NCBI RefSeq assembly: GCF_017876595.1
Contig: NZ_JAGIOG010000001.1
Location: forward strand, 1,240,001 to 1,304,000
Direction: 5' to 3'
DNA from: Aeromicrobium fastidiosum
GTDB taxonomy: Bacteria; Actinomycetota; Actinomycetes; Propionibacteriales; Nocardioidaceae
Length of the DNA: 64,000 nucleotides
Shown: in pieces, positions 1 through 64,000 of the stretch
How the letters are laid out: each line of letters starts with the position of its first letter
How positions within the stretch are numbered: the stretch's first letter is position 1
Position numbers and translations under genes: made by a program
The notes under the pieces: model-generated
Seen by the model: only the letters and a program-made list of their open reading frames with translations
What the model was told of the DNA's origin: nothing
Databases searched by the model: none

Positions 1-1482
1 CGGGAACTTCGACTCGTCGTTGTTCTTGGCCATGTTGATCCAGTGACCGAAATAGTCACCCGCGTCGTAGCCGATGAACGGCAGCATCGCCATGGGATCG
101 CGGCGCACGACGCCGACGGCTCCGGTGGCAGCGGCGGTGGTCTCGGACGACAGCGTCGCACCCATGAACGTGCCGTGGGTCCAGTCGCGGGCCTCGGTCA
201 CGAGGGGGATCGTCGTCTTGCGGCGGCCGCCGAACAAGATGGCGTCGAGCGGGACGCCGTTGGGGTCGTCGTACTCCGGCGCGAGCGTAGGGCACTGCTT
301 GATCGGCGTGCAGAAGCGACTGTTGGCGTGGCTCGACAGCTGGTCGCTGTCAGGCGTCCAGTCGTTGCCCTTCCAGTCGGTCAGGTGGGCCGGCGGCTCG
401 TCCGTCATGCCCTCCCACCACACGTCGCCGTCATCGGTGAGGGCGACGTTGGTGAACACCGAGTTGCCCTGCGCGATCGTGCGCATCGCGTTGGAGTTGG
501 TGTCCCAGCCGGTGCCGGGCGCGACGCCGAACAGGCCGAACTCGGGGTTGACGGCGTACAGACGTCCGTCGGCACCGACGCGGATCCACGCGATGTCGTC
601 GCCGATCGTCTCGACCTTCCAGCCGGGGATCGTCGGCTCGACCATCGCGAGGTTGGTCTTGCCGCACGCGCTCGGGAAGCCCGCGGCGATGTACTTGACG
701 ACGCCCTCGGGGTTGGTGAGCTTGAGGATGAGCATGTGCTCGGCCATCCAGCCCTCGTCGCGGCCCATGACCGAGGCGATGCGCAGCGCGTAGCACTTCT
801 TGCCGAGCAGGGCGTTGCCGCCGTAGCTCGACCCGTACGACCAGATCGTCCGCTCCTCGGGGAACTGGACGATGTACTTGGTGTCGTTGCACGGCCACGG
901 CACGTCGGCCTGGCCGTCCGCCAGGGGCGCGCCGAACGAGTGGAGTGCCGGGACGTAGTCGGCCTCGGTCGACTCGATCTTGTCGAGGACGTCCTTGCCG
1001 ATGCGGGCCATGACGGTCATCGAGGCGACGACATAGGCCGAGTCGGTGATCTCGACGCCGAACATCGGGTGGTCGGACTCGAGGTGACCCATCACGAACG
1101 GGATGACGTACATCGTGCGGCCCTGCATGCATCCGTCGTAGAGCCCACGCATGAGCTCCTTCATGTCGTCGGGTGCCATCCAGTTGTTGGTGGGGCCGGC
1201 ATCCTTCTCGTCCACCGAGCAGATGAACGTGCGGTCCTCGACGCGGGCGACGTCGGTCGGGTCGGAGGCGCAGTAGAAGGAGTTGGGCTTCTTCTCGTCG
1301 TTGAGACGCGTGAAGGTGCCGTTCTCGACGAGCGTGTCGGTGATGCGGACCCACTCTTCGGGGGTTCCCTCGCACCAGTGGATCTCGGCCGGCCGGGTGA
1401 GGGCGGCTACTTCTCCGACCCAGCTCTGGAGCTTGGCGTAGGTCGAAAGGTAGTTGGACTGGACGGTGGTGACTGCGGACAT
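1..1482 (-). CDS. pckG: GTP-dependent phosphoenolpyruvate carboxykinase, C-terminus beyond window
   Basis: Converts oxaloacetate plus GTP to phosphoenolpyruvate, the first step of gluconeogenesis, in the cytosol. The minus frame opens with [10 protein letters not shown] at 1482 and stays open for 494 codons to the left edge; the family is about 610 residues, so roughly the last 115 are missing. Visible family landmarks are the substrate-loop [13 protein letters not shown] (about residues 217-229), the P-loop FPSACGKTN (about 269-277, with the hyper-reactive Cys at about 273), the metal-binding GDDIAW (about 294-299), and HANSRFCTP and FGGRR further on. This is the classical form. A second, more divergent PEP carboxykinase lies at 27296-29131. 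Long plus-strand reading frames across this region are shadows. Confidence 0.96.
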
Positions 1483-1696
1483 GTAGATATCTTTCTCGCG
1501 CATCGCGGGTCAAGCGCATTGACTCGCACTCCCGGGGGATCGGTGCCTCGGGTAGCTGATGTGGGACGAAAATCGTCACCGACGGGCGATGACGATTCCA
1601 GCGACTTTACGGGTCATCTCGCCGGCGGGGATACCGAGCGACGGGTGCAATAGGTCACATGAGTAGAGGTTTGTCCGGTGGGTAGGGACACCCGAT

Positions 1697-1725
1697 TTCG
1701 ACCCACGCGCCGGGCGCGGTAAGGT
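1697..1725 (+). promoter_or_regulatory. Possible tRNA-Arg promoter
   Basis: TTCGAC at 1697-1702 and TAAGGT at 1720-1725 are separated by 17 bases, and the -10 box ends about 20 bases before the tRNA. This is a fair match to a housekeeping sigma-70 promoter by eye only. The rest of 1483-1746 is the shared upstream region of pckG and the tRNA, with no gene seen. Confidence 0.35.
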
Positions 1726-1746
1726 TGGCGAGGCCCTTCGGGGTGT

Positions 1747-1819
1747 GCGCCCGTAGCTCAACGGATAGAGCATCTGACTACGGATCAGAAGGTTAGGGGT
1801 TCGAATCCCTTCGGGCGCG
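1747..1819 (+). tRNA. tRNA-Arg (anticodon ACG)
   Basis: Full cloverleaf: acceptor GCGCCCG (1747-1753) with CGGGCGC (1812-1818), D stem GCTC/GAGC, anticodon stem TCTGA (1773-1777)/TCAGA (1785-1789) around loop CTACGGA, so anticodon ACG reads CGN codons, T stem AGGGG/CCCTT around TTCGAAT, discriminator G1819; CCA is not encoded. The 3' half from 1786 is supplied by the prophage att core. As a consequence the tRNA now runs directly into the antisense 3' end of the phage repressor, and its ancestral terminator is displaced to 18388-18419. A34 of this tRNA is the known substrate of TadA, encoded at 60523-60972. Confidence 0.97.
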
Positions 1820-2081
1820 CAGATGAGTCGCCTCCACCGTCATCGGTGGGGGCGATTCCTGTTTCCAGCCACTTCGCTGACACGCCCGTCGCCATGGCCC
1901 ATGCCGCCAGCAGCGGGCGCTTCGTCTCGGCTGCTCCGGTCTCTGCTCGGCGCACTGTGCTGCGGCTGACCTCGATGACCTTTGCCAGCTCGTCCTGGGT
2001 GAAGCCGGCCCCGCGCCGCGCGAGCTCGAGCCGGAGCGGCTTCGTCGACAGGACTGCGCCCGCGTCTATCTGAATCGTCAT
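1785..2081 (-). CDS. XRE-type phage repressor, lysogen form with attL-encoded C-terminus
   Basis: 98-residue DNA-binding protein with a helix-turn-helix at about residues 27-50 (FTQDELAKVIEVSRSTVRRAE). It is the likely immunity repressor: first gene of the leftward lysogeny side, divergent from the early operon, with operator-like palindromes between. I chose ATG 2081; an upstream ATG at 2132 would add 17 residues. Its last residues, PKGFEPLTF, are read from the antisense of the tRNA 3' half, and the TGA uses host base T1785. In the circular phage that base would be A, the stop becomes Cys and the frame continues 15 residues to an ATGA overlap with the gene now ending at 18079. So integration truncates the protein. 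Confidence 0.85.
   Translation of the reverse strand: MTIQIDAGAVLSTKPLRLELARRGAGFTQDELAKVIEVSRSTVRRAETGAAETKRPLLAAWAMATGVSAKWLETGIAPTDDGGGDSSARPKGFEPLTF
1786..1822. repeat. attL core (37-bp direct repeat)
   Basis: Identical over 37 bases to 18346-18382 and covering the tRNA from the anticodon stem to two bases beyond the discriminator. The flanking bases differ on both sides (T1785 against A18345, A1823 against G18383), which fixes the repeat ends. It also encodes the last residues and part of the stop codon of the leftward repressor. Confidence 0.95.
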
Positions 2082-2093
2082 GCGAGAAACGTA

Positions 2094-2169
2094 TCTCCAA
2101 ATGTGCTCGTGATGAAGTAAATGGTTCGACACGCCGCGTAAGAAACGTCACTCACGAACCATTTGGCTC
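2094..2169. promoter_or_regulatory. Divergent phage control region with operator-like palindromes
   Basis: Two 14-bp sites match the consensus GAACCAWWTGGTTC: 2114-2127 (GAAGTAAATGGTTC, 12 of 14 to the perfect site at 6273-6286) and 2156-2169 (GAACCATTTGGCTC). Their centres are 42 bp apart, four helical turns. A weak half-site sharing CCAAATG lies at 2094-2107, about 20 bp from the first. GAAACGT also occurs twice (2086-2092, 2142-2148). The region separates the leftward repressor from the rightward early genes, so binding by the repressor is the natural inference. Confidence 0.55.
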
Positions 2170-2376
2170 ATGATGAATCCCATGGACCGGGTGCCCGAGC
2201 TGCTGACGACCGCGGAAGCGGCCGAGTTCCTTGGGCTGTCTGTTCCATCGGTGCACCGCCTCGCGGTCGCTGGCGTCATCAAGACGCACTTCCAGCACCC
2301 CGGGCCGCGTGGCCCGCGGGTCTTCCACCGCGACGAGCTCTCGCGCGTCGCAGCCGAAAGGAACCTCGCATCATGA
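2170..2376 (+). CDS. Small HTH protein, excisionase/early regulator candidate
   Basis: 68 residues with a MerR/excisionase-type winged helix (TTAEAAEFLGLSVPSVHRLA, about residues 13-32) followed by a basic wing ending PRVFHRDEL. Such proteins act as recombination directionality factors or Cro-like regulators. It is the first rightward gene after the operator region, and its TGA overlaps the next ATG (ATGA at 2373-2376). No clear ribosome binding site precedes ATG 2170; ATG 2173 and 2182 are alternatives. Which role it has cannot be decided from sequence. Confidence 0.75.
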   Translation: MMNPMDRVPELLTTAEAAEFLGLSVPSVHRLAVAGVIKTHFQHPGPRGPRVFHRDELSRVAAERNLAS

Positions 2377-2708
2377 CCGAGACCGCACCCGAGCCCCAGC
2401 CGACCAACCCGGACGGCACGCTCATCCCCACCCCCGAGACCGACGAGGTTGACCGCCTCGCCGAGGGCATCGCCAAGGGCGTGACCGCCGGCCTCAGGGC
2501 CAAGCCCGGCCCCGTCGAAACCGTCGAGGTCGAGAAGCCTGTCGAGTGGAAGGCCGGCGACAAGGTCCGCTCGATCCAGGGGCACCAGCTCGTCGTGATC
2601 AGCCAGGGCGCGCCCGGCTCGGCCGTCCACTGCGAGTCGGCCGAGAAGGACGCCAAGCCGTACATCAACACGTACTTCGCGGCCGACACGCTCAAGAAGG
2701 CCCGCTGA
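2373..2708 (+). CDS. Hypothetical phage early protein
   Basis: 111 residues from ATG 2373, preceded by AAAGGA about 10 bases upstream and overlapping the previous gene by ATGA. The N-terminal third is Pro/Thr/Glu-rich and probably disordered; the C-terminal part (about 58-108: WKAGDKVRSIQGHQLVVIS) has the alternating hydrophobic pattern of a small beta domain. No family recognised. It belongs to the early operon 2170-3290. Confidence 0.75.
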   Translation: MTETAPEPQPTNPDGTLIPTPETDEVDRLAEGIAKGVTAGLRAKPGPVETVEVEKPVEWKAGDKVRSIQGHQLVVISQGAPGSAVHCESAEKDAKPYINTYFAADTLKKAR

Positions 2709-2710
2709 CC

Positions 2711-2932
2711 ATGATCGCCCTGACTTCCGGCGACGCAGCCGTCGATCTGCGTGAACTCGCGCAGGACGTCCGCGACAACGGGTGGGATCACTACGACCGC
2801 GAGCACGTCGCGCGCCTTCTTGAGGGTGCCGCGACGTGCTGGGAACTCGGTGAGCCCGTCCTTGTCACTGGCGGCAGCCCGTCCGCCCCTGCCCGGCTCA
2901 TGCTGGTCAGGGGCGGTGGCGATCTCTCATGA
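2711..2932 (+). CDS. Hypothetical phage early protein
   Basis: 73 residues from ATG 2711, two bases after the previous stop. It contains a helical stretch LRELAQDVRDNGWDHYDREHVARLL-like in the first half (about 13-37) and GEPVLVTGG in the second. No family recognised. Its stop overlaps the next start (ATGA, 2929-2932). Confidence 0.7.
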   Translation: MIALTSGDAAVDLRELAQDVRDNGWDHYDREHVARLLEGAATCWELGEPVLVTGGSPSAPARLMLVRGGGDLS

Positions 2933-3090
2933 GTTGGCGCACGGGCAAGGGCGGCGTGCAGGAGTGGGTCGGCGAGCCGATCCCCGAGCCCGACGCGATC
3001 GACCTGCACCTGAACTACGGCATGTCGTCCGTGGCCCTCAGCGAGAAGGAACGCAAGCGCCTCGCCCAGCTGCAAGAGGCCGACGCATGA
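2929..3090 (+). CDS. Small hypothetical phage protein (53 aa)
   Basis: Starts MSWRTGKGGVQEWVGEP at ATG 2929 and ends LAQLQEADA; the C-terminal third is a charged amphipathic helix (ALSEKERKRLAQLQEA). Both ends overlap neighbours by ATGA, which argues strongly that this short frame is translated by coupling. Function unknown. Confidence 0.65.
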   Translation: MSWRTGKGGVQEWVGEPIPEPDAIDLHLNYGMSSVALSEKERKRLAQLQEADA

Positions 3091-3290
3091 GCCGCGACTG
3101 CCCCACGGGCTGCGGCCGGAAGGCCCAGGCCGGGCACTACATGTGCCGATCATGCTGGTCCCGCGTCCCCAGAGACCTACAGCAGCGCGTCTACGCAACA
3201 TGGCGCGCCTGGCGCAAGGACCTGGGCGACCCCGACCTCATGAGGGCCTATCGGGCTGCCACGGACGCAGCAGAGGCGGCGATCGCCTGA
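3087..3290 (+). CDS. Small zinc-ribbon-like phage protein
   Basis: 67 residues, MSRDCPTGCGRKAQAGHYMCRSCW at the start: Cys5, Cys9, Cys20 and Cys23 form a CxxxC...CxxC metal-binding knuckle, followed by a Trp/Arg-rich helix (RDLQQRVYATWRAWRKDLGDP). A nucleic-acid-binding role is plausible but not shown. Last gene of the ATGA-coupled early operon; the next 360 bases hold no confident gene. Confidence 0.72.
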   Translation: MSRDCPTGCGRKAQAGHYMCRSCWSRVPRDLQQRVYATWRAWRKDLGDPDLMRAYRAATDAAEAAIA

Positions 3291-3649
3291 CCCTGACCCA
3301 GCAGTGCCGGTGTAGCAGGAAAGCGTGACCGGCAGCCCTCGCGAGGGGGCGTACAACTCACGGACCTGAACCGGGAACCCATGGCGAGAAGTTGGATTCG
3401 GAGACTCGACCCCCGAGGGAAATGCGAGCCGCAAACAGGTGCGGCACACACCGTCGCAACAGCTGATCACTAGACGCCGGTGGCGCGTGCAGCGACGTGT
3501 CCAAGAGGACACGGCGCTATCAGTCGTGCACGCGGCAAGGCCTGGAACGGCTCACGGGGGGACTCCGGGGGGATCCCCCCTGCCCAGCGCAGGTTCCCTG
3601 TCCGGCCCCGACCACGTACCCACCCCATGAGATAACCCGAGGAGGAGAG
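3291..3649. other. Non-coding phage region with two perfect palindromes
   Basis: No convincing gene. It contains a perfect 12-bp palindrome CCCTCGCGAGGG (3336-3347) and a perfect 14-bp palindrome GGGGGGATCCCCCC (3567-3580). The region ends in a strong ribosome binding site (GGAGG within 3640-3647) for the next gene. It sits just upstream of the HNH-terminase genes, the usual place for a cos or pac packaging site in tailed phages, so this is my best candidate for that site or for a structured early/late regulatory RNA. Confidence 0.4.
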
Positions 3650-3985
3650 ATGGACCGCACCACGTCACTCAAGGTCTGGTCAGCACGCCAGGACGAGGAG
3701 CCGCTCGAGGCACGCCTCGCACGTCTGGCCGCAGCTGCACCAGCACCACCCGTCGAGGGCCAGGCACAGACCATCCCCGGCCTCGACCCGCAGGTGGACA
3801 TCGCCACGCTCACCAAGCCCGAGCTGCACGACCTGGTCTACGCCGCGGCCTCGACCTACCTCCAGTCCCTCAGCTCGATGACCAAGACCAAGGCCCACCT
3901 ACACGCCGAGCGCATCGCACACCAGGCTCTCGCAATCACAGCCGGCCAGGACTACATGAGTCGTGGGGCTGATCCTCGTGGGTAG
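3650..3985 (+). CDS. Hypothetical phage protein upstream of HNH/terminase
   Basis: 111 residues from ATG 3650, chosen for the GGAGG four bases upstream; the same frame is open further upstream but without a good start. An Ala/Pro-rich N-terminal half is followed by a helical C-terminal part with KPELHDLVYAAASTYLQS and a His-rich helix (HLHAERIAHQAL). No family recognised. Overlaps the HNH gene by 23 bases. Confidence 0.65.
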   Translation: MDRTTSLKVWSARQDEEPLEARLARLAAAAPAPPVEGQAQTIPGLDPQVDIATLTKPELHDLVYAAASTYLQSLSSMTKTKAHLHAERIAHQALAITAGQDYMSRGADPRG

Positions 3986-4406
3986 CCCGGGGTGGAGCGG
4001 GCGACGCGTGCGCGTGCTGGTCGACGCGTGCCTCGCGCTCAAGGGCAGGACGTGTCACCTGTGCGGGCTGCCCGGTGCTGACTCAGCAGACCACGAGCCA
4101 CCACGCTCGACGCTGCTCGAGGCAGGCGTGCTCAACCCTGACGACCTGAGGTTCCTGTTCCCCTCGCATCGTCTGCCGTGCAACGTGAGCCGTGGCAAGC
4201 GACCGATCACGGCCGAGCTGCGCGTCGAGCTGCGTGCCAAGCGTGAGGCGATGATCGCTCGTCATGCGGCGCGAGCGAACCTGTCGCCCCGATTCGCGGC
4301 GCGTCGCCCATCTTCTTTGAGAGCCGGGGGCCATGGAAGCCCCGCGACCCCTTCCTTTTTATCTACTGGGACTCCAGAAAAAAACGACGAAAGCGAGCGG
4401 CCATGA
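3963..4406 (+). CDS. HNH endonuclease
   Basis: 147 residues from GTG 3963. It has CHLCG (about 31-35), then SADHEPPRS (about 41-49) and LPCNVSRGKRP (about 71-81), the Cys-pair, DH and N residues of HNH nucleases. In tailed phages an HNH protein next to the terminase genes commonly takes part in DNA packaging and cos cleavage, and its position directly before the small terminase supports that. The C-terminal tail is low-complexity. ATGA overlap with the next gene at 4403. Confidence 0.85.
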   Translation: MGLILVGSPGWSGRRVRVLVDACLALKGRTCHLCGLPGADSADHEPPRSTLLEAGVLNPDDLRFLFPSHRLPCNVSRGKRPITAELRVELRAKREAMIARHAARANLSPRFAARRPSSLRAGGHGSPATPSFLSTGTPEKNDESERP

Positions 4407-4759
4407 ACGAGAGCCAGGAGCCGGGCAGTACGCCGGCGCAGGACGGCTGGGCGCTGCCGGGGATGGAGGACGTGACTGGGCGACCGGTCACCGCGCTCGA
4501 GGTGGCCGTGCGTCGCACGATCGCGCGTCTTCAGCAGCTCGGCTACGTCGAGGAGATGCACGCGGCCCACACCGCCGCCGCGGTCGAGCTCGCGCAGGTC
4601 ATCAGCATGAAGCACAGCACCGGCAAGGCCTCGACGATCGGCAACGACATGCGAGCCATGATCGACCTGCTCGACCGCCTGGTGCCCGAGCGCGACGACA
4701 GCGCCGACCTCGTCATCAAGAAGGCCATGGAGCAGTGGGAGCAGCAGGTCGAGCTGTGA
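4403..4759 (+). CDS. Terminase small subunit candidate
   Basis: 118 mostly helical residues, with a central region TALEVAVRRTIARLQQLGYVEE and a C-terminal acidic helix. By position (between HNH and large terminase, overlapping both by four bases) it should be the DNA-recognition subunit of the packaging motor. The sequence alone is too diverged for me to confirm the family. Confidence 0.65.
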   Translation: MNESQEPGSTPAQDGWALPGMEDVTGRPVTALEVAVRRTIARLQQLGYVEEMHAAHTAAAVELAQVISMKHSTGKASTIGNDMRAMIDLLDRLVPERDDSADLVIKKAMEQWEQQVEL

Positions 4760-6237
4760 GCCTGCCGATCCTCGAGTACCGAGCGCAGCTGCACGAGCAG
4801 CTGCCCTCGCTCATGCCACCGCCGAAGTTCGCGACCGATCCCGACCTCAGCCGGCTCTCGCTCGGCCGCAGGCAGGACCGGTTCAGTCAGGTGTGGCTCG
4901 GCAAGTCGTTCATGCCGCACCAGAAGCTTATCTCGGACGTCGCCGGCGAGCTGGTCGAGGACCCCGAAAGCGGGCTGCTCGTGCCGGCCTACGCGCTCGT
5001 GCTCATCACGCTCCAGCGCCAGGCTGGCAAGAGCCACCTCGACATGGCCCAGAACGCCGAGCGGTGCTTCACCAACTCGAGGTATCGCAGCTGGTACACC
5101 GCCCAGACCGGCAGCGACGCCCGCGACCAGTTCCTCAAGTTCCAAGACGACGTCGTTGACAAGACCCCGCTCGATGCCGTCGTGCGGACGCTGCGCGGGT
5201 CGGGCCGCGAGATGATGATCTTCCCGAACAAGTCGACCATCCGGCCCTACGCGCCGACCGACGAGGGACTGCACGGCAAGCAGTCCGACCGCAACACGAT
5301 CGACGAGGGCTGGGCGTTCTCCAAGGAGCGCGGCAAGATTCTGCTGCAAGGCTCCGGCCCGACCGAGCTCACCCGCCCCAACGCGCAGACCTTCATCCTG
5401 TCGGCCGGCGGCACCGCCGAGTCGACGTGGCTGGCCGACCTGGTGTCTCGAGGCCGAGCGGGCGAACCGGGCATGGCGTTCTTCGAGTTCGGCGTGCCCG
5501 ACGACATGATCATCGAGGGCGACCTGACCGACGATGTCTACGCCGAGATCGCCCGCCACCACCCGGCCGTCGGCCACACCATCACCGTCGCCGCGCTCAA
5601 GAAGCTGCGGACGAAGCTGCCCGACGACGCCGAGTTCGCTCGAGCCGCCGGCAACCGGTGGACCGAGATCATCGGCGGCTCGATCAGCAAGGGACTCTGG
5701 GAGTCCGTGCGCCACGGCGACGCGATCCCCGCCGGCGTGCCCGTCGGCTACGGCGCAGCTCGAGCAGCCGACGGCAGCGAGGTCGTCATCGCCGCAGCTG
5801 CCGACCTCGGCGAGTTCGTCGTCGTCGAAATCCTCGACGTCCTGCGCCCGTTCAACGCCGCAGCTGCCGTCAACGACTGGACATCAGACGGCGAACTCGC
5901 CGTCGATCGAGTCGGCCCATCGTCGTCTCTCGCCGACGGCCTCGACACGCTCGGCCGCAAGCTCATGTCCCTGACCACCCGCGACGTGTCGGCCGGCGTC
6001 GCCAACATCCTCGACGGACTCAAGCCCCGCGCGATCCGCTTCCGCCAGCACCCGGCCCTCGACGACGCCGTGAAGGTCGCCGGCACCAGGCCGTCCGGCG
6101 ACGGCGGCAAGCTCTGGGCACGCGTCGCCGCCGGCGCGTCCATCGCCGCACTCGAGGCAGCCACCCTCGCAGTGTGGGCCGTCGGCCACCGACCACCCCC
6201 CACCGCCGCGCCAACGATGCGCCTCCCCGGCGAATAG
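4756..6237 (+). CDS. terL: Terminase large subunit
   Basis: Packaging ATPase/nuclease, 493 residues from GTG 4756 (GTGA overlap with the small subunit). The ATPase has an atypical Walker A LITLQRQAGKSHLD (about residues 85-98), Walker B NTIDEGWAF (about 181-189) and coupling motif TFILSAGGT (about 214-222). The C-terminal half should hold the RNase H-like nuclease. A longer in-frame reading frame upstream is only the antiparallel shadow of the small subunit. Confidence 0.9.
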   Translation: MSLPILEYRAQLHEQLPSLMPPPKFATDPDLSRLSLGRRQDRFSQVWLGKSFMPHQKLISDVAGELVEDPESGLLVPAYALVLITLQRQAGKSHLDMAQNAERCFTNSRYRSWYTAQTGSDARDQFLKFQDDVVDKTPLDAVVRTLRGSGREMMIFPNKSTIRPYAPTDEGLHGKQSDRNTIDEGWAFSKERGKILLQGSGPTELTRPNAQTFILSAGGTAESTWLADLVSRGRAGEPGMAFFEFGVPDDMIIEGDLTDDVYAEIARHHPAVGHTITVAALKKLRTKLPDDAEFARAAGNRWTEIIGGSISKGLWESVRHGDAIPAGVPVGYGAARAADGSEVVIAAAADLGEFVVVEILDVLRPFNAAAAVNDWTSDGELAVDRVGPSSSLADGLDTLGRKLMSLTTRDVSAGVANILDGLKPRAIRFRQHPALDDAVKVAGTRPSGDGGKLWARVAAGASIAALEAATLAVWAVGHRPPPTAAPTMRLPGE

Positions 6238-6242
6238 CAACA

Positions 6243-6286
6243 CGACACGCCGCGAGCGTTGTGGCTCTTTAGGAACCAAATGGTTC
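6243..6286. promoter_or_regulatory. Third operator-like site before the structural genes
   Basis: GAACCAAATGGTTC at 6273-6286 is a 14-bp palindrome apart from its central A/A, matching the two sites in the repressor-early control region. It is preceded by CGACACGCCGCG (6243-6254), a 12-mer also present at 2127-2138 next to one of those sites. The shared pair of motifs suggests co-regulation of the late structural operon by the repressor or an early protein. Confidence 0.5.
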
Positions 6287-7374
6287 ATGCTGCGTGTGTG
6301 AGTGTTCCGAGTCAGTCGCAGCGACGCGCGATCGAGGTCACCGACGTGACGGCCTCGATCGCGTCGATCGCGGTCTACAACGCCGCGTCCATCCCGATCG
6401 GCTCGCCGTGGGCAGACAGCAACCTCCAGCGCGTCATGTTCGAGGACATGTTCGGCGCTGGCGTGCAGCAGCCCGTCACCCGCACGGTCGCCATGTCCGT
6501 CCCCCCGCACGCTCGAGGACGCAACCGCCTGGTCTCCACCATCCAGGACTTCCCCCTGGTCGAGCTCGACGAAGCCACCGAGTCCGGCGTGCAGCCGCTC
6601 TGGGCGCAGTCGACGTCCGGCACCACGTCGCCGCAGCACCGCATGTGCTGGACCGTTGACGACCTGATCCACTACGGCGCTTCCCTGTGGATCAGGTTCA
6701 ACGACCCGATCAGCGGCTACCCGCTCGCGATGGACCGCGTCAACCGCGAGCGGTGGGCACTCGACGCGAAGGGCCTCATCCTGCTCGACGGCCACCCCGT
6801 CAACGCCAACGACGTCGTCTACATCCCCGGATTCCACGAGGGCGTGTTGCAGTTCGGTGCCGACGCGATCCGCGACATGAAGCAGCTCTACCGGATTGTG
6901 CGCCAGCGCATCAAGAACCCCGCCCCGAACGTCGTGCTCAAGCAGACCGGCGGCACCCCGCTCACCGAGACCGAGATCGACGCACTGATCCTGCGCAACG
7001 CCAAGGCCCGCGAGGGCGAGAACGGCGGCGTCGGCTACGCGTCCGAGCACATCGACTACCAGGAGAAGGGCGCGTCGGCGGACTCGCAGCTCATGGTCGA
7101 GGGCCGCAACGCCGGCGCAGTCGACATCGCCCGCAACATCGGCGTCTCGGCGTCCCTGGTCGACGCGACCGCCCCGAAGGCGTCGCTCAACTACGAGACG
7201 TCCGAGGGCAAGAACCTCGAGTTCGTGGACGAAGACCTCCGGCTCTACATGGGGCCGATCACCGCCCGCCTGTCGATGGACGACGTCACCCCGTCCGGCC
7301 GGCGCATCGCGTTCGACCTGACCGACTACACCGCCAAGGCCCCGTCACCGACCGGCCCGGCCACCGAGGACTGA
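6280..7374 (+). CDS. Phage portal protein
   Basis: About 364 residues. Forms the dodecameric ring through which DNA enters the capsid. Position directly after the large terminase and before the protease-capsid gene, plus the typical portal core with LDGHPVNANDVVYIPGF followed by a long helical region (AIRDMKQLYRIVRQRI) and EGENGGVGYASEHIDY, support the call. Start is uncertain: TTG 6259, ATG 6280 (inside the operator-like palindrome) or GTG 6298; none has a clear ribosome binding site. Confidence 0.85.
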   Translation: MVHAACVSVPSQSQRRAIEVTDVTASIASIAVYNAASIPIGSPWADSNLQRVMFEDMFGAGVQQPVTRTVAMSVPPHARGRNRLVSTIQDFPLVELDEATESGVQPLWAQSTSGTTSPQHRMCWTVDDLIHYGASLWIRFNDPISGYPLAMDRVNRERWALDAKGLILLDGHPVNANDVVYIPGFHEGVLQFGADAIRDMKQLYRIVRQRIKNPAPNVVLKQTGGTPLTETEIDALILRNAKAREGENGGVGYASEHIDYQEKGASADSQLMVEGRNAGAVDIARNIGVSASLVDATAPKASLNYETSEGKNLEFVDEDLRLYMGPITARLSMDDVTPSGRRIAFDLTDYTAKAPSPTGPATED

Positions 7375-7375
7375 C

Positions 7376-9034
7376 ATGACCATCGACCTGTGCCGCATCA
7401 CTGCCGGCGACGAGACGACCGAGCTGACTGTCTACGCCGGCCGTCTCACGTCGTCGACCACGTCACGCACCCTGACCGGCCCCGTCGTTCGCTACGGCGT
7501 CCCCGGCCGCACCTCGCGCGGCCTGCTGACGATCGACGGCCCCGAGGTGCTGACGTGGCCCGAGGACATCCGCCAGGTCAAGCTCACCAAGGAGCACGAC
7601 CGCGCGAGCTCGCGCGGCTTCATGTCAGACCTGGTGTTCATCCCCGAGGGCATCGACGCCGCCATGACAGTCGACGACGGCCCCGAGGGTGACGCCGCCC
7701 TGCGCGAGGCCGACCCGTCCAAGCCGATCCGTGACGGTTTCAGCTACGACATCGTCGACGCCGTCATCCGCGGCTCCAAGATCGTCGGCGGTCGCGTCGT
7801 CGCGATCGGCCAGGTCGGCATCCCCGCACACGACGGCTTCCGCATCAGCGTCGCCGCCTCCCAGACCCCCGCAGCACCCAACCCCACAGGAGACAAGATG
7901 ACCCCCGAACAGGCTGCGCGGCTCGCTGCGCTCCGAGGCCAGCAGACCCGAACCGCCGCCGAGGAGGCCGAGCTCGCGCAGCTCGCAGCCCTCGAGACAC
8001 CGGCAGCGCCCGCCGCGCCTGCCGCCCCGGCCGCACCCGTCGCGCAGCCCGCAGCACCCAACGCACCGCCGCAGGCGCAGATCGCGCCGGTCACCCCCGG
8101 CCCGGCGGCTGCCCCCGCCGGCGTGCCGGTGCAGGCGTCCGCGACCGAGGTCCGCGAGACCGGTCTCGCCGCGTTCGCCGCCCTCGTCGCCGCACGCCTC
8201 AATCCCGGCGGCATCGGCGACCAGGACGTCACCGCCGCGCTCGCCGACGTCACCCACGCCCAGCACACCGACACCGTGTCGCCCGAGTCGTGGTCCGGTG
8301 AGCTGTGGTCCGGCCTCGAGTACCAGCCGCAGTTCCTCGACCTGTTCGTGCAGGGCTCGCTCACGTCGTGGTCGGGCAAGGGCTGGCGGTGGGGCGTGAA
8401 GCCTCAGGTCGGCGCGTACGCCGGCAACAAGGCCGACATCCCGAGCAACGTCCCGACGACGGTCCCCTCGAGCTACGAGGCGTTCCGCATCGCCGGCGGA
8501 TGGGACTTCGATCGCAAGTTCTTCGACTTCCCCGACGCCGCGTTCATCGCGTCGTTCCTCGCCGCGGTGCGCGAGCACTACGTGATGACGCTGGACTTCA
8601 AGGTCCGCGACTACATCCTCGCCGAGGCCGTCGCGTCCGGGTTCGCCTCGCAGACCAACCTGCTCAAGGCGATCCGCCTGGCAACCAAGAAGGTCAAGCG
8701 CAACACGAAGGGTGCGCCGGCGTCGTTCGTGCTGGTCAACGACGACGACATCGACTCGCTGTTCGACATCAACGAGAACGAGGTGTCGGCGTTCCTCGCC
8801 CTGCTCGGCGTCAAGCCCGACGACATCAAGTCGACCGAGGACATCCCCGCCGGCTTCGTCTACGCCGGCGTCAAGCAGGCCGCGACGGTCCGCCAGCTGC
8901 CCGGCGCTTCGCCCATCCGTGTCGAGGTGCAGAACGTGACCAAGGCCGGCATCGACGACGCGTTCTTCGGCTACGGCGCGATCGAGGAGCACCACACGTC
9001 GGGCATCGTCAAGCAGGCATTCGCGGCCGCCTGA
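7376..9034 (+). CDS. Capsid maturation protease-major capsid fusion
   Basis: 552 residues. Residues 1-160 resemble an HK97-type prohead protease, with His74 (TKEHDRASSRG) and Ser123 (DGFSYDIVD) as probable catalytic residues. Residues 165-265 form an Ala/Pro/Gln-rich delta-like linker, and about 280-552 form the major capsid protein. An in-frame ATG at 7898 (Met175) with AGGAG five bases upstream could give a separate 378-residue linker-capsid product, so both a full-length fusion and free capsid are expected. Fusion of the two functions is known in small actinophages; the internal start is what I see here. Confidence 0.88.
   Translation: MTIDLCRITAGDETTELTVYAGRLTSSTTSRTLTGPVVRYGVPGRTSRGLLTIDGPEVLTWPEDIRQVKLTKEHDRASSRGFMSDLVFIPEGIDAAMTVDDGPEGDAALREADPSKPIRDGFSYDIVDAVIRGSKIVGGRVVAIGQVGIPAHDGFRISVAASQTPAAPNPTGDKMTPEQAARLAALRGQQTRTAAEEAELAQLAALETPAAPAAPAAPAAPVAQPAAPNAPPQAQIAPVTPGPAAAPAGVPVQASATEVRETGLAAFAALVAARLNPGGIGDQDVTAALADVTHAQHTDTVSPESWSGELWSGLEYQPQFLDLFVQGSLTSWSGKGWRWGVKPQVGAYAGNKADIPSNVPTTVPSSYEAFRIAGGWDFDRKFFDFPDAAFIASFLAAVREHYVMTLDFKVRDYILAEAVASGFASQTNLLKAIRLATKKVKRNTKGAPASFVLVNDDDIDSLFDINENEVSAFLALLGVKPDDIKSTEDIPAGFVYAGVKQAATVRQLPGASPIRVEVQNVTKAGIDDAFFGYGAIEEHHTSGIVKQAFAAA
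7888..7900 (+). promoter_or_regulatory. Internal ribosome binding site and ATG inside the capsid gene
   Basis: AGGAG at 7888-7892, spacer ACAAG, ATG 7898-7900 in frame with the fusion. This is a better translation signal than most gene starts in the prophage. It lies at the protease/linker boundary, where an independent capsid precursor should begin. Confidence 0.65.
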
Positions 9035-9035
9035 C

Positions 9036-9428
9036 ATGCCCATCACCATCGCGACCCTGGTGGCCGGCCTCCCCGCGGGGCCGGCCACCGAGGCCGGTGT
9101 GCGCAAGCAGCTGCACATCGCGACCGACGACACCCTCGACGACGCCGCGCTCGAGGCGGCGATCAACGGCGTCAACGACACCGTCATCGACTTCCCGTTC
9201 GTGCACGACTTCGTCAAGAGCATCGACCCGGCCGCAAGCGACAACGTGTGGCGTCCCCGGATCGTCACCGGCGCGAACCTGCTGGCAGCGCGCGTGTTCG
9301 CCCGCCGCAACTCCCCGGAGGGCGTCGCCATGATGGGCACCGACGGTGCGGTCTACGTCCAGCGCAACGACCCCGACGTCGCCATGATGCTCCAGCTCGG
9401 CAGTCACGCTAAGCCGGCTATCGGATGA
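9036..9428 (+). CDS. Head-tail connector protein
   Basis: 130 residues directly after the capsid gene. Predominantly helical: VRKQLHIATDDTLDDAALEAAINGVNDTVIDF matches the pattern of gp6-type adaptor proteins that sit below the portal. Assignment rests on position and helix pattern. Its stop overlaps the next start (ATGA, 9425). Confidence 0.7.
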   Translation: MPITIATLVAGLPAGPATEAGVRKQLHIATDDTLDDAALEAAINGVNDTVIDFPFVHDFVKSIDPAASDNVWRPRIVTGANLLAARVFARRNSPEGVAMMGTDGAVYVQRNDPDVAMMLQLGSHAKPAIG

Positions 9429-9778
9429 CCAGCCTCGTCGCCGCCGTCGACTTCATGATCGCCGACCTCAAGGAACTCGAGTACGACGGGCAGCCGCTAC
9501 GCGTCACGCCCCGTCTCGAGGACGTCCAGCCGCCGTGCGTGTGGGTCGCGCTCGAGTCGATCGACCACCTGTCGGCCGTCGGCGAGATGACGCTCCGACT
9601 GTTCCTGATCGCGCCTGCCATGGACGAGTACCGGGCACTCAAGGTGCTCGGCCCGCTGCTCGACCAGGTGCTCACCGTCGTCTCACCCACCGAGGCCACC
9701 ACGGTCGTCGGCATCAGCCCCACCAACCAGCTGCGCGACCTCGCCGCGCTGCGCGTCACCACCACCGTCGTCACCTAG
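9425..9778 (+). CDS. Tail terminator/minor connector candidate
   Basis: 117 residues, alpha/beta pattern: N-terminal helix, DGQPLRVTPRLEDVQPPCVWVALESI, then a helix and terminal strands ending RVTTTVVT. Size, order (connector, this gene, major tail protein) and fold pattern fit a tail terminator. No diagnostic motif, so moderate confidence only. Confidence 0.6.
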   Translation: MTSLVAAVDFMIADLKELEYDGQPLRVTPRLEDVQPPCVWVALESIDHLSAVGEMTLRLFLIAPAMDEYRALKVLGPLLDQVLTVVSPTEATTVVGISPTNQLRDLAALRVTTTVVT

Positions 9779-9786
9779 GAGACAGC

Positions 9787-10203
9787 ATGGCAATCAAGAG
9801 CTACATCGTCGGCCCCGGCTCGCTCATCTTCGGCTCGCCCGGCGCGCCCGACGAGATGGCCGCGCAGATCACCAGCTGCACCGCGACCCCGTCCGTCGAC
9901 ATCGGCGACGTCATCCCCGTGCTGTCCGGTGAGGAGCTGCCCGGCGACCGCGAGGTCACCTGGGTGCTCGAGGGCAACTTCCTGCAGGACATCACCGAGA
10001 CCGGGATCACGACCTACACGCTCGAGAACTCCGGCCAGCAGAAGCCCTTCGTCTACATCCCCAACAACATCGAGGGCCGCTCGCTGTCGGGCAACGTCGT
10101 CATCGACCCCACCGCGATCGGCGGCGACGTCAAGGCCCGCGCAACGGCCGACTTCGAGTTCAGCATCATCGGTGAGCCCGCGCTCGGCGACGTCGCACCG
10201 TAG
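9787..10203 (+). CDS. Major tail tube protein
   Basis: 138 residues from ATG 9787 with AGGAG eight bases upstream. Beta-rich, with DREVTWVLEGNFLQDITETGITTYTLENSG and a strand-rich end typical of tube subunits that polymerise on the tape measure. Position before the G/GT chaperones agrees. Confidence 0.78.
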   Translation: MAIKSYIVGPGSLIFGSPGAPDEMAAQITSCTATPSVDIGDVIPVLSGEELPGDREVTWVLEGNFLQDITETGITTYTLENSGQQKPFVYIPNNIEGRSLSGNVVIDPTAIGGDVKARATADFEFSIIGEPALGDVAP

Positions 10204-10205
10204 CC

Positions 10206-10592
10206 ATGGCGACAACGGCGATCACCCGTGTGGTCGGCGCGGACAAGCTCCGCGCCGGCCTCAAGGCCACGGGCGACGACCTCGAGGACGCCAAGGAAGT
10301 CCACCTCGCGATCGCCAAGGTCGTCGCCGACGCCGCAGACCTGCCAGTCGGCGAGACCGGCCGCACCGCCGCCAGCCTGCGCCCAGGAGCCACCAAACGG
10401 GCCTCCATCGTCCGCGCCGGCAAGGCGTCCCTCCCCGGCGTCCAGCCCGACCACTACGGCTGGCCCGCACGAAACATCCGAGAAAACCCCTGGCTGGTCC
10501 TAGCCGGCCAGGGCAGCGAGTCCACCTGGTACCCGCTGTACGAACGCTACGTCGAGCGGTCGCTCGACAAGATCAAAGGAGCCACAGGATGA
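10206..10592 (+). CDS. HK97 gp10-like neck/tail completion protein
   Basis: 128 residues. Begins with a helical region (GADKLRAGLKATGDDLEDAKEVHLAIAKVVADAA) followed by GETGRTAASLRPGATKRASIVRAGK and YPLYERYVERSL, the pattern of the gp10-like neck family. In most siphophages this gene precedes the major tail gene; here it follows it. ATGA overlap with the chaperone gene (10589). Confidence 0.65.
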   Translation: MATTAITRVVGADKLRAGLKATGDDLEDAKEVHLAIAKVVADAADLPVGETGRTAASLRPGATKRASIVRAGKASLPGVQPDHYGWPARNIRENPWLVLAGQGSESTWYPLYERYVERSLDKIKGATG

Positions 10593-10918
10593 CGAACCCC
10601 AATGCACCGAAGCTGACCCGCATGACGATGGGCTACCAGCTCGAGGGCCAGGAGCCCGAGACCTGCGAGGTCCACAACCGCTCGCTGATCGCCTGGGACG
10701 AGACCCGCGGCGTCCGCAAGTGGCCGTCGTCGACCGACGCGCCCTTCCTGTGGATGACGTTCATCGTCTGGCACCACCTCAACCGCCGCGGCCTCTACGC
10801 CGGCGACTTCCTCAAGTTCAAGGAGGAGTGCGAGACCGTCGAGTCGCTCGATGACGACGCCCCGGTGGACCCTACCCAGCCGGCAGCCACGCCCGACTTG
10901 TCATCGCACTCGGAATAG
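10589..10918 (+). CDS. Tail assembly chaperone G
   Basis: 109 residues; acts during tail assembly by coating the tape measure. Placed between tail and tape measure genes, and followed in the -1 frame by a conserved-looking extension (see 10855-11022), the hallmark of G/GT chaperones. The ending in frame 0 is Asp/Pro/Ala-rich and low-complexity. Confidence 0.8.
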   Translation: MTNPNAPKLTRMTMGYQLEGQEPETCEVHNRSLIAWDETRGVRKWPSSTDAPFLWMTFIVWHHLNRRGLYAGDFLKFKEECETVESLDDDAPVDPTQPAATPDLSSHSE

Positions 10919-11022
10919 CCGCCGGCCCCACCTCAGGCCGCGGCATCCCGTGGTCAGAGGAGAGCGACGAAGCGATCGCCACAGCCCTAGAAATCCTGCA
11001 CGAACAAGCCGAAGGAGAGTGA
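10855..11022 (+). CDS. Tail assembly chaperone T, made by -1 frameshift from G
   Basis: The -1 frame is open only from 10855 (after a TGA at 10852) to a TGA at 11020-11022, two bases before the tape measure start. It encodes PGGPYPAGSHARLVIALGIA, then TSGRGIPWSEESDEAIATAL and a charged end, which looks like real protein, with no independent start. Slippage must occur between 10855 and 10918; C-runs at 10860-10863 and CCCT at 10870-10873 are the candidate sites. The product would be a GT fusion of about 143 residues. Confidence 0.7.
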   Translation, partial: RRPGGPYPAGSHARLVIALGIAAGPTSGRGIPWSEESDEAIATALEILHEQAEGE

Positions 11023-11023
11023 G

Positions 11024-12484
11024 ATGGGACGTCCCAAGGTCCTCGCGATCAATGTCGTCACAGACTCACGCCGCGGCGTCAAGGGACTGCAGGAGACCGA
11101 GAGCGCCGCGGCCCGCATGGGCCGCGGCGTCCAGAAGGCCGGCAAGCTCGCCGGCGGTGCCCTGCTCGTGCTGGGTGCCGCCGGCATCAAGGCCGCGAAG
11201 GGCGCAGCTGAGGACGAGGCCGCGCAGGTTCGCCTGGCCGGCCAGCTGCGCCGCAACGCCAGCGCGACCCGAGCGTCGATCGCCGCCACGGAGAAGTGGA
11301 TCGACCGCCAGGCCCGCGCCAAGGGCATCGCCGACGACGAGCTGCGCCCCGCGCTCGGCAAGCTCGTCACCGCGACCGGGTCGGTCGAGCAGTCTCAGAA
11401 GGCCCTCAGACTGGCGATGGACATCAGTGCCGCGTCGGGCAAGCCGCTCGAGGCCGTCTCAGCTGCGCTCGCGAAGGGCTACGGCGGCAACACTGCTGCG
11501 CTCGGCAAGCTGGTGCCTGGCATCGACAAGGCGATCCTCAAGTCGGGCGACATGGCCAAGGTCACCGATGCGCTGTCCAAGAAGGTCGGCGGCACCGCGG
11601 TCGAGGCCGCGCAGACCAACGAGGGCAAGATGCGTCGCGCGGCCGTCGCCGCCGGCGAGTTCCAGGAGACGCTGGGCGGGCTGCTGCTGCCCGCCATGGA
11701 GAAGATCATCGCCGTGCTCGCCAGGGCGACCACGTACCTCGAGGCCAACCAGCAGACCGTCACCCGCGTCATCGTCGCCGTCGCCGCGCTCGCCGCCGGC
11801 ATCCTGGTCATCAACGGCGTCATGAAGGTCTACCAGGCCACCATGCTCGTGATCACCGCCGCCACGAAGGCGTGGGCGATCGCCACCCGCATCCTCAACG
11901 CCGTCATGAAGGCCAACCCCATCGGTCTGCTGATCACCGCGATCGGCCTCGTCGTCGCCGGCTTCGTGCTGGCCTACAAGAAGTCCGACACCTTCCGCGG
12001 CATCGTGCAGACCGTCGGCAAGGCCGGCCAGACGGCCCTCAACTGGATCGTGGAGAAGGCCCAGGCCGTCGCCGACAAGATCGGCAAGCTCGGCCCCGCT
12101 GCCCAGAAGGGCAAGGACATCTTCGTCAAGGCGATCGACCTCTACACCAAGCCCTTCCAGGTGCTGTTCGACCTCGTCATGAAGGTCGTCGACGCGATCG
12201 GCAAGATCAAGGTCCCCAACATCGGCAAGGCGCTCAGCAAGCTCCCCGGTGTCGGTGGCCCCTCAGCTCCCCCCGTGGCCCCCGGTGGCTCCGTGGCGCG
12301 TGGGGGCAAGGGCGGCCCCGGCGGTGGCGGCGCGACCGTCCCCGCCGGCGGCGGTCGCTACGGCGGCGTCACCGTCGTCGTCAACTTCAACGGCCTGGTC
12401 ACAGACAAGGAAGGCACCGCCCGCGCGATCCGCGACCTACTGCGCGGCTCGGACATCCGCAACAACCGCGTGGTGACGGTATGA
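11024..12484 (+). CDS. Tape measure protein (short)
   Basis: 486 residues, ATG one base after the T-frame stop. Helical throughout, with hydrophobic segments in the N-terminal part (GGALLVLGAAGI) and mid-region (about 245-315: VIVAVAALAAGILVI, LLITAIGLVVAGFVLA), then a Gly/Pro-rich linker and a C-terminal strand region. Tape measure length sets tail length; at the usual 0.15 nm per residue this predicts a tail near 70 nm. ATGA overlap with the next gene. Confidence 0.9.
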   Translation: MGRPKVLAINVVTDSRRGVKGLQETESAAARMGRGVQKAGKLAGGALLVLGAAGIKAAKGAAEDEAAQVRLAGQLRRNASATRASIAATEKWIDRQARAKGIADDELRPALGKLVTATGSVEQSQKALRLAMDISAASGKPLEAVSAALAKGYGGNTAALGKLVPGIDKAILKSGDMAKVTDALSKKVGGTAVEAAQTNEGKMRRAAVAAGEFQETLGGLLLPAMEKIIAVLARATTYLEANQQTVTRVIVAVAALAAGILVINGVMKVYQATMLVITAATKAWAIATRILNAVMKANPIGLLITAIGLVVAGFVLAYKKSDTFRGIVQTVGKAGQTALNWIVEKAQAVADKIGKLGPAAQKGKDIFVKAIDLYTKPFQVLFDLVMKVVDAIGKIKVPNIGKALSKLPGVGGPSAPPVAPGGSVARGGKGGPGGGGATVPAGGGRYGGVTVVVNFNGLVTDKEGTARAIRDLLRGSDIRNNRVVTV

Positions 12485-14046
12485 GCACCCTCGAGCGGCC
12501 CGCCTACCGGGTGTCGATCGAGAACGTCGACCAGGGGTGGACCCACACCATCGAGCACCGCGAGGCACCGCCGGCGTGGGAGGACGTCACGGCACTGCTG
12601 ATCGACGACTTCACGATGGGATGGGGCCTCGCCGGCCCCCCGCCGTCCCAGATGGCCAGCGACACCGTCTCCTTCAAGTTCTACGCCCGCTTCGCCGAGC
12701 ACGTCCCCGTCCTCGAGGTCGGCGACCTGCTCGAGGTGAACCTCGACCGCCCCGGCCCCGACGGCACCCTGATCCCCTACATGCACTTCGTGGGCCGCAC
12801 AACGGACCCTCAGGCCCTCGCAGTCCCCGGCCGGGGCATCACCCTCACCGTCGGCGCGGTCGGCATCCTGCTCGACCTCGTCGGCGAGCTCGACCGCACC
12901 GACGCGACCGCGGTCGGCGGGTTCGACGTCGAGTACGACCTCATGACCCGCGTGCTGCACTACCACGCCGGCCTCGCGATCGCCGAGCACTACCCGCGCC
13001 AGTTCACCCGCCTCACGGCCTACCAGGGCCGGTTCTCGCTCCAGGAGTACGTCACCCGCGCCCTCAACGGTGCCGTCGGCCCGAACGGCGCATACGCCGC
13101 AGTCCTGCGCTACGCCCGCAACTGGGTGGACACCACGGGGAATTGGGCGACGTTCCCGACCGACTACGGCACCCTCGTCCACTACTACATGCAGAAGTGG
13201 CTCCTCAAGATGCCGCCCCCGCTCAACTTCGTCTCATACGGGCGCCGCGTGGCGCTCGGCCCGAACGCAGAGACCGTCGACCAGATCACCACCCTGTCCT
13301 CGTCCTACATCGACGCACCGACCGACTGGACTAAGAGCCGCGACGACCTGGTCAACATCGTCAACATCACCTACACGGCCGCGCTGTCGGGCGATCCCAT
13401 CACCGGCCCCGAGGAGATCGGCGACAAGGTTGCCAGCGTCCAGGACAACGCCAGTCGCAACCGCTACGGCCCAGCTCAGATCGACGTCGCCACTCTCGTC
13501 ATTGCCGCCGACGTCAACGACGTCGCCCAGGCCTACCTCAACGGCTCGCCCGGCTCGCTCGCCTGGTCCGTCCCGCAGCTGGTCGTCCACACCAAGCTCA
13601 TGGACGACGACGAGCTAGACCAGCTGGCCCCGACGTTCTTCCCCCACCCCTTGCCGCGCGAGGACACAGCCGGACGGTTCTTCATCGTGACCGAGATCGA
13701 CGAGCTCACCGCGATCGCTGGCACCGCCGCAGCCATGCAGCTTGTCGGCGCGACGTTCTCCATCAGCCGCGGCGACCTGACGATCACCTGCAACATGCGC
13801 CCGATGCCGACCCCGTCGTTCGCGACGTCCATCACGTACGACGACATCGCGGGCACCAACATCGCCCCGACGTTTTGGCAGTACCCGACCGTCTGGGGCG
13901 ACCTCGAGCCGCTCTCGCTGACGTACGACGACGTGCCCACTGACGCCGTGTGGACGTCGCCCAGCCCCACGGTCAACTGGCTCGCCCTCGACCAGTTCTA
14001 CATCGACCCAGCGCTGGACTGGGACGAGCTCACGTACACCGATTAG
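12481..14046 (+). CDS. Minor tail / distal tail-baseplate protein
   Basis: 521 residues from ATG 12481. It is the only large gene between the tape measure and the hydrolase-bearing tail protein, so it must cover roles that larger phages split between distal tail and tail-associated proteins. It begins MSTLERPAYRVSIENVDQGW with beta-rich sequence and has no enzymatic motif I recognise. Aromatic-rich C-terminus (YDDVP, WLALDQFYIDP). Confidence 0.72.
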   Translation: MSTLERPAYRVSIENVDQGWTHTIEHREAPPAWEDVTALLIDDFTMGWGLAGPPPSQMASDTVSFKFYARFAEHVPVLEVGDLLEVNLDRPGPDGTLIPYMHFVGRTTDPQALAVPGRGITLTVGAVGILLDLVGELDRTDATAVGGFDVEYDLMTRVLHYHAGLAIAEHYPRQFTRLTAYQGRFSLQEYVTRALNGAVGPNGAYAAVLRYARNWVDTTGNWATFPTDYGTLVHYYMQKWLLKMPPPLNFVSYGRRVALGPNAETVDQITTLSSSYIDAPTDWTKSRDDLVNIVNITYTAALSGDPITGPEEIGDKVASVQDNASRNRYGPAQIDVATLVIAADVNDVAQAYLNGSPGSLAWSVPQLVVHTKLMDDDELDQLAPTFFPHPLPREDTAGRFFIVTEIDELTAIAGTAAAMQLVGATFSISRGDLTITCNMRPMPTPSFATSITYDDIAGTNIAPTFWQYPTVWGDLEPLSLTYDDVPTDAVWTSPSPTVNWLALDQFYIDPALDWDELTYTD

Positions 14047-14054
14047 GAGTCACC

Positions 14055-15758
14055 ATGCCCACCACAGAAGGCGGTCTGCCGTACCCGGCGTCGACCGATC
14101 CAATCCGTCTCGGCGCTCAGCGCATCCGTGAGCTCGCGGTCGCGGTCGACAGCAAGCTCGTCGAGACGAACGCCCAGCTGGCGTCGTCGCTGGCGCAGAT
14201 CGCCGACGACATCGAGTCGATCCCCAAGGGCGAGAAGGGCGATCCCGGCGGCGCTTCGCCGACCGACGTCGCGATCGCGCTCGAGGACTCCGACGGGCCC
14301 GCCGGGGTGATCCTCGACGAAAGGATTCTTGAGCTCTCGGTCTCGATTCCGCCCACCCGTGTGGCGGTCGCCCCGCTGTCTGCGCCGAACACCGTTACGA
14401 CGCTCGGCGGTGCGCTCGACAACACCTTCCGCACGATCATGAAGCTTCCGTTTGACACCGCACGGTGGCGGCTCAAGTTCCGCAACCGCAACCTTCTGGA
14501 CAACACAGTCCCAGTCGGCGCGGCAACGATCACCAGCGTCTATCAGGGCACGCCGTCGCGACCCACCACCACCACCAGCGGGCAGCGGTGGGTTGGCACC
14601 TGCACAGCAGCCCTGACGCTTCTGCAGGATGCCGACGTCGCCGTCCCCAACACAGGCGCATGGGCGTACTCGGAATGGTTCGACGACGGCCCCGAGCAGT
14701 TCGCAGCCAACTCCGAGAAGGTGATCTCGATTGGAGTCACCGCAGCCAGCGGACAGGTGCTCGCCAAGGGCAACGGCTACCAGTGGGCTCGTGGCTCTCT
14801 CGCCGCCAACGCCGGTTCGGCAGCCCTCACCACCGGCACCGCCGGTGTCGGCCTGGACTATCTCGACGTGTGCGTCGAGTACGAGTTCGCGGCGGCCGTC
14901 AAGGTGCTGCTCGCGGTGGGGGACTCCAATACCCTCAGCTACGTCCCCGACGCCCCGCCTCTGATCCCCACCGCAGCTGCGGGTCTCCTGCCGTTCGAGT
15001 CATGGCCCGCGATCGCCGGCGCAATGGGTGGCTTCGCCGTGATCAACCTCGGTGTCGGCTCGGCGCAGACGCCGAACTTCGACCCGACCAGCGTGTCTTA
15101 CATTCCTGCGCTGTGGGATCGGCTGCCGGCCGGCGTCGAGATCGACGCTGTGATCAACAGTCTCGGCACGAACGACCTCGGCTCGTCCCTGACGACGTTC
15201 ATCGGCCAGATGCGGGCGATCAACGCCTACGAGCGCGACACTCTCGGCATCCCCGCAGCATGGTGGACCACCATCACCCAGCGGTGCTTCCCCGACCTCT
15301 CCTACGGTCCCGGCGTGGACGCCGGCGCAATCAAGGCGGGGTACCTCCAGGCCAACATCGCGGCCGGAGCTACGTCGTTCTCATCGTCCACAGCGCCCCC
15401 GACCGGGTCTCTGCTGCTCGGCACCGGAGCAAACGCCGAAGACGTCACGGTGTCCTCAGTCACAGGCGCTGGCCCGTACACGGTGAATGTCAGCGCGACC
15501 GTAAACGCCCACTACGCCGGCGAGCGGTGGGGCGTGGCAGCTGAACGGCTCCGCACCTACAAGAACAACTTCCTGCGTCAGATCCCCGACGGGATTCTCG
15601 GGTGCTTCGACTTCGAGAGAGGCGTCGAGTCGACTCCTGGCTCGGCGCAGATCGATCCACGCTATGCCGCCTCGGACTGGCTCCACTTCCAGCGCGGCGT
15701 GTCAGCAACCAAGGCTGGCCTCGTCGTAGGCACTGGCATCGCTCCGCTGTTCGGCTGA
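14055..15758 (+). CDS. Tail protein with SGNH hydrolase domain
   Basis: 567 residues from ATG 14055 (AGGAG six bases upstream). The N-terminal ~80 residues are helical with a short collagen-like GEKGDPGG; a beta-rich middle follows; residues about 295-567 are an SGNH/GDSL hydrolase: block I AVGDSN, block II NLGVGSA, block III SLGTNDLG, block V DWLHF. All four catalytic blocks are present. A second beta insertion (about 440-500) interrupts the domain. Such domains remove acyl groups from surface polysaccharides, so this is the likely receptor-processing protein. Confidence 0.85.
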   Translation: MPTTEGGLPYPASTDPIRLGAQRIRELAVAVDSKLVETNAQLASSLAQIADDIESIPKGEKGDPGGASPTDVAIALEDSDGPAGVILDERILELSVSIPPTRVAVAPLSAPNTVTTLGGALDNTFRTIMKLPFDTARWRLKFRNRNLLDNTVPVGAATITSVYQGTPSRPTTTTSGQRWVGTCTAALTLLQDADVAVPNTGAWAYSEWFDDGPEQFAANSEKVISIGVTAASGQVLAKGNGYQWARGSLAANAGSAALTTGTAGVGLDYLDVCVEYEFAAAVKVLLAVGDSNTLSYVPDAPPLIPTAAAGLLPFESWPAIAGAMGGFAVINLGVGSAQTPNFDPTSVSYIPALWDRLPAGVEIDAVINSLGTNDLGSSLTTFIGQMRAINAYERDTLGIPAAWWTTITQRCFPDLSYGPGVDAGAIKAGYLQANIAAGATSFSSSTAPPTGSLLLGTGANAEDVTVSSVTGAGPYTVNVSATVNAHYAGERWGVAAERLRTYKNNFLRQIPDGILGCFDFERGVESTPGSAQIDPRYAASDWLHFQRGVSATKAGLVVGTGIAPLFG

Positions 15759-15781
15759 CCAACTCAACGAAAGGCATCACC

Positions 15782-16477
15782 ATGGCAAGAACGATCTACG
15801 CCCCCGGCCTCAACGCCGGCGGCACCCGACCCCGCGCACTCGCCTGGGTCGGCCGCAGATTCTCCCCCGGCTGGTGCCTCTACTGGTGCCTCACCCAGGT
15901 GTTCAAGGTCCCCGGCCTCGGCGACTACGACCACGACGGATCAGCCGACGCAGAGGACTACTGGAAAGCCGCCGTCGCACGCGGCAAGGCCGTCAAGTCG
16001 ACCAACTGGCGCAAGTTCCCGCCCGGCGTCCTGCTCATGTGGACCGGCGGCAGGAACGACCACGGCCACGCCGCCTACTGCCTCGGCAACGGCGAGATGG
16101 TCTCGACCGACCTGCCCACCTACGGCACGGTCGGACGATGCTCGATCGACCTGCCACGTCGCCAGTGGGGTCTCACGCTCGTCGGCTACGTCCTGGTCGA
16201 CGGCAACGGCTTCACCCTCACCCGCGAGACCGACGACGTCGACCAGGAGCAGGACGACAAGACCGTCAAGCTCCCCAAGCCCGTCAAGTACACCGTGACG
16301 AAGCCAGGAGGCCTCAAGGGCCGGGCCGGGCCGTCGGACAAGGGCAAGGTCGTCTGGACCGTCAAGGAGGGCCACACCGTCGTGGCCGTGGCGATCGTGA
16401 CCGGCTCGAGCCGCAAGTGGGCCGTCAACAAGAACGGAACCCACTACCCGCTCGAGCACCTGGTCGAGAAGCCGTGA
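15782..16477 (+). CDS. Endolysin (Cys/His peptidase plus SH3-like domain)
   Basis: 231 residues. The N-terminal domain has GWCLYWC (Cys32) and NDHGHAAYC (His94/His96), consistent with a CHAP/NlpC-type peptidase cutting peptidoglycan peptides. DYDHDGSADAEDY (about 48-60) looks like a calcium-binding loop. After an acidic linker (about 145-160) the C-terminal 65 residues resemble a bacterial SH3 wall-binding domain (VTKPGGLKGRAGPS). No signal peptide, so it should need a holin; membrane proteins follow at once. Confidence 0.8.
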   Translation: MARTIYAPGLNAGGTRPRALAWVGRRFSPGWCLYWCLTQVFKVPGLGDYDHDGSADAEDYWKAAVARGKAVKSTNWRKFPPGVLLMWTGGRNDHGHAAYCLGNGEMVSTDLPTYGTVGRCSIDLPRRQWGLTLVGYVLVDGNGFTLTRETDDVDQEQDDKTVKLPKPVKYTVTKPGGLKGRAGPSDKGKVVWTVKEGHTVVAVAIVTGSSRKWAVNKNGTHYPLEHLVEKP

Positions 16478-16809
16478 GGTCGGTCCTGGCGGCGCTGGTC
16501 CACGGCGTCGACCCGATCTACCGCGACGTCGTCACGACGGGCGGGCTGATCGTCGTCGCCCTGATCGGCCTCGTCGGGACGCTCGCCGGCCTCGGCTATG
16601 TACGCCTCGGCCGCAAGCTCGACACCGCGGTCGTGCAGACGCAGCCCACCGGCAACGGCTTCGCTCAGGAGATGCGCGAGTCCCTGCGCCAGGTGCATCG
16701 CCGGCTCGACGCCCAGAACGAGCACACCGCGAAGCGCGACGACCACATCGACGCCGTGTTCATCAAGTTCGACGACCGACTCACCCACATCGAGGAGAAC
16801 CTGCCATGA
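16474..16809 (+). CDS. Holin-like membrane protein
   Basis: 111 residues from GTG 16474 (GTGA overlap with the endolysin). One membrane segment (about 22-45: GGLIVVALIGLVGTLAGLGYV) followed by a long charged coiled-coil tail. This matches small actinophage lysis-cassette proteins with a single N-terminal membrane span; it could be a holin or a holin regulator. Confidence 0.7.
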   Translation: MRSVLAALVHGVDPIYRDVVTTGGLIVVALIGLVGTLAGLGYVRLGRKLDTAVVQTQPTGNGFAQEMRESLRQVHRRLDAQNEHTAKRDDHIDAVFIKFDDRLTHIEENLP

Positions 16810-16991
16810 CCATCCCCCCGCTCCGCACCTTCCGCAAGGCGATCGCCGGCGGGCTCGCCACCGCTGCCGCGGCGATCGGCACCAGCTGCACCGACGGCAA
16901 CCTGACCGGCCCCGAGCTTGTCGCCGGCGTCGGTCTCGGCTTGGTCGCCGGCGCGACCGTCTACCTCACCCCACGAAACGCCAGCAGCTAG
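16806..16991 (+). CDS. Small membrane protein, second holin candidate
   Basis: 61 residues, ATGA overlap with the previous gene. Two hydrophobic stretches (AIAGGLATAAAAIGT and LVAGVGLGLVAGATVYL) joined by a short polar loop suggest two membrane spans. Last rightward gene of the prophage; its end overlaps the next, convergent gene by four bases. Confidence 0.65.
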   Translation: MTIPPLRTFRKAIAGGLATAAAAIGTSCTDGNLTGPELVAGVGLGLVAGATVYLTPRNASS

Positions 16992-17239
16992 GCCCGACGG
17001 AACAGCGGGTAAGCCTCGGCCCGCCCCTTGGTGTCCATGCCGACAGTCCAGTGCGCCAGCGTCCAGCCGGCCCCTTCGATCCCGTCGATCATCAGACCCC
17101 AATCGGCGATGTCACCAGACAGGCCGTGCTGCGAGGCGGGTGTGTTCAGCTTCGGCGTGAACACGCCTCGCCCCGCCGCCGCAGCCTTCTCGGCCTCCTG
17201 CACGATCGAGCCGACTTTTGCGTCCTTGAAGATTCCCAT
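16988..17239 (-). CDS. Conserved actinobacterial small protein (PKLNTPASQ family)
   Basis: 83 residues, MGIFKDAKVGSIVQEAEKAA then FTPKLNTPASQHGLSGDIADW, GAGWTLAHWTVGMD and KGRAEAYPLFRR. I recognise this pattern from actinobacterial genomes and phages, but no function is known to me. Reads leftward, convergent with the lysis genes, in the lysogeny side of the prophage. Confidence 0.75.
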   Translation of the reverse strand: MGIFKDAKVGSIVQEAEKAAAAGRGVFTPKLNTPASQHGLSGDIADWGLMIDGIEGAGWTLAHWTVGMDTKGRAEAYPLFRRA

Positions 17240-17269
17240 GACGTCGGAACCTACCGGGTCGGTCGGTTC

Positions 17270-18082
17270 CTAGGCGGCAGCCGCTTCTACTGTCGCCCGT
17301 AGCTTGCTCTGCTTCGGCTTGAGGTAGCTGCGCGTCGTCGCTGGGGAGGCGTGCCCCAGCAAGTCCTGCACGACCGCCAGATCGCCGCAGACGTCGTGCC
17401 ACTCCGACGCTGCCGTGTGCCGCAGTTTGTGCATCGTCCAGACCCCGGGCAGGACCGCGGCGACGAGCTTGCCGACGTACGCCGGCGTCAAGTGGCCTGA
17501 CTGGTGACGGCTCGGAAAGAAGTACCCCGGCCCCAGCTCGAGCAGCTCGGCCGCGAAGTCGGCCGGCAACGGCACCTCGCGAACCTTCCCGCCCTTGCCG
17601 ACCACGCGCATGCTCCACCCCACCAGGTCCTCGACGATCCACCTCGAGTGCGACGTCGCGACCTCAGTCCGCCGCATCCCCAGTTCCTTCGCCATGCGCG
17701 CCATGAGCCGCACCCGCGGCGTCGCCTCGAGCACGGCTGCGCTGTAGACCCGCACCGGGACGGGCTGAGGGTTCGGTGCCGACGCGGACACGCGAGGCAG
17801 CTGCGCCGCGGGATTCTCGTCGACGTGCCTGGCGAGTACACCCCACCCGTAGAAGCTCACGAACGACGCGCGCCGGCCCCGCCGTGTCTCCTGCGCCCAG
17901 TCGTGCGCCCCGCAGAACGCCTCAAGCTCGACCAGAGTCATTTCCCAGGGCTCGAGGCTCACGCCGGCCGCAAGGTGGGTCAGATGGTTTCGCCGCGTCG
18001 TCCGGGTCGCCTGGGTATGACCGGCGGCTCGAGCGTGCTGCAAGTAGGAGTCGATGGCGTGTGTCCAGTCCGTAGTGATCAT
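17270..18082 (-). CDS. int: Tyrosine integrase
   Basis: 270 residues. N-terminal SAM-like core-binding domain (about 1-100), then catalytic domain with Arg in AKELGMRRTEVA, Lys in GKGGKVREVPL, HKLRHTAASEW (HxxR), LLGHASPATTRSYL (GH and nucleophile Tyr). All catalytic residues present. Short for a phage integrase; no clear arm-binding domain. Translation is coupled to the upstream gene (ATGA at 18079-18082). In the lysogen it is cut off from the repressor promoter that would read through it in the circular phage. Confidence 0.95.
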   Translation of the reverse strand: MITTDWTHAIDSYLQHARAAGHTQATRTTRRNHLTHLAAGVSLEPWEMTLVELEAFCGAHDWAQETRRGRRASFVSFYGWGVLARHVDENPAAQLPRVSASAPNPQPVPVRVYSAAVLEATPRVRLMARMAKELGMRRTEVATSHSRWIVEDLVGWSMRVVGKGGKVREVPLPADFAAELLELGPGYFFPSRHQSGHLTPAYVGKLVAAVLPGVWTMHKLRHTAASEWHDVCGDLAVVQDLLGHASPATTRSYLKPKQSKLRATVEAAAA

Positions 18083-18303
18083 CTGTCACTGTCACCCAAA
18101 CCTGTACGCGCGTCCAATGAGTGATCCACACGCATCGCAGCCAGCTCGGCGTCGAGGCTGGCCAGCACGCACTGAGCGCAGACCATGGGGCCCTCGTCGA
18201 GCAGCTGTTGCGTGGCGGTGCTGTAGGGCTCCCAGTGACCAGCGCGCCGCGCCTCGACCCGAGTGCCCTCGCGTGTCCGTCCGCACTCGCAACAGATGAT
18301 CAT
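18079..18303 (-). CDS. Small zinc-finger protein coupled to integrase
   Basis: 74 residues from ATG 18303: MIICCECGRTREG with a CxxC, and MVCAQCVLASLD with a second CxxC about 38 residues later, then a charged tail. Its stop overlaps the integrase start, and in the circular phage its ATG would overlap the TGA of the extended repressor (bases 18300-18303 read ATGA). That double coupling makes it very likely a real gene of a repressor-zinc finger-integrase operon. The frame is open far upstream into host DNA, but that part is spurious. Confidence 0.75.
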   Translation of the reverse strand: MIICCECGRTREGTRVEARRAGHWEPYSTATQQLLDEGPMVCAQCVLASLDAELAAMRVDHSLDARTGLGDSDR

Positions 18304-18345
18304 GCGACGCTCGCAAGGTGGCTCTGATCTGAGGTTTCGCTGGAA

Positions 18346-18382
18346 CAGAAGGTTAGGGGTTCGAATCCCTTCGGGCGCGCAG
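18346..18382. repeat. attR core (37-bp direct repeat)
   Basis: Exact copy of 1786-1822. Only the 3' half of the tRNA is present here, so it is not a second tRNA gene. The sequence immediately left is phage DNA encoding the viral-form repressor tail; right is the original downstream flank of the tRNA. Confidence 0.95.
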
Positions 18383-18387
18383 GACGA

Positions 18388-18419
18388 AGCCCCCCGCCTG
18401 TCACAGGCGGGGGGCTTTT
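18388..18419. terminator. Intrinsic terminator, originally of tRNA-Arg
   Basis: 13-bp perfect stem AGCCCCCCGCCTG (18388-18400) with its complement (18404-18416), three-base loop, then four T. Before phage insertion it lay just after the tRNA; it now lies 16.6 kb away. Confidence 0.85.
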
Positions 18420-18461
18420 CTGTCATCGCGGCCCTCGTGGGCGCCGTCGCCGCAGTTGCGC

Positions 18462-18569
18462 CGAGTGGCGCAATCCGGTGCCCGAGTGGCGCAGTTCCGC
18501 GGGACTCGCCGTCTCGAAATCGCGAACCTGCGCCACTCGGGGAGCCACATCGCGAACTTGCGCCACTCG
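18462..18569. repeat. Intergenic inverted repeat, GAGTGGCGC type
   Basis: CGAGTGGCGCA at 18462-18472 and 18483-18493 faces its complement TGCGCCACTCG at 18529-18539 and 18559-18569, so two direct copies face two inverted copies. A related element (GAGTGGTGC) lies at 21742-21823 on the other side of the same operon. Possibly a transcription end signal for the leftward operon. Confidence 0.7.
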
Positions 18570-18584
18570 CGGACCCGGACGGGA

Positions 18585-19355
18585 TCAGGGTGGGCCGGGC
18601 TCGAAGCGCACCGACGGGACGCCGCCGGGTCCGAGGTCGGCGACGACGGCCCGCACGCGGTAGACCTCCGCGATCAGCTCGGGCGTCAGCACGTCGGTCG
18701 GGGTGCCCGTCGCGACCACGGCCCCGTCCTTCAGCACGACGAGCCGGTCGCAGAACATCGCCGCCAGGTTGAGGTCGTGCAGCGCGACCACCGATGTCAT
18801 CCGCAGGCGACGCACCAGCCCCAGCAGGTCGAGCTGGTGGTGCACGTCGAGGTGGTTGGTGGGTTCGTCGAGCAGCAGCTCCTGGGGCTGCTGGGCCAGC
18901 GCGCGGGCGATGTGGACGCGCTGCCGCTCGCCGCCCGAGAGCGTGTGCCACGACCGCCCGGCCAGGGCCGTGAGCTCGACCCGTTCGAGAGCCTCGGAGA
19001 CGGCCGACCGGTCGGCGTCGCTCTCGGCCGACCAGGTGCCGCGGTGCGGGATGCGTCCGAGTCGGACGACGTCCGACACGACGAGGTCGAGCTCGGTCTG
19101 GGCGTGCTGCTCGACCACGGCGATGCGACGGGCGACGTCACGTCGCCGCACCCGCCGGAGGTCGTCGCCGTCGAGGAGCACCTGTCCGCTGGTGGGGGTG
19201 CGGGTGCCGGCGAGCAGGCGCAGCAGGGACGACTTGCCGGACCCGTTGGGCCCGAGCAGTCCGACGACGGTCCCCGGCGTGACGTCGAGGGTGACGCCGT
19301 CGACGACGCGCCGACCCCCGACGTCCCACGAGACCTCCCGCGTCGCGAGACTCAT
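18585..19355 (-). CDS. btuD: ABC transporter ATPase, cobalamin/iron-siderophore type
   Basis: 256 residues from ATG 19355. Walker A LLGPNGSGKS (about 35-44), signature LSGGERQRVHIARAL (about 139-153), Walker B LLLDEPTNHLD (about 161-171) and the switch His in ALHDLNLAA. Family FecE/BtuD. Overlaps the permease gene by ATGA. The upstream B12 riboswitch at about 21530-21700 argues for vitamin B12 or a corrinoid as cargo rather than iron; the gene symbol rests on that. Confidence 0.88.
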   Translation of the reverse strand: MSLATREVSWDVGGRRVVDGVTLDVTPGTVVGLLGPNGSGKSSLLRLLAGTRTPTSGQVLLDGDDLRRVRRRDVARRIAVVEQHAQTELDLVVSDVVRLGRIPHRGTWSAESDADRSAVSEALERVELTALAGRSWHTLSGGERQRVHIARALAQQPQELLLDEPTNHLDVHHQLDLLGLVRRLRMTSVVALHDLNLAAMFCDRLVVLKDGAVVATGTPTDVLTPELIAEVYRVRAVVADLGPGGVPSVRFEPGPP

Positions 19356-20407
19356 GCGGGCCTCCGTCGGCGGTAGAGGATCACGGCGAACGCCGGCACG
19401 CCGACCAGCGCGGTGACGACGCCGACCGGCAGCTCCTGCGGGCTGAACACCGTGCGCGCCACGGTGTCGACCCACACCAGGAAGATCGCGCCGATCAGTG
19501 CCGTCGCCGGCAGCAGGAGCCGGTGGCCGGGCCCGACCACGGCGCGCGCGGCGTGCGGCAGCACCAGGCCGACGAAGCCGATGGCTCCGGCGGCGCTGAC
19601 GAGGGTCGCGGTGATCAGCGCCGTGACGACCAGCAGCACGAGGCGCACCGTCCGCACCGAGATGCCGAGGGACGACGCGGCGTCCTCGCCGAACGCGAAG
19701 GCGTCGAGCGCCGGGGCCAGGGCAATGCAGATGACGAGCCCGACGACGCACACCGTCCCGCACGTGACGACGTCACGCCAGTCGGCCCCGCTGAGTGAGC
19801 CGAGCAGCCAGAACAAGACGCTCCGGGTCTGCTCGGCATCGGCCGACGACGTCACGATGAATGACGTCAGGGCCGAGAACAGCTGGGTCGCGGCGACGCC
19901 GGCCAGCACGACCCGGTCGGGGGTGCCTCCAGCGCCGGCGGCGAGCAGCAGCACCATCGCGAAGGCGACCGTCGCGCCGATGAAGGCCCCGGTCGACAGC
20001 GTGATGATGCCGCCGCCGACGCCCAGCACGACGACGACCACGGCTCCCGTCGACGCCCCCGACGAGATGCCGAGCACGAACGGATCGGCGAGCGGGTTGC
20101 GCAGCAGCGACTGCATGATGGCCCCGCAGATCGCGAGCCCGGCCCCGCACACCGCCGCCAGCAGCGTCCGGGGCAGCCGGAGCTCCCACACGATGCCGTC
20201 GCGGATGCGGGAGACGTCGGCGTCCCCCAGCCCCAGGTGCTGCCCGACGACCGCGAACACCTCGCCGACCGACAGGTCGGCGGGCCCGATCGTGATGGCG
20301 ACGGCGATCGACAGGGCCAGCACCACCAGGCCGACGACCCACAGCACGGTGCGGGCGCCCCGTGCCGCGGCGGTGCGGTCGGCTCCGGGGAGCGACCCCG
20401 CGCTCAA
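19352..20407 (-). CDS. btuC: ABC transporter permease, FecCD/BtuC family
   Basis: 351 residues using TTG 20407, which overlaps the binding-protein stop as TTGA. About ten membrane segments; LRLPRTLLAAVCGAGLAICGAIMQ, RNPLADPFVLGISSGAS and FVGLVLPHAARAVVGPGHR are highly typical of this family, the last being the ATPase-contact region. Reading upstream of TTG is antisense-like basic low-complexity sequence inside the binding-protein gene, so the short form is right. Confidence 0.9.
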   Translation of the reverse strand: MSAGSLPGADRTAAARGARTVLWVVGLVVLALSIAVAITIGPADLSVGEVFAVVGQHLGLGDADVSRIRDGIVWELRLPRTLLAAVCGAGLAICGAIMQSLLRNPLADPFVLGISSGASTGAVVVVVLGVGGGIITLSTGAFIGATVAFAMVLLLAAGAGGTPDRVVLAGVAATQLFSALTSFIVTSSADAEQTRSVLFWLLGSLSGADWRDVVTCGTVCVVGLVICIALAPALDAFAFGEDAASSLGISVRTVRLVLLVVTALITATLVSAAGAIGFVGLVLPHAARAVVGPGHRLLLPATALIGAIFLVWVDTVARTVFSPQELPVGVVTALVGVPAFAVILYRRRRPA

Positions 20408-21465
20408 CCCGCCAGCCCGAGGTCGGTCAGCGTCTTGACCAGCTTCTCGGTGCCGTCGACGGTGCGGATCGACGGGTTCATGTCGGCGCCGTTGAGCACG
20501 ACGTAGCGCTTCTCGCGCACCGCCGTGAGCTGCTTGGTGACGGGATTGGTCTCGAGGAACCTGATCTTGTCGGCCAGCCGGTCGCCGGTCTCCTGGTCGC
20601 GGCGCAGGTCGCCCAGCGCGATGACGTCGGGATCGCGGTCGAGGACGCTCTCCCAGCTGATCTGCGGCCACTCGACGTCGGTGTCGGCGAAGACGTTGTC
20701 GAGGCCGAGGGTGCGCGACATGACTCCCGGCGACCCGTTGGCACCGGCCATGTACGGCAGCTCGGTGTTGGCGAACCAGTAGGCGATCGAGACGTCGTCC
20801 TCGGGCTTCGCCGCAGCCGCCGCGGCCATGCGCTGCTTCAGCTCGGCGACCAGTGCCTTGCCACGTGACGGGACGTCGAAGATCTCGGCCAGCTGCGTGA
20901 TCTCGCGGTAGATCGTCGGCATCTCGAGCGGGTGCGAGCGGGGTCCGTCGCCGCTCTCGTCGGTGCGGCCGTCGCAGTGGGACGGCGCGAGGTACGTCGG
21001 CACCCCGAGCTTGGCGTACTGGGCTCGACGGTCGGGGTCCTCCCCGTTGAGCGAGTAGCCGAACGACGCCGTGACCAGGTCGGGCTCGGCCTTCAGCACC
21101 CGCTCGTACGAGACGGTGTTGTCGGCCAGCCGTGGCACGGTCTCATTGGCCTTGGCCAGGTTGGGACGGATCGCGTCGGTCCAGGTGGCGGTGCCGACCA
21201 TGCGGTCGGCGAGGCCCAGCGACAGCAGGATCTCGGTGGAGCCCTGGTTGACCGAGACGGCGCGCTCGGGGGCCTTCTCGATCGTGACGTCCATGCCGCA
21301 GTTGTCCGTGATGGTCAGCGGGTACGAGGTCTTGCCCTCGGTGCCGGCGATCGTCCGGCCGGCCGCCACGTCGGACGAGCTCGATCCGCAGGCGGCGAGG
21401 AGGGTGGCGGTGAGGGCGAGACCTGCGAGCAGGCCGGTCGAGCGTGCTGGGATGCGACGAGGCAT
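20404..21465 (-). CDS. btuF: Corrinoid-type ABC substrate-binding lipoprotein
   Basis: 353 residues. Signal peptide with lipobox LLAAC (Cys about 26), so membrane-anchored outside the cell. The periplasmic-binding class III fold is visible in MDVTIEKAPERAVSVNQGSTEILLSLGLADRMVGTATW and VLKAEPDLVTASFGY. First gene of the btuFCD-like operon, led by a cobalamin riboswitch; the pair indicates uptake of cobalamin or cobinamide. Confidence 0.88.
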   Translation of the reverse strand: MPRRIPARSTGLLAGLALTATLLAACGSSSSDVAAGRTIAGTEGKTSYPLTITDNCGMDVTIEKAPERAVSVNQGSTEILLSLGLADRMVGTATWTDAIRPNLAKANETVPRLADNTVSYERVLKAEPDLVTASFGYSLNGEDPDRRAQYAKLGVPTYLAPSHCDGRTDESGDGPRSHPLEMPTIYREITQLAEIFDVPSRGKALVAELKQRMAAAAAAKPEDDVSIAYWFANTELPYMAGANGSPGVMSRTLGLDNVFADTDVEWPQISWESVLDRDPDVIALGDLRRDQETGDRLADKIRFLETNPVTKQLTAVREKRYVVLNGADMNPSIRTVDGTEKLVKTLTDLGLAG

Positions 21466-21529
21466 GGGATGCGTCCTTGGGATCTGAGGCTCGTGCGCGG
21501 AGCCTGACGAGTGATCCGGCCGACAGGTG

Positions 21530-21700
21530 TCGGCCGCAAACCAGCAGGTCTTCGGACTCGGGTTCGTCCGGGCGGTGGCGCCTTCCCAGATCTCGCGATC
21601 CAGTGGCCGATGCCACCCCCGTCCCCCTCACCGCTGCGCGTCAGCTCCGGATTCTCACCGGATTCCCTGACCCAACGAATGGGCACGACTGGTTCGTTCG
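21530..21700 (-). promoter_or_regulatory. Cobalamin (B12) riboswitch
   Basis: Read on the minus strand it begins near 21700 with GGAATCCGGTGAGAATCCGG, then GCTGACGCGCAGC, CCACTG, GGGAAGG, and ends with CGAGTCCGAAGACCTGC near 21540, the conserved B12 box order. Located in the leader of the binding-protein gene, it should repress the operon when adenosylcobalamin is abundant. End points are approximate. Confidence 0.92.
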
Positions 21701-21741
21701 CAGCCTAGCCGACGTCCTGTCACGCGCCCCCCGCGCCAGCG

Positions 21742-21823
21742 CGCGAGTGGTGCGTCCTGGACGAAGTGGGACGGCGCGTCTGACCACACCGCACCACTCG
21801 AGGACAGGAACGCACCACTCGCG
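21742..21823. repeat. Intergenic inverted repeat, GAGTGGTGC type
   Basis: CGCGAGTGGTGCGT (21742-21755) faces ACGCACCACTCGCG (21810-21823), with a further inverted copy CGCACCACTCG at 21790-21800. It resembles the element at 18462-18569 in design and in the core GAGTGGYGC. It lies between the ABC exporter gene end and the riboswitch. Confidence 0.7.
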
Positions 21824-21835
21824 GACGTCCGCGGG

Positions 21836-22663
21836 CTACTTCACCTCGGAGCGCATCAGTGCCCACAGTCCGACGGTCATCGGCACGACGAGCCACACGA
21901 CGGTCGTGACCGCGAGGTGGGCCCACTGCGCCGAGGTCAGGCTGCCGTTGAAGAGGGCCGCCTGGGCGTAGTTGACGTCGACCCAGGGACGCAGGTCGCT
22001 GAACCACTGCTGCGTCTGGGCCAGCAGCTCGGTGAGCCCCGACAGGACGAAGGAGTAGACGAAGTACGCCACGATCGCCCCGGCGGAGTGCCGGATGACG
22101 GCGGCCAGCATGAAGCCGATCAGCATCCCGAGGGTCTGCGCCAGGCCGATGTTGACGATGTCGCCGGCGGTCATGTCCCACACCTGGTCGACGCCGGCGA
22201 TCGCCGAGCCGAGCACCGTCCCGACCGCGCCGATCGCAAAGGCCAGCACCGTCGAGACGACGGCGATGCCGATCGTGACAGCGGCCTTGGCCCCGATGAC
22301 GCGAGGTCGGTTCGGCACGAGCGTGAACGTCGTCAAGCCGCTGCGCTGGGTCCATTCGCCGGTCACCAGCAGGATCGCGATCATCGGCAGCAGCACCGTC
22401 ATCGGGAAGCCGACCGCCCCGGAGAACGTCGAGTACGTCAGCTGGGAGTCAGGCGACCACAGCAGCACCGCGACCGTGGCGAGCAGGCCGATGATGCCGA
22501 CCGAGGCAAGGAGCCAGAAGCCCGCCCGGGTGTCGAAGCACTTGCGCAGCTCGACCGACACGAGTCGCGAGAACGGGATGGGCTCGGGGACGGGCCGCGG
22601 TGCGCGCTGCGCGACCGCGGACGACGTGGGGGCGGCGACGGGGCTGGTGACGGTCGTGCTCAT
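21836..22663 (-). CDS. ABC-2 type exporter permease
   Basis: 275 residues. A Pro-rich N-terminal tail, then about six membrane segments starting FWLLASVGIIGLLATVAVLLW, with FTLVPNRPRVIGAKAAV in the cytoplasmic loop typical of ABC-2 permeases. Pairs with the ATPase gene 22660-23586 (ATGA overlap). Substrate unknown; drug or lipid export is possible. Confidence 0.82.
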   Translation of the reverse strand: MSTTVTSPVAAPTSSAVAQRAPRPVPEPIPFSRLVSVELRKCFDTRAGFWLLASVGIIGLLATVAVLLWSPDSQLTYSTFSGAVGFPMTVLLPMIAILLVTGEWTQRSGLTTFTLVPNRPRVIGAKAAVTIGIAVVSTVLAFAIGAVGTVLGSAIAGVDQVWDMTAGDIVNIGLAQTLGMLIGFMLAAVIRHSAGAIVAYFVYSFVLSGLTELLAQTQQWFSDLRPWVDVNYAQAALFNGSLTSAQWAHLAVTTVVWLVVPMTVGLWALMRSEVK

Positions 22664-23586
22664 GCTGCTGCTCCTTGGTTGACGATGGTCTCGCGCTGGT
22701 CGTCGGCGGTGAGCTCGAGGAACATCTCCTCCAGGCCCGCCCCCTCGGCGGCGCGCAGCTCGAGGAGGGGGATGCGGGCGTCGAGGGCGACCGATCCGAC
22801 GAGCTCGGCGTCGGCCTCGACGCGCAGGGCGTCCGTGCCGCCGGCTGCCCCGCTCGGGCTGCAGGCGATGCCAGCGGCGGTCAGGGCGGACGACAGGCCT
22901 GGGACGTCACGGGTGCGCACGAGCGTGCCGGCCGAGGCGAGCAGCTCGGACTTCGTGCCCTGCGCGACGATGCGTCCGTTGCCGATCACGACGAGGTCGT
23001 CGGCGACCACCTCGATCTCGTGCAGCAGGTGCGACGACAGCAGCACCGTCGCCCCCTGGTCGGCGTAGCCGCGCAAGAGGTCGCGCATCCAGCGGATGCC
23101 TGCGGGGTCGAGGCCGTTCGCCGGCTCGTCGAGGATCAGCACCTCGGGGTCACCCAGGAGGGCGGTCGCGATGCCGAGGCGCTGCCGCATGCCGAGCGAG
23201 TAGTTGCGCACCCGGCGGTCGGCCTCGGACGACGTCAGGCTGACCTGGGCGATCATCTCGTCCACGCGGCTCGCGGGCAGGCCCATCGTCCGCTGGGCGA
23301 TCGTCAGGATCTCCCGGCCGGTCCGTCCCGCGTGCTGGGCCGAGGCGTCGAGCAGCACGCCGACCTCGCGGCCGGGGTTGGGCAGGTCGGCGAAGCGGCG
23401 ACCACACACGGTGGCCGTGCCCGAGGTAGGCGGCGTGAGGCCGACCATGACGCGCATCGAGGTCGACTTGCCGGCGCCGTTGGGGCCGAGGAAGCCGGTG
23501 ACCCGACCGGGTCGAGCGGTGAACGAGACGTCATCGACGGCCCTGAAGGCCCCGTACGTCTTGGTGAGTGATTCGACGGTGATCAT
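22660..23586 (-). CDS. ABC-2 type exporter ATPase
   Basis: 308 residues. Walker A GFLGPNGAGKS (about 31-41), signature YSLGMRQRLGIA (about 130-141), Walker B VLILDEPANGLDP (about 152-164), switch His in LLSSHLLHEIE. A C-terminal ~90-residue extension follows, as in DrrA-like exporter ATPases. Divergence from the btu ATPase shows an unrelated transporter. Confidence 0.88.
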   Translation of the reverse strand: MITVESLTKTYGAFRAVDDVSFTARPGRVTGFLGPNGAGKSTSMRVMVGLTPPTSGTATVCGRRFADLPNPGREVGVLLDASAQHAGRTGREILTIAQRTMGLPASRVDEMIAQVSLTSSEADRRVRNYSLGMRQRLGIATALLGDPEVLILDEPANGLDPAGIRWMRDLLRGYADQGATVLLSSHLLHEIEVVADDLVVIGNGRIVAQGTKSELLASAGTLVRTRDVPGLSSALTAAGIACSPSGAAGGTDALRVEADAELVGSVALDARIPLLELRAAEGAGLEEMFLELTADDQRETIVNQGAAA

Positions 23587-23679
23587 GCGACGACTGTGTC
23601 GCCAACGGGTCGGTCACCACATCGGGGACGACGCTGGTCGCACCCCTGACACGACCCTGAGCGGCTCGGGGTTCGGGCG

Positions 23680-24192
23680 TCAGCGTGAGTTGGGGTTGAC
23701 GCACCCGAAGAGGTCGTAGGCCACGTCGGAGTCGTCGATGCCGTCGGCCCACGCGGTCCATCCCGGATCGGCTGGGGGTTGGATGTCGAAGAACGGCTGG
23801 GAGAACGTCCCCAGTGGCGCGAGCGGCTTGCCATCGGCGTCGAGCACGACGTAGACGGGTCCTTGGACACCCTGCAGCTTGGTGGGGACGTCGGCGTCCT
23901 GGATGTAGACGGAGACGAGCAGCACCATGAGCTCGGCCGCGCCGTACTTGCGCTTCGACTCGGGGATGGGCCGGGTGGCGGCCTTCACGAACTCGATGTG
24001 GTCGGTGACGCTGTCGCCGTCCTTGAAGTTGGTGCGGGCCGTCGACATGATGTCGCTGACGACGGCCTTGTCGGCGTCGTTGCAGATGCCCCCCTCCCTG
24101 CCCCGGGACGCCGATGTTCCGCAGGCGGACAGGGCGGCGACGGCCAGGGCCAGGGCGACGATGCCGCCGGACGACCGGGGGTGGGCGGTCAC
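23680..24192 (-). CDS. Lipoprotein, tandem paralogue B (immunity candidate)
   Basis: 170 residues from GTG 24192. Signal peptide with lipobox LSACG; mature part very similar to the neighbouring lipoprotein (shared KYGAAELMVLLVSV, LQGVQGPVYVVLDADG, DPGWTAWADGIDDSDVA). The two are a recent tandem duplication, four bases apart. As the last gene of an operon headed by WXG100-like proteins and a lipase, it may protect the cell surface against that lipase, an inference from known lipoprotein immunity to type VII-secreted lipases. Confidence 0.75.
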   Translation of the reverse strand: MTAHPRSSGGIVALALAVAALSACGTSASRGREGGICNDADKAVVSDIMSTARTNFKDGDSVTDHIEFVKAATRPIPESKRKYGAAELMVLLVSVYIQDADVPTKLQGVQGPVYVVLDADGKPLAPLGTFSQPFFDIQPPADPGWTAWADGIDDSDVAYDLFGCVNPNSR

Positions 24193-24196
24193 GTCG

Positions 24197-24706
24197 TCAG
24201 CTGGGCTTGACGCACCCGAAGAGGTCCAGGGCGACGTCGGAGTCGTCGATGCCGTCGGCCCACGCGGTCCAGCCCGGGTCGGCAGGTGGCTGGATGTCGA
24301 AGTAGGGCTGCGAGAACGTCCCGAGGGGGGCGAGAGGCTGGCCGTCGGCGTCGAGGACGACGTAGACGGGCCCCTGGACGCCTTGGAGCTCGCTCGGGAC
24401 GTCGGCGTCCTGGACGAAGACGGAGACGAGCAGCACCATGAGCTCGGCAGCACCGTACTTGCGCTCGGACTCGGGGATGGGGGCCGTCGCCGCCTTCACG
24501 AGCTCGAAGCGGTCGGTGATGCTGTCGCCCTGCTTGAAGTCGGTGTTGGCCTTCGCCATGATGTCGGCGACCACGGCCTTGTCGGCGGTGTCGCACGTGA
24601 GGTCGTCGTCGCTCCCCGGGCCCGATGACGACCCGCAAGCCGACAGCACGAGGGCCGCCGCGACGAGGGGAACGACGGACGTGCGGCGGTGGCGGTGCAG
24701 TGTCAT
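24197..24706 (-). CDS. Lipoprotein, tandem paralogue A (immunity candidate)
   Basis: 169 residues from ATG 24706, chosen because it overlaps the preceding stop as ATGA and is followed by a signal peptide with lipobox LSACG. Near-duplicate of the next gene (see 23680-24192); differences cluster in the 35 residues after the lipobox. No enzymatic motif. Anchored outside the membrane, consistent with neutralising a secreted or incoming toxin. Confidence 0.78.
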   Translation of the reverse strand: MTLHRHRRTSVVPLVAAALVLSACGSSSGPGSDDDLTCDTADKAVVADIMAKANTDFKQGDSITDRFELVKAATAPIPESERKYGAAELMVLLVSVFVQDADVPSELQGVQGPVYVVLDADGQPLAPLGTFSQPYFDIQPPADPGWTAWADGIDDSDVALDLFGCVKPS

Positions 24707-25194
24707 GTCTCGTCCCAGGTCAGGTTGGCAGCGGCGAGGTCGAAGTCCTCGACCTCGAGCGGCTCGAAGGTGTGATCGAATGCCATGCATCGCACGACGA
24801 GGATACGTCCGGTCTCCGGGTGGGCCACGCCGTAGGTCACGACGTCCTGCTCGGAGCCCTCCTTGGCACGTCGGTCTCGCACCACGGTGTAGCCCTTGCC
24901 GTTCGGCACGGTCTCGCCGTCCAGCCCCAGACGGGTGCGGACCCCCGCTGCCGAGGCGTCACCGTGCGACTCGCCCGGCGGCCAGATGAAGACGATCGCC
25001 GCCGCGCTGCTCGACTGGACCCGCAGGAGGAGCGTCTTCGCGCCGGCGGCCCGCAGGGAGTCCAGCCATGCGTCAGCCTCACGACCGCCATCAGGCAGCA
25101 TGTCGGACAGGGCGGACACGGCGGCCGGGTCGTCGAGCTCGGCCTTGAGCCACCTGCCGGGCAGGGCGAACCGGACGGAGGGGATCGGGCTCAC
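24703..25194 (-). CDS. Conserved protein of actinobacterial WXG100 loci, unknown function
   Basis: 163 residues from GTG 25194 (GTGA overlap with the lipase stop). No signal peptide or membrane span; starts PIPSVRFALPGRWLKAEL, a pattern I associate with small cytosolic proteins near type VII substrates, and ends in a strand-rich half. It could be a secretion chaperone or accessory immunity protein; nothing in the sequence decides. Confidence 0.65.
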   Translation of the reverse strand: MSPIPSVRFALPGRWLKAELDDPAAVSALSDMLPDGGREADAWLDSLRAAGAKTLLLRVQSSSAAAIVFIWPPGESHGDASAAGVRTRLGLDGETVPNGKGYTVVRDRRAKEGSEQDVVTYGVAHPETGRILVVRCMAFDHTFEPLEVEDFDLAAANLTWDET

Positions 25195-26876
25195 TGCACG
25201 CCCACCTCGTCGAAGTCGAACCTGTCGAGGGAGTGCCCCCCGTAGAAGGATCCCTCCGTGGTGCCCACCGTCAGGTGGGCACCGCTGGCCGGCCGGACGT
25301 CGGCAGCGTATTGGCCGATCGTCAGGGGGTCGGTGTCGGTGTAGAAGTTCACGATCTGCTCCTCGGACTTGCCCTTGCCGCCGGCATCGAGAGCCGCGTT
25401 GTAGTTGCCCTCGCCGACGCCGGCCGCGTTGAAGGTCGTGGCGGGATAGCCGGTCGCGATGCTCGCGGTGCTGGCGAGCGATCCGCCGAGGGAGTGCCCC
25501 GTGAAGCTGAGGTCGTAGTCGTTGGGGTGGTCGGCGGCGATGCGGCGGGCCAGGTCGATGGCCTGCCTGCCCTGCGAGTTCGCCAGGTCGAGTGCGTTGA
25601 GGGCGTCCTCGCGGATGTCGTCGAGCTCCTCGGGGTTGGTCCCGCGGTAGGAGACGACGATCTCCTTGGTCTTGGTGTTCGTGAACACCGTGGCCGAGAA
25701 CCCGTCGGTGCCCGGGTACTCGACGGCTTTCCAGCCCGGGGGGATGGTCTTGCCGTCCACGCCGTAGGCGAGGTTCGCCAGCGCGAGGCGCTCCTTCACG
25801 TACGACGGGTAGGCCTCGTCGTACGTCCACCGCCGGAAGGCAGCCCGGTCGAGGGCCCGGTCGTCCTCGACCCGTCGGTCGACCGGGCCGCCGTACTTGG
25901 CGCGCAGGACGATCGCGATGGCCGCGATGGCGGTGACGCCGACGTCGATCAGGAAGTCGATCACCTCGGCCACGGTCTTGCCGATCGAGATCAGGAAGTC
26001 GACCGTCGCGTCCCACGCGTCGGCCACGGCGTCGAAGACGATCTGGGCCGCGTCGGCGACGAGGTCTGCGACCGAGCTGGCGATGTCACGACCCAGGTCG
26101 AGCAGCGCGTTGACGGCGTCTCCCGCCGCGCGCAGTGCGTCGGAGATGGCCTCGGCGAGGGCGTCGCCGACGGCCTTGAGCGCGTCGACGGCCCACTGGA
26201 TGGCACCGCCGACGAAGTCGATCACCTTGTCGATGCCGTCGAGGAGACGATCGATGCCCCACTCCGCGGCGTCGCCGATGGCGCTGGCGACGCTCTGGGC
26301 GGTCGCGACCACGAGGTCGTCGTCGAGGACGGGCTTGTAGACCGGCGTGGGAGTGCTCGGATTCCAGTCGAGGAGGCGCTCGATGAGCTCTTCGGCCAGC
26401 CAGCCCAGCCCGTCGGTGGCAGCTCCCGTCACCTTGCTGGCGAGGCCGCCGATCACCGGGATGTCCTCGACCTTGTCGTCCATCGACTCGATCGCGGAGC
26501 GGATCTCCGAGGCCAGGGTCTGTGCGCGGGACTTGCCGTCGCTCTTGTAGGTGTCGAAGGCGCCGTCGATGTCACGGTGCGCGCGCTTGGAGATCTGCTC
26601 GGCGGCGTCCCACTCGTCGCAGTAGCGGCCGATCAGTCCGGCTGCCTTGCGATGCGTGGCGGAGATGCCGTGGAGGGCCGTCCGTGCTGCGCCGACCCGG
26701 GCGTCGAAGGCCTCGGCCGTGACACCTTGCCAGTCAGCCGCCATCTGCTGGGCGATGCGGTCGAGCTCGGTCGACTCGGCGAGGACCTGGGTGGCCCGCA
26801 CGTCGAGGTCGCGCTCGGCCTCGAGCATCGTCGCCCGGTCGCCCCCGGGCACCGGGACCTCCGGCCAGTCGCTCAC
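25191..26876 (-). CDS. WXG100-type N-terminal domain fused to class 3 lipase
   Basis: 561 residues. Residues 1-115 are helical with DWQG at 48-51 (WxG turn), then an Ala/Asp-rich amphipathic region (about 185-325, partly hydrophobic), then a class 3 lipase domain (about 340-561) with nucleophile elbow GHSLGG (Ser462), Asp in FYTDTDP (514 or 516) and His548 (GGHSL). The layout matches type VII polymorphic toxins: WXG/LXG head, stalk, toxic lipase. Partner WXG100-like protein is encoded just upstream and two lipoproteins downstream. A bacterial competition toxin is inferred. Confidence 0.82.
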   Translation of the reverse strand: MSDWPEVPVPGGDRATMLEAERDLDVRATQVLAESTELDRIAQQMAADWQGVTAEAFDARVGAARTALHGISATHRKAAGLIGRYCDEWDAAEQISKRAHRDIDGAFDTYKSDGKSRAQTLASEIRSAIESMDDKVEDIPVIGGLASKVTGAATDGLGWLAEELIERLLDWNPSTPTPVYKPVLDDDLVVATAQSVASAIGDAAEWGIDRLLDGIDKVIDFVGGAIQWAVDALKAVGDALAEAISDALRAAGDAVNALLDLGRDIASSVADLVADAAQIVFDAVADAWDATVDFLISIGKTVAEVIDFLIDVGVTAIAAIAIVLRAKYGGPVDRRVEDDRALDRAAFRRWTYDEAYPSYVKERLALANLAYGVDGKTIPPGWKAVEYPGTDGFSATVFTNTKTKEIVVSYRGTNPEELDDIREDALNALDLANSQGRQAIDLARRIAADHPNDYDLSFTGHSLGGSLASTASIATGYPATTFNAAGVGEGNYNAALDAGGKGKSEEQIVNFYTDTDPLTIGQYAADVRPASGAHLTVGTTEGSFYGGHSLDRFDFDEVGVQ

Positions 26877-27169
26877 GGCGTCTCCGGGACGGAGTCGGCC
26901 AGGGCGATATCGGTCTGGTCGATCGCGTCGGCGGCCATCGTGACCTCGCTGGCGAACGCACCCAGGTTGGTGGCGATCTGGGGGTGCGTGCGCTTGAGGG
27001 TCGTCAGCAGCTCGGCAAGCGCCGTCTCGAGGGCTGGTTGGCCGATGTCGTCCGCGGCAGCGCGCAGGCTCGACTCGGCAGAGCTGAAGGTGGACACGAG
27101 ACGGTCGGCCATGGTCTGGACCTGCTTGCCGCCCCCGCGTACCACGTCAGTATCGACGCGCAGATTCAT
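26873..27169 (-). CDS. WXG100-like partner protein
   Basis: 98 helical residues, MNLRVDTDVVRGGGKQVQTMADRL and a second helix ending EVTMAADAIDQTDIALADS. Size, charge and position match the small helical partners that assist WXG/LXG effectors, although a clear WxG turn is lacking. First gene of the five-gene operon; overlaps the effector by ATGA. Confidence 0.7.
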   Translation of the reverse strand: MNLRVDTDVVRGGGKQVQTMADRLVSTFSSAESSLRAAADDIGQPALETALAELLTTLKRTHPQIATNLGAFASEVTMAADAIDQTDIALADSVPETP

Positions 27170-27208
27170 GGGGCGAGGTTAGCACCGAAAGGCTGTCTGC
27201 GCGGGGTG

Positions 27209-27252
27209 TGTCGAAAGGCCCCCTCCCGAGGACGGGAGGGGGCCTTTCGACA
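27209..27252. terminator. 20-bp perfect hairpin between pckG paralogue and effector operon
   Basis: A 20-bp perfect stem at 27209-27228 and 27233-27252 with a four-base loop, core AAAGGCCCCCTCCCG. It lies 44 bases past the stop of the second PEP carboxykinase on the minus strand and ends in the shared CGACAGGCTCAAGG repeat (27248-27261). Confidence 0.75.
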
Positions 27253-27295
27253 GGCTCAAGGAGCGCGAGAGCGGCTCAAGGAGCCGAGGGGCGAC

Positions 27296-29131
27296 TCAGG
27301 CGTCGGCCTCGAGATCGGCCTTGACGCGGCGGTGCGCCTCCCAGATCTCCTCCGGGAGGTCGTGGAACGCCGCGAGGTGGACGTCGCGGTTGGCGATCTC
27401 CTGCTGCCAGCGCGCATTGTCGATCGTCAAGATCGTGTCGAGGTCGTCGGAGTCGATCTCGAGGCCCTCGAGGTTGAGCTCCTCGCGCGTCGGGATGATG
27501 CCGACCGGCGTCTGGCGTCCGGAGACCTCGCCGGCCTTGAGCTGCATCAGCCACAGCAGCGGGCGCAGGTTCTCGCGGTAGCCGGGCCACAGGAAGCGGC
27601 CGTCGTCGCCGCGCTGGAACCAGTTGACGTGCGCGAACATCGGCACCTCGGTGGCCTGGCCGATGATCTTGAGCCACTGCGCGGCGTAGGCGCCCTCGGG
27701 GTACGACATGAACGGACGCATCGACATGGGGTCGTAGCGCAGCTGACCGTCGACGCCCTCGGCCGCGAACGTGGCCTCGGCACCCAGGGTCAGGCCGTCG
27801 TAGACGCCCTCGGCGAGGTCGGTGATCGCGCGGATCAGCGGCTCGCGGTCACGCGTGCGTCCGCCGAAGATGATGGCGTCGATCGGGACGCCCTGTGGGC
27901 TGTTGTAGTCGGGTGCCACGTTCGGGACGTTGTCGAGCGTCGTGGTGAACCGGCTGTTGGGGTGCGCCCACGGCGAGTCGTCGCCCTCGGCACGCTCCGA
28001 GATCTTCTCGCCCTTCCAGTCCTCCCAGCCCGTGACGTCCTCGGGCGGGTTGGGCGTCTTGCCCTCCCACCAGACCTCCTGGGTGTCGGGGTTGTAGGCG
28101 ATGTTGGTGAAGATCGCGCCGGTGCCCGCGTCGACCGAGTGCAGCGCACCGGGGTTGGTGGCCTCGTTGGTGTCCTTGGCCACGCCGAAGACGCCGAACT
28201 CGGGGTTCATGCCGTAGAGCTTGCCGTCGTTCTCGTCGACCCAGAGCCACGCGATGTCGTCGCCGTAGAAGTCGACGTAGTAGCGGTCGCCCAGGGCGTC
28301 GGGGGCCAGCGTCATGGCCAGGTTGGTCTTGCCCGACGCGCTCGGGAAGCCGCCGCAGATGTGGTACTTCTTGCCGGTCTGCTTGTCGGTGATGCCGAGC
28401 AGCATGAACTGCTCCGACAGGAACTTGCCCGACGCCCAGCCGTCGTACGCCGCCTGGCGCAGGCCGTGGGCGATCTTGCCGAGCAGCGCGTTGCCGCCGT
28501 AGGACGAGCCGAAGTGCAGGATCGTGCGCTCGTCTGCGACCGTCACGAAGTAGCGGGCGTCGTCGGCGGTGCCGTGACCCAGGTTCTCGAGGTCGCCCGT
28601 CACGTGGACGGCGCGCACGAAGCTGTTGGGGTCGGCCAGGTCGTTGATGTAGTCGATGCCGACGCGGGCCATGCGGATCATGTGCATGACGACGGTGCGG
28701 GAGTCGGTCAGCTCGACACCGGCGGCGAACGCCTCGAGCGGCGAGCCGGGAGGTGCCATCAGGTAGGGGACGACGTACATCGTCTTGCCGGCCGACGCGC
28801 CGCGCATCTTGCCCTCGAGCAGCGGCTTCATCTCCGACGACGGGCGCCAGTTGTTGTAGACGCCGGCGTCGCTCGGGTTGCTCGTCGCGACGATCGTCCG
28901 CTCCTCGGAGCGAGCCGTGTCCTTGTGGTAGCTGCGCGAGTAGTAGAGACCCTCGCCCGCGGGCTGCAGCTCACCGGCGGCGAGCGCCTCCTCGGCCAGC
29001 CGTGCGTCGTCGGATGCGCTGACGACCTCGACCCGCTCGGCCCCCGTCAGGTCGGCCCAGTAGGCGACGTACTCCCGCACGTGGGGGTTCGTCAGTCCGG
29101 CCTTGTCCAGTGCTGCCTCAACGTCTGCCAT
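27296..29131 (-). CDS. Second, divergent GTP-type PEP carboxykinase
   Basis: 611 residues from ATG 29131, chosen for GAGAGG about 10 bases upstream; this is the usual family length. Motifs [12 protein letters not shown] (208-219), FPSASGKTN (262-270), YGDDIAW, HPNSRF, FGGRTRD and HVNWF identify the family. The invariant, hyper-reactive P-loop Cys of GTP-type enzymes is Ser266 here, while the copy at 1-1482 has Cys. Both retain the Lys-Thr that bind phosphate. It may be a kinetically distinct isoenzyme, perhaps anaplerotic. Confidence 0.93.
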   Translation of the reverse strand: MADVEAALDKAGLTNPHVREYVAYWADLTGAERVEVVSASDDARLAEEALAAGELQPAGEGLYYSRSYHKDTARSEERTIVATSNPSDAGVYNNWRPSSEMKPLLEGKMRGASAGKTMYVVPYLMAPPGSPLEAFAAGVELTDSRTVVMHMIRMARVGIDYINDLADPNSFVRAVHVTGDLENLGHGTADDARYFVTVADERTILHFGSSYGGNALLGKIAHGLRQAAYDGWASGKFLSEQFMLLGITDKQTGKKYHICGGFPSASGKTNLAMTLAPDALGDRYYVDFYGDDIAWLWVDENDGKLYGMNPEFGVFGVAKDTNEATNPGALHSVDAGTGAIFTNIAYNPDTQEVWWEGKTPNPPEDVTGWEDWKGEKISERAEGDDSPWAHPNSRFTTTLDNVPNVAPDYNSPQGVPIDAIIFGGRTRDREPLIRAITDLAEGVYDGLTLGAEATFAAEGVDGQLRYDPMSMRPFMSYPEGAYAAQWLKIIGQATEVPMFAHVNWFQRGDDGRFLWPGYRENLRPLLWLMQLKAGEVSGRQTPVGIIPTREELNLEGLEIDSDDLDTILTIDNARWQQEIANRDVHLAAFHDLPEEIWEAHRRVKADLEADA

Positions 29132-29289
29132 CGCCTGCATGCCTCTCGTGTGGTGAACGCGTCCGTGAACGACGCATTTCACCAGAGAGTACGCGGGCGT
29201 CGCGGCGCGACGGCACCGCCCAGATTGTGCTACGCGGACAACAAATTGACCGCCCGGGGACGCGGCAACTGGGCGGGCCGCGGCCAGTT

Positions 29290-29694
29290 CTACTGGATGC
29301 GGCTGGTCGCGTAGGCGCGGAGCGTGTCGGCGAAGGCCTTGTCGTGCTCGAGCAACGACGCGATCGCGTCCTCACCGAGACGCAGCACCCGGATCTGGGC
29401 CGCCGCGACCGCCGACGCGTTGCGCAGGCTGTGGTTGACCAGCGCGATCTCGCCGAAGACGTCGCCAGCTCCCAGCTCGGCGATCGTCGTGCCGGCCTTG
29501 CGGATCTCGACGGTGCCCGACAGGACGATGTAGGCCGAGTCGGCCGGGGTCGTCTCCATGATGACCGACCAGCCCTCGGGGATGTTGACGGCGGTGCCGA
29601 CCGTGGCGAGCTGCTTGACCAGCGACTTGTCGAACGAGGTGTGCTCGGCGAGCGCCTTGACGACCTCCGGATCGGCCTTCTGCTTGGGTGCCAT
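29290..29694 (-). CDS. Cyclic-nucleotide-binding domain protein
   Basis: 134 residues, a stand-alone cNMP-binding fold: LSGTVEIRKAGTTIAELGAGDVFGEIALVNHSLRNASAVAA holds the phosphate-binding cassette (GEIAL...R-A). No DNA-binding domain, unlike CRP. The gene is divergent from a nucleotide cyclase across a 138-base gap (29695-29832), so the two may share control and signal. Confidence 0.88.
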   Translation of the reverse strand: MAPKQKADPEVVKALAEHTSFDKSLVKQLATVGTAVNIPEGWSVIMETTPADSAYIVLSGTVEIRKAGTTIAELGAGDVFGEIALVNHSLRNASAVAAAQIRVLRLGEDAIASLLEHDKAFADTLRAYATSRIQ

Positions 29695-29832
29695 GTCGAC
29701 GTCCTTTCGAGGGGGAGTGGTGGCCGCGACGCGGGCCGTCAGGTGTCGTCGCTCACACCGTAGCGGCTCGCGTCACTATATTGGCGGTGCAGCAGGGGCC
29801 GTGGACCTTCCACGACGAGAGACGGAGTCATC

Positions 29833-31365
29833 GTGGCGAGAGCTCGCAGGCTGGGCAGTGACCTGCTGCTCGGCTCACCCGACCAGCCGAGCGGACGGTT
29901 GCGCATCCGCATCCAGGTCGTCCTGACGGTGCTCCTGGTGGCGACCAACGTCATCGGCGCGGTCATCGTCGTCGGCATCACGCTGCTCGTGACGCCGGGC
30001 GGCGGTCCCAACTCCGGCTACCTCACCGCGATGGCCATCGCGGTGCCCGTCTACGTCGGGGTCGCGGTGCTGATCGGTGCCGTCGTGGTGACAGCCAGCG
30101 CGTTGCGGGCACTGCGCTGGTCGATCGAGGACCAGGAGCCCACGGTCGATGAGCGACGCACCGCGCTGCGGCTGCCGTGGCGGCTGACGCTGATCCAGCT
30201 GGTGCTGTGGATGGGCGGTGTCACGACGTTCACGATCCTCGCGATCATCCTGCAGCCCGAGGCCGTGCTGGGCGTCGTGTTCGCGGTCGGCATCGCGGGG
30301 CTCGTGGTGTGCGCGATCGCCTACCTGTTCACCGAGTTCGCGCTGCGACCCATCGCCGCCCGGGCCCTGCAGGGGCGGGCGTCGGCCGACGAGATGGGCG
30401 TCGGCGTGCAGCGCCGCATGCTGGTGTTCTGGGGGCTCGGCACCGCCGCGCCGATCCTCGGCCTCGTCGTCGCGGCGCTCGCGGCGATCTCGCGCGACGA
30501 CACCAGCATCGTCCGGCTCGCCTCGACGGCGCTCGGGCTGGCCGGGATCGTGCTGATGTTCGGCCTGCTCGTGACGGTGCTCAACGCGCGGGCCGTCGTG
30601 TCGCCGATCATCGCGGTGCAGGAGGCGCTCGAGCGGGTCAAGGAGGGCGACTTCGACGTCGAGGTGCGGGTCGACGACGGCACCGAGCTGGGGCTGCTGC
30701 AGTCGGGCTTCAACGAGATGGCGCAGGGCCTGCGGGAGCGCGAGCAGATCCGTGACCTGTTCGGCCGGCACGTCGGGCAGGCGGTCGCGAAGGCCGCCAC
30801 CGACGGCAACATCGAGCTCGGCGGCGAGACCCGCACGGTATCGGTGCTGATGATCGACCTGATCGGGTCGACGACGTACGCGACGACGCGCTCGCCGGCC
30901 GAGGTCGTGGCGATGCTCAACCGGTTCTTCGCGGTCATCGTCGAGGAGGTCGACGGGCACCGAGGGCTCGTCAACAAGTTCATGGGCGACGCCGTGCTGG
31001 CGATCTTCGGCGCGCCCAACGAGCTCGACGACCACGCCGGGGCGGCGTTGTCCACGGCGCGCCGGATCGCGGAACGACTGGCCGAGGAGGTGCCCGAGAT
31101 CGGTGCCGGCATCGGCGTCTCGACGGGTCAGGCCGTGGCCGGCAACGTCGGGCACCGCTCGCGGTTCGAGTACACCGTCATCGGCGACGCGGTCAACGCC
31201 GCGGCGCGCCTCACCGAGCTGGCCAAGGAGGTCGAGGGCCAGGTGCTCGTGGCCACCGCGAGCGTCGAGGCCGCCACAGAGGACGAGCGACGCCACTGGA
31301 CGCCCGACGCCTCCCCGGTGCTCCGCGGCCGGTCGGAGCCGACCCCCACGTCCCGCCTCGCCTGA
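29833..31365 (+). CDS. Membrane class III adenylate/guanylate cyclase with HAMP domain
   Basis: 510 residues from GTG 29833 (GGAG upstream). Six predicted membrane segments, a HAMP domain (about 250-305, ending NEMAQGL), and a class III cyclase domain: metal-binding Asp in LMIDLIGST (about 341) and FMGDAVLAIFG (about 385), substrate Lys in NKFMGD, and IGDAVNAAARL transition-state residues. All key residues present. Architecture matches mycobacterial Rv1318c-like cyclases. Confidence 0.92.
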   Translation: MARARRLGSDLLLGSPDQPSGRLRIRIQVVLTVLLVATNVIGAVIVVGITLLVTPGGGPNSGYLTAMAIAVPVYVGVAVLIGAVVVTASALRALRWSIEDQEPTVDERRTALRLPWRLTLIQLVLWMGGVTTFTILAIILQPEAVLGVVFAVGIAGLVVCAIAYLFTEFALRPIAARALQGRASADEMGVGVQRRMLVFWGLGTAAPILGLVVAALAAISRDDTSIVRLASTALGLAGIVLMFGLLVTVLNARAVVSPIIAVQEALERVKEGDFDVEVRVDDGTELGLLQSGFNEMAQGLREREQIRDLFGRHVGQAVAKAATDGNIELGGETRTVSVLMIDLIGSTTYATTRSPAEVVAMLNRFFAVIVEEVDGHRGLVNKFMGDAVLAIFGAPNELDDHAGAALSTARRIAERLAEEVPEIGAGIGVSTGQAVAGNVGHRSRFEYTVIGDAVNAAARLTELAKEVEGQVLVATASVEAATEDERRHWTPDASPVLRGRSEPTPTSRLA

Positions 31366-31369
31366 CCCC

Positions 31370-31430
31370 GAGATGTCGGCACTTATCGACCTCGTCGATC
31401 CGTTCTGAGGTCGATGAGTGCCGACATCTC
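31370..31430. terminator. Convergent-gene inverted repeat (24-bp arms)
   Basis: Arms 31370-31393 and 31407-31430 are complementary over 24 bp except one base pair, core GAGATGTCGGCACT. Lies exactly between the cyclase and TetR stops, so it probably terminates both directions. No T-run. Confidence 0.7.
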
Positions 31431-31432
31431 GC

Positions 31433-32029
31433 TCACTGGAGCGGGTTCACGGCCCCCATCGCCTCGTCCAGCAGGGCGGCCAGGGACGTCTCTGGGTGGG
31501 TCGCCCAGGTGGTCTGGGCGACCTCGAGGCAGGCGATGGCGCTGCTGGTGACCGCCGCGGCCCGGAGGTCGGAACCGGACGACGCGTGCTGCCGAGGCAG
31601 TCGCTCGGCCACGAGGGGCGCGAGCAGCTCGAGCCACAGCCGTCGCCGGGCCTCGACCGTCGTGCGGAGCGCCGGCTCGTCGCGCAGCATGACCTGCAGC
31701 CGGCGCGACATGTCCTCGTGCTGTTCCTGCAGCGAGACCGTCTGGTCGAAGGCTGCGCGGAGGGCCGGCCATGCCGCCTCGTCGGCCGGACGGTCGCGCA
31801 GCGCGTCGGCGACGAGGCGGCCTGAGGCCACGATGCGGTCGAGCACGAGCTCGTCCTTGCCCGCGAAGTATCGGAAGAACGTGCGGCGCGACATGCCGGC
31901 GGCCTCGGCGATCTGGTCGACCGTCGTGGCCTCGAAGCCCTGCCGGGCGAACAGCGCCCAGGCCTGCTTCGACACCTCGTCGCGGACGGCTTCGCGGGCG
32001 TGGTCGCGCAGCGTCATCTCGGTGGGCAT
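31433..32029 (-). CDS. TetR-family regulator of adjacent efflux gene
   Basis: 198 residues; HTH TTVDQIAEAAGMSRRTFFRYFAGKDEL at about 35-60 is the classic TetR signature. Divergent from the MFS efflux gene 32136-33557, with an operator-like palindrome at 32068-32082 between them, so it most likely represses that transporter until a ligand binds. Confidence 0.92.
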   Translation of the reverse strand: MPTEMTLRDHAREAVRDEVSKQAWALFARQGFEATTVDQIAEAAGMSRRTFFRYFAGKDELVLDRIVASGRLVADALRDRPADEAAWPALRAAFDQTVSLQEQHEDMSRRLQVMLRDEPALRTTVEARRRLWLELLAPLVAERLPRQHASSGSDLRAAAVTSSAIACLEVAQTTWATHPETSLAALLDEAMGAVNPLQ

Positions 32030-32067
32030 GGCGCGAGTCTAGCCCCGGTGGCACGCAGAGACGAGAT

Positions 32068-32082
32068 TGGCACTCAGTGACA
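32068..32082. promoter_or_regulatory. Putative TetR operator
   Basis: TGGCACTCAGTGACA is a 15-bp near-palindrome (six of seven arm positions pair) lying between the divergent TetR and MFS genes. Confidence 0.6.
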
Positions 32083-32135
32083 GAATGGCTTATCGTTGCG
32101 CCGTCCTACCATCTGTCCGGAAGAAGAAGCTCGCC

Positions 32136-33557
32136 ATGACCGCACCGTCCGCCTCCGTCGCGGCACACACCTCGTCCCGCAGGGCGACCCTCGAGCTGTT
32201 CGTCGTCGGGCTGGGCGCACTCGTCGTGGCGCTGGCCCAGACGGTGCTGATCCCCGTGCTGTCGATCCTGCCGGCCGATCTCGACACCTCCGCCAGCAAC
32301 GTCAACTGGCTCCTGACATCGACCCTGCTCGTGGCGGCAGTCTCCGTCCCCATCCTCGGACGCCTCGGCGACATGTTCGGCAAGCGTCGGATGCTGCTCG
32401 TCGCGCTCGGCGCCCTGATCGTCGGATCGCTGATCACGTCGTTCAGCGACCACATCGGCGTGCTGATCGTCGGTCGCGCCATCCAGGGTGCGTCGGCCGC
32501 CGCGATCCCGCTCGGCATCAGCCTGCTCGCGACCGTCATGCCGCGCGAGCGCGTCGGGTCGAGCATCGCCCTGATCAGCGCGATGCTCGGCGTGGGCGGT
32601 TCGCTGGGCTTGCCGCTGGCCGGTTTCGTGGCCGAGCACGCCGACTTCCACGTGCTGTTCTGGATCACCAGCGCAGCCGGCATCGTGGCCTTCCTCGGCA
32701 TCCTGCTGATCGTCCCCGAGGCGCCGGGCCGTAGTGGCGGCCGCGTCGACCTCGTCGGTGCGGCGCTGCTCGCTGCCGGCCTCGTCTGCCTGTTGCTCCC
32801 GCTCGCCCAGAGCTCGTCGTGGGGCTGGGACGACGTGCGGGTGTGGGGTCTGCTGGCCGCCGCGGCGGGGCTCATCGCCGTGTTCGGATGGAGCCAGACC
32901 CGCATCGACGACCCCTTGGTCGACCTCCGGGCGCTGCGTCGTCCGCCGATCGTCCTGACCAATGCCGCCTCGATCCTGTTCGGCTTCGCCCTGTTCGCCT
33001 CGTTCATCGGCACCGCGTCGTACGTCGAGGCCCCCGAGTCGAGCGGCTACGGCTTCGGCTCGAGCCTGCTGGTCGGCGGCCTGGCGATGCTGCCCGGTGG
33101 CCTCATGATGCTGCTGTTCGCACCTGTCGCCGCCAGGCTCATCGGCACCCGCGGGGCACCGCAGACCCTCGCCCTCGGCGCGCTGGTCGTGGCCGTCGGA
33201 TTCGCCGCCCGCATCTTCGTGCACGAGTCGCTGTGGCAGGTCATCGTGGGATCGACCATCGTCGGCGTGGGCACGGGCATCGGGTACGCCGCGATGCCGT
33301 CGCTGATCAACACGCACACGCCTCCCGACGAGACGGGTGCCGCCAACGGCCTCAACACCCTGTTCCGCAGTCTCGGCAGCTCGCTGGCCAGCGCGATCGG
33401 CGGCAGCATCCTGGCGGGCTCGACCGTCATCGTCGGCACCTTCGCGGTGCCCTCGCTCGACGCGTACCGGCTGATCTTCGCGCTCTGCGGCGCAGCGGCG
33501 GTGCTGGCGGCGGCCTTGGTCATGCTGATCCCGCACCGACCGGCGGCTGCTGCCTGA
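32136..33557 (+). CDS. MFS drug-efflux transporter (EmrB/QacA type)
   Basis: 473 residues from ATG 32136. Twelve to fourteen membrane segments; loop 2-3 motif GRLGDMFGKRR (motif A), RAIQGASAAAIPLGISLLATVMPRE-like segment 4-5 (motif B/C region) and GPT-like GGSLGLPLAGFVAEH in segment 5. Proton-driven export of small molecules. A longer reading frame starting at 32067 would overlap the operator and lacks a good start. Confidence 0.88.
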   Translation: MTAPSASVAAHTSSRRATLELFVVGLGALVVALAQTVLIPVLSILPADLDTSASNVNWLLTSTLLVAAVSVPILGRLGDMFGKRRMLLVALGALIVGSLITSFSDHIGVLIVGRAIQGASAAAIPLGISLLATVMPRERVGSSIALISAMLGVGGSLGLPLAGFVAEHADFHVLFWITSAAGIVAFLGILLIVPEAPGRSGGRVDLVGAALLAAGLVCLLLPLAQSSSWGWDDVRVWGLLAAAAGLIAVFGWSQTRIDDPLVDLRALRRPPIVLTNAASILFGFALFASFIGTASYVEAPESSGYGFGSSLLVGGLAMLPGGLMMLLFAPVAARLIGTRGAPQTLALGALVVAVGFAARIFVHESLWQVIVGSTIVGVGTGIGYAAMPSLINTHTPPDETGAANGLNTLFRSLGSSLASAIGGSILAGSTVIVGTFAVPSLDAYRLIFALCGAAAVLAAALVMLIPHRPAAAA

Positions 33558-33570
33558 GCTGGTGCCCTGT

Positions 33571-33611
33571 CGACAGGCTCAAGGGGCGGCGGCCTTTCGA
33601 CAGGCTCAGGG
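33571..33611. repeat. Dispersed repeat CGACAGGCTCAAGG, two copies
   Basis: Copies at 33571-33584 and 33598-33611 (second with CAGGG). The same element occurs at 27248-27261 and inverted at 52360-52373. The second copy includes the NUDIX stop codon. Confidence 0.75.
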
Positions 33612-34259
33612 GGCGAAGGGGCCGCTCAGGACGGCCCACTGCAGCAGCATGATGGTCTTGGCGTCGACCACGGTCGTGCCGATGCCGGCGAGCGCCTCGT
33701 CGACCGTCAGCTCGACCAGCTCGATGTCCTCGCCCTCGGCCTCGATGCCGTGGTGGGTACCGTCGACGTCGTCGCGCACGTAGGGGGCGGCGTAGAAGTG
33801 GATCTTCTCGGTCACCGAGCCGGGGCTCATGAAGACGTCGAAGACGTGCTCGACCTCGCCGACGGCGACCCCGGTCTCCTCGGCGGCCTCGCGGCGAATC
33901 GCGGTCTCCGGATCGTCCTCGTCGAGCAGGCCCGCGGGTGTCTCGAGCAGCATTCCGTCGGGGTGCCCGTTGACGTAGACGGGGTAGCGGAACTGGCGGG
34001 TCAGTAGCACCGTGCGCCGTGAGATGTCGTGCAGCAGGATCGTCGCGCCGTTGCCCCGGTCGTACGTCTCGCGGCGCTCGGTGCGCCACGTGCCGTCGGA
34101 TCCGCGGATGTCGAGGGTCGTCGCACGCACGACGTACCAGTCGCTCGCGAGCAGCTCGACGTCCTTGACGACGACATCGGGGTTGCGGTCGAGACCCAGC
34201 CCCGTGAGGTGCAGGCCCGTGCGGCCGCGGCGATCGGGCTGGTCCACTCCGGCAGTCAT
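33606..34259 (-). CDS. NUDIX hydrolase, NudK/ADP-sugar type
   Basis: 217 residues from ATG 34259. The Nudix box GLLDEDDPETAIRREAAEETGVAV (about 118-141) has every conserved Gly, Arg and Glu. The preceding LLTRQFRYPVYVNG and following SPGSVTEKIHFYAA match nucleoside-diphosphate-sugar pyrophosphatases such as NudK. Mg-dependent cytosolic housekeeping hydrolase. Confidence 0.9.
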   Translation of the reverse strand: MTAGVDQPDRRGRTGLHLTGLGLDRNPDVVVKDVELLASDWYVVRATTLDIRGSDGTWRTERRETYDRGNGATILLHDISRRTVLLTRQFRYPVYVNGHPDGMLLETPAGLLDEDDPETAIRREAAEETGVAVGEVEHVFDVFMSPGSVTEKIHFYAAPYVRDDVDGTHHGIEAEGEDIELVELTVDEALAGIGTTVVDAKTIMLLQWAVLSGPFAP

Positions 34260-34344
34260 GCGACAACCCTGACACGCGGTCGGTGCGGCGGGCGCACCTG
34301 CTCGACCCGTGCGAGTGTGGAGGCCCGACCGATGGGAGCACGCC

Positions 34345-35142
34345 ATGGCCGCGTCACTCGAGAACGCCGATCGTCACCCCCTGTGGGCCCTGCAGCGGCA
34401 CCTCGTCGAGCGCCACGTCTGGACCGACCTGACGCACGCGTTCCACCCCGGGCAGCCGCACTTCCCGGCGTTCCCCGACGAGGAGCGCACCCAGGTCTTC
34501 GACGTCGCCGCCGACGGCTTCGCGGTGCACCGGCACACGATCGTCGGTCAGTGGGGCACGCACGTCGACCCGCCGTCGCACTTCGTCGACGGCGCGCGGA
34601 CGCTCGACGCCATCCCCGTCGACCAGATGATCCTTCCGCTCGTGGTGCTCGACATCTCGCACCGCGTCGCCTCCGACCCCGACGCCGTGCCGACCCTGGC
34701 CGACCTCGCCGGATGGGAGCAGCGCAACGGGACCGTGCCGGCCGGGTCGTTCGTCGCGCTGCGCACCGACTGGTGGAAGCGCTGGCCCGATGCGGCGGCG
34801 ATGGAGAACCGCGACGCCGACGGTGTCAGCCACGCACCCGGTTGGTCGCGTGAGGTGCTGGAACGGCTCGTCGACGCGGGTGTCACGGCGGTGGGGCACG
34901 AGCAGACCGACACCGATGCCGGCAGCTCCACGTCGGCCGGCGACTACGGGCTCGAGCTGTTCTGGCTCCAGAACGACCGGTGGCAGATCGAGCTCATGGC
35001 CCGGCTCGACGAGGTGCCCGAGGCCGGTGCGCTCGTCGTCGCGTCATGGCCCAAGCCGCGAGAGGGCTCCGGGTTCCCGGCACGCGTCTTCGCGATCCAT
35101 CCCGCCGCTGCCGAGCCGTCCGACCCACCGCGCTGGGCCTGA
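34345..35142 (+). CDS. Cyclase/formamidase-family protein
   Basis: 265 residues from ATG 34345 (GGGAG eight bases upstream). The metal-binding signature of the Cyclase family, HxGTHxDxPxH, appears as QWGTHVDPPSHF at about residues 70-81: the first His is replaced by Gln/Trp, the GTHxDxPxH remainder is intact. Family members include kynurenine formamidase; substrate here unknown. Its stop lies within the inverted repeat that follows. Confidence 0.82.
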   Translation: MAASLENADRHPLWALQRHLVERHVWTDLTHAFHPGQPHFPAFPDEERTQVFDVAADGFAVHRHTIVGQWGTHVDPPSHFVDGARTLDAIPVDQMILPLVVLDISHRVASDPDAVPTLADLAGWEQRNGTVPAGSFVALRTDWWKRWPDAAAMENRDADGVSHAPGWSREVLERLVDAGVTAVGHEQTDTDAGSSTSAGDYGLELFWLQNDRWQIELMARLDEVPEAGALVVASWPKPREGSGFPARVFAIHPAAAEPSDPPRWA

Positions 35143-35193
35143 CGTTCCCGCAGACACGCCGCCGGCGTGTCTGCACGAACGTCAGGCCCAGCG
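35131..35193. terminator. Convergent-gene inverted repeat (about 30-bp arms)
   Basis: CGCTGGGCCTGACGTTC (from 35131) faces its complement ending at 35193, with the inner stem CAGACACGCC/GGCGTGTCTG. It sits between the converging cyclase-family and STAS genes and overlaps the former's stop codon. Likely bidirectional terminator. Confidence 0.72.
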
Positions 35194-35197
35194 GGGA

Positions 35198-35530
35198 TCA
35201 GGCGGACGCGGCCTCCTCGACCGTCGGGTACAGCGTGAAGACCTCTTCCATGCCCGTGATCGACAGGACGCGCCGGACGATCGAGCTGGCCCCCGCGATG
35301 CGGAACTGGCCCTCGTCGCGGGTCAGCTGCCACCCGCTCACGAGGGCGCCGAGGCCCGAAGAATCCATGAAGTCGACCCCCGACAGGTCGATGATGATGC
35401 GTGCCGCCGGGTCGTCCACGCGGTCGACGATGTGCGATCGCAGGGTGCGGGCGGTCTCGACGTCGATGTCGCCGGTCAGCTCGATGACGTGGAAGTCGCC
35501 GCTCGCGCGGTCGGCGATGGTCAGGCTCAT
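35198..35530 (-). CDS. STAS-domain anti-sigma factor antagonist
   Basis: 110 residues. IIIDLSGVDFMDSSGLGALVSG carries the phosphorylatable Ser of SpoIIAA/RsbV proteins. When dephosphorylated such proteins bind the anti-sigma kinase and release the sigma factor. Overlaps the phosphatase gene by ATGA, so the pair is cotranslated: phosphatase output should act on this protein. No RsbW-type kinase is seen in the window. Confidence 0.92.
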   Translation of the reverse strand: MSLTIADRASGDFHVIELTGDIDVETARTLRSHIVDRVDDPAARIIIDLSGVDFMDSSGLGALVSGWQLTRDEGQFRIAGASSIVRRVLSITGMEEVFTLYPTVEEAASA

Positions 35531-37815
35531 GCGGATCCCTCGGTGTGGTCAGGTCGTGCGGCGGACCGGCGCAGGGCGACGATCGTGAGGTCGTCGTCGA
35601 GCGTGCCCGGGACGGCGGTGAGCAGGTCGTCGATCCAGTCGTCGAGGGTCGCCGACCGGTCGGATCCGGCGGCGGCAGCCGCCAGCCGGTCGATCGAGAC
35701 GTCGATCTCGATGCCGCGGCGCTCGACCAGCCCATCGGTGTAGGCCAGCAGGATGTCGCCCGCCGCCAGCGTGAGCCGGTCGGTGCGGGCCGCGCCGTGG
35801 GCGACGCCCAGCAGGGGACGCCCGGCCTGCTGGAGCGGGCGGCACACGCCGTCGCTCAGCACGAGGGGCGGCGGGTGGCCGGCGTTGGCGAGCTCGACCT
35901 CGCCCGTGCGCGGGTCGAGGGCGATCACGACGACCGTCGCGGTCTGCCCGGGCAGCATCGACTGCACCAGCACGTCGAGACGATCGACGCAGTCGGCGGG
36001 CGAGTGCCCGTCGATCATGTAGGCACGCAGCGCGGTGCGCACCTGCGACATCGCCGTCGCGGCCGTGACGCCGTGGCCCGCGACGTCGCCGACGCTGATG
36101 GCCAGGCGACCGTCGGGGAGCGAGAAGGCGTCCCACCAGTCACCGCCCAGCTGGCTGCCCTTGGCCGGCCGGTAGCGTGCGAGGACGTCGTGGCCCTCGA
36201 CCGCGGGCGCCTCGTCGAGGACGACGGTGCGCTGCAGCGACTCGGCGATCGCGGTGTGCTCGTGCGTGCGGCGCAGCAGCTCGCTCGACAGGTGCTCGCG
36301 CAGGCTCTCGGCGACGGCGACCTGCCAGCTGGTCCACGGGGCACTGCGACCGCGCACGACCTGGCGCCACTTGGCGAACGACTTGCGGGGGCTGAGCCGG
36401 ACGTTGGGGTCCTCGGCCAGGGCCAGTGCCTTGTTGGTCGGGTCGCCGCCCCAGTCGACCGTCCGCTCGATCTCGGGACGTAGCCACAGCATCCACCGGT
36501 CGGGTCCGTTGCCGATGTGCAGCGCCCCGGCCGCGACGTCGGCGACACGGGCCAGCTCGGGTGCGAGCGACGACAGGCGGTGGGTCGAGGTGGCACGCCC
36601 GGACGCTCCGCCCAGCTGACGCGCGATGACGTGCAGATCGGCCTCGGGGGGCACCTCCCCCCGGGTCAGCAGGCGACCGTCGACGTGCAGCGCGACGCCC
36701 TGCGCGTCGACGAGCGAGAGCAGACGAGGGTCGTCGATCAGGGCGTCGTAGACGGGGCGGGTGTCGGCCGCGAGCGCGGCGGTGAGGCGTGCCAGCGCGA
36801 CGCTGGCCCGCAGCTCGTCGACGTGACCGTCGGCCTTCTCGCGGTCGTCGATCAGCTGCGACGCCGTCTGCCCGAGGAACTCCGCGGCGGACCGGGCGTC
36901 GTAGGGCACCCGCAGGGGGCCGGAGTAGTGGTGGCACGCGACGAGCCCCCACAGCAGCCCGTCCTTGACCATCGAGACCGACATCGACGCGTCGACGCCC
37001 ATGTTGGACAGGTACTCGATGTGGATCGGCGACACGCTGCGCAGCACCGAGTGCGACAGGTCGAGCGGGGCACCGGTGCCGGGGTCGACAACGGGCTCGA
37101 GCGCGACCGGGACGTAGTGGATGTCGGCGATGAGCCGGGTCCAGTTGACGGTGTAGAGCCGCCGGGCCTGGGCCGGGATGTCGGTCGCGGGATAGTGCAG
37201 GCCGAGGAACGGGTTGAGGTCGTCGCGGCGGTCCTCGGCGACGACCTCGCCGTTCCACTCCTCGTCGAAGCGGTAGACCATGACGCGGTCGAAGTCGGTC
37301 AGCAGCCGGATCTCCGACGCGAGCTGCTGGCAGAGCTCGGCGGTGGTGGAGGTCTGCGTCAGCCGGGTGACGGCGGCCCGGGCCGACCGGTACGACACGG
37401 TCTGGGTCGGCACCGGCACCGAGACGGGCTCCACCTCGACGACGACGCGGCTGCCGGACCGGTGGACGATCAGGTCGACCTCGCTGCCCGCGAGGCCCCC
37501 GGCACCCGGCGGCATCGTGGTGCGCAGCGGCGTGCCCATGTCGTCGGCCTCGACGGCCCGCGCGACGAGCTGGTCCGGGCCGGGACCCAGCACGTCGCGA
37601 AGGTGCTGGTCGACGGGTCCCTGCCCCGCCGGGCCCAGCAGCCGCGCGCAGTTGGCCGATGCCATGACGACGACGTGGTCGGCGTCGAGAGCGAGCAGCA
37701 GACCGTGCGGCTGGATCGCCCCCGGGACGTGGATCGGCTCGCGATCGCACGTCGTCAGGTCGGGCGACGAGTAGGCCGGCGTGTGGCTGGCGGTGGTGTG
37801 CGGAGCAGGGGTCAC
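35527..37815 (-). CDS. Bacteriophytochrome with PP2C (SpoIIE) phosphatase output
   Basis: 762 residues from GTG 37815 (GGGAGAGAGA upstream). PAS domain with TTCDREPIHVPGAIQPHG: Cys23 is at the biliverdin-attachment position of bacteriophytochromes. GAF domain with DFDRVMVYRFDEEWNGEVVAEDRR and YPATDIPAQARRLY (PxSDIP variant, Thr for Ser). PHY domain with PRKSFAKWRQVVRGRS tongue. C-terminal SpoIIE phosphatase: GGDWWDAFSLPDGRLAISVGDVAGHG and AYTDGLVERRG, metal Asp residues present. Red/far-red light should set phosphatase activity on the neighbouring STAS protein. Confidence 0.94.
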   Translation of the reverse strand: MTPAPHTTASHTPAYSSPDLTTCDREPIHVPGAIQPHGLLLALDADHVVVMASANCARLLGPAGQGPVDQHLRDVLGPGPDQLVARAVEADDMGTPLRTTMPPGAGGLAGSEVDLIVHRSGSRVVVEVEPVSVPVPTQTVSYRSARAAVTRLTQTSTTAELCQQLASEIRLLTDFDRVMVYRFDEEWNGEVVAEDRRDDLNPFLGLHYPATDIPAQARRLYTVNWTRLIADIHYVPVALEPVVDPGTGAPLDLSHSVLRSVSPIHIEYLSNMGVDASMSVSMVKDGLLWGLVACHHYSGPLRVPYDARSAAEFLGQTASQLIDDREKADGHVDELRASVALARLTAALAADTRPVYDALIDDPRLLSLVDAQGVALHVDGRLLTRGEVPPEADLHVIARQLGGASGRATSTHRLSSLAPELARVADVAAGALHIGNGPDRWMLWLRPEIERTVDWGGDPTNKALALAEDPNVRLSPRKSFAKWRQVVRGRSAPWTSWQVAVAESLREHLSSELLRRTHEHTAIAESLQRTVVLDEAPAVEGHDVLARYRPAKGSQLGGDWWDAFSLPDGRLAISVGDVAGHGVTAATAMSQVRTALRAYMIDGHSPADCVDRLDVLVQSMLPGQTATVVVIALDPRTGEVELANAGHPPPLVLSDGVCRPLQQAGRPLLGVAHGAARTDRLTLAAGDILLAYTDGLVERRGIEIDVSIDRLAAAAAGSDRSATLDDWIDDLLTAVPGTLDDDLTIVALRRSAARPDHTEGSA

Positions 37816-38003
37816 GGGCGTCTCTCTCCCAAGGAGCACCGCCTGCTGGCTCAACCGGTTCCCGGCCACGGTATCGGTAGTGGCCTCCGCCCGCGTGTCA
37901 GGCCACGCAGGACCTGCACGGCGTCCTGCAGCAGCTCGGCGGGCGGGCAGGGAAAGGATGCTCCCTGATACCCCGCCCGCCGGGTGCTCGACCCTCGTGG
38001 TTG

Positions 38004-38522
38004 CTACTTCTTGTGCTCGCCGTCGACCGGCTCACCGACGACGTCGGTCGGTGCCGGCGGGGGCGTGGTGGCGGCCGGACGCGGCGCGGGGGCCACATAG
38101 GGCGCAGGAGCGTCGCCGCGGCGCTTCAGGATCGCGAAGGCCGCTGCCCCGGCACCCGTCAGGATGCCCACGGCCGCGACGCGACGCAGACGCTTGCGCG
38201 GCGGCTTGACCTTCTCGGGCAGACGATCCTGCACGGGCTCGGGCAGCCGGTTGAAGAGGTCGTCGCGCAGGTCGAGCAGCTGGTGCCTGTCGGGCAGGTG
38301 CGCGGCGATCTGGTCACGGACGGCGGGTGCGCGGTCGGCGACCTGCTTGCGCAGGTCGTCGGAGTGCTTGCGCAGCTCGCCGGTCTGCTCGAGGATCTGG
38401 TCGCGGACGACCGGTGCGCGGTCGGCCACCTGCTTGCGCAGGTCGTCGGTCTGGGAGGCCAGATCGCTGAGCTGAGCCTCCAGCTTGTCGCGCAATGTCT
38501 TCTTCTTGAACGGCCTGGTCAT
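38004..38522 (-). CDS. Coiled-coil protein with one membrane segment and internal repeat
   Basis: 172 residues. DDLRKQVADRAPVVRDQI (about 26-43) is repeated as DDLRKQVADRAPAVRDQI (about 54-71), helical heptads. A basic segment (KPPRKRLRRV) precedes one membrane span (AAVGILTGAGAAAFAIL), then a Pro-rich tail. Function unknown; apolipoprotein-like or YtxH-like stress proteins have this look. Confidence 0.8.
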   Translation of the reverse strand: MTRPFKKKTLRDKLEAQLSDLASQTDDLRKQVADRAPVVRDQILEQTGELRKHSDDLRKQVADRAPAVRDQIAAHLPDRHQLLDLRDDLFNRLPEPVQDRLPEKVKPPRKRLRRVAAVGILTGAGAAAFAILKRRGDAPAPYVAPAPRPAATTPPPAPTDVVGEPVDGEHKK

Positions 38523-38574
38523 GTCGTGCTCCCTTGTTCATCTCGTGGTTCAACGGTGGTCTGGGTCGTCCCGG

Positions 38575-39531
38575 TCACGACGACGGTGACGTCTCGACAC
38601 TGTCATCTCTCGCCCCGTCGTGCTCGATGGTGTCAGATCGTGGGTTGCCTGAACCCAGCTCGGCGAGTGGGTCCTTGCGGCGCTTCATGCGCGTGACGAC
38701 CTCGTCGAGGGTCAGCTGACGCAGGTCTGGGCCGAGCTCTCGCCACGTGCGGGGCACCGCGACCTGCGGGGTCGTCGTGCCGCGCAGCGAGTAGGGCGCG
38801 ACTGTCGTCTTGTTGCCGTTGTTCTGGCTCCAGTCGACCAGCACCCGTCCGACCCGCTCGCTCTTGCGCATCGAGCTCACGACCAGGTCGGGCAGCTCCG
38901 ACTCGAGGGTCTGGGCGACCTGGTGGGCGAAGGCGTTGACGTAGTCGGAGTCGTGCGTGCCGTCGAGGCGCGCGTACAGGTGGATGCCCTTGCTGCCGCT
39001 CGTCACGGGCAGCGCGCTGAGGCCGATGTCGCTCAGCAGCCGCTTGGCGCGCCGGGCGACGTCCACGCACTCGGGCAGGCCCGTACCGGGCCCGGGGTCG
39101 AGGTCGAGCACGAGCCGGTCGGGGTGACGGCGGGCGTCGCCGCGTCCGACCCGCCACTGCGGCACGTGCAGCTCGAGCGCCCCGACCTGCCCCGCCCAGG
39201 CGAGCGCCGCCGCGTCGTCGAAGACGGGATAGGCGTTGGTGTGGTCGCTGTGCTCGATCGTGACGCGGCGGATCCACGACGGTGCCGACTCCGGCAGGTT
39301 CTTCTCGAAGAACACCTCGCCGGGACGTCCGGCGGTGCCGACGCCGTCGACCCAGCGCTTGCGGGTGACGATGCGATCGGCGACGTAGGGGAGCAGGTGC
39401 GGGGCGATCGCGACGTAGTAGGCGATGACGTCCGCCTTGGTCGTCCCCGTGGCGGGGTAGACGACCTTGTCGGGGTGGGTCAGGCGCAGCCGGTGACCGC
39501 CGATCGAGACGTTCTCGACGCTGCTGGCCAT
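38575..39531 (-). CDS. LigD-type polymerase/primase domain protein
   Basis: 318 residues. Archaeo-eukaryotic primase fold of bacterial end-joining: catalytic DLDPGPGT (about 143-150), SGSKGIHLYARL (about 172-183), SQNNGNKTTVAPYSLRG (about 236-252). It stands alone, without ligase or nuclease domains, as in mycobacterial and streptomycete LigD-Pol proteins. Ku is encoded 2.7 kb away (42277-43203). It fills gaps during non-homologous end joining. Confidence 0.93.
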   Translation of the reverse strand: MASSVENVSIGGHRLRLTHPDKVVYPATGTTKADVIAYYVAIAPHLLPYVADRIVTRKRWVDGVGTAGRPGEVFFEKNLPESAPSWIRRVTIEHSDHTNAYPVFDDAAALAWAGQVGALELHVPQWRVGRGDARRHPDRLVLDLDPGPGTGLPECVDVARRAKRLLSDIGLSALPVTSGSKGIHLYARLDGTHDSDYVNAFAHQVAQTLESELPDLVVSSMRKSERVGRVLVDWSQNNGNKTTVAPYSLRGTTTPQVAVPRTWRELGPDLRQLTLDEVVTRMKRRKDPLAELGSGNPRSDTIEHDGARDDSVETSPSS

Positions 39532-39764
39532 CGGATGTCCCCTCGCAGTCGGCAGGTCGGCACGTGTCTCAGCGAATCCTTACCCCGGGCCCGGCCGACG
39601 AAACCCCTCCGGCCGGAGCAGTTCTGCCCGATGTGGTCCGATCGGACCACCTGACGTAGTTATTTCCTACTGAACAAGTCTTGCGCAACCTTGCCGATCA
39701 GTGCGATGGTGGCAGAGCTGGTTGAGCAGATGCCCGCACTGGATCAAGACCCAGGAGGGTTTCC

Positions 39765-40544
39765 GTGCATTCTGCTCCCGCACACACATCGATCCACACC
39801 GACGACGCCGACGTCACGTCGCTGCTCGAGGCCGCCGCAGCCGCGGAGCCCGCCGAGCGCACGCGCCTCGAGGACGAGATCGTCCGCCGTCACCTCGGAC
39901 TCGCCCGTCACCTCGCAGGCCGCTACGCGGGTCGAGGCGTCGACCGCGACGACCTCGTCCAGGTCGCCAACTTCGCGCTCGTCAAGGCCATCCGTGGCTT
40001 CCACCACGACCGCGGCGAGTTCGTGCCGTTCGCGACCGTCACGATCCTCGGCGAGATCAAGAAGCACTTCCGCGACCACTGCTGGAGCGTGCGCCCGCCG
40101 CGCCGCATCCAGCAGCTGCAGGCTGACATCACGGCAGCGTCCGAGCGTCGGCTGCAGAGCGACTCGCGCACCCCGCTGGTCGCCGACATCGCGAACGACG
40201 TCGACGCCTCGGAGGCCGACGTCCGCGAGGCCATGGCAGCTCGTGGATGCTTCTCGCCGACGTCGCTCGACCAGCCGATCCGCGAGGGCGGCCAGCCGCT
40301 CGGCGAGACGCTGAGCTGGGAGGAGACCAGCTACGCGTTCATCGACGACTGGGTCACGGTCGGCCCGCTGTGCCAGGACCTCAGCGACGACGAGCGTGAG
40401 CTGCTGCGGCTGCGGTTTGTCGAGGAGCGCACGCAGCAGGAGATCGCCGACCTGGTCGGCGTCAGCCAGATGCAGGTGTCGCGCCGCCTCACCAAGCTGC
40501 TCGAGCAGCTGCGGTCGCGCGCCGCCGTGGACGACGCGGCCTGA
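39765..40544 (+). CDS. SigB/SigF-family RNA polymerase sigma factor
   Basis: 259 residues from GTG 39765 (GGAGGG ten bases upstream). Region 2 LARHLAGRYAGRGVDRDDLVQVANFALVKAIRGFHHDRGEFVPFAT, region 3, and region 4 QQEIADLVGVSQMQVSRRL. Group 3 sigma factors of this type are freed by partner switching, so it fits with the STAS and phytochrome-phosphatase genes 2-4 kb upstream. The 230 bases before it hold no gene and no obvious SigB-type promoter. Confidence 0.93.
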   Translation: MHSAPAHTSIHTDDADVTSLLEAAAAAEPAERTRLEDEIVRRHLGLARHLAGRYAGRGVDRDDLVQVANFALVKAIRGFHHDRGEFVPFATVTILGEIKKHFRDHCWSVRPPRRIQQLQADITAASERRLQSDSRTPLVADIANDVDASEADVREAMAARGCFSPTSLDQPIREGGQPLGETLSWEETSYAFIDDWVTVGPLCQDLSDDERELLRLRFVEERTQQEIADLVGVSQMQVSRRLTKLLEQLRSRAAVDDAA

Positions 40545-40654
40545 TCGTCCCGGGGGGTCGGTCTCGCCGGGCACGATCGGCTGGCGCTTGGTAGCGTCTT
40601 CTTGCCGGTTCAGCAGCAGCCGTTGGCTTCGTGCTGTCCTGAAAGGCTCGTCGT

Positions 40655-40879
40655 TTGACCCGCATCACCCTGAGATTCGCGCTCAGCGGACCTGAAGCGC
40701 AAGCAGATCTGTTGCGCGAGTTCGCCATGCACGACGGGGTCGAGATCAGGCCAGCTGTGCAGGCGGGAGCGCCCGTCATCGAGGTCGAGACCTTCGACAC
40801 CGTCACGACCGCGTGGGACGTGCGCGCGACGGTCGGGATGTTCGACGACGCCGCCGTCGAGCTGGACGGTCAGGAGTGA
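40655..40879 (+). CDS. Small hypothetical protein
   Basis: 74 residues from TTG 40655 (GAAAGG about 10 bases upstream). Starts MTRITLRFALSGPEAQADLLREF and ends VELDGQE, alpha/beta pattern of a ferredoxin-like or ACT-like fold. No function recognised. Convergent with the next gene, overlapping it by 10 bases. Confidence 0.6.
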   Translation: MTRITLRFALSGPEAQADLLREFAMHDGVEIRPAVQAGAPVIEVETFDTVTTAWDVRATVGMFDDAAVELDGQE

Positions 40880-41382
40880 CCGCGGTGCCGCCCGGGCGCG
40901 TAGGTCTGCGTCGAGAAGGAGGGCGCGGACGTCCACGCCTCCTGGTGCCCGATCTCGTCGGCGATGGCCGAGGCCAGGTCGGTCGGCCGGATCATCGGCA
41001 CGGCGTCGCCGTCGCCCGTCCGCAGCCCGAGGGGGGAGTGCCAGATCATCGACACGTCGTGGTGGTCTCCGCAGCGGCGGCACAGCTCGTCGAACCGGGC
41101 GCGCAGGTTGTCGTCGTCCGACGTCGCGGACACGACGACGACGTGCGTCGGTGCCACGTCGCGGGAGGCGAGGTCGGCCATCGCGTGCTCGCCGGGCACG
41201 GTGTCGATGCGGACGATCGCGTTGGTCACCGAGGTCAGCCAGCCCGTGCGGGTCGTCACGGCGTGGGTGCTGCAGCCGCGTCGCCCGAGCTCGTCGCTCA
41301 GAGCGGCGTCGAGCAGGTCGCGCACGCCGAACAGCGTCACCGTCGGGCCCGAGAGGTGAAGGTCGGTGGTCAAGAGAGCCAT
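40870..41382 (-). CDS. Hypothetical protein, Rossmann-like N-terminal part
   Basis: 170 residues; TVTLFGVRDLLDAALSDELGRRGCST at the N-terminus and THVVVVSATSDDDNLRARFDELCRRCG mid-protein suggest an NAD-binding-like alpha/beta fold without the usual glycine motif. Tail is Ser/Thr/His-rich. Function unknown. Confidence 0.65.
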   Translation of the reverse strand: MALLTTDLHLSGPTVTLFGVRDLLDAALSDELGRRGCSTHAVTTRTGWLTSVTNAIVRIDTVPGEHAMADLASRDVAPTHVVVVSATSDDDNLRARFDELCRRCGDHHDVSMIWHSPLGLRTGDGDAVPMIRPTDLASAIADEIGHQEAWTSAPSFSTQTYAPGRHRGHS

Positions 41383-41570
41383 CCCTTCGTCGGAGTCGCG
41401 ATGACCGGTGCCATCTGTCCGGACGACCTCATATGCTTGGGTCGGCGGCGCTCCGGGTCAGAAGTACCCTTGACCTCGGCGCACAAACCATGGTCGACGA
41501 TGCCGGTCGGTCGCCCCGCCGGGCCGAGGTCGTCATGACCAGGCGCATAGACCTCCGAAAGGCCTCCGCG

Positions 41571-42284
41571 ATGGACACCTCGACGTTCTTCTCCGAGATG
41601 GCGCTCGACCTGCACGACGCGCCGAATGCCGAGAGCACGATCGAGCGCATCGCGGAATACGCCAAGATCGCGACGAGCTGCGACGAGGCCGGCATCATGC
41701 TGGTCCACGCGCGCAACCAGATCGAGACGGCCGCCGCGACGTCGAAGCGGGTCGGCGAGTCGCACAACCTGCAGATCGTCCACGACGAGGGCCCGTGCCT
41801 CGACGCGATCGAGGGTCAGGACCACTACATGTCCGACGACGTCAGCGTCGACCCCCGGTGGGAGAAGTGGGGGCCCGCGGTCGCCGAGCTCGGCATGCGC
41901 AGCGTGCTCAGCCTGCGCCTGGCCACCAAGTCCCGACGCTACGGCTCGCTCAACCTCTACGCCGAGAAGGTCGGTGCCTTCGACGATGATGACCTCGCGG
42001 TCGCGACGATCTTCGTGCGGCACGCGTCGATCGCGATCGCCAACGCCCACAACGAGGAGGGCCTGCAGGTCGCGATCGACGCGCGCAAGCTCATCGGCCA
42101 GGCGCAGGGCATCCTCATGGAGCGGTTCAGCATCGATGCCGACCGGGCCTTCGAGTTCCTGCGCCGGCAGTCGCAGACCCACAACGTCAAGCTGCGCTAC
42201 GTCGCAGAGTGGGTCGTCGACCACCGCAACTCGCCCGATGCGACATTCTCGGTGCCCGACGACCAGAGCCAGCCCGTCAGCTAG
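41571..42284 (+). CDS. GAF-ANTAR RNA-binding antiterminator
   Basis: 237 residues from ATG 41571 (GAAAGG nine bases upstream; ATG 41535 is an alternative). A GAF sensor domain (about 15-160) and a C-terminal ANTAR domain (about 165-220: IDARKLIGQAQGILMERFSIDADRAFEFLRRQSQ), the fold that binds paired hairpins to block termination. Common actinobacterial layout; targets not visible here. Confidence 0.92.
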   Translation: MDTSTFFSEMALDLHDAPNAESTIERIAEYAKIATSCDEAGIMLVHARNQIETAAATSKRVGESHNLQIVHDEGPCLDAIEGQDHYMSDDVSVDPRWEKWGPAVAELGMRSVLSLRLATKSRRYGSLNLYAEKVGAFDDDDLAVATIFVRHASIAIANAHNEEGLQVAIDARKLIGQAQGILMERFSIDADRAFEFLRRQSQTHNVKLRYVAEWVVDHRNSPDATFSVPDDQSQPVS

Positions 42285-43203
42285 CCCGCTTCTTGGCCGG
42301 AGCCTTCTTGGCGGCGGACTTCTTCGCGGCCTTCTTGGCCGGCGTCTTCTTCGCGGCAGCCTTCTTGGCAGGGGTCTTCGGGGTCTTCGTCGCCGCGGCC
42401 GATGACGTCTTCTTCGCGGTCTTCTTGCGATCGATGCTGCGCTTGAGGGCCTCCATCAGGTCGACGACGTCCGCATCGTCCGCATCGTCGTCCTGCTCGC
42501 CGAACGTCGCATCGGTGTCGAGCGCGGCACCCTGCTCGAGCTTGGCCTCGACGAGGGTGCGCAGCTGCTCCTGGTACTCGTCGGTGAAGGCGGCGCTGTC
42601 GAAGTCGCCGGTCAGCGAGTCGACCAGCTGGGCGGCCATGTCGCGCTCCTTCTGGCTGATGCGGGGGGTCTCGCCCAGCACGTCGAAGGCAGGGGAGCGC
42701 ACCTCGTCGTCCCACAGCAGGGTCTGCAGCAGCAGGACGTCGCCCCGCACGCGCAGCGCGGCGAGCCGGGTCTTCTGCCGGAGCGCGAACCGCACGATCG
42801 CGGTGCGGTCGGAGTCCTCCAGGGCGCGCCGCAGCAACGTGTACTGCTTGAGGGTCTTGGCCTCCGGCTCGAGGTAGTAGCTCTTGTCGAGGCGGAGCAG
42901 GTCGACCTGCTCCGCCGGCACGAACTCGACGACCTCGATCTCGTGGTTGCGCTCGGCCGGCAGCGACTTGAGATCGGCATCGGTGAGGATGACGGTCTGC
43001 TGGCCGTCGTCGTAGGCCTTGTCGATGTCGCTGTACTCGACGACCTCGCCGCACACCTCGCAGCGCCGCTGGTAGCGGATGCGGCCACCGTCCTTGGCGT
43101 GCACCTGGTGCAGGGGCACGTCGTGGTTCTCGGTGGCGCTGTAGACCTTGACCGGGACGCTCACCAGCCCGAAGCTGATCGCGCCCTTCCAGATGGATCG
43201 CAT
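42277..43203 (-). CDS. ku: Ku protein for non-homologous end joining
   Basis: 308 residues, MRSIWKGAISFGLVSVPVKVYSAT at the start, RYQRRCEVCGEVVEYSDIDKAYD in the core. It binds broken DNA ends and recruits LigD. The last ~50 residues are Lys/Ala repeats of the type KKTPAKKAA, a histone H1-like tail known from Ku of other actinomycetes. Start 43203 has GGAGG abutting the ATG. Convergent with the ANTAR gene, overlapping it by eight bases. Confidence 0.95.
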   Translation of the reverse strand: MRSIWKGAISFGLVSVPVKVYSATENHDVPLHQVHAKDGGRIRYQRRCEVCGEVVEYSDIDKAYDDGQQTVILTDADLKSLPAERNHEIEVVEFVPAEQVDLLRLDKSYYLEPEAKTLKQYTLLRRALEDSDRTAIVRFALRQKTRLAALRVRGDVLLLQTLLWDDEVRSPAFDVLGETPRISQKERDMAAQLVDSLTGDFDSAAFTDEYQEQLRTLVEAKLEQGAALDTDATFGEQDDDADDADVVDLMEALKRSIDRKKTAKKTSSAAATKTPKTPAKKAAAKKTPAKKAAKKSAAKKAPAKKRAS

Positions 43204-43273
43204 CCTCCAGTCAATCGCGACCCCGCGCGGTGCGCAACGCAGGCGCGACGAGGACGTCCGGGCGAGCTGCGAG

Positions 43274-43999
43274 TCAGCGGGAGAAGAAGCGTCGCCGGGG
43301 GGCCTCCGGCGGAGGGATCTCGACGAAGCCGGGGTCGTAGGGCTCGAGACCGCGCTCGATGCGTGGTCGCAGAGCAGTGACGGCGGCAGCCGGGTCGTCG
43401 AACGGGATGCCCGCGAGCTGGTTGGGCGAGTGCCGCCACCACTGCAGGGCGATGAGCTCGTCACGCAGCTCGTCGGGGAGGCGCTTCTTGATGACCTTGG
43501 CCGGGAGGCCTCCGCAGATCGTGTACGGCGGCAGGTCCTTCGTGACGACGGCATTGGCCGCGACGATGCAGCCGTCGCCGATCGTGACGCCGCGCAGCAC
43601 GACGACGCCGGCACCGAGCCACACGTCGTTGCCGATCGATGCGCGGTCGGGTCCGACGCTGCGGAACGACTGGCGTCCGTCCTTCTCCGGGTCGATGACC
43701 TCGGACTCGGCGGCGGCCGGGTGCCAGCCCCACGTCGCCTGCTTGTACTGGAACGCCGAGACGCCCATCCAGGTCAGCGGGTGACCCGTGGCACCGACCG
43801 TCGAGTTGTTGCCGATCTCGCTGTACCGGCCGATGTCGGCGGCCTGCACCTCGACGTGCTGGCCGAACTCCGTGAAGCACCCGACGCGCGTGTCGGACCG
43901 CAGCAGCAGGTCTCCGAGCACCCGCACGGGGGGCTCGACGAGCAGTCGGGACGACCCGACTCGACGGACGTGATGCTCTCCACGGATGTGCTCGGACAC
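43274..43999 (-). CDS. Hexapeptide-repeat acyltransferase (CatB-like)
   Basis: 241 residues. Left-handed beta-helix repeats: IGRYSEIGNNSTVG, IGNDVWLGAGVVVLRGVTIGDGCIVAANAVVTKDLP, then the typical end ICGGLPAKVIKKR. Family of xenobiotic acyltransferases (CatB) and surface-sugar acetyltransferases; the substrate is unknown. Confidence 0.9.
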   Translation of the reverse strand: MSEHIRGEHHVRRVGSSRLLVEPPVRVLGDLLLRSDTRVGCFTEFGQHVEVQAADIGRYSEIGNNSTVGATGHPLTWMGVSAFQYKQATWGWHPAAAESEVIDPEKDGRQSFRSVGPDRASIGNDVWLGAGVVVLRGVTIGDGCIVAANAVVTKDLPPYTICGGLPAKVIKKRLPDELRDELIALQWWRHSPNQLAGIPFDDPAAAVTALRPRIERGLEPYDPGFVEIPPPEAPRRRFFSR

Positions 44000-44022
44000 T
44001 CCCGGAGACTATCGTCAGCCCG

Positions 44023-44649
44023 ATGACACGGACCTGGCACGCTCTCGTCGCGGCCCTGACCGCGGTCGCCCTCGTCGGGCAGACGGTCATCACGATCGAC
44101 GAGGGCCGGTCGTTGGCCAACTTCCTCAGCTACTTCACGATCGAGTCGAACATCCTCGTGCTGGTGACCTCGCTGCTGCTGGTGCAGCGACCCGATCGCG
44201 GCGGCACGGCGTTCGGCGTCCTGCGGCTCGCGAGCCTGACCGCGATCACCGTGACGGGCCTGGTCTACGCCACGGTGCTCGCCGGCAACGGCAGCTTCGA
44301 GGGCGCCGAGTGGTGGTACGACAAGATCTTCCACTACGTCGTACCGGCCATGTCGGTCATCGGCTTCGTCGCGCTGACGCCGCGCACCCGGCTCGACCGG
44401 ACGGCGATGTGGGCGCTGGCCTTCCCGGTGGCCTGGCTGGCCTACACCTTGGTGCGGGCCGAGGTCGCCGAGCCGGTCTTCGTCCTGACGCCCACCACGA
44501 CGGCCCCCGTCCCCTACGGCTTCCTCGACGTCGCCGATCTCGGAGGCGTGACGGTCACCGTCATCTGCCTCGCACTGACCGCGGTGGCCGTCGCGATCTC
44601 GACCGGATACGTCTGGCTGAGTCGCGGCGTTGGCGCTCGAAGGCGCTGA
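44023..44649 (+). CDS. Pr6Pr-family membrane protein
   Basis: 208 residues, six membrane segments; FLSYFTIESNILVLVTSLLL and WWYDKIFHYVVPAMSVIGF are typical of this FAR-17a/AIG1-like family (conserved Thr and His in the membrane). Eukaryotic relatives hydrolyse hydroxy-fatty-acid esters; bacterial roles unknown. Confidence 0.82.
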   Translation: MTRTWHALVAALTAVALVGQTVITIDEGRSLANFLSYFTIESNILVLVTSLLLVQRPDRGGTAFGVLRLASLTAITVTGLVYATVLAGNGSFEGAEWWYDKIFHYVVPAMSVIGFVALTPRTRLDRTAMWALAFPVAWLAYTLVRAEVAEPVFVLTPTTTAPVPYGFLDVADLGGVTVTVICLALTAVAVAISTGYVWLSRGVGARRR

Positions 44650-44837
44650 ATCAGTAGGTGGAATCGCTCCTGAGGACCTGATCCGTCGTGGCTGTTCGGC
44701 TCGACCACGAAATCGATTGACCCGGTAGGTGCGCCCCCATACGGTTGACATGTCGCGTCACCGCGGCGGCCGCACCTGTCTCCAGTGGGGGCAGTGCCGC
44801 CGAGAGTTCTGCACCACACCACATGAGGAGCTGCCGC

Positions 44838-46190
44838 ATGACCAGTCCCAGCTACCAGGTTCTCGACCCGTCGACGGGTGACGTCGTCGAGTCGTTCGAC
44901 CACGCGTCCGACGCCGACATCGAGGCGGCGCTGACGTCGTCGGCCGCGGCCTACCGCTCGTGGCGGGACGTGCCGATCGCCGAGCGTGCGGTCGTCGTCA
45001 AGCGCGTCGCTGCGCTGTTCGCCGAGCGCGCCGACGAGCTCGCCGCGATCGCGACCACCGAGATGGGCAAGCCCGTCCCGGAGGGCGTCGAGGAGGCCGA
45101 GTTCTGCCAGGCGATCTTCGACTACTTCGCCGACGAGGGCCCGACCCTGGCCGCCGACACGGAGATCAAGGGCATCAACGGCGGCAAGGCCATCGTGCAG
45201 AGGCTGCCCGTGGGCCCGCTGCTGGGCGTCATGCCGTGGAACTTCCCGTTCTACCAGATCGCCCGGTTTGCGGCCCCCAACCTGATGCTGGGCAACACGA
45301 TCATCCTCAAGCACGCCGAGTCGGTGCCACGCTCGGCGCTGGCGGTCGAGCAGATCATGAAGGACGCCGGTCTGCCAGACGGCGCCTACGTCAACGTCTT
45401 CGCGACGTTCGACCAGGTCGAGACGATCATCGCCGACCCGCGGGTGGCCGGTGTGTCGCTGACGGGTTCGGAGCGGGCCGGCTCGGTCGTCGCGGCGATC
45501 GCGGGCAAGAACCTCAAGAAGTGCGTGCTCGAGCTGGGCGGCTCCGACCCCATGGTCGTCCTCGACACCGACGACCTCGACGCGGTCGCCGACGCCGCGT
45601 GGGACTACCGCATGTACAACACGGGGCAGGCGTGCAACTCCAACAAGCGCATGATCGTCATGGACGACCTGTTCGACGACTTCGTGGGCAAGCTGACCGA
45701 GAAGGCACTCGCGCTCGACTCGTTCAGCCCGCTGTCGTCGCGCAAGGCCGCCGAGACGCTGGCCGAGCAGGTGCAGGACGCCGTCGACAAGGGTGCGACA
45801 CTGCACGCCGGCGGTGTGCTGAGCGAGGGCCCCGACGCGCACTACTCGCCGGCTGTGCTGACCGGTATCACCAAGGACATGCGGGCGTACTCCGAGGAGC
45901 TCTTCGGGCCCGTCGCGGTCGTCTACTCGGTCGGCTCGGACGACGAGGCGCTCGAGCTGGCCAACGACACGGCCTACGGGCTCGGCGGATCGGTCTTCGC
46001 GGTCGACGAGAAGCGGGCGCGCTCACTGGCCGAGCGCCTCGAGGTCGGCATGGCCAACGTCAACACGACAGCCGGTGAGGGTGCCGAGATCCCGTTCGGC
46101 GGCGTCAAGCGCTCCGGCTTCGGCCGCGAGCTCGGCCCCCTCGGCATGGACGAGTTCGTCAACAAGCGCATGTTCTACGTCGCCGACTGA
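44838..46190 (+). CDS. Aldehyde dehydrogenase, succinate-semialdehyde type
   Basis: 450 residues from ATG 44838 (GAGGAG ten bases upstream). NAD(P)-linked oxidation of an aldehyde to acid: VMPWNFPFYQIARF, CVLELGGSDP (catalytic Glu) and NTGQACNSNKRM (catalytic Cys). Convergent with another succinate-semialdehyde dehydrogenase (46344-47780), to which it is clearly paralogous but not close. Lacks the N-terminal strand region of GabD, as short SSADH forms do. Confidence 0.9.
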   Translation: MTSPSYQVLDPSTGDVVESFDHASDADIEAALTSSAAAYRSWRDVPIAERAVVVKRVAALFAERADELAAIATTEMGKPVPEGVEEAEFCQAIFDYFADEGPTLAADTEIKGINGGKAIVQRLPVGPLLGVMPWNFPFYQIARFAAPNLMLGNTIILKHAESVPRSALAVEQIMKDAGLPDGAYVNVFATFDQVETIIADPRVAGVSLTGSERAGSVVAAIAGKNLKKCVLELGGSDPMVVLDTDDLDAVADAAWDYRMYNTGQACNSNKRMIVMDDLFDDFVGKLTEKALALDSFSPLSSRKAAETLAEQVQDAVDKGATLHAGGVLSEGPDAHYSPAVLTGITKDMRAYSEELFGPVAVVYSVGSDDEALELANDTAYGLGGSVFAVDEKRARSLAERLEVGMANVNTTAGEGAEIPFGGVKRSGFGRELGPLGMDEFVNKRMFYVAD

Positions 46191-46200
46191 GCGGTGACGG

Positions 46201-46304
46201 TTACCACGGTCCCGTGGTAAACCGTCACTTTCCCAGGGACACCGTCACCCACCCAGGAGCGTGATCACCCACCGAGGGTTGCAACCCTCGGTGGGTGATC
46301 TTTT
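46201..46304. terminator. Perfect 38-bp palindrome plus T-run between convergent dehydrogenase genes
   Basis: 46263-46300 is a perfect 38-bp palindrome (arm core ATCACCCACCGAGGGTTG) followed by TTTT. A smaller one, TTACCACGG/CCGTGGTAA, lies at 46201-46220 and part of it recurs inverted after the T-run. Strong bidirectional terminator by structure. Confidence 0.8.
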
Positions 46305-46343
46305 CCCACGGGACCGTGGTAAACCGCGCGTCCGGAGGGGTGA

Positions 46344-47780
46344 TCAGGCGTCGGGCCAGGCGACGCTGAGGTACTGGGTCTCCTGGAACTCCTCGAGGCC
46401 CATGCGGCCGCCCTCGCGGCCGATGCCGCTCTGCTTCATGCCACCGAACGGGGCAGCGGGGTCGGACACGAGTCCGCGGTTGACGCCGACCATCCCGGCC
46501 TCGATCGCCTCGCCGAGGCGGATGCCCCGCTGCAGGTCGCCGGTGAACACGTAGGCCGCCAGGCCCATCTCGGTGTCGTTGGCGTAGCCGATGACCTCCT
46601 CGTCGGTCGTCCACGTGACGATCGGCGCGATGGGGCCGAAGATCTCCTCGTGGACGATCTCGGCGTCGGCCGGCACGTCGACGAGCACCGTCGGAGCGAA
46701 CCAGAAGCCCTCGCCCTCCTGCGGCACGGACGCCTCGTGCGTGACCCGGGCACCCGCCTCCAGCGCGCCGGCGAGCAGCTTCTGGGTCTTGTCGACCGCC
46801 TTGGCGTTGATGAGGGGCCCGATGTCGGAGCCCTCGGACGCCGGACCGACCTTGAGCGACGCGACCTTCGCGCCGAGCTTGGCGGCGAACTCCTCGACGA
46901 CGTCGGCGTGGACGTACAGCCGGTTGGCCGCGGTGCACGCCTGACCGCCGCCACGGAACTTGGCGATCATGGTGCCCTCGACGGCGGCGTCGAGATCAGC
47001 GTCGTCGGCGACGATGAGCGGGGCGTTGCCACCCAGCTCCATCGACGAGTTGACGATGCGATCGGCGGCCTGCTTGAGCAGCACCGAGCCGATGCCGGTG
47101 GAGCCGGTGAACGAGATCTTGCGGACGCGCGCGTCCTCCATCCACGTGGTGACGACCTTGCCGGCCGTCGACGACGGGACGATGTTGACGACGCCCTCGG
47201 GCAGACCCGCCTCGACCATGAGGCGCGCGATCGCGAAGGCCGTCAGCGGTGTCTCGGCGGCGGGCTTGAGGACGACCGTGCACCCTGCCGCGAGGGCTGG
47301 TGCGATCTTGCGGGTCGCCATCGCGGCGGGGAAGTTCCACGGCGTGACCAACGCGGCGACGCCCACGGGGTGGTGCGTCACGAGCGTGCGCGTGCCACCG
47401 GCGGGTGAGACTCCGTAGTCGCCGCCCATGCGGACGCCCTCCTCGGCGAACCAGCGGAAGAACTCGGCCGCGTAGGTGACCTCGCCCTTGGCATCGGTCA
47501 GCGACTTGCCGTTCTCGGCGGCTATCAGCTCGCCCAGCTCGTCACGGTCGCGGATCATGAGCTCCCACGTGCGGCGCAGGATCTCGCCCCGCTCGCGAGG
47601 CGCGACCCGGCGCCAGGTCTTCAGCGCCGTCGCGGCCGCGTCGACCGCGGCCGTGGCGTCGGCCTCGCTCGCATCGGACACGGCGCGGATCGACTCGCCC
47701 GTCGCCGGGTCGACGACGTCGAACGTCCCGTTCGCGCCGGGGAGCCACTGGTTGTCGATGAACAGGTCGGTCGCGGTCAT
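46344..47780 (-). CDS. gabD: Succinate-semialdehyde dehydrogenase
   Basis: 478 residues from ATG 47780, overlapping the gabT stop as ATGA. TPWNFPAAMATRKIAPALAAGC, MELGGNAPLIV (Glu) and GGGQACTAANRLYV (Cys) place it in GabD. Together with gabT it converts GABA via succinate semialdehyde to succinate. The cofactor is probably NADP. The much longer reading frame across gabT is a shadow. Confidence 0.93.
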   Translation of the reverse strand: MTATDLFIDNQWLPGANGTFDVVDPATGESIRAVSDASEADATAAVDAAATALKTWRRVAPRERGEILRRTWELMIRDRDELGELIAAENGKSLTDAKGEVTYAAEFFRWFAEEGVRMGGDYGVSPAGGTRTLVTHHPVGVAALVTPWNFPAAMATRKIAPALAAGCTVVLKPAAETPLTAFAIARLMVEAGLPEGVVNIVPSSTAGKVVTTWMEDARVRKISFTGSTGIGSVLLKQAADRIVNSSMELGGNAPLIVADDADLDAAVEGTMIAKFRGGGQACTAANRLYVHADVVEEFAAKLGAKVASLKVGPASEGSDIGPLINAKAVDKTQKLLAGALEAGARVTHEASVPQEGEGFWFAPTVLVDVPADAEIVHEEIFGPIAPIVTWTTDEEVIGYANDTEMGLAAYVFTGDLQRGIRLGEAIEAGMVGVNRGLVSDPAAPFGGMKQSGIGREGGRMGLEEFQETQYLSVAWPDA

Positions 47781-49108
47781 TTCGTCTCCTCGAAGGCGTC
47801 GGTGAGGATCTGCAGACCCTCGGTGAGCAGCTCGTCGCTGATCGACAGCGGCGGCAGGAAGCGCAGCACGTTGCCGAACGTGCCGCACGTCAAGACGATC
47901 ACGCCGGCCTGGTGGGCGCTCGCGGCGACGACCTTGGCCAGCTCGGCATCGGGCTCGTCGGTGCCGGACCTGACCAGCTCGACCGCGATCATCGCGCCGC
48001 GACCGCGGACGTCGCCGAGGCGGTCGTCGTCGGCCTGCAGGCGGTGCAGGGTCGTCAGCATGAGGCGCTCGATCTCGGCCGCACGGGCCACCAGGCCGTC
48101 CTGCTCGATCGTCTCGATCGTGGCCAGCGCCGCGGCGCAGGCCAGCGGGTTGCCGCCGTAGGTGCCGCCGAGGCCGCCCACGTGCGAGGCGTCCATGATG
48201 TCGGCGCGTCCCGTGACCGCCGACAGGGGCAGGCCGCCGGCGATGCCCTTGGCGGTCACGATGACATCGGGCACGACGCCCTCGTGGTCGCACGCGAACA
48301 TCTCGCCGGTGCGCGCGAAGCCGGTCTGCACCTCGTCGGCGATGAACACGACGCCGTTGTCGGTGCACCACTGCGCGAGCGCGGGCAGGAAGCCGTCGGC
48401 CGGGACGATGAAGCCGCCCTCGCCCTGGATCGGCTCGATCACGACGGCAGCGAGGTTGTCGGCGCCGACCTGCTTCTCGATGACGCTGATGGCGCGCTGC
48501 GCCGCGAGCGTGCCGTCGACGGCCTTGTCGTCGCGGTAGGGGTACGACAGCGGTGCGCGGTAGACCTCGGACGCGAACGGGCCGAAGCCGCTCTTGTAGG
48601 GCATCGACTTGGCCGTCATGGCCATCGTCAGGTTGGTGCGTCCGTGGTACGCGTGGTCGAACACCACGACGGCCTGGCGCTTGGTGTGCGCGCGGGCGAT
48701 CTTGATGGCGTTCTCGACGGCCTCGGCGCCGGAGTTGAACAGTGCGGACCGCTTCTCGTGGTCGCCGGGGGTGAGCCGGTTGAGTGCCTCGGCCACCGAG
48801 ACGTAGCCCTCGTACGGCGTGACCATGAAGCAGGTGTGGGTGAAGGCCTCGACCTGCTCGCGGACGGCCTCGACGACGCGCGGGGCGCTGTTGCCGACGG
48901 TCGTGACGGCGATGCCTGATCCGAGGTCGATGAACGAGTTGCCGTCGACGTCCTTGACGATGCCGCCTCCCGCCTCGACGGCGAAGACCGGCATCGTGGT
49001 GCCGATGCCGGAGGCGACGGCGGCGTTCTTGCGGGCCATGAGCTCGATGGACCGGGGTCCGGGGACGGCGGTGACGAGCTGGCGGCGTTGTTCCAAGGAG
49101 GCAGACAT
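47777..49108 (-). CDS. gabT: 4-aminobutyrate transaminase
   Basis: 443 residues. PLP enzyme transferring the GABA amino group to 2-oxoglutarate: LFNSGAEAVENAIKIAR, IEPIQGEGGFIVPADGFL, FIADEVQTGFARTG (PLP Asp) and TAKGIAGGLPLSAV (Schiff-base Lys). Cotranscribed with gabD and divergent from a LysR regulator across 71 bases, which is probably its activator. Confidence 0.95.
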   Translation of the reverse strand: MSASLEQRRQLVTAVPGPRSIELMARKNAAVASGIGTTMPVFAVEAGGGIVKDVDGNSFIDLGSGIAVTTVGNSAPRVVEAVREQVEAFTHTCFMVTPYEGYVSVAEALNRLTPGDHEKRSALFNSGAEAVENAIKIARAHTKRQAVVVFDHAYHGRTNLTMAMTAKSMPYKSGFGPFASEVYRAPLSYPYRDDKAVDGTLAAQRAISVIEKQVGADNLAAVVIEPIQGEGGFIVPADGFLPALAQWCTDNGVVFIADEVQTGFARTGEMFACDHEGVVPDVIVTAKGIAGGLPLSAVTGRADIMDASHVGGLGGTYGGNPLACAAALATIETIEQDGLVARAAEIERLMLTTLHRLQADDDRLGDVRGRGAMIAVELVRSGTDEPDAELAKVVAASAHQAGVIVLTCGTFGNVLRFLPPLSISDELLTEGLQILTDAFEETK

Positions 49109-49179
49109 GCCTCCATTGTCGTCCGCCTCGACTCATGCCGTCCAATACTCAGAACTGATCGAATGTATGCTCACCAGGC

Positions 49180-50067
49180 ATGGAGCTGCGCACGCTGGGA
49201 TACTTCGTCGCGGTCGCCGATGCGGGGTCGGTCAGTGCCGCGGCCGAAGCCGTGCACGTCACGCAGCCTGCCGTGTCGCGACAGCTGCGGCAGCTCGAGC
49301 ACGACCTGGGCGTCGACCTGTTCGTCAGGAGCGCCGGACGTCTCAGGCTCAGCGCTGCGGGCCGCGAGTTCCTGCCCCACGCCCGCGACGTGCTGCGCCG
49401 CGCAGACGGGGCCAGGGCCGCGGCGCGGTCGTACGCCGCAGGACGGCTCGAGCGCCTGACGATCGCGGCCCCGACGACGACACTGACCGACGTCATCGCC
49501 CCGTTCCTGGCGACGCTCGACCCCGGCGACCCCATGCCGACGGTGCTGGAGTCGGGGCCGCGTGCCGCCGACGACGCGCTGCGCAACGGAGCCGACCTCG
49601 CGATCATGACGGGGCCACCCCGGACGTCCCTGGCGAGCACGCCCATCGCGGTGCTGCCCGTGTGGGCCTACGCGACGGCCGACCACGTCCCGCCGGGCTC
49701 GTCCGTGCGCCTGGCCGATCTGCTCGACGAGACGCTGCTGGTGCTGACCCCGGGGTTCAAGCCACGGCAGATCCTCGACGCCGCGATCGACCGAGCGGGC
49801 CTGGTCGCCGGCGACCTCGTCGAGTGCAGCAATCCGCAGGTAGCCCAGGCCCTCGCGGCGGCCGGGCGGGGAGTCGCCGTCGTGACCGACGACCCGCGCT
49901 TCGACCTGCGGGGCGTCGAGATCATGGGACGGGATGGGCCGCTGCGCATCGAGCTGTTCGCGGCATGGGAGCCCGACCACCACGCGGCTGCCACGTTGGC
50001 GGGGCTGGCGACGCGGCTGTCGGCGTTCTGCGTCGAGCGCTACGGCGCGGACGTCGCCCCGGCCTGA
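49180..50067 (+). CDS. LysR-family regulator of gabTD
   Basis: 295 residues. N-terminal winged HTH MELRTLGYFVAVADAGSVSAAAEAVHVTQPAVSRQLRQLE, then an effector-binding domain. Divergent from gabT, the normal arrangement for control of the neighbour. Its last 14 residues and stop lie in the 54-bp direct repeat, and the reading frame is complete despite the adjacent insertion. Confidence 0.92.
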   Translation: MELRTLGYFVAVADAGSVSAAAEAVHVTQPAVSRQLRQLEHDLGVDLFVRSAGRLRLSAAGREFLPHARDVLRRADGARAAARSYAAGRLERLTIAAPTTTLTDVIAPFLATLDPGDPMPTVLESGPRAADDALRNGADLAIMTGPPRTSLASTPIAVLPVWAYATADHVPPGSSVRLADLLDETLLVLTPGFKPRQILDAAIDRAGLVAGDLVECSNPQVAQALAAAGRGVAVVTDDPRFDLRGVEIMGRDGPLRIELFAAWEPDHHAAATLAGLATRLSAFCVERYGADVAPA

Positions 50068-50079
50068 GCCGTGAGCCGT
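50026..50079. repeat. Left 54-bp direct repeat of RelA/SpoT insertion
   Basis: Identical over 54 bases to 51256-51309, flanked by mismatches (G50025/C51255, A50080/C51310). It completes the 3' end of the LysR gene. Confidence 0.93.
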
Positions 50080-50088
50080 AACCCGTGC

Positions 50089-50328
50089 CTAGGAGACTGC
50101 TTCGCGGATCATGTCCTTGGCTGAACGAAAGTAGCGGGAGTGGGTCTTCATCAGACCTTGCTCTGAGTCTGCCCCCAACACGACGATCTCGATGTTCGCA
50201 TCGCCGCGATGGAGATCCTCGAGTTCGAATCGCGCCGACATGGCCTCCGACCGGCGGGTCGAGGTGAACGTGCGTCGTATGTCGGACTCGCCAGTGCTGC
50301 GGTTGTAGACAATCAAGAAGTAGTTCAT
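50089..50328 (-). CDS. Small partner protein of RelA/SpoT-domain protein
   Basis: 79 residues from ATG 50328, overlapping the upstream stop as ATGA; MNYFLIVYNRSTGESDIRRTF, then a charged helix-rich end with EIVVLGADSEQ. Coupled translation with a ppGpp-synthetase-like gene suggests an antitoxin, regulator or sensor of it. Family not identified with certainty. Confidence 0.72.
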   Translation of the reverse strand: MNYFLIVYNRSTGESDIRRTFTSTRRSEAMSARFELEDLHRGDANIEIVVLGADSEQGLMKTHSRYFRSAKDMIREAVS

Positions 50329-51230
50329 TCCGTCTCCCAACCTGCGGCTAAGCGGGCCAATCGCTCGAGAAGTTCTTGCGTCTCTTGACGCATCTGATCG
50401 CGTTTGGCCATGCGGACGGCGATGTCTGCCGTGATCGCCTCGATCTCGTTCATCGTATCCCGGTCCTCCATGTTCTTGCCCAGTTCGTCGTCGACGTTGG
50501 TGAGGCGACGTTGGTGATCGGCGAGCCGATCGGCAAGTTCCTCGTCCTCGAACTCCGAGACCGATAGATCCTCGATGCCGTCGCTGAAGCGCATCAAGAT
50601 CTCCAGCAGGTCGCCGCGGGACATATCACGGAGGGCCTCCTGCTCCGTGTTGGTTGGCTGCTCCCCGTAGCGAATCCCGCGTCCCCAGACGTCGCCGAGC
50701 TTCTCGATCAACTGAGCCCACGCGTCCTGCTCCACAGTTCTGATCTGAACCTCGACCGGCAGATGTCGGGGAAAGACGATGACGTGCAGGGCTCGGTAGC
50801 CAGCTGACGGGTGGACCCTCCGGTCGCTCAGCCGAGGGGCTTTCGCGGCATCCGAGAACTCCTGCTGGATCGCCGCTGCGAGCTCGTTCTGCTGCCGTCT
50901 GCTCAGTGCACCAGTCACTCGGACCCCGGCCACGTCCTGCATGCCCTTCAGCCCCATCCCGTGTTCGCGCTGGAGCTTCTCGCGGATGGTCCCCGTCGTC
51001 TTGACGCGGGTTGTCAGCCCAAGTGCCGGACCGCCCGATGACGTGAAGCCGTCGAGAACGCTGCGAATACGTTCCTCGGTCTGGGCCAGGACGTCGTCGT
51101 AGGCCGCGAGCACCGATCGGAGGAGCTCAAGGTCGCGGGGATCATCTTCTTCGCCGATTGCCAGACGGTGCCCGAGCTGGTCCAGTGCGGACCGGGAACA
51201 GGGCAGGGCAGACTTGGTCTCGTCGGGCAC
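50325..51230 (-). CDS. RelA/SpoT-domain (nucleotide pyrophosphokinase-like) protein
   Basis: 301 residues from GTG 51230. Synthetase-domain motifs: TRVKTTGTIREKLQRE (RxK...SxxxK-type ATP-binding), MQDVAGVRV (metal Asp and Gly-x-Arg), SAGYRALHVIV (G-loop Tyr) and VEVQIRTVEQDAWAQLIEKLGD (EvQIRT). The catalytic core looks intact; the usual ELEH that ends the domain is EKLG here. About 100 coiled-coil residues follow. It has no hydrolase or regulatory domain, so it resembles small alarmone synthetases or toxSAS-type toxins that pyrophosphorylate nucleotides or tRNA. Confidence 0.88.
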   Translation of the reverse strand: MPDETKSALPCSRSALDQLGHRLAIGEEDDPRDLELLRSVLAAYDDVLAQTEERIRSVLDGFTSSGGPALGLTTRVKTTGTIREKLQREHGMGLKGMQDVAGVRVTGALSRRQQNELAAAIQQEFSDAAKAPRLSDRRVHPSAGYRALHVIVFPRHLPVEVQIRTVEQDAWAQLIEKLGDVWGRGIRYGEQPTNTEQEALRDMSRGDLLEILMRFSDGIEDLSVSEFEDEELADRLADHQRRLTNVDDELGKNMEDRDTMNEIEAITADIAVRMAKRDQMRQETQELLERLARLAAGWETE

Positions 51231-51255
51231 ATCGAAATCGTGCCAGTTCCCCGCC

Positions 51256-51309
51256 TTCTGCGTCGAGCGCTACGGCGCGGACGTCGCCCCGGCCTGAGCC
51301 GTGAGCCGT
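51256..51309. repeat. Right 54-bp direct repeat of RelA/SpoT insertion
   Basis: Copy of 50026-50079; it completes the C-terminus and stop (51270-51272) of the leftward DUF3817-like gene. Confidence 0.93.
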
Positions 51310-51614
51310 CCCTCGCGGTCGGCCTTGCGCTCGAACCACACGGTCGCGAACGGCGGGATGCTGGAGGCGAGGGCCACGACCAGGGTCTTGGCGTCCCAGC
51401 GGAACACGAACTTGGCGATGACCGCCGTCAGCACGTAGAGCATGAAGATGCCGCCATGGATGGGGCCGGCGACCGGCACGCCGCCCTCGGCCAGCCCGAG
51501 AGGCTCGGCATCGAGGATCCACTTGAAGAACATCGCGACGAGCAGCAGCCCCCAGGAGAAGGCCTCGGCGATGGCGACGGTACGAAAGACGGTGCGGACG
51601 ACAGCGGGATTCAC
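51270..51614 (-). CDS. DUF3817-like small membrane protein
   Basis: 114 residues with three membrane segments (AEAFSWGLLLVAMFFKWI, GGIFMLYVLTAVIAKFVF, TLVVALASSIPPFATVWFERKA); matches the actinobacterial DUF3817 family. Its final residues (GATSAP) come from the right 54-bp repeat. Function unknown. Confidence 0.85.
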   Translation of the reverse strand: MNPAVVRTVFRTVAIAEAFSWGLLLVAMFFKWILDAEPLGLAEGGVPVAGPIHGGIFMLYVLTAVIAKFVFRWDAKTLVVALASSIPPFATVWFERKADREGRLTAQAGATSAP

Positions 51615-51669
51615 GCCACCACGCTACCCGTGTAACCGCAACGAAATGCTGACCGGTGACAATGGTCAT

Positions 51670-52314
51670 ATGGCCTTCCTGCTGCGCGTCGAGCTTCCTG
51701 ACGTGCCCGGATCACTCGGTGCGCTCGCGACGGCACTCGGTTCTGCGGGCGCCGACATCGAGGCGATCGAGATCGTCGAGCGTCGACCCGACGGCCTCGT
51801 CGTCGACGACGTGCTGCTCGAGCTGCCGCCGCAGGTCATGCCCGATGCGCTGATCACGGCCTGCCACGAGCTCGAGGGCGTCACGGTGGAGTGGATCTCC
51901 CGCTACAACGCGGGGGCCAATCTGAGCATGGATCTCGAGGCGGTCGAGCGGTTCACCGAGGACCCGACGCACGCGATCGCCCGGCTCGTCGAGGTCATCC
52001 CCGAGACGTTCCGCACCGACTGGGCACTGGCGCTCGACCGCGTCGACGGCGCGACGCACGTGATGGCCGAGTCGCCGACGGCCCCCCAGCTCGTCTCCGC
52101 CGCCGACGACTGGCTGGGACTGCGCAAGGCCAAGGTGCTGCGCCCGGTGCCGGAGTGGGAGTCGACCGTCCTGGCCGCGACGCCGGCGCGCGATCGCAAG
52201 GGCAACGGGCTGGTCGTCGTGGTCGGACGCCACGGGGGACCGGAGTTCCTCGACTCCGAGCTTGCGCGCCTCGGCCACATGGCGTCGCTGGCGGCATCAG
52301 TTCAGGTCGTCTGA
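51670..52314 (+). CDS. ACT-domain protein
   Basis: 214 residues from ATG 51670 (ATG 51646 possible). N-terminal ACT domain LLRVELPDVPGSLGALATALGSAGADIEAIEIVERR, a ligand-binding fold for amino acids, then a GAF-like C-terminal part. Typical actinobacterial stand-alone regulator-like protein; substrate unknown. Confidence 0.82.
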   Translation: MAFLLRVELPDVPGSLGALATALGSAGADIEAIEIVERRPDGLVVDDVLLELPPQVMPDALITACHELEGVTVEWISRYNAGANLSMDLEAVERFTEDPTHAIARLVEVIPETFRTDWALALDRVDGATHVMAESPTAPQLVSAADDWLGLRKAKVLRPVPEWESTVLAATPARDRKGNGLVVVVGRHGGPEFLDSELARLGHMASLAASVQVV

Positions 52315-52359
52315 CTCCGTTCCTCGTGCGTCGACCCGCTCCTTGGGCGCCGACCCGCT

Positions 52360-52400
52360 CCTTGAGCCTGTCGAAAGGACGTTTCGACAGGCTCGACGGG
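52360..52400. repeat. Hairpin made of the CGACAGGCTC dispersed repeat
   Basis: GAGCCTGTCGAAA (52364-52376) pairs with TTTCGACAGGCTC (52382-52394). Same repeat as at 27248 and 33571, here as an inverted pair between convergent genes, suggesting a terminator role. Confidence 0.75.
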
Positions 52401-52409
52401 CGGCGGTGA

Positions 52410-53291
52410 CTACTCCGCGGCCTTGGTCTCGACAACGTGCGCGTGGTGGAAGCGACCCAGCGCCTCGACCTCGCGCTCCATGCCGGGTACGGCGCGTGAG
52501 GCGATGCGTTTCAGCACCGGCCACGCGACGGGGGAGTTGACGATCGACTTGGTCCAGTTCGACACGATGACGTTCTTCGGGACGTAGACGCGGCTCTTGC
52601 GCTTGGCCAGTCCGGTCAGGATGAGCTCGACGCACTCCTCGACGCTCGTGGTGCCGTTGGCCGGCCACGGCAGCTTGGAGCGGATGTCGCGGAACGTCGG
52701 CAGGTCCTTCTCGGCGTTGCGGACGATGTCGGTGTCGATCCACGACGGATGACACACACCCACGTCGACACCGAGGAAGGCGACCTCCTGCTTGTAGGCC
52801 ATCGCGAGCGATTCCGCGCCCGCCTTGCTGGCGTTGTACGACGCGAGCCCGGCGAGTGGCGTGAACGAGGCCTGCGACGCGACGACCAGTGCGTATCCCT
52901 TGGTCTTGACGAGGTGCGGCGTGGCGTACTTGAGGGTGCGGAAGACACCGTTGACGTTGATGTCGACGACGCGCTCGAACGCCGCGTCGTCGATCTGGCG
53001 CACCGTGCCGTACGACGCGATGCCGGCATTGGCCAGCACGTGGTCGATGCGGCCGAAGTGCGCCGCGGCAGCGTCGACGGCCGCCGCGACGGCGGCACCG
53101 TCGCGGACGTCGGCCTCCCACCAGGCGGCCGCCTCACCCAGCTCGTCGGCGAGTGCGGCCAGCAGTTCAGGCTCGAGACCGACCAGCGCGACCCGGCCGC
53201 CGCGCTGCACGTAGCCACGGGCGACGCCCGCTCCGATGCCGCGTGCGGCTCCTGTGACGAGTGCGACCTTGCCGGTGAATGTCTGTGCCAT
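52410..53291 (-). CDS. Short-chain dehydrogenase/reductase
   Basis: 293 residues from ATG 53291. Rossmann fold: TGAARGIGAG (NAD(P) motif), NAGIAS, catalytic Ser/YxxxK in ASQASF...YNASKAG. C-terminal ~80 residues extend past the classical fold. Substrate unknown. A start at 53303 would add four residues. Confidence 0.9.
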   Translation of the reverse strand: MAQTFTGKVALVTGAARGIGAGVARGYVQRGGRVALVGLEPELLAALADELGEAAAWWEADVRDGAAVAAAVDAAAAHFGRIDHVLANAGIASYGTVRQIDDAAFERVVDINVNGVFRTLKYATPHLVKTKGYALVVASQASFTPLAGLASYNASKAGAESLAMAYKQEVAFLGVDVGVCHPSWIDTDIVRNAEKDLPTFRDIRSKLPWPANGTTSVEECVELILTGLAKRKSRVYVPKNVIVSNWTKSIVNSPVAWPVLKRIASRAVPGMEREVEALGRFHHAHVVETKAAE

Positions 53292-53336
53292 GGCGGTCAA
53301 CATACCGGCGGTATCTGGAATGCGCCATGGCTGGTG

Positions 53337-53726
53337 TCACATGGCCCGAGGCGACCTGCGGCGGTCGAGGCGTGTCTGGAAGTCGTCGAACGTCGGCGAG
53401 AACCAGAGCCGCGTGCCGGTGTTGGACCCGTCCACCCACGTCGCGAGGGCAGGGGACGCAGCGACCCGCTCGGCGATGTCGCCGACGACGGCCAGCCGTA
53501 CCCGGTAGGTGTCGAACTTCTGCGCGATGCGCTCGGCGACACCCGTGCCGACGTCGAAGAAGTCGTCGGTGAGCCGCTCGGTCGGCACGACCACGACCTC
53601 GGCCCGCTGGCCGATCGCCTCGCCCACCAGCTCGGTCGCCGCTCCCTCCGCGTCGAGCGGCAGCCCGTCGGGTGCGCAGACCATGACGGGCGTGCCGTAC
53701 ACGGTGACCACGTGCTCGTCTGTCAT
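53337..53726 (-). CDS. DUF4180-family protein
   Basis: 129 residues from ATG 53726. C-terminal half KFDTYRVRLAVVGDIAERVAASPALATWVDGSNTG, with the F-phi-D-like pattern of DUF4180. Function unknown. It separates the SDR and menB genes. Confidence 0.78.
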   Translation of the reverse strand: MTDEHVVTVYGTPVMVCAPDGLPLDAEGAATELVGEAIGQRAEVVVVPTERLTDDFFDVGTGVAERIAQKFDTYRVRLAVVGDIAERVAASPALATWVDGSNTGTRLWFSPTFDDFQTRLDRRRSPRAM

Positions 53727-53777
53727 GCGCTGACCATAGCGACATGCGGGGGGTGCGCGCCCGGTAGCCTCGCGCTC

Positions 53778-54713
53778 ATGAGCGCCCTCGAGAACGTCTC
53801 CGACATCTTCGACCCGTCCGCCTGGCGCGAGGTCCCCGGTTTCGAGGGCCTGACCGATCTCACCTACCACCGTGCGGTCGACCACGGGACGGTCCGCATC
53901 GCCTTCGACCGTCCCGACATCCTCAACGCGTTCCGGCCGCACACCGTCGACGAGCTGCTCACGACGTTCGAGCACGCCCGGACATCGGCCGACGTCGGCT
54001 GCGTCCTGCTCACCGGCAACGGACCGAGCGCCAAGAACGGCAAGCACTCGTTCTGCACCGGCGGCGACCAGCGCATCCGCGGCAAGGCCGGCTACCAGTA
54101 CGAGGAGGCCGGCCACGATGACGAAGGCGCGCCGCCGAACCCGATCGACCAGGCCAGGCTGGGACGCCTGCACATCCTCGAGGTGCAGCGCCTCATCCGG
54201 TTCATGCCGAAGATCGTCATCTCGGTGGTTCCCGGGTGGGCGGCCGGCGGCGGGCACAGCCTGCACGTCGTCTCCGACCTGACGCTGGCCTCGGCCGAGC
54301 ACGCCCGCTTCAAGCAGACCGACGCCGACGTCGGATCGTTCGACGGCGGGTTCGGGTCGGCGTACCTCGCCCGTCAGGTCGGCCAGAAGTTCGCCCGCGA
54401 GATCTTCTTCCTCGCGCAGGAGTACTCGGCCGAGGACGGCGTCCGGATGGGCACCGTCAACAAGGCCGTCCCGCACGCCGACCTCGAGACGGTGGCGCTG
54501 GAATGGGGCCGGCTCATCAACGCCAAGAGCCCCACGGCCCAGCGCATGCTCAAGTACTCGTTCAACGCGATCGACGACGGCCTGGTCGGTCAGCAGGTGC
54601 TGATGGGCGAGACGACGCGGCTGGCGTACATGACCGACGAGGCGCAGGAGGGCCGCGACCAGTTCCTGGAGAAGCGCGATCCCGACTTCTCGTCCTTCCC
54701 CTGGTACTACTGA
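53778..54713 (+). CDS. menB: 1,4-dihydroxy-2-naphthoyl-CoA synthase
   Basis: 311 residues from ATG 53778. Crotonase fold: AFDRPDILNAFRPHTVDELL, FCTGGDQRIRG, and VVPGWAAGGGHSLHVVSDLTLAS with the oxyanion Gly and KQTDADVGSFDGGFGSAYLARQVG of MenB. Cyclises O-succinylbenzoyl-CoA in menaquinone synthesis. Long N-terminal extension, as usual in actinobacteria. No other men gene is in view. Confidence 0.95.
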   Translation: MSALENVSDIFDPSAWREVPGFEGLTDLTYHRAVDHGTVRIAFDRPDILNAFRPHTVDELLTTFEHARTSADVGCVLLTGNGPSAKNGKHSFCTGGDQRIRGKAGYQYEEAGHDDEGAPPNPIDQARLGRLHILEVQRLIRFMPKIVISVVPGWAAGGGHSLHVVSDLTLASAEHARFKQTDADVGSFDGGFGSAYLARQVGQKFAREIFFLAQEYSAEDGVRMGTVNKAVPHADLETVALEWGRLINAKSPTAQRMLKYSFNAIDDGLVGQQVLMGETTRLAYMTDEAQEGRDQFLEKRDPDFSSFPWYY

Positions 54714-54832
54714 GCTCAGGACGTCTCCGCTGGTCCGAGGCAGCTTGGTGGGTCGCGAGCACCCCCAGAGTCCGATATGGGTCCGCGAGAACCTCGGTGA
54801 CCCGGTCGGCGGCGAGGCGTAGACTTCACCTC

Positions 54833-55087
54833 ATGACGCTGAGCGCATCGGAGCTCTACGAGGCGGGGCTGGCCCTGCCGCCCTCGGTGCGCAAGGACAT
54901 GGCGCTGCGCCTTCTCGAGTCGGTCGAGGACGTCGATCAAGAGTCCGTCGACGAGGCGTGGACGGCTGAGATCGGCTCCCGGGTCGACGACCTCACCAGC
55001 GGCAAGGTGCAGACCATCCCGGGCGATGAGGTCTTCACACGCGTCGCTGCGCGGCTCGATGCGCGCGAGGCCGCTCGGAACGCATGA
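54833..55087 (+). CDS. Addiction-module antitoxin (putative)
   Basis: 84 residues. LPPSVRKDMALRLLESVEDVDQESVDEAWTAEIGSRVDDLTSGKVQTIPGDEV is the signature of the addiction module component family paired with RelE/ParE toxins. Intact, while its toxin partner, overlapping by ATGA, carries a frameshift. Confidence 0.87.
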   Translation: MTLSASELYEAGLALPPSVRKDMALRLLESVEDVDQESVDEAWTAEIGSRVDDLTSGKVQTIPGDEVFTRVAARLDAREAARNA

Positions 55088-55402
55088 CCCTCGCCGTCCA
55101 GTTTCACCCGGAGGCGGACGCCGAGTTCATCGCCGGTGCTGACTGGTACGACGAGCGGGAGCGCGGACTTCGCCGCCGCTTTCTCGGCGCAGTCCGCGCG
55201 TCCGTCGAGGCCGCGGCTGAAGATCCGGATGCTTGGCCCAGCTGGCCGGGTTGGGCCGGCGCACCGGTCGTTCCGTTCCAAGGCAGTGAACGACTTTCCG
55301 TACCGCGTCGTCTACTTCGTCGCCGGTGATCGGCTGACGGTCGTGGCGGTGGCGCACGCAAAGCGCCGCCCGGGCTACTGGCGAGAACGAGTCAGCCCGT
55401 AG
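55084..55402 (+). pseudogene. ParE/RelE toxin, frameshifted
   Basis: The first part from ATG 55084 reads MTLAVQFHPEADAEFIAGADWYDERERGLRRRFLGAV to AWPSWPGWAGAPVV in one frame, then derails to a stop at 55329. The rest, KAVNDFPYRVVYFVAGDRL through AHAKRRPGYWRERVSP, continues in the +1 frame to 55402. Joining the two near 55265-55290 gives a normal ~105-residue toxin. So one net base has been gained (or two lost); the toxin is probably inactive unless this is a sequencing error. Confidence 0.8.
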
Positions 55403-55491
55403 AGGCGGCCAGCGCCTGCTCCATCAGATCGCTTGCAGCGGCGCGGGCGCGGTACTCGGCGGTGGCCAAAGGTGGCTCTCAGAGCGGGTGC

Positions 55492-55911
55492 TCAGCAGAC
55501 GCTCGTGATCTGCTCGGCGGCCACGTCGTACTCGGCCTTGGCCTCCGCGACGACCTGCTCGTCGATGCTGCTGCCGTCGGCGACCGACGTGGCCTCGTCT
55601 CGGAGGTCATCGAGAGCCGCCACGGCGCGATCGAGCTGGGCGCGCGTGTCGTCGCTGAGGGTGGGCGCGGCGGCCGCCAGCGCCTCGCGCGCCGCGGTGA
55701 GCTTGGCGCGGGCTGACGCCGGGTCGGCTCCCAGGTCGGTGGCGATGTCGCCGACGAGCGTGCGGCCCTCGTCGACCACTCGTCCGGCCACGGCGCAGCC
55801 GGCGCGGTTGCCTGCATCGGAGGCGGCGTCCGTGGCGGCGTCCTCCACCTGCGAGCAGGCACCGAGGGCAAGCACGGGGAGAGCGGCCAGGACGGTCAGC
55901 AGTCTGTTCAC
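55492..55911 (-). CDS. Small lipoprotein
   Basis: 139 residues from GTG 55911. Signal peptide with lipobox ALGACS, then a mostly helical, Ala/Asp-rich secreted part. No family recognised. A huge reading frame through the antisense of pntAB in the same frame is spurious. Confidence 0.7.
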   Translation of the reverse strand: MNRLLTVLAALPVLALGACSQVEDAATDAASDAGNRAGCAVAGRVVDEGRTLVGDIATDLGADPASARAKLTAAREALAAAAPTLSDDTRAQLDRAVAALDDLRDEATSVADGSSIDEQVVAEAKAEYDVAAEQITSVC

Positions 55912-56037
55912 GCGGTCCAGACTGCCAGCGGGCGACAAGTCGCAGCAGTGTGCGGCGATTTCGGCCACCGGTCCAGAGCGTGAGACGCGCGTCTCACGCA
56001 ATGGTCGGCTTGATGAAGAACGGATAACGTTCGGCGG

Positions 56038-57579
56038 ATGAGCGTTGTCGGAGTTGTCACTGAGTCGGTTGCGGGTGAGACCCGGGTGGCTGCCACGCCG
56101 GAGACGGTGGGCAAGCTGATCGGCCTGGGCTACCAGGTGGTCGTCGAGGCGGGCGCGGGCGCGAAGGCGTCGTTCACCGACGAGGCCTTCGCCGAGGCCG
56201 GTGCCGCGATCGGCAGCACGGCCGACACGTGGGGCAGCGACATCGTGTTGAAGGTCAACGCGCCGTCGACCGCCGAGATCGGACAGCTCGCCGACGGTGC
56301 CACGCTCGTCAGCCTCATCAGCCCTGCCCTCAACCCCGAGCTGGTCGAGCAGCTGTCGACGCGGCCCATCACGGTGCTCGCGATGGACGCCGTGCCGCGC
56401 ATCTCCCGTGCGCAGTCGATGGACGTCCTGAGCTCGATGGCCAACATCGCCGGTTACCGCGCGGTCGTCGAGGCCGCCAACGTCTTCGGGCGGTTCTTCA
56501 CGGGACAGATCACCGCCGCGGGCAAGGTGCCGCCGGCCAAGGTGCTCGTCGCGGGCGTCGGCGTCGCCGGCCTGGCCGCGATCGGCACGGCCAACAGCCT
56601 CGGCGCGATCGTCAAGGCCACCGATCCGCGCGCCGAGGTCGCCGATCAGGTCAAGAGCCTCGGCGGCGAGTACATCGCGGTCGACGTCGAGACCGAGCAG
56701 TCGACCGACGGCTACGCCAAGGCCACGACCGACGCCTACAACGCGCGGGCCGCGGAGATCTACTCCGAGCAGGCCGCCGAGGTCGACATCATCATCACGA
56801 CGGCGCTGATCCCGGGTCGCGCCGCTCCGATCCTCATCACCGAGGCCGACGTGGCCTCGATGAAGGCCGGCTCGGTCATCGTCGACATGGCCGCGGCCAA
56901 CGGCGGCAACGTCGTCGGCTCCCGGCCCGGCGAGGCCGTCGTCACGCCCAACGGCGTCACGATCCTCGGCTACACCGACCTGGCCGGGCGACTGCCCACG
57001 CAGGCCTCGCAGCTGTACGGCACCAACCTGGTCAACCTCATGAAGCTGCTGACGCCCGGCAAGGACGGCCAGCTCGTCCTCGACTTCGACGACGTCGTCC
57101 AGCGCACCATCACGGTCGTCCGCAACGGCGAGACGACGTGGCCGCCGCCGCCGGTGACCGTGTCGGCCGCTCCGGCCGCCGCGCCGGTCGAGAAGGCCGA
57201 GCCCAAGCCGCCGAAGGCCGTCATGACGCAGCGCGCCAAGCTCGGCCTGGTCGCGCTCGGCATCCTCGCGTTGTTCCTGGTCAACGCCTACGCGCCCGAG
57301 CCGCTGCCCGAGCACTTCACGGTGCTGACGCTCGCGATCGTGATCGGCTACTACGTCATCGGCAAGGTGCACCACGCGCTGCACACTCCGCTCATGTCGG
57401 TCACCAACGCCATCAGCGGCATCATCGTCGTCGGCGCGATGCTGCAGATCGGCGTCGACGGGTCCGAGAACGACACCGTCATCCGCGTCCTCGCGTTCGT
57501 CGCGATCCTGCTCGCGTCCATCAACGTCTTCGGCGGATTCGCCGTGACCCGCCGCATGCTCAGCATGTTCTCCAAGTAA
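56038..57579 (+). CDS. pntA: NAD(P) transhydrogenase alpha subunit
   Basis: 513 residues. NAD-binding dI domain (about 1-370: [50 protein letters not shown]), linker, then membrane part (about 400-513). With PntB it couples hydride transfer from NADH to NADP to proton inflow, supplying NADPH. The fused alpha form is seen here (not split PntAA/PntAB). Nine bases before pntB. Confidence 0.95.
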
Positions 57580-57588
57580 GGGCTGATC

Positions 57589-58977
<1,389 letters not shown>

Positions 58978-59027
58978 GTCACACCGCATCCGGTCGTGGT
59001 GGGTGCAGGTCCTGACATACTCTCGGT

Positions 59028-59177
59028 ATGGAGGGAAACCCCACCACGACATCGGAGCACCCCATGGACAAGATCGAGTACGACCGTCCCGACGACACGA
59101 AGGGCTCCCGAGCCGTCGTGTTCCTCGGCCTCGCCGTCATCGTGATCGGCGTCTTCTACTTCGGCTACTTCGCCTAG
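59028..59177 (+). CDS. Short membrane protein
   Basis: 49 residues from ATG 59028 (or 37 from ATG 59064, which has GGAGC upstream); KIEYDRPDDTKGSRAVVF then a single membrane span FLGLAVIVIGVFYFGYFA. It follows pntB and may be cotranscribed. Function unknown. 59178-59335 has low-complexity GC-rich palindromic sequence and no gene. Confidence 0.6.
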   Translation: MEGNPTTTSEHPMDKIEYDRPDDTKGSRAVVFLGLAVIVIGVFYFGYFA

Positions 59178-59335
59178 GGCGCGCGGCTCCTCCGGCCCCC
59201 TACTCGCTTCGCTCGTGGGGGGACCCCCAGCCGCTCCAGCCGCTCGCGCCTCACGGCTGCCGTGCTTCGCACGGGCACCTGCCGTCGCTCGCAGGGCTCG
59301 CTCGGCCCATGGTGGCGGTGCGGGGGCGGTTGCGT

Positions 59336-59977
59336 TCAGCCCACCACGCCGTAGAGGCGGTCGCCCGCGTCGCCGAGGCCCGGGACGATGTAGCCGAGCT
59401 CGTTGAGCCTCTCGTCGAGCCCCGCCGTCACGAGCGTCACGGGGACGCCGATCGACTCCAGCTCGGCCTCGATGCGCGCGACGCCCTCGGGTGCCGCGAG
59501 CAGGGTGACCGCCGTGATGTGGTCGGCCCCGCGCTTGACCAGGAAGTGGATCGCGGCGGCCAGCGAGCCGCCCGTCGCGAGCATCGGGTCGAGCACGTAG
59601 CACTGGCGACCCGTCAGGTCGTCGGGCAGACGCTCGGCGTACGTCACGGGGTCGAATGTCTCCTCGTTGCGCACCATGCCGAGGAAGCCGACCTCGGCGG
59701 TCGGCAGCAGGCGCTGCATGCCCTCGAGCATCCCGAGCCCGGCCCGCAGGATCGGCACCACGAGGGGACGCGGGTCGCTCAGGCGCACGCCGCGCGCCAT
59801 CGCCACGGGGGTCTTGACGTCGATCGGCTCGACCCGCACCTCGCGGGTCGCCTCGTAGGCGAGGAGCGTCACCAGCTCGTCGGCCAGACGGCGGAACGTC
59901 GGTGAGTCGGTGGTCTCGTCGCGGAGCAGCGTCAGCTTGTGCGAGATGAGCGGGTGGTCGGCCACGTGAACCTGCAT
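59336..59977 (-). CDS. upp: Uracil phosphoribosyltransferase
   Basis: 213 residues. [31 protein letters not shown] (PRPP site) and [25 protein letters not shown] (uracil site) are diagnostic. Salvages uracil to UMP. Divergent from the TadA cluster. Confidence 0.96.
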
Positions 59978-60064
59978 GCGCCGAGCCTAGCGGCGGGTGG
60001 GCGCGGTCTGTCACCATCGCGGGGGAGAGGTTGCCGACAGGACGCCTGCCCAGAGAGGCACATC

Positions 60065-60526
60065 ATGGCCGAGGACGATGTCGACTTCGCCGTCGCCGCC
60101 TATCACGACGAGGGACGGTGGTGGGTCGTCGAGCTCAATCCCCACCTGGGCGAGGACGTCGGCGACCTCAGCGACGCGCTCGGCAGGTTCCCGTCCGACG
60201 TCGGGGTGCTGGGCCTCGTGTCGATGAACGACGACTTCTTCGTCATCGTGCGGCGGTCGGGCACCCAGGTCAGGGTCATGCTGTCGGACGTCACGGCGAT
60301 CGACGACTGGCCGCTGGCCGGCGGGGTCGCCGACCTGATCGACCTGCCGGCCGGCGACGGCGACGCGCAGGCCGTGGGTGACATGGAGATCCTCAGCGAC
60401 CTCGGCATGACGGCCTTCGACCTGGGCGTGCTGTGCGACGACGACGATCTCTGCCCCGACGACGTGCTGTTCGACGTCGCGGAGCGGCTGGGGTTCGCGG
60501 GCGAGCTCGAGGCCGTCCTCGGGTGA
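60065..60526 (+). CDS. TadA-associated protein
   Basis: 153 residues, very acidic; AEDDVDFAVAAYHDEGRWWVVELNP and an Asp-rich end (CDDDDLCPDD). This protein is regularly encoded before tadA in actinobacteria, here with a GTGA overlap. Function unknown, presumably linked to the deaminase. Confidence 0.9.
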   Translation: MAEDDVDFAVAAYHDEGRWWVVELNPHLGEDVGDLSDALGRFPSDVGVLGLVSMNDDFFVIVRRSGTQVRVMLSDVTAIDDWPLAGGVADLIDLPAGDGDAQAVGDMEILSDLGMTAFDLGVLCDDDDLCPDDVLFDVAERLGFAGELEAVLG

Positions 60527-60972
60527 TCTACGACCTCTGGATGGGCGAGGCGCTCGACCTCGCGCGGCTCGCGGTGGCCGATGGCGACGTGCCCGTGGGG
60601 GCGGTGGTCGTCGACCCAGCGGGGCTCGTGATCGGCCGGGGCCGCAACACCCGCGAGCGCGACGGTGACCCGACGGGGCACGCCGAGGTCGTCGCGATCC
60701 GCGAGGCGGCGTCCGCGGTGGGGGAGTGGCGGCTCGAGGGCTGCACCCTCGTGGTGACGCTCGAGCCCTGCACGATGTGCGCCGGCGCGGTCGTCGCATC
60801 ACGGCTCGACCGGCTGGTGTTCGGGGCGTTCGACGACAAGGCGGGCGCGGTCGGCTCGCTGTGGGACGTCGTGCGCGACCGGCGGCTCAACCACCGGCCC
60901 GAGGTCGTCAGCGGGGTTCGGGCCGACGAGTCGGCGTCCCTCCTGCGGGGGTTCTTCTCGACCCACCGCTGA
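60523..60972 (+). CDS. tadA: tRNA-specific adenosine deaminase
   Basis: 149 residues from GTG 60523. Zinc-binding HAEV and PCTMCAG motifs and PVGAVVVD. It converts A34 to inosine in tRNA-Arg(ACG), the very tRNA at 1747-1819. Confidence 0.95.
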   Translation: MIYDLWMGEALDLARLAVADGDVPVGAVVVDPAGLVIGRGRNTRERDGDPTGHAEVVAIREAASAVGEWRLEGCTLVVTLEPCTMCAGAVVASRLDRLVFGAFDDKAGAVGSLWDVVRDRRLNHRPEVVSGVRADESASLLRGFFSTHR

Positions 60973-61001
60973 ACACCACGTTCTCGTGGGATTCCGGCAC
61001 C

Positions 61002-61056
61002 TACCTCGGGTTGCAACCGGAGGTACGTGCGCGAACACCACGGTCTCGTGGTGTTC
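61002..61056. repeat. Intergenic inverted repeats
   Basis: GAACACCACG (61033-61042) pairs with CGTGGTGTTC (61047-61056) around GTCT; TACCTCGGGTTGCAACCGGAGGTA-like pairing (61002-61025) precedes it. The first half resembles the palindrome at 46263-46300 in sharing GGGTTGCAACC. Confidence 0.65.
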
Positions 61057-61101
61057 AGCGCCGGGAGGAACAGGCAGCGGCCCGGGACGGTTGACCCCGG
61101 C

Positions 61102-62073
61102 ATGAGGCTCTCTCTGCTCGACCGGTCGCGGACGCGGCTGGGACGTCCCGAGGCGGAGGGGCTGACGGGGTCGATCGACCGGGCCGTCGAAGCGGAGCGA
61201 CTCGGCTACGACCGGTTCTGGGTCGCCGAGCACCACGCCGTCCCGGGCATCGCGAGTGGCTCGCCGCCGGTGCTGCTCGCCGCGATCGGCGCTCGGACGT
61301 CCCACATCCGCCTCGGCTCGGGCGGGGTCATGCTGCCCAATCATCAGCCGCTCGTGGTCGCCGAACAGTTCCTGATGCTCGAGGCGCTCCACCCGGGGCG
61401 CATCGATCTCGGCATCGGTCGCTCGCTCGGGTTCACGCCCCCGGTGCGCGACGCGCTGCGCCACGACGCGGACGGGCCCGACACCTTCGAGGCCGACCTC
61501 GACGAGCTGCGCCACCTGCTCGACGGCGATGCAGCCGTGACGGCACACCCCGTGACGCACGGATCGGTGCCGATGACGCTGCTGGCGACCGGTCGCGGAC
61601 TCGAGATCGCCGCCCGGCTGGGCCTGCCGGTCGTCGTCGGTGGTCCGATCCTGTTCAAGGACGCCGGTCTCGACGCCATCGCGGCCTACCGTCGCGACTT
61701 CCGGCCCAGCCGGCACGGGGCCGATCCCCACGTCACGATCTCGCTCGACGTCACGGTCGCCGCCGACGACGCGACCGCCCGCGAGCTCGCGCTGCCCGAG
61801 GCGTGGGCCATGGCCCGCTCGCGGCAGACCGGGGAGTTCCCGCCGCTCGAGGCCCCAGCCGCGATCCGCGCCCAGCAGTGGAGCACCCAGCTGACGCAGC
61901 GCGTCGAGTCGTCGCTCGACCAGGCCGTCGCCGGGTCGCCGTCGACCGTCCGCCGCCGGCTCGACGAGCTGGTGTCGCGCACGGGTGCCGACGAGCTCAT
62001 GGCGTCGACGTCGACACATCACCGTGACGACCTGCTCGCGTCCGACGCCCTCCTGAGGGAGATCGTGACGTAG
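61102..62073 (+). CDS. Luciferase-like monooxygenase
   Basis: 323 residues. Flavin-dependent TIM-barrel family: AERLGYDRFWVAEHHAVPG, IRLGSGGVMLPNHQPLVVAEQFLML, then EALHPGRIDLGIGRSLG. Bacterial luciferase-like oxidoreductase of unknown substrate; close to the MsnO8 group. Confidence 0.88.
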   Translation: MRLSLLDRSRTRLGRPEAEGLTGSIDRAVEAERLGYDRFWVAEHHAVPGIASGSPPVLLAAIGARTSHIRLGSGGVMLPNHQPLVVAEQFLMLEALHPGRIDLGIGRSLGFTPPVRDALRHDADGPDTFEADLDELRHLLDGDAAVTAHPVTHGSVPMTLLATGRGLEIAARLGLPVVVGGPILFKDAGLDAIAAYRRDFRPSRHGADPHVTISLDVTVAADDATARELALPEAWAMARSRQTGEFPPLEAPAAIRAQQWSTQLTQRVESSLDQAVAGSPSTVRRRLDELVSRTGADELMASTSTHHRDDLLASDALLREIVT

Positions 62074-62084
62074 CGTCGGGGCGC

Positions 62085-63128
62085 ATGAGCATCAGGATCG
62101 ACGAGCTGCCGATGCCCCATGTCCCCGGCGGTGACGACTTCGCCGAGTATGCCGCGCTGAGCAATGACGTCGAGACCCACACGTTGGGCACCGACCTGCT
62201 GGCGATGGGACAGCACGAGATGCTCTCGGAGTACGTCAGCACCGCCGTCCGCACTCGCCGTCACCTCGTGGCGCGCGACGGCGGCACCATGGTCGGACGG
62301 GCGATGGTCACCACACGTCCGTTGACCCCCGAGGCCGGGGCCCACCTGATGGTCGACGTGCTGCCGACCCATCGACGGCGTGGCATCGGCGCGGCGCTGC
62401 TCGAGGCCGCAGAGGCTCTTGCTACCCGGGCGGGCGCGCCGGTGCTCAAGGTGGCAGTGGCCCACTCGGTGCGGGACGACGCCGAGCGAGTGGAGCCGCC
62501 GACCGGCTTCGGCGACCTGCCGGCGGACGATCCGGGCGTCCGGTTCCTGCTGGCCCACGGTTACGCGCTGGAGCAGGTGACCCGCATCAGCCTGCTCGAC
62601 GCCGAACGGCTGCGCGACCAGGCGGCGTCCCCGGAGGTCCCGGACGACTACCGGTTGCTGGCCTGGGCCGGGCCTACCCCGCCTGAGTGGATGGACCAGC
62701 TCGCGGCGCTGCGCACCCGCATGAGCACGGACGCCCCCTCGGCGGGGATGGTCGTGGTGCCCGACCCGTGGGACGCGGGCCGCGTCCGCGAGCACGACCA
62801 GCGCATCGCATCGAGCGGACGGACGATGCTGACGACCGTCGCCGAGCACGTCCCGTCGGGCGTGCTGGCCGGGTTCACCGAGGTCGTCGTGTCCGACGGC
62901 GACGCCGTCGCGGTGCAGGAGGACACGCTGGTGCTGACCGACCACCGCGGTCGCCGCCTCGGGATGCTGCTGAAGAAGGCCAATGCGCAGCAGCTCGTGG
63001 CCGCGTTCCCGGACGTCGAGGCCGTGGTCACGTGGAACGCCGAGGAGAACCGGCCGATGCTCGACGTCAACGAGCAGCTGGGGTTCCGGGAGATCGGCCG
63101 AGAGGGTGGCTGGCAGAAGCGCCTGTGA
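62085..63128 (+). CDS. Tandem GNAT acetyltransferase
   Basis: 347 residues, two GNAT folds. The first (about 1-165) has VLPTHRRRGIGAALLEAAEAL for acetyl-CoA; the second (about 200-347) has LTDHRGRRLGMLLKKANAQ and MLDVNEQLGFREIG. Such double-GNAT proteins occur in actinobacteria; substrate unknown. Confidence 0.87.
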   Translation: MSIRIDELPMPHVPGGDDFAEYAALSNDVETHTLGTDLLAMGQHEMLSEYVSTAVRTRRHLVARDGGTMVGRAMVTTRPLTPEAGAHLMVDVLPTHRRRGIGAALLEAAEALATRAGAPVLKVAVAHSVRDDAERVEPPTGFGDLPADDPGVRFLLAHGYALEQVTRISLLDAERLRDQAASPEVPDDYRLLAWAGPTPPEWMDQLAALRTRMSTDAPSAGMVVVPDPWDAGRVREHDQRIASSGRTMLTTVAEHVPSGVLAGFTEVVVSDGDAVAVQEDTLVLTDHRGRRLGMLLKKANAQQLVAAFPDVEAVVTWNAEENRPMLDVNEQLGFREIGREGGWQKRL

Positions 63129-63164
63129 CACGTCGCGCGGACGTCATCACCGATGTGGTGACTC

Positions 63165-63224
63165 AGGTACTGATGTGATGACGTCCGGACCGGCGCGGTG
63201 GGACGTCATCACGTCAGTACCTGC
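63165..63224. repeat. Intergenic inverted repeat with 23-bp arms
   Basis: CAGGTACTGATGTGATGACG (from 63165, arm to 63187) pairs with 63202-63224, ending TCAGTACCTG. GACGTCATCAC and its complement occur in further copies on both sides (63141-63151, 63235-63247). No gene in 63129-63300. Confidence 0.72.
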
Positions 63225-63300
63225 GATGCAGCGGACGTGATGACGTCCGCACGACCGGTGCTGACGGAATGCTCGGCGTCCGGGCCTCGTTGACCACGAC

Positions 63301-64000
63301 ATGACCCACAACTCGTACGACTTCGCCGGCAAGACCGTCCTCGTCACGGGCGGAGGCACCGGCATCGGCCAGGCCATCGCCCTGGCCTTTCTCGCCAATG
63401 GTGCCAACGTCGCGATCTCCGGCCGCCGCGAGGACAAGCTGAGCGAGACCCTCGACGGTCAGCCCGAGGAGCGGACGCTGGCCGTCGTCTCGGACGTCGG
63501 CGACCCCGCGGACGCGAAGGCACTCGTGACCGCAGTCGTCGAGCGCTTCGGGCAGCTCGACGTCGTGGTCAACAACGCCGCGGCGTTCGCCAGCGGCGAG
63601 TTCACCGAGACCGCCGCGGAGCACTGGGAGCAGATCCGCACGACCAACATCGACGGCTTCGTGAACCTGGCGCTGCACGCCCTGCCCGAGCTGGAGAAGA
63701 CCGGCGGCAACCTGGTGGGCGTCTCGTCGGTGTCGGCGATGCGCGGCGACTGGGGTCAGTCGCTCTACAACGCGAGCAAGGCCGCCGTCCGCAACTTCAT
63801 CGAGTCGCTCGCACTCGACTACGGCGGACGTGGCGTGCGGCTCAACTCCGTGGCCCCGGCGTTCACGATCACGCCGATCACCGAGTCGATGACCGAGGAC
63901 GCCGAGCTGATCGCCAAGTTCACGAACCGCGTCGCGCTCGGACGTCCGGGCGTGCCGGAGGACGTCGCGCCGGCGGTGCTGTTCCTGGCCAGTGACGACG
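63301..64000 (+). CDS. Short-chain dehydrogenase/reductase, cut by window end
   Basis: About 233 residues in view. TGGGTGIGQAIAL (cofactor motif), VNNAAAFASGEF, active-site Ser in VSSVSAM and YNASKAAVRNFIE. Ends in PEDVAPAVLFLASDD, near the usual C-terminus. 3-oxoacyl-ACP-reductase-like; the exact substrate is unknown. Confidence 0.92.
   Translation, partial: MTHNSYDFAGKTVLVTGGGTGIGQAIALAFLANGANVAISGRREDKLSETLDGQPEERTLAVVSDVGDPADAKALVTAVVERFGQLDVVVNNAAAFASGEFTETAAEHWEQIRTTNIDGFVNLALHALPELEKTGGNLVGVSSVSAMRGDWGQSLYNASKAAVRNFIESLALDYGGRGVRLNSVAPAFTITPITESMTEDAELIAKFTNRVALGRPGVPEDVAPAVLFLASDD

Follow-up and report, generated by a model that had tools for sequence, protein, structure and literature searches.

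The window, a 64,000-nucleotide stretch of the Aeromicrobium fastidiosum genome (contig NZ_JAGIOG010000001.1, positions 1,240,001 to 1,304,000), contains a prophage that is bounded by a direct repeat, with a tRNA gene at one end and an integrase-like open reading frame (ORF) near the other (Table 1). This prophage is the same element as IMG/VR contig 2918376121. Within it, a gene for a protease-capsid fusion adjoins a portal-like gene, a setting that fits small siphovirus-type genomes of about 14 to 18 kb, and a portal is also the upstream neighbor in most of the relatives found in Arthrobacter phages. At the left end, the attachment repeat overlaps the 3' end of a repressor-like helix-turn-helix ORF, so integration would alter the C terminus of the encoded protein. 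This arrangement resembles the integration-dependent immunity described for cluster CW phages (PMC5559632).

Table 1. Features of the prophage and of its protease-capsid gene, in window coordinates
Feature	Position	Strand	Basis or remark
Prophage of about 16.6 kb	1782-18382	.	41-bp direct repeat 1782-1822 / 18342-18382, 98% identical
tRNA-Arg(acg) gene at prophage left end	1747-1820		
Helix-turn-helix ORF, repressor-like	1785-2132	-	3' end overlaps left attachment repeat 1782-1822
Portal by position, gene 5' of the fusion	6259-7374	+	ORF list; stop codon 1 nt ahead of fusion ATG
Primary initiation site: GAGG 7366-7369, 6-nt spacer, ATG 7376-7378	7366-7378	+	Anti-SD pairing, -5.9 kcal/mol
Protease-capsid fusion gene	7376-9034	+	552 aa, PHROG 2263
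Predicted prohead protease domain, residues about 17-156 (His74, Ser123)	7424-7843	+	Structure model, fold comparison
Disordered joint with internal Shine-Dalgarno site, residues 157-174	7844-7897	+	pLDDT under 50 at 157-172
Internal Shine-Dalgarno AGGAG	7888-7892	+	Sequence; duplex with anti-SD, -7.4 kcal/mol
Internal in-frame ATG, codon 175 (Met175), proposed start of free capsid precursor	7898-7900	+	Sequence, family recurrence
Proposed nested gene, free capsid precursor, 378 aa	7898-9034	+	Internal ATG to shared stop
Helical hairpin, residues 177-188 and 194-205, proposed scaffold (delta-like) element	7904-7990	+	Model, block pLDDT up to 96
Ala/Pro-rich linker, residues 206-288, mostly disordered, short helix 264-274	7991-8239	+	Translation, model
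HK97-fold major capsid domain, residues about 290-552	8243-9031	+	Model, fold comparison
Integrase-like ORF	17270-18082	-	

The fusion protein matches the PHROG 2263 "major head protein" profile over its whole length (E 8.8e-54, residues 14-551 on profile positions 22-545 of 551). A structure model built on 58 relatives (mean pLDDT 79.8) resolves the two ends of the protein into separate folds. Fold comparison of this model paired residues 12-156 with T4 gp21 (5jbl_B; Z 14.3, rmsd 2.4 over 133 residues) and residues 304-551 with HK97 (1ohg_A; Z 17.4, rmsd 3.5 over 235 residues), and the predicted protease also has a Proheadase_HK97 match in BFVD. His74 and Ser123 are unchanged in 58 of 58 aligned relatives. 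The model, the fold matches, and the alignment all agree with the preliminary description of this DNA, which had recognized a protease-like domain with these two residues, an Ala/Pro linker, and a capsid within one 552-residue gene. The predicted assignment of the protease is based on fold and not on a curated profile: a Pfam search of the fusion protein matched no family, an NCBIfam search returned only a chance match (E 0.14), a search of the genome for Peptidase_S78 found none, and a sequence profile compared with solved structures likewise gave only a chance match where the fold comparison succeeded. The protease was also modeled alone, without relatives, and that model (pLDDT 35) was set aside.

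The joint behind the protease carries AGGAG, followed by a 5-nt spacer (ACAAG, 7893-7897) and an in-frame ATG, so that the Shine-Dalgarno (SD) match, the spacer, and the start codon together span 7888-7900. The letters are as the preliminary description gave them, and its placement of Met175 at the domain border is matched by the model, in which the protease extends to about residue 156, residues 157-172 are disordered, and a confident hairpin starts at residue 177. Met175 sits 2 residues ahead of the helix that opens what the model presents as an entire capsid precursor. Members of the clade that includes the window gene retain AGGAG and differ in the spacer, with AGGAG-N5-ATG in the window and in L007 and AGGAG-N8-ATG in L034.

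Relatives of this gene are the "major capsid and protease fusion proteins" of 14- to 18-kb phages of Arthrobacter, Gordonia, Rhodococcus, Curtobacterium, and Microbacterium. Genome contigs were scanned as well, with seven loci found by a profile scan and zero by a single-protein scan; a close relative is present in a genome of the same genus (Aeromicrobium), and the Aeromicrobium locus from the profile scan shares its site sequence. Complete fusion ORFs were taken from 131 loci, of which 86 were left after reduction at 80% identity, and a site was scored wherever an in-frame linker ATG was preceded, at a spacer of 4 to 12 nt, by an SD match of 4 nt or more. Such a site is present in 76 of the 86 nonredundant genes, and in 57 of them the match is 5 nt or longer. 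When the order of codons in the linker is shuffled, only 33.7±4.2 and 10.6±3.1 genes, respectively, are expected, while synonymous shuffles that leave the protein unchanged lead to 65.9±2.2 and 36.0±2.8. When the genes were grouped at 45% capsid identity (n = 25 clusters), 21 clusters had a site at the 4-nt threshold (codon-order shuffles, 8.6±2.1; synonymous shuffles, 20.0±1.1) and 16 had one at the 5-nt threshold (2.9±1.5 and 10.7±1.6). The synonymous shuffle over these 25 divergent clusters is the strictest of the tests, and it reached significance only at the 5-nt threshold, not at the 4-nt threshold. Conservation among homologues, by which the preliminary description had proposed to judge the site, is borne out, with counts clearly above every shuffle except the synonymous one over clusters at the 4-nt threshold. 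Moreover, the first Met of the linker bears an SD match in 67 of 81 genes, and a GTG with an SD match occurs in 6 of the 10 genes that lack an ATG site (L045, L052, L082, L089, L096, and L097). The free products predicted across the family are 313 to 395 aa long, and each would be a complete capsid precursor.

These counts bear on the alternative that all subunits are made as the full fusion, with the protease removing itself later, and that the SD-like stretch arises incidentally, from a linker peptide that is charged and contains Met. Although a few relatives do keep the fusion without an internal site, the five-residue peptides upstream of the internal Met are different in all 76 main-family genes, and the SD matches fall into differing codon registers (32, 36, and 8 genes), mainly two of them. 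One conserved peptide therefore does not explain the signal in the DNA, and in the main family the SD matches are also favored by synonymous codon choice. Met codons in other parts of these genes rarely have an SD match of 5 nt or more, which is found at 19 of 443 ATGs inside the domains versus 60 of 186 ATGs in the linkers (Fisher p 5e-20); for matches of at least 4 nt, the figures are 98 of 443 and 98 of 186. A control in the +1 frame gave a match of at least 4 nt at 9 of 56 linker ATGs, compared with the same 98 of 186 in frame; the +1 frame was used because the linkers have no ATG in the +2 frame, which makes a +2 control uninformative. We consider it unlikely that all subunits begin as fusions.

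The surroundings of the site in the 76 genes also have the character of an initiation region. The spacing between SD match and ATG is mostly 4 to 8 nt, the region from -25 to +20 folds at -5.6 kcal/mol versus -13.9 kcal/mol in the rest of the linker, and the GC content around the site is 0.587 versus 0.700 in the rest of the linker. Shuffles of the flanking codons fold at -6.2 kcal/mol, a small difference from the observed value (p = 0.009), and so the weak folding is mostly due to base composition. Because of this composition effect, and because picking the best site in each linker inflates the site averages, the folding and GC figures are supporting rather than decisive.

Relatives that are only 23 to 62% identical retain the site, and its position varies, with a median of 15 residues past the protease (interquartile range, 11 to 51). 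This persistence is difficult to reconcile with the idea that the site is left over from a formerly independent capsid gene, joined to the protease gene when the latter lost its stop codon, and that the site now sees little use. The site is located where a separate capsid gene would begin, and the downstream product is laid out like a normal HK97-type capsid precursor, with the capsid preceded by a helical N-terminal region, as that idea would have it. A relic would be expected to decay, yet the site is maintained while its position moves and its peptide changes. Also, a search of the 131 complete loci for separate protease and capsid genes found none, and the capsid-only ORFs encountered were mostly cut by contig ends. 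We regard a relic as very improbable.

Exceptions exist. Emperor, SallySpecial, EricDab, and L077 have no credible internal site, which indicates that the site is typical of the family but is not universal or essential in every lineage; the linkers of the first three are shorter and lack the helical segment. Several further variants were observed in the family. In relatives from Gordonia and Rhodococcus, the protease is preceded in frame by an additional hydrophobic segment at the N terminus, with a 19-aa hydropathy of 1.8 to 2.9 (L005 2169-4028, L010 1418-3325, L012 1439-3325, L015 1244-3295, L014, L016, L017, and L006). Between this segment and the protease, Emperor, SallySpecial, and EricDab have AAAGGA-ATG (at HRKDPTM, HRKDDPM, and HRKEPDM, respectively), a sequence that suggests another nested start. 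In one Gordonia-type fusion (L059 2272-3942), PAPAQ is repeated in tandem roughly 12 times in the linker, and the only start candidate, a weak one, is where the protease domain ends. Finally, record OR067381.1 (H108), labeled as a Pseudomonas aeruginosa phage, has match coordinates and identity equal to those of Arthrobacter phage Adaia (H109), and its host label looks doubtful.

The recurrence of the site throughout the family, together with its initiation features, makes two-product expression by internal initiation likely. We propose that the locus is a nested protease/capsid gene. Initiation at 7376 would yield the 552-aa fusion of protease, hairpin, linker, and capsid, while initiation at the internal AGGAG/ATG would yield a 378-aa capsid precursor that opens at the helical hairpin. 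Because the two products share the C-terminal capsid domain, they would co-assemble, and the fusion copies would carry the protease into the prohead. There, the protease would cut the linker, leaving a single mature form of the capsid protein and releasing the scaffold and protease parts. We infer the use of the internal site, the co-assembly, the linker cleavage, and the ratio of the products, and we place the probability of this scheme as a whole at roughly 0.8.

The preliminary description had also claimed two products from one gene, with free capsid in excess as a solution to the stoichiometry problem of a covalent fusion. Retention of the site in relatives favors the first part of that claim. 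The second part finds no such support, since the internal SD match is stronger than the primary one in only 12 of the 24 genes whose start is annotated (p = 0.57). That even split is also what might be anticipated if the internal start served a regulatory or minor product, or a ribosome pause, and did not supply most of the shell. We think this improbable, as every internal site would yield a whole capsid precursor and as, in the window, the start coincides with the natural boundary of the scaffold-like hairpin. As for space within the shell, GMA5 heads are about 37 nm (PMC4524720), and a T=3 or T=4 capsid is expected for RRH1 (PMC7762592). We roughly estimate that 180 protease domains would occupy between one-quarter and one-third of a T=3 prohead.

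Protease-capsid fusions outside PHROG 2263 offer additional candidates for internal initiation. In the cluster EE fusion of Yasuo, the protease matches the family profile (E 8e-21) and the capsid part hardly matches; AGAGG, about 10 nt, and an ATG follow directly after the protease, at the same border, and are identical in at least five other EE loci. Among AU-type fusions, 49 of 51 have an in-frame ATG with an SD match 15 to 48 codons ahead of the capsid, compared with 18.4±3.3 when codon order is shuffled. With synonymous shuffles, the expectation is 47.9±0.5, meaning that the conserved peptide accounts for the SD signal in these genes and that there is no selection beyond it, a result in line with the alternative in which every subunit is made as a fusion. 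By their position ahead of the capsid, the AU-type sequences are suggestive as further cases of an internal start, but no more than that. Two other features of these genes were observed. The AU-type fusions (L140 4009-6165, L153-L232) contain a repeated helical-looking unit (VQDFLEELEEDQKEVV, VQEIFHSFDRDQEEIF, VKEVLDSFSEEQENVL) upstream of the capsid, and several (e.g., L160, L163, L164, and L185) have a second SD match with GTG or ATG shortly past the protease, as if there were three nested products. Searches across the phylum with NF045541, a model of another fusion, gave only weak partial matches. We see about even odds that internal initiation releasing free capsid is general and has evolved repeatedly in protease-capsid fusions, covering PHROG 2263, cluster EE, and the AU type, with some genes of the latter, which look three-tiered (protease-scaffold-capsid, scaffold-capsid, and capsid), having one start per tier in one frame.

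Several assembly systems resemble the proposed arrangement in part. In phage lambda, gene C encodes a protease together with the scaffold Nu3, which is made from an in-frame internal start, and Mu I/Z is organized likewise. As proposed for the window gene, one frame gives both a protease fusion and a free structural partner by internal initiation; in lambda and Mu the nested partner is the scaffold, whereas in the window it would be the major capsid protein bearing its own hairpin. Herpesvirus UL26 and UL26.5 encode a protease-scaffold and a free scaffold that share their C-terminal part, and few protease copies are present among many scaffolds. The sharing of a C-terminal part between a protease form and a free form would be common to both systems, but the herpesviruses use an internal transcript and have no internal ribosome site, and their capsid protein is not nested. 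In HK97, the capsid precursor gp5 has 385 aa, similar in size to the 378-aa precursor proposed here; the protease (gp4) acts inside the prohead, and gp5 has a helical N-terminal scaffold part and the HK97 fold. Unlike in the window, gp4 and gp5 come from separate genes, and the protease is not covalently fused.

The fusions of small actinophages (clusters AN and CW, RRH1, and others; PHROG 2263) belong to the same family as the window gene and share its three-part architecture and a similar gene order. Such protease-capsid fusions have already been described, and the sections available to us report them as common in siphoviruses with uncommonly small genomes (PMC5513430, PMC7302621). Those sections make no mention of an internal start, the examined records carry no annotation of one, and in the open-access literature we found no paper on an internal start in protease-capsid fusion genes. 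The fusion itself is therefore known, and the conserved internal start within it appears to be new. More specifically, the apparent novelty lies in the major capsid protein being the nested partner and in the conservation of its start across the family.

If a protease were attached to every shell subunit, there would be one protease per capsid subunit inside a very small shell. With a nested start, a minimal genome would obtain two assembly proteins from one gene, and the dose could be adjusted. A second product has probably been overlooked in many genes annotated as "major capsid and protease fusion," and the question of how these shells assemble becomes directly testable in isolated laboratory phages such as GMA5, Maggie, and RRH1.
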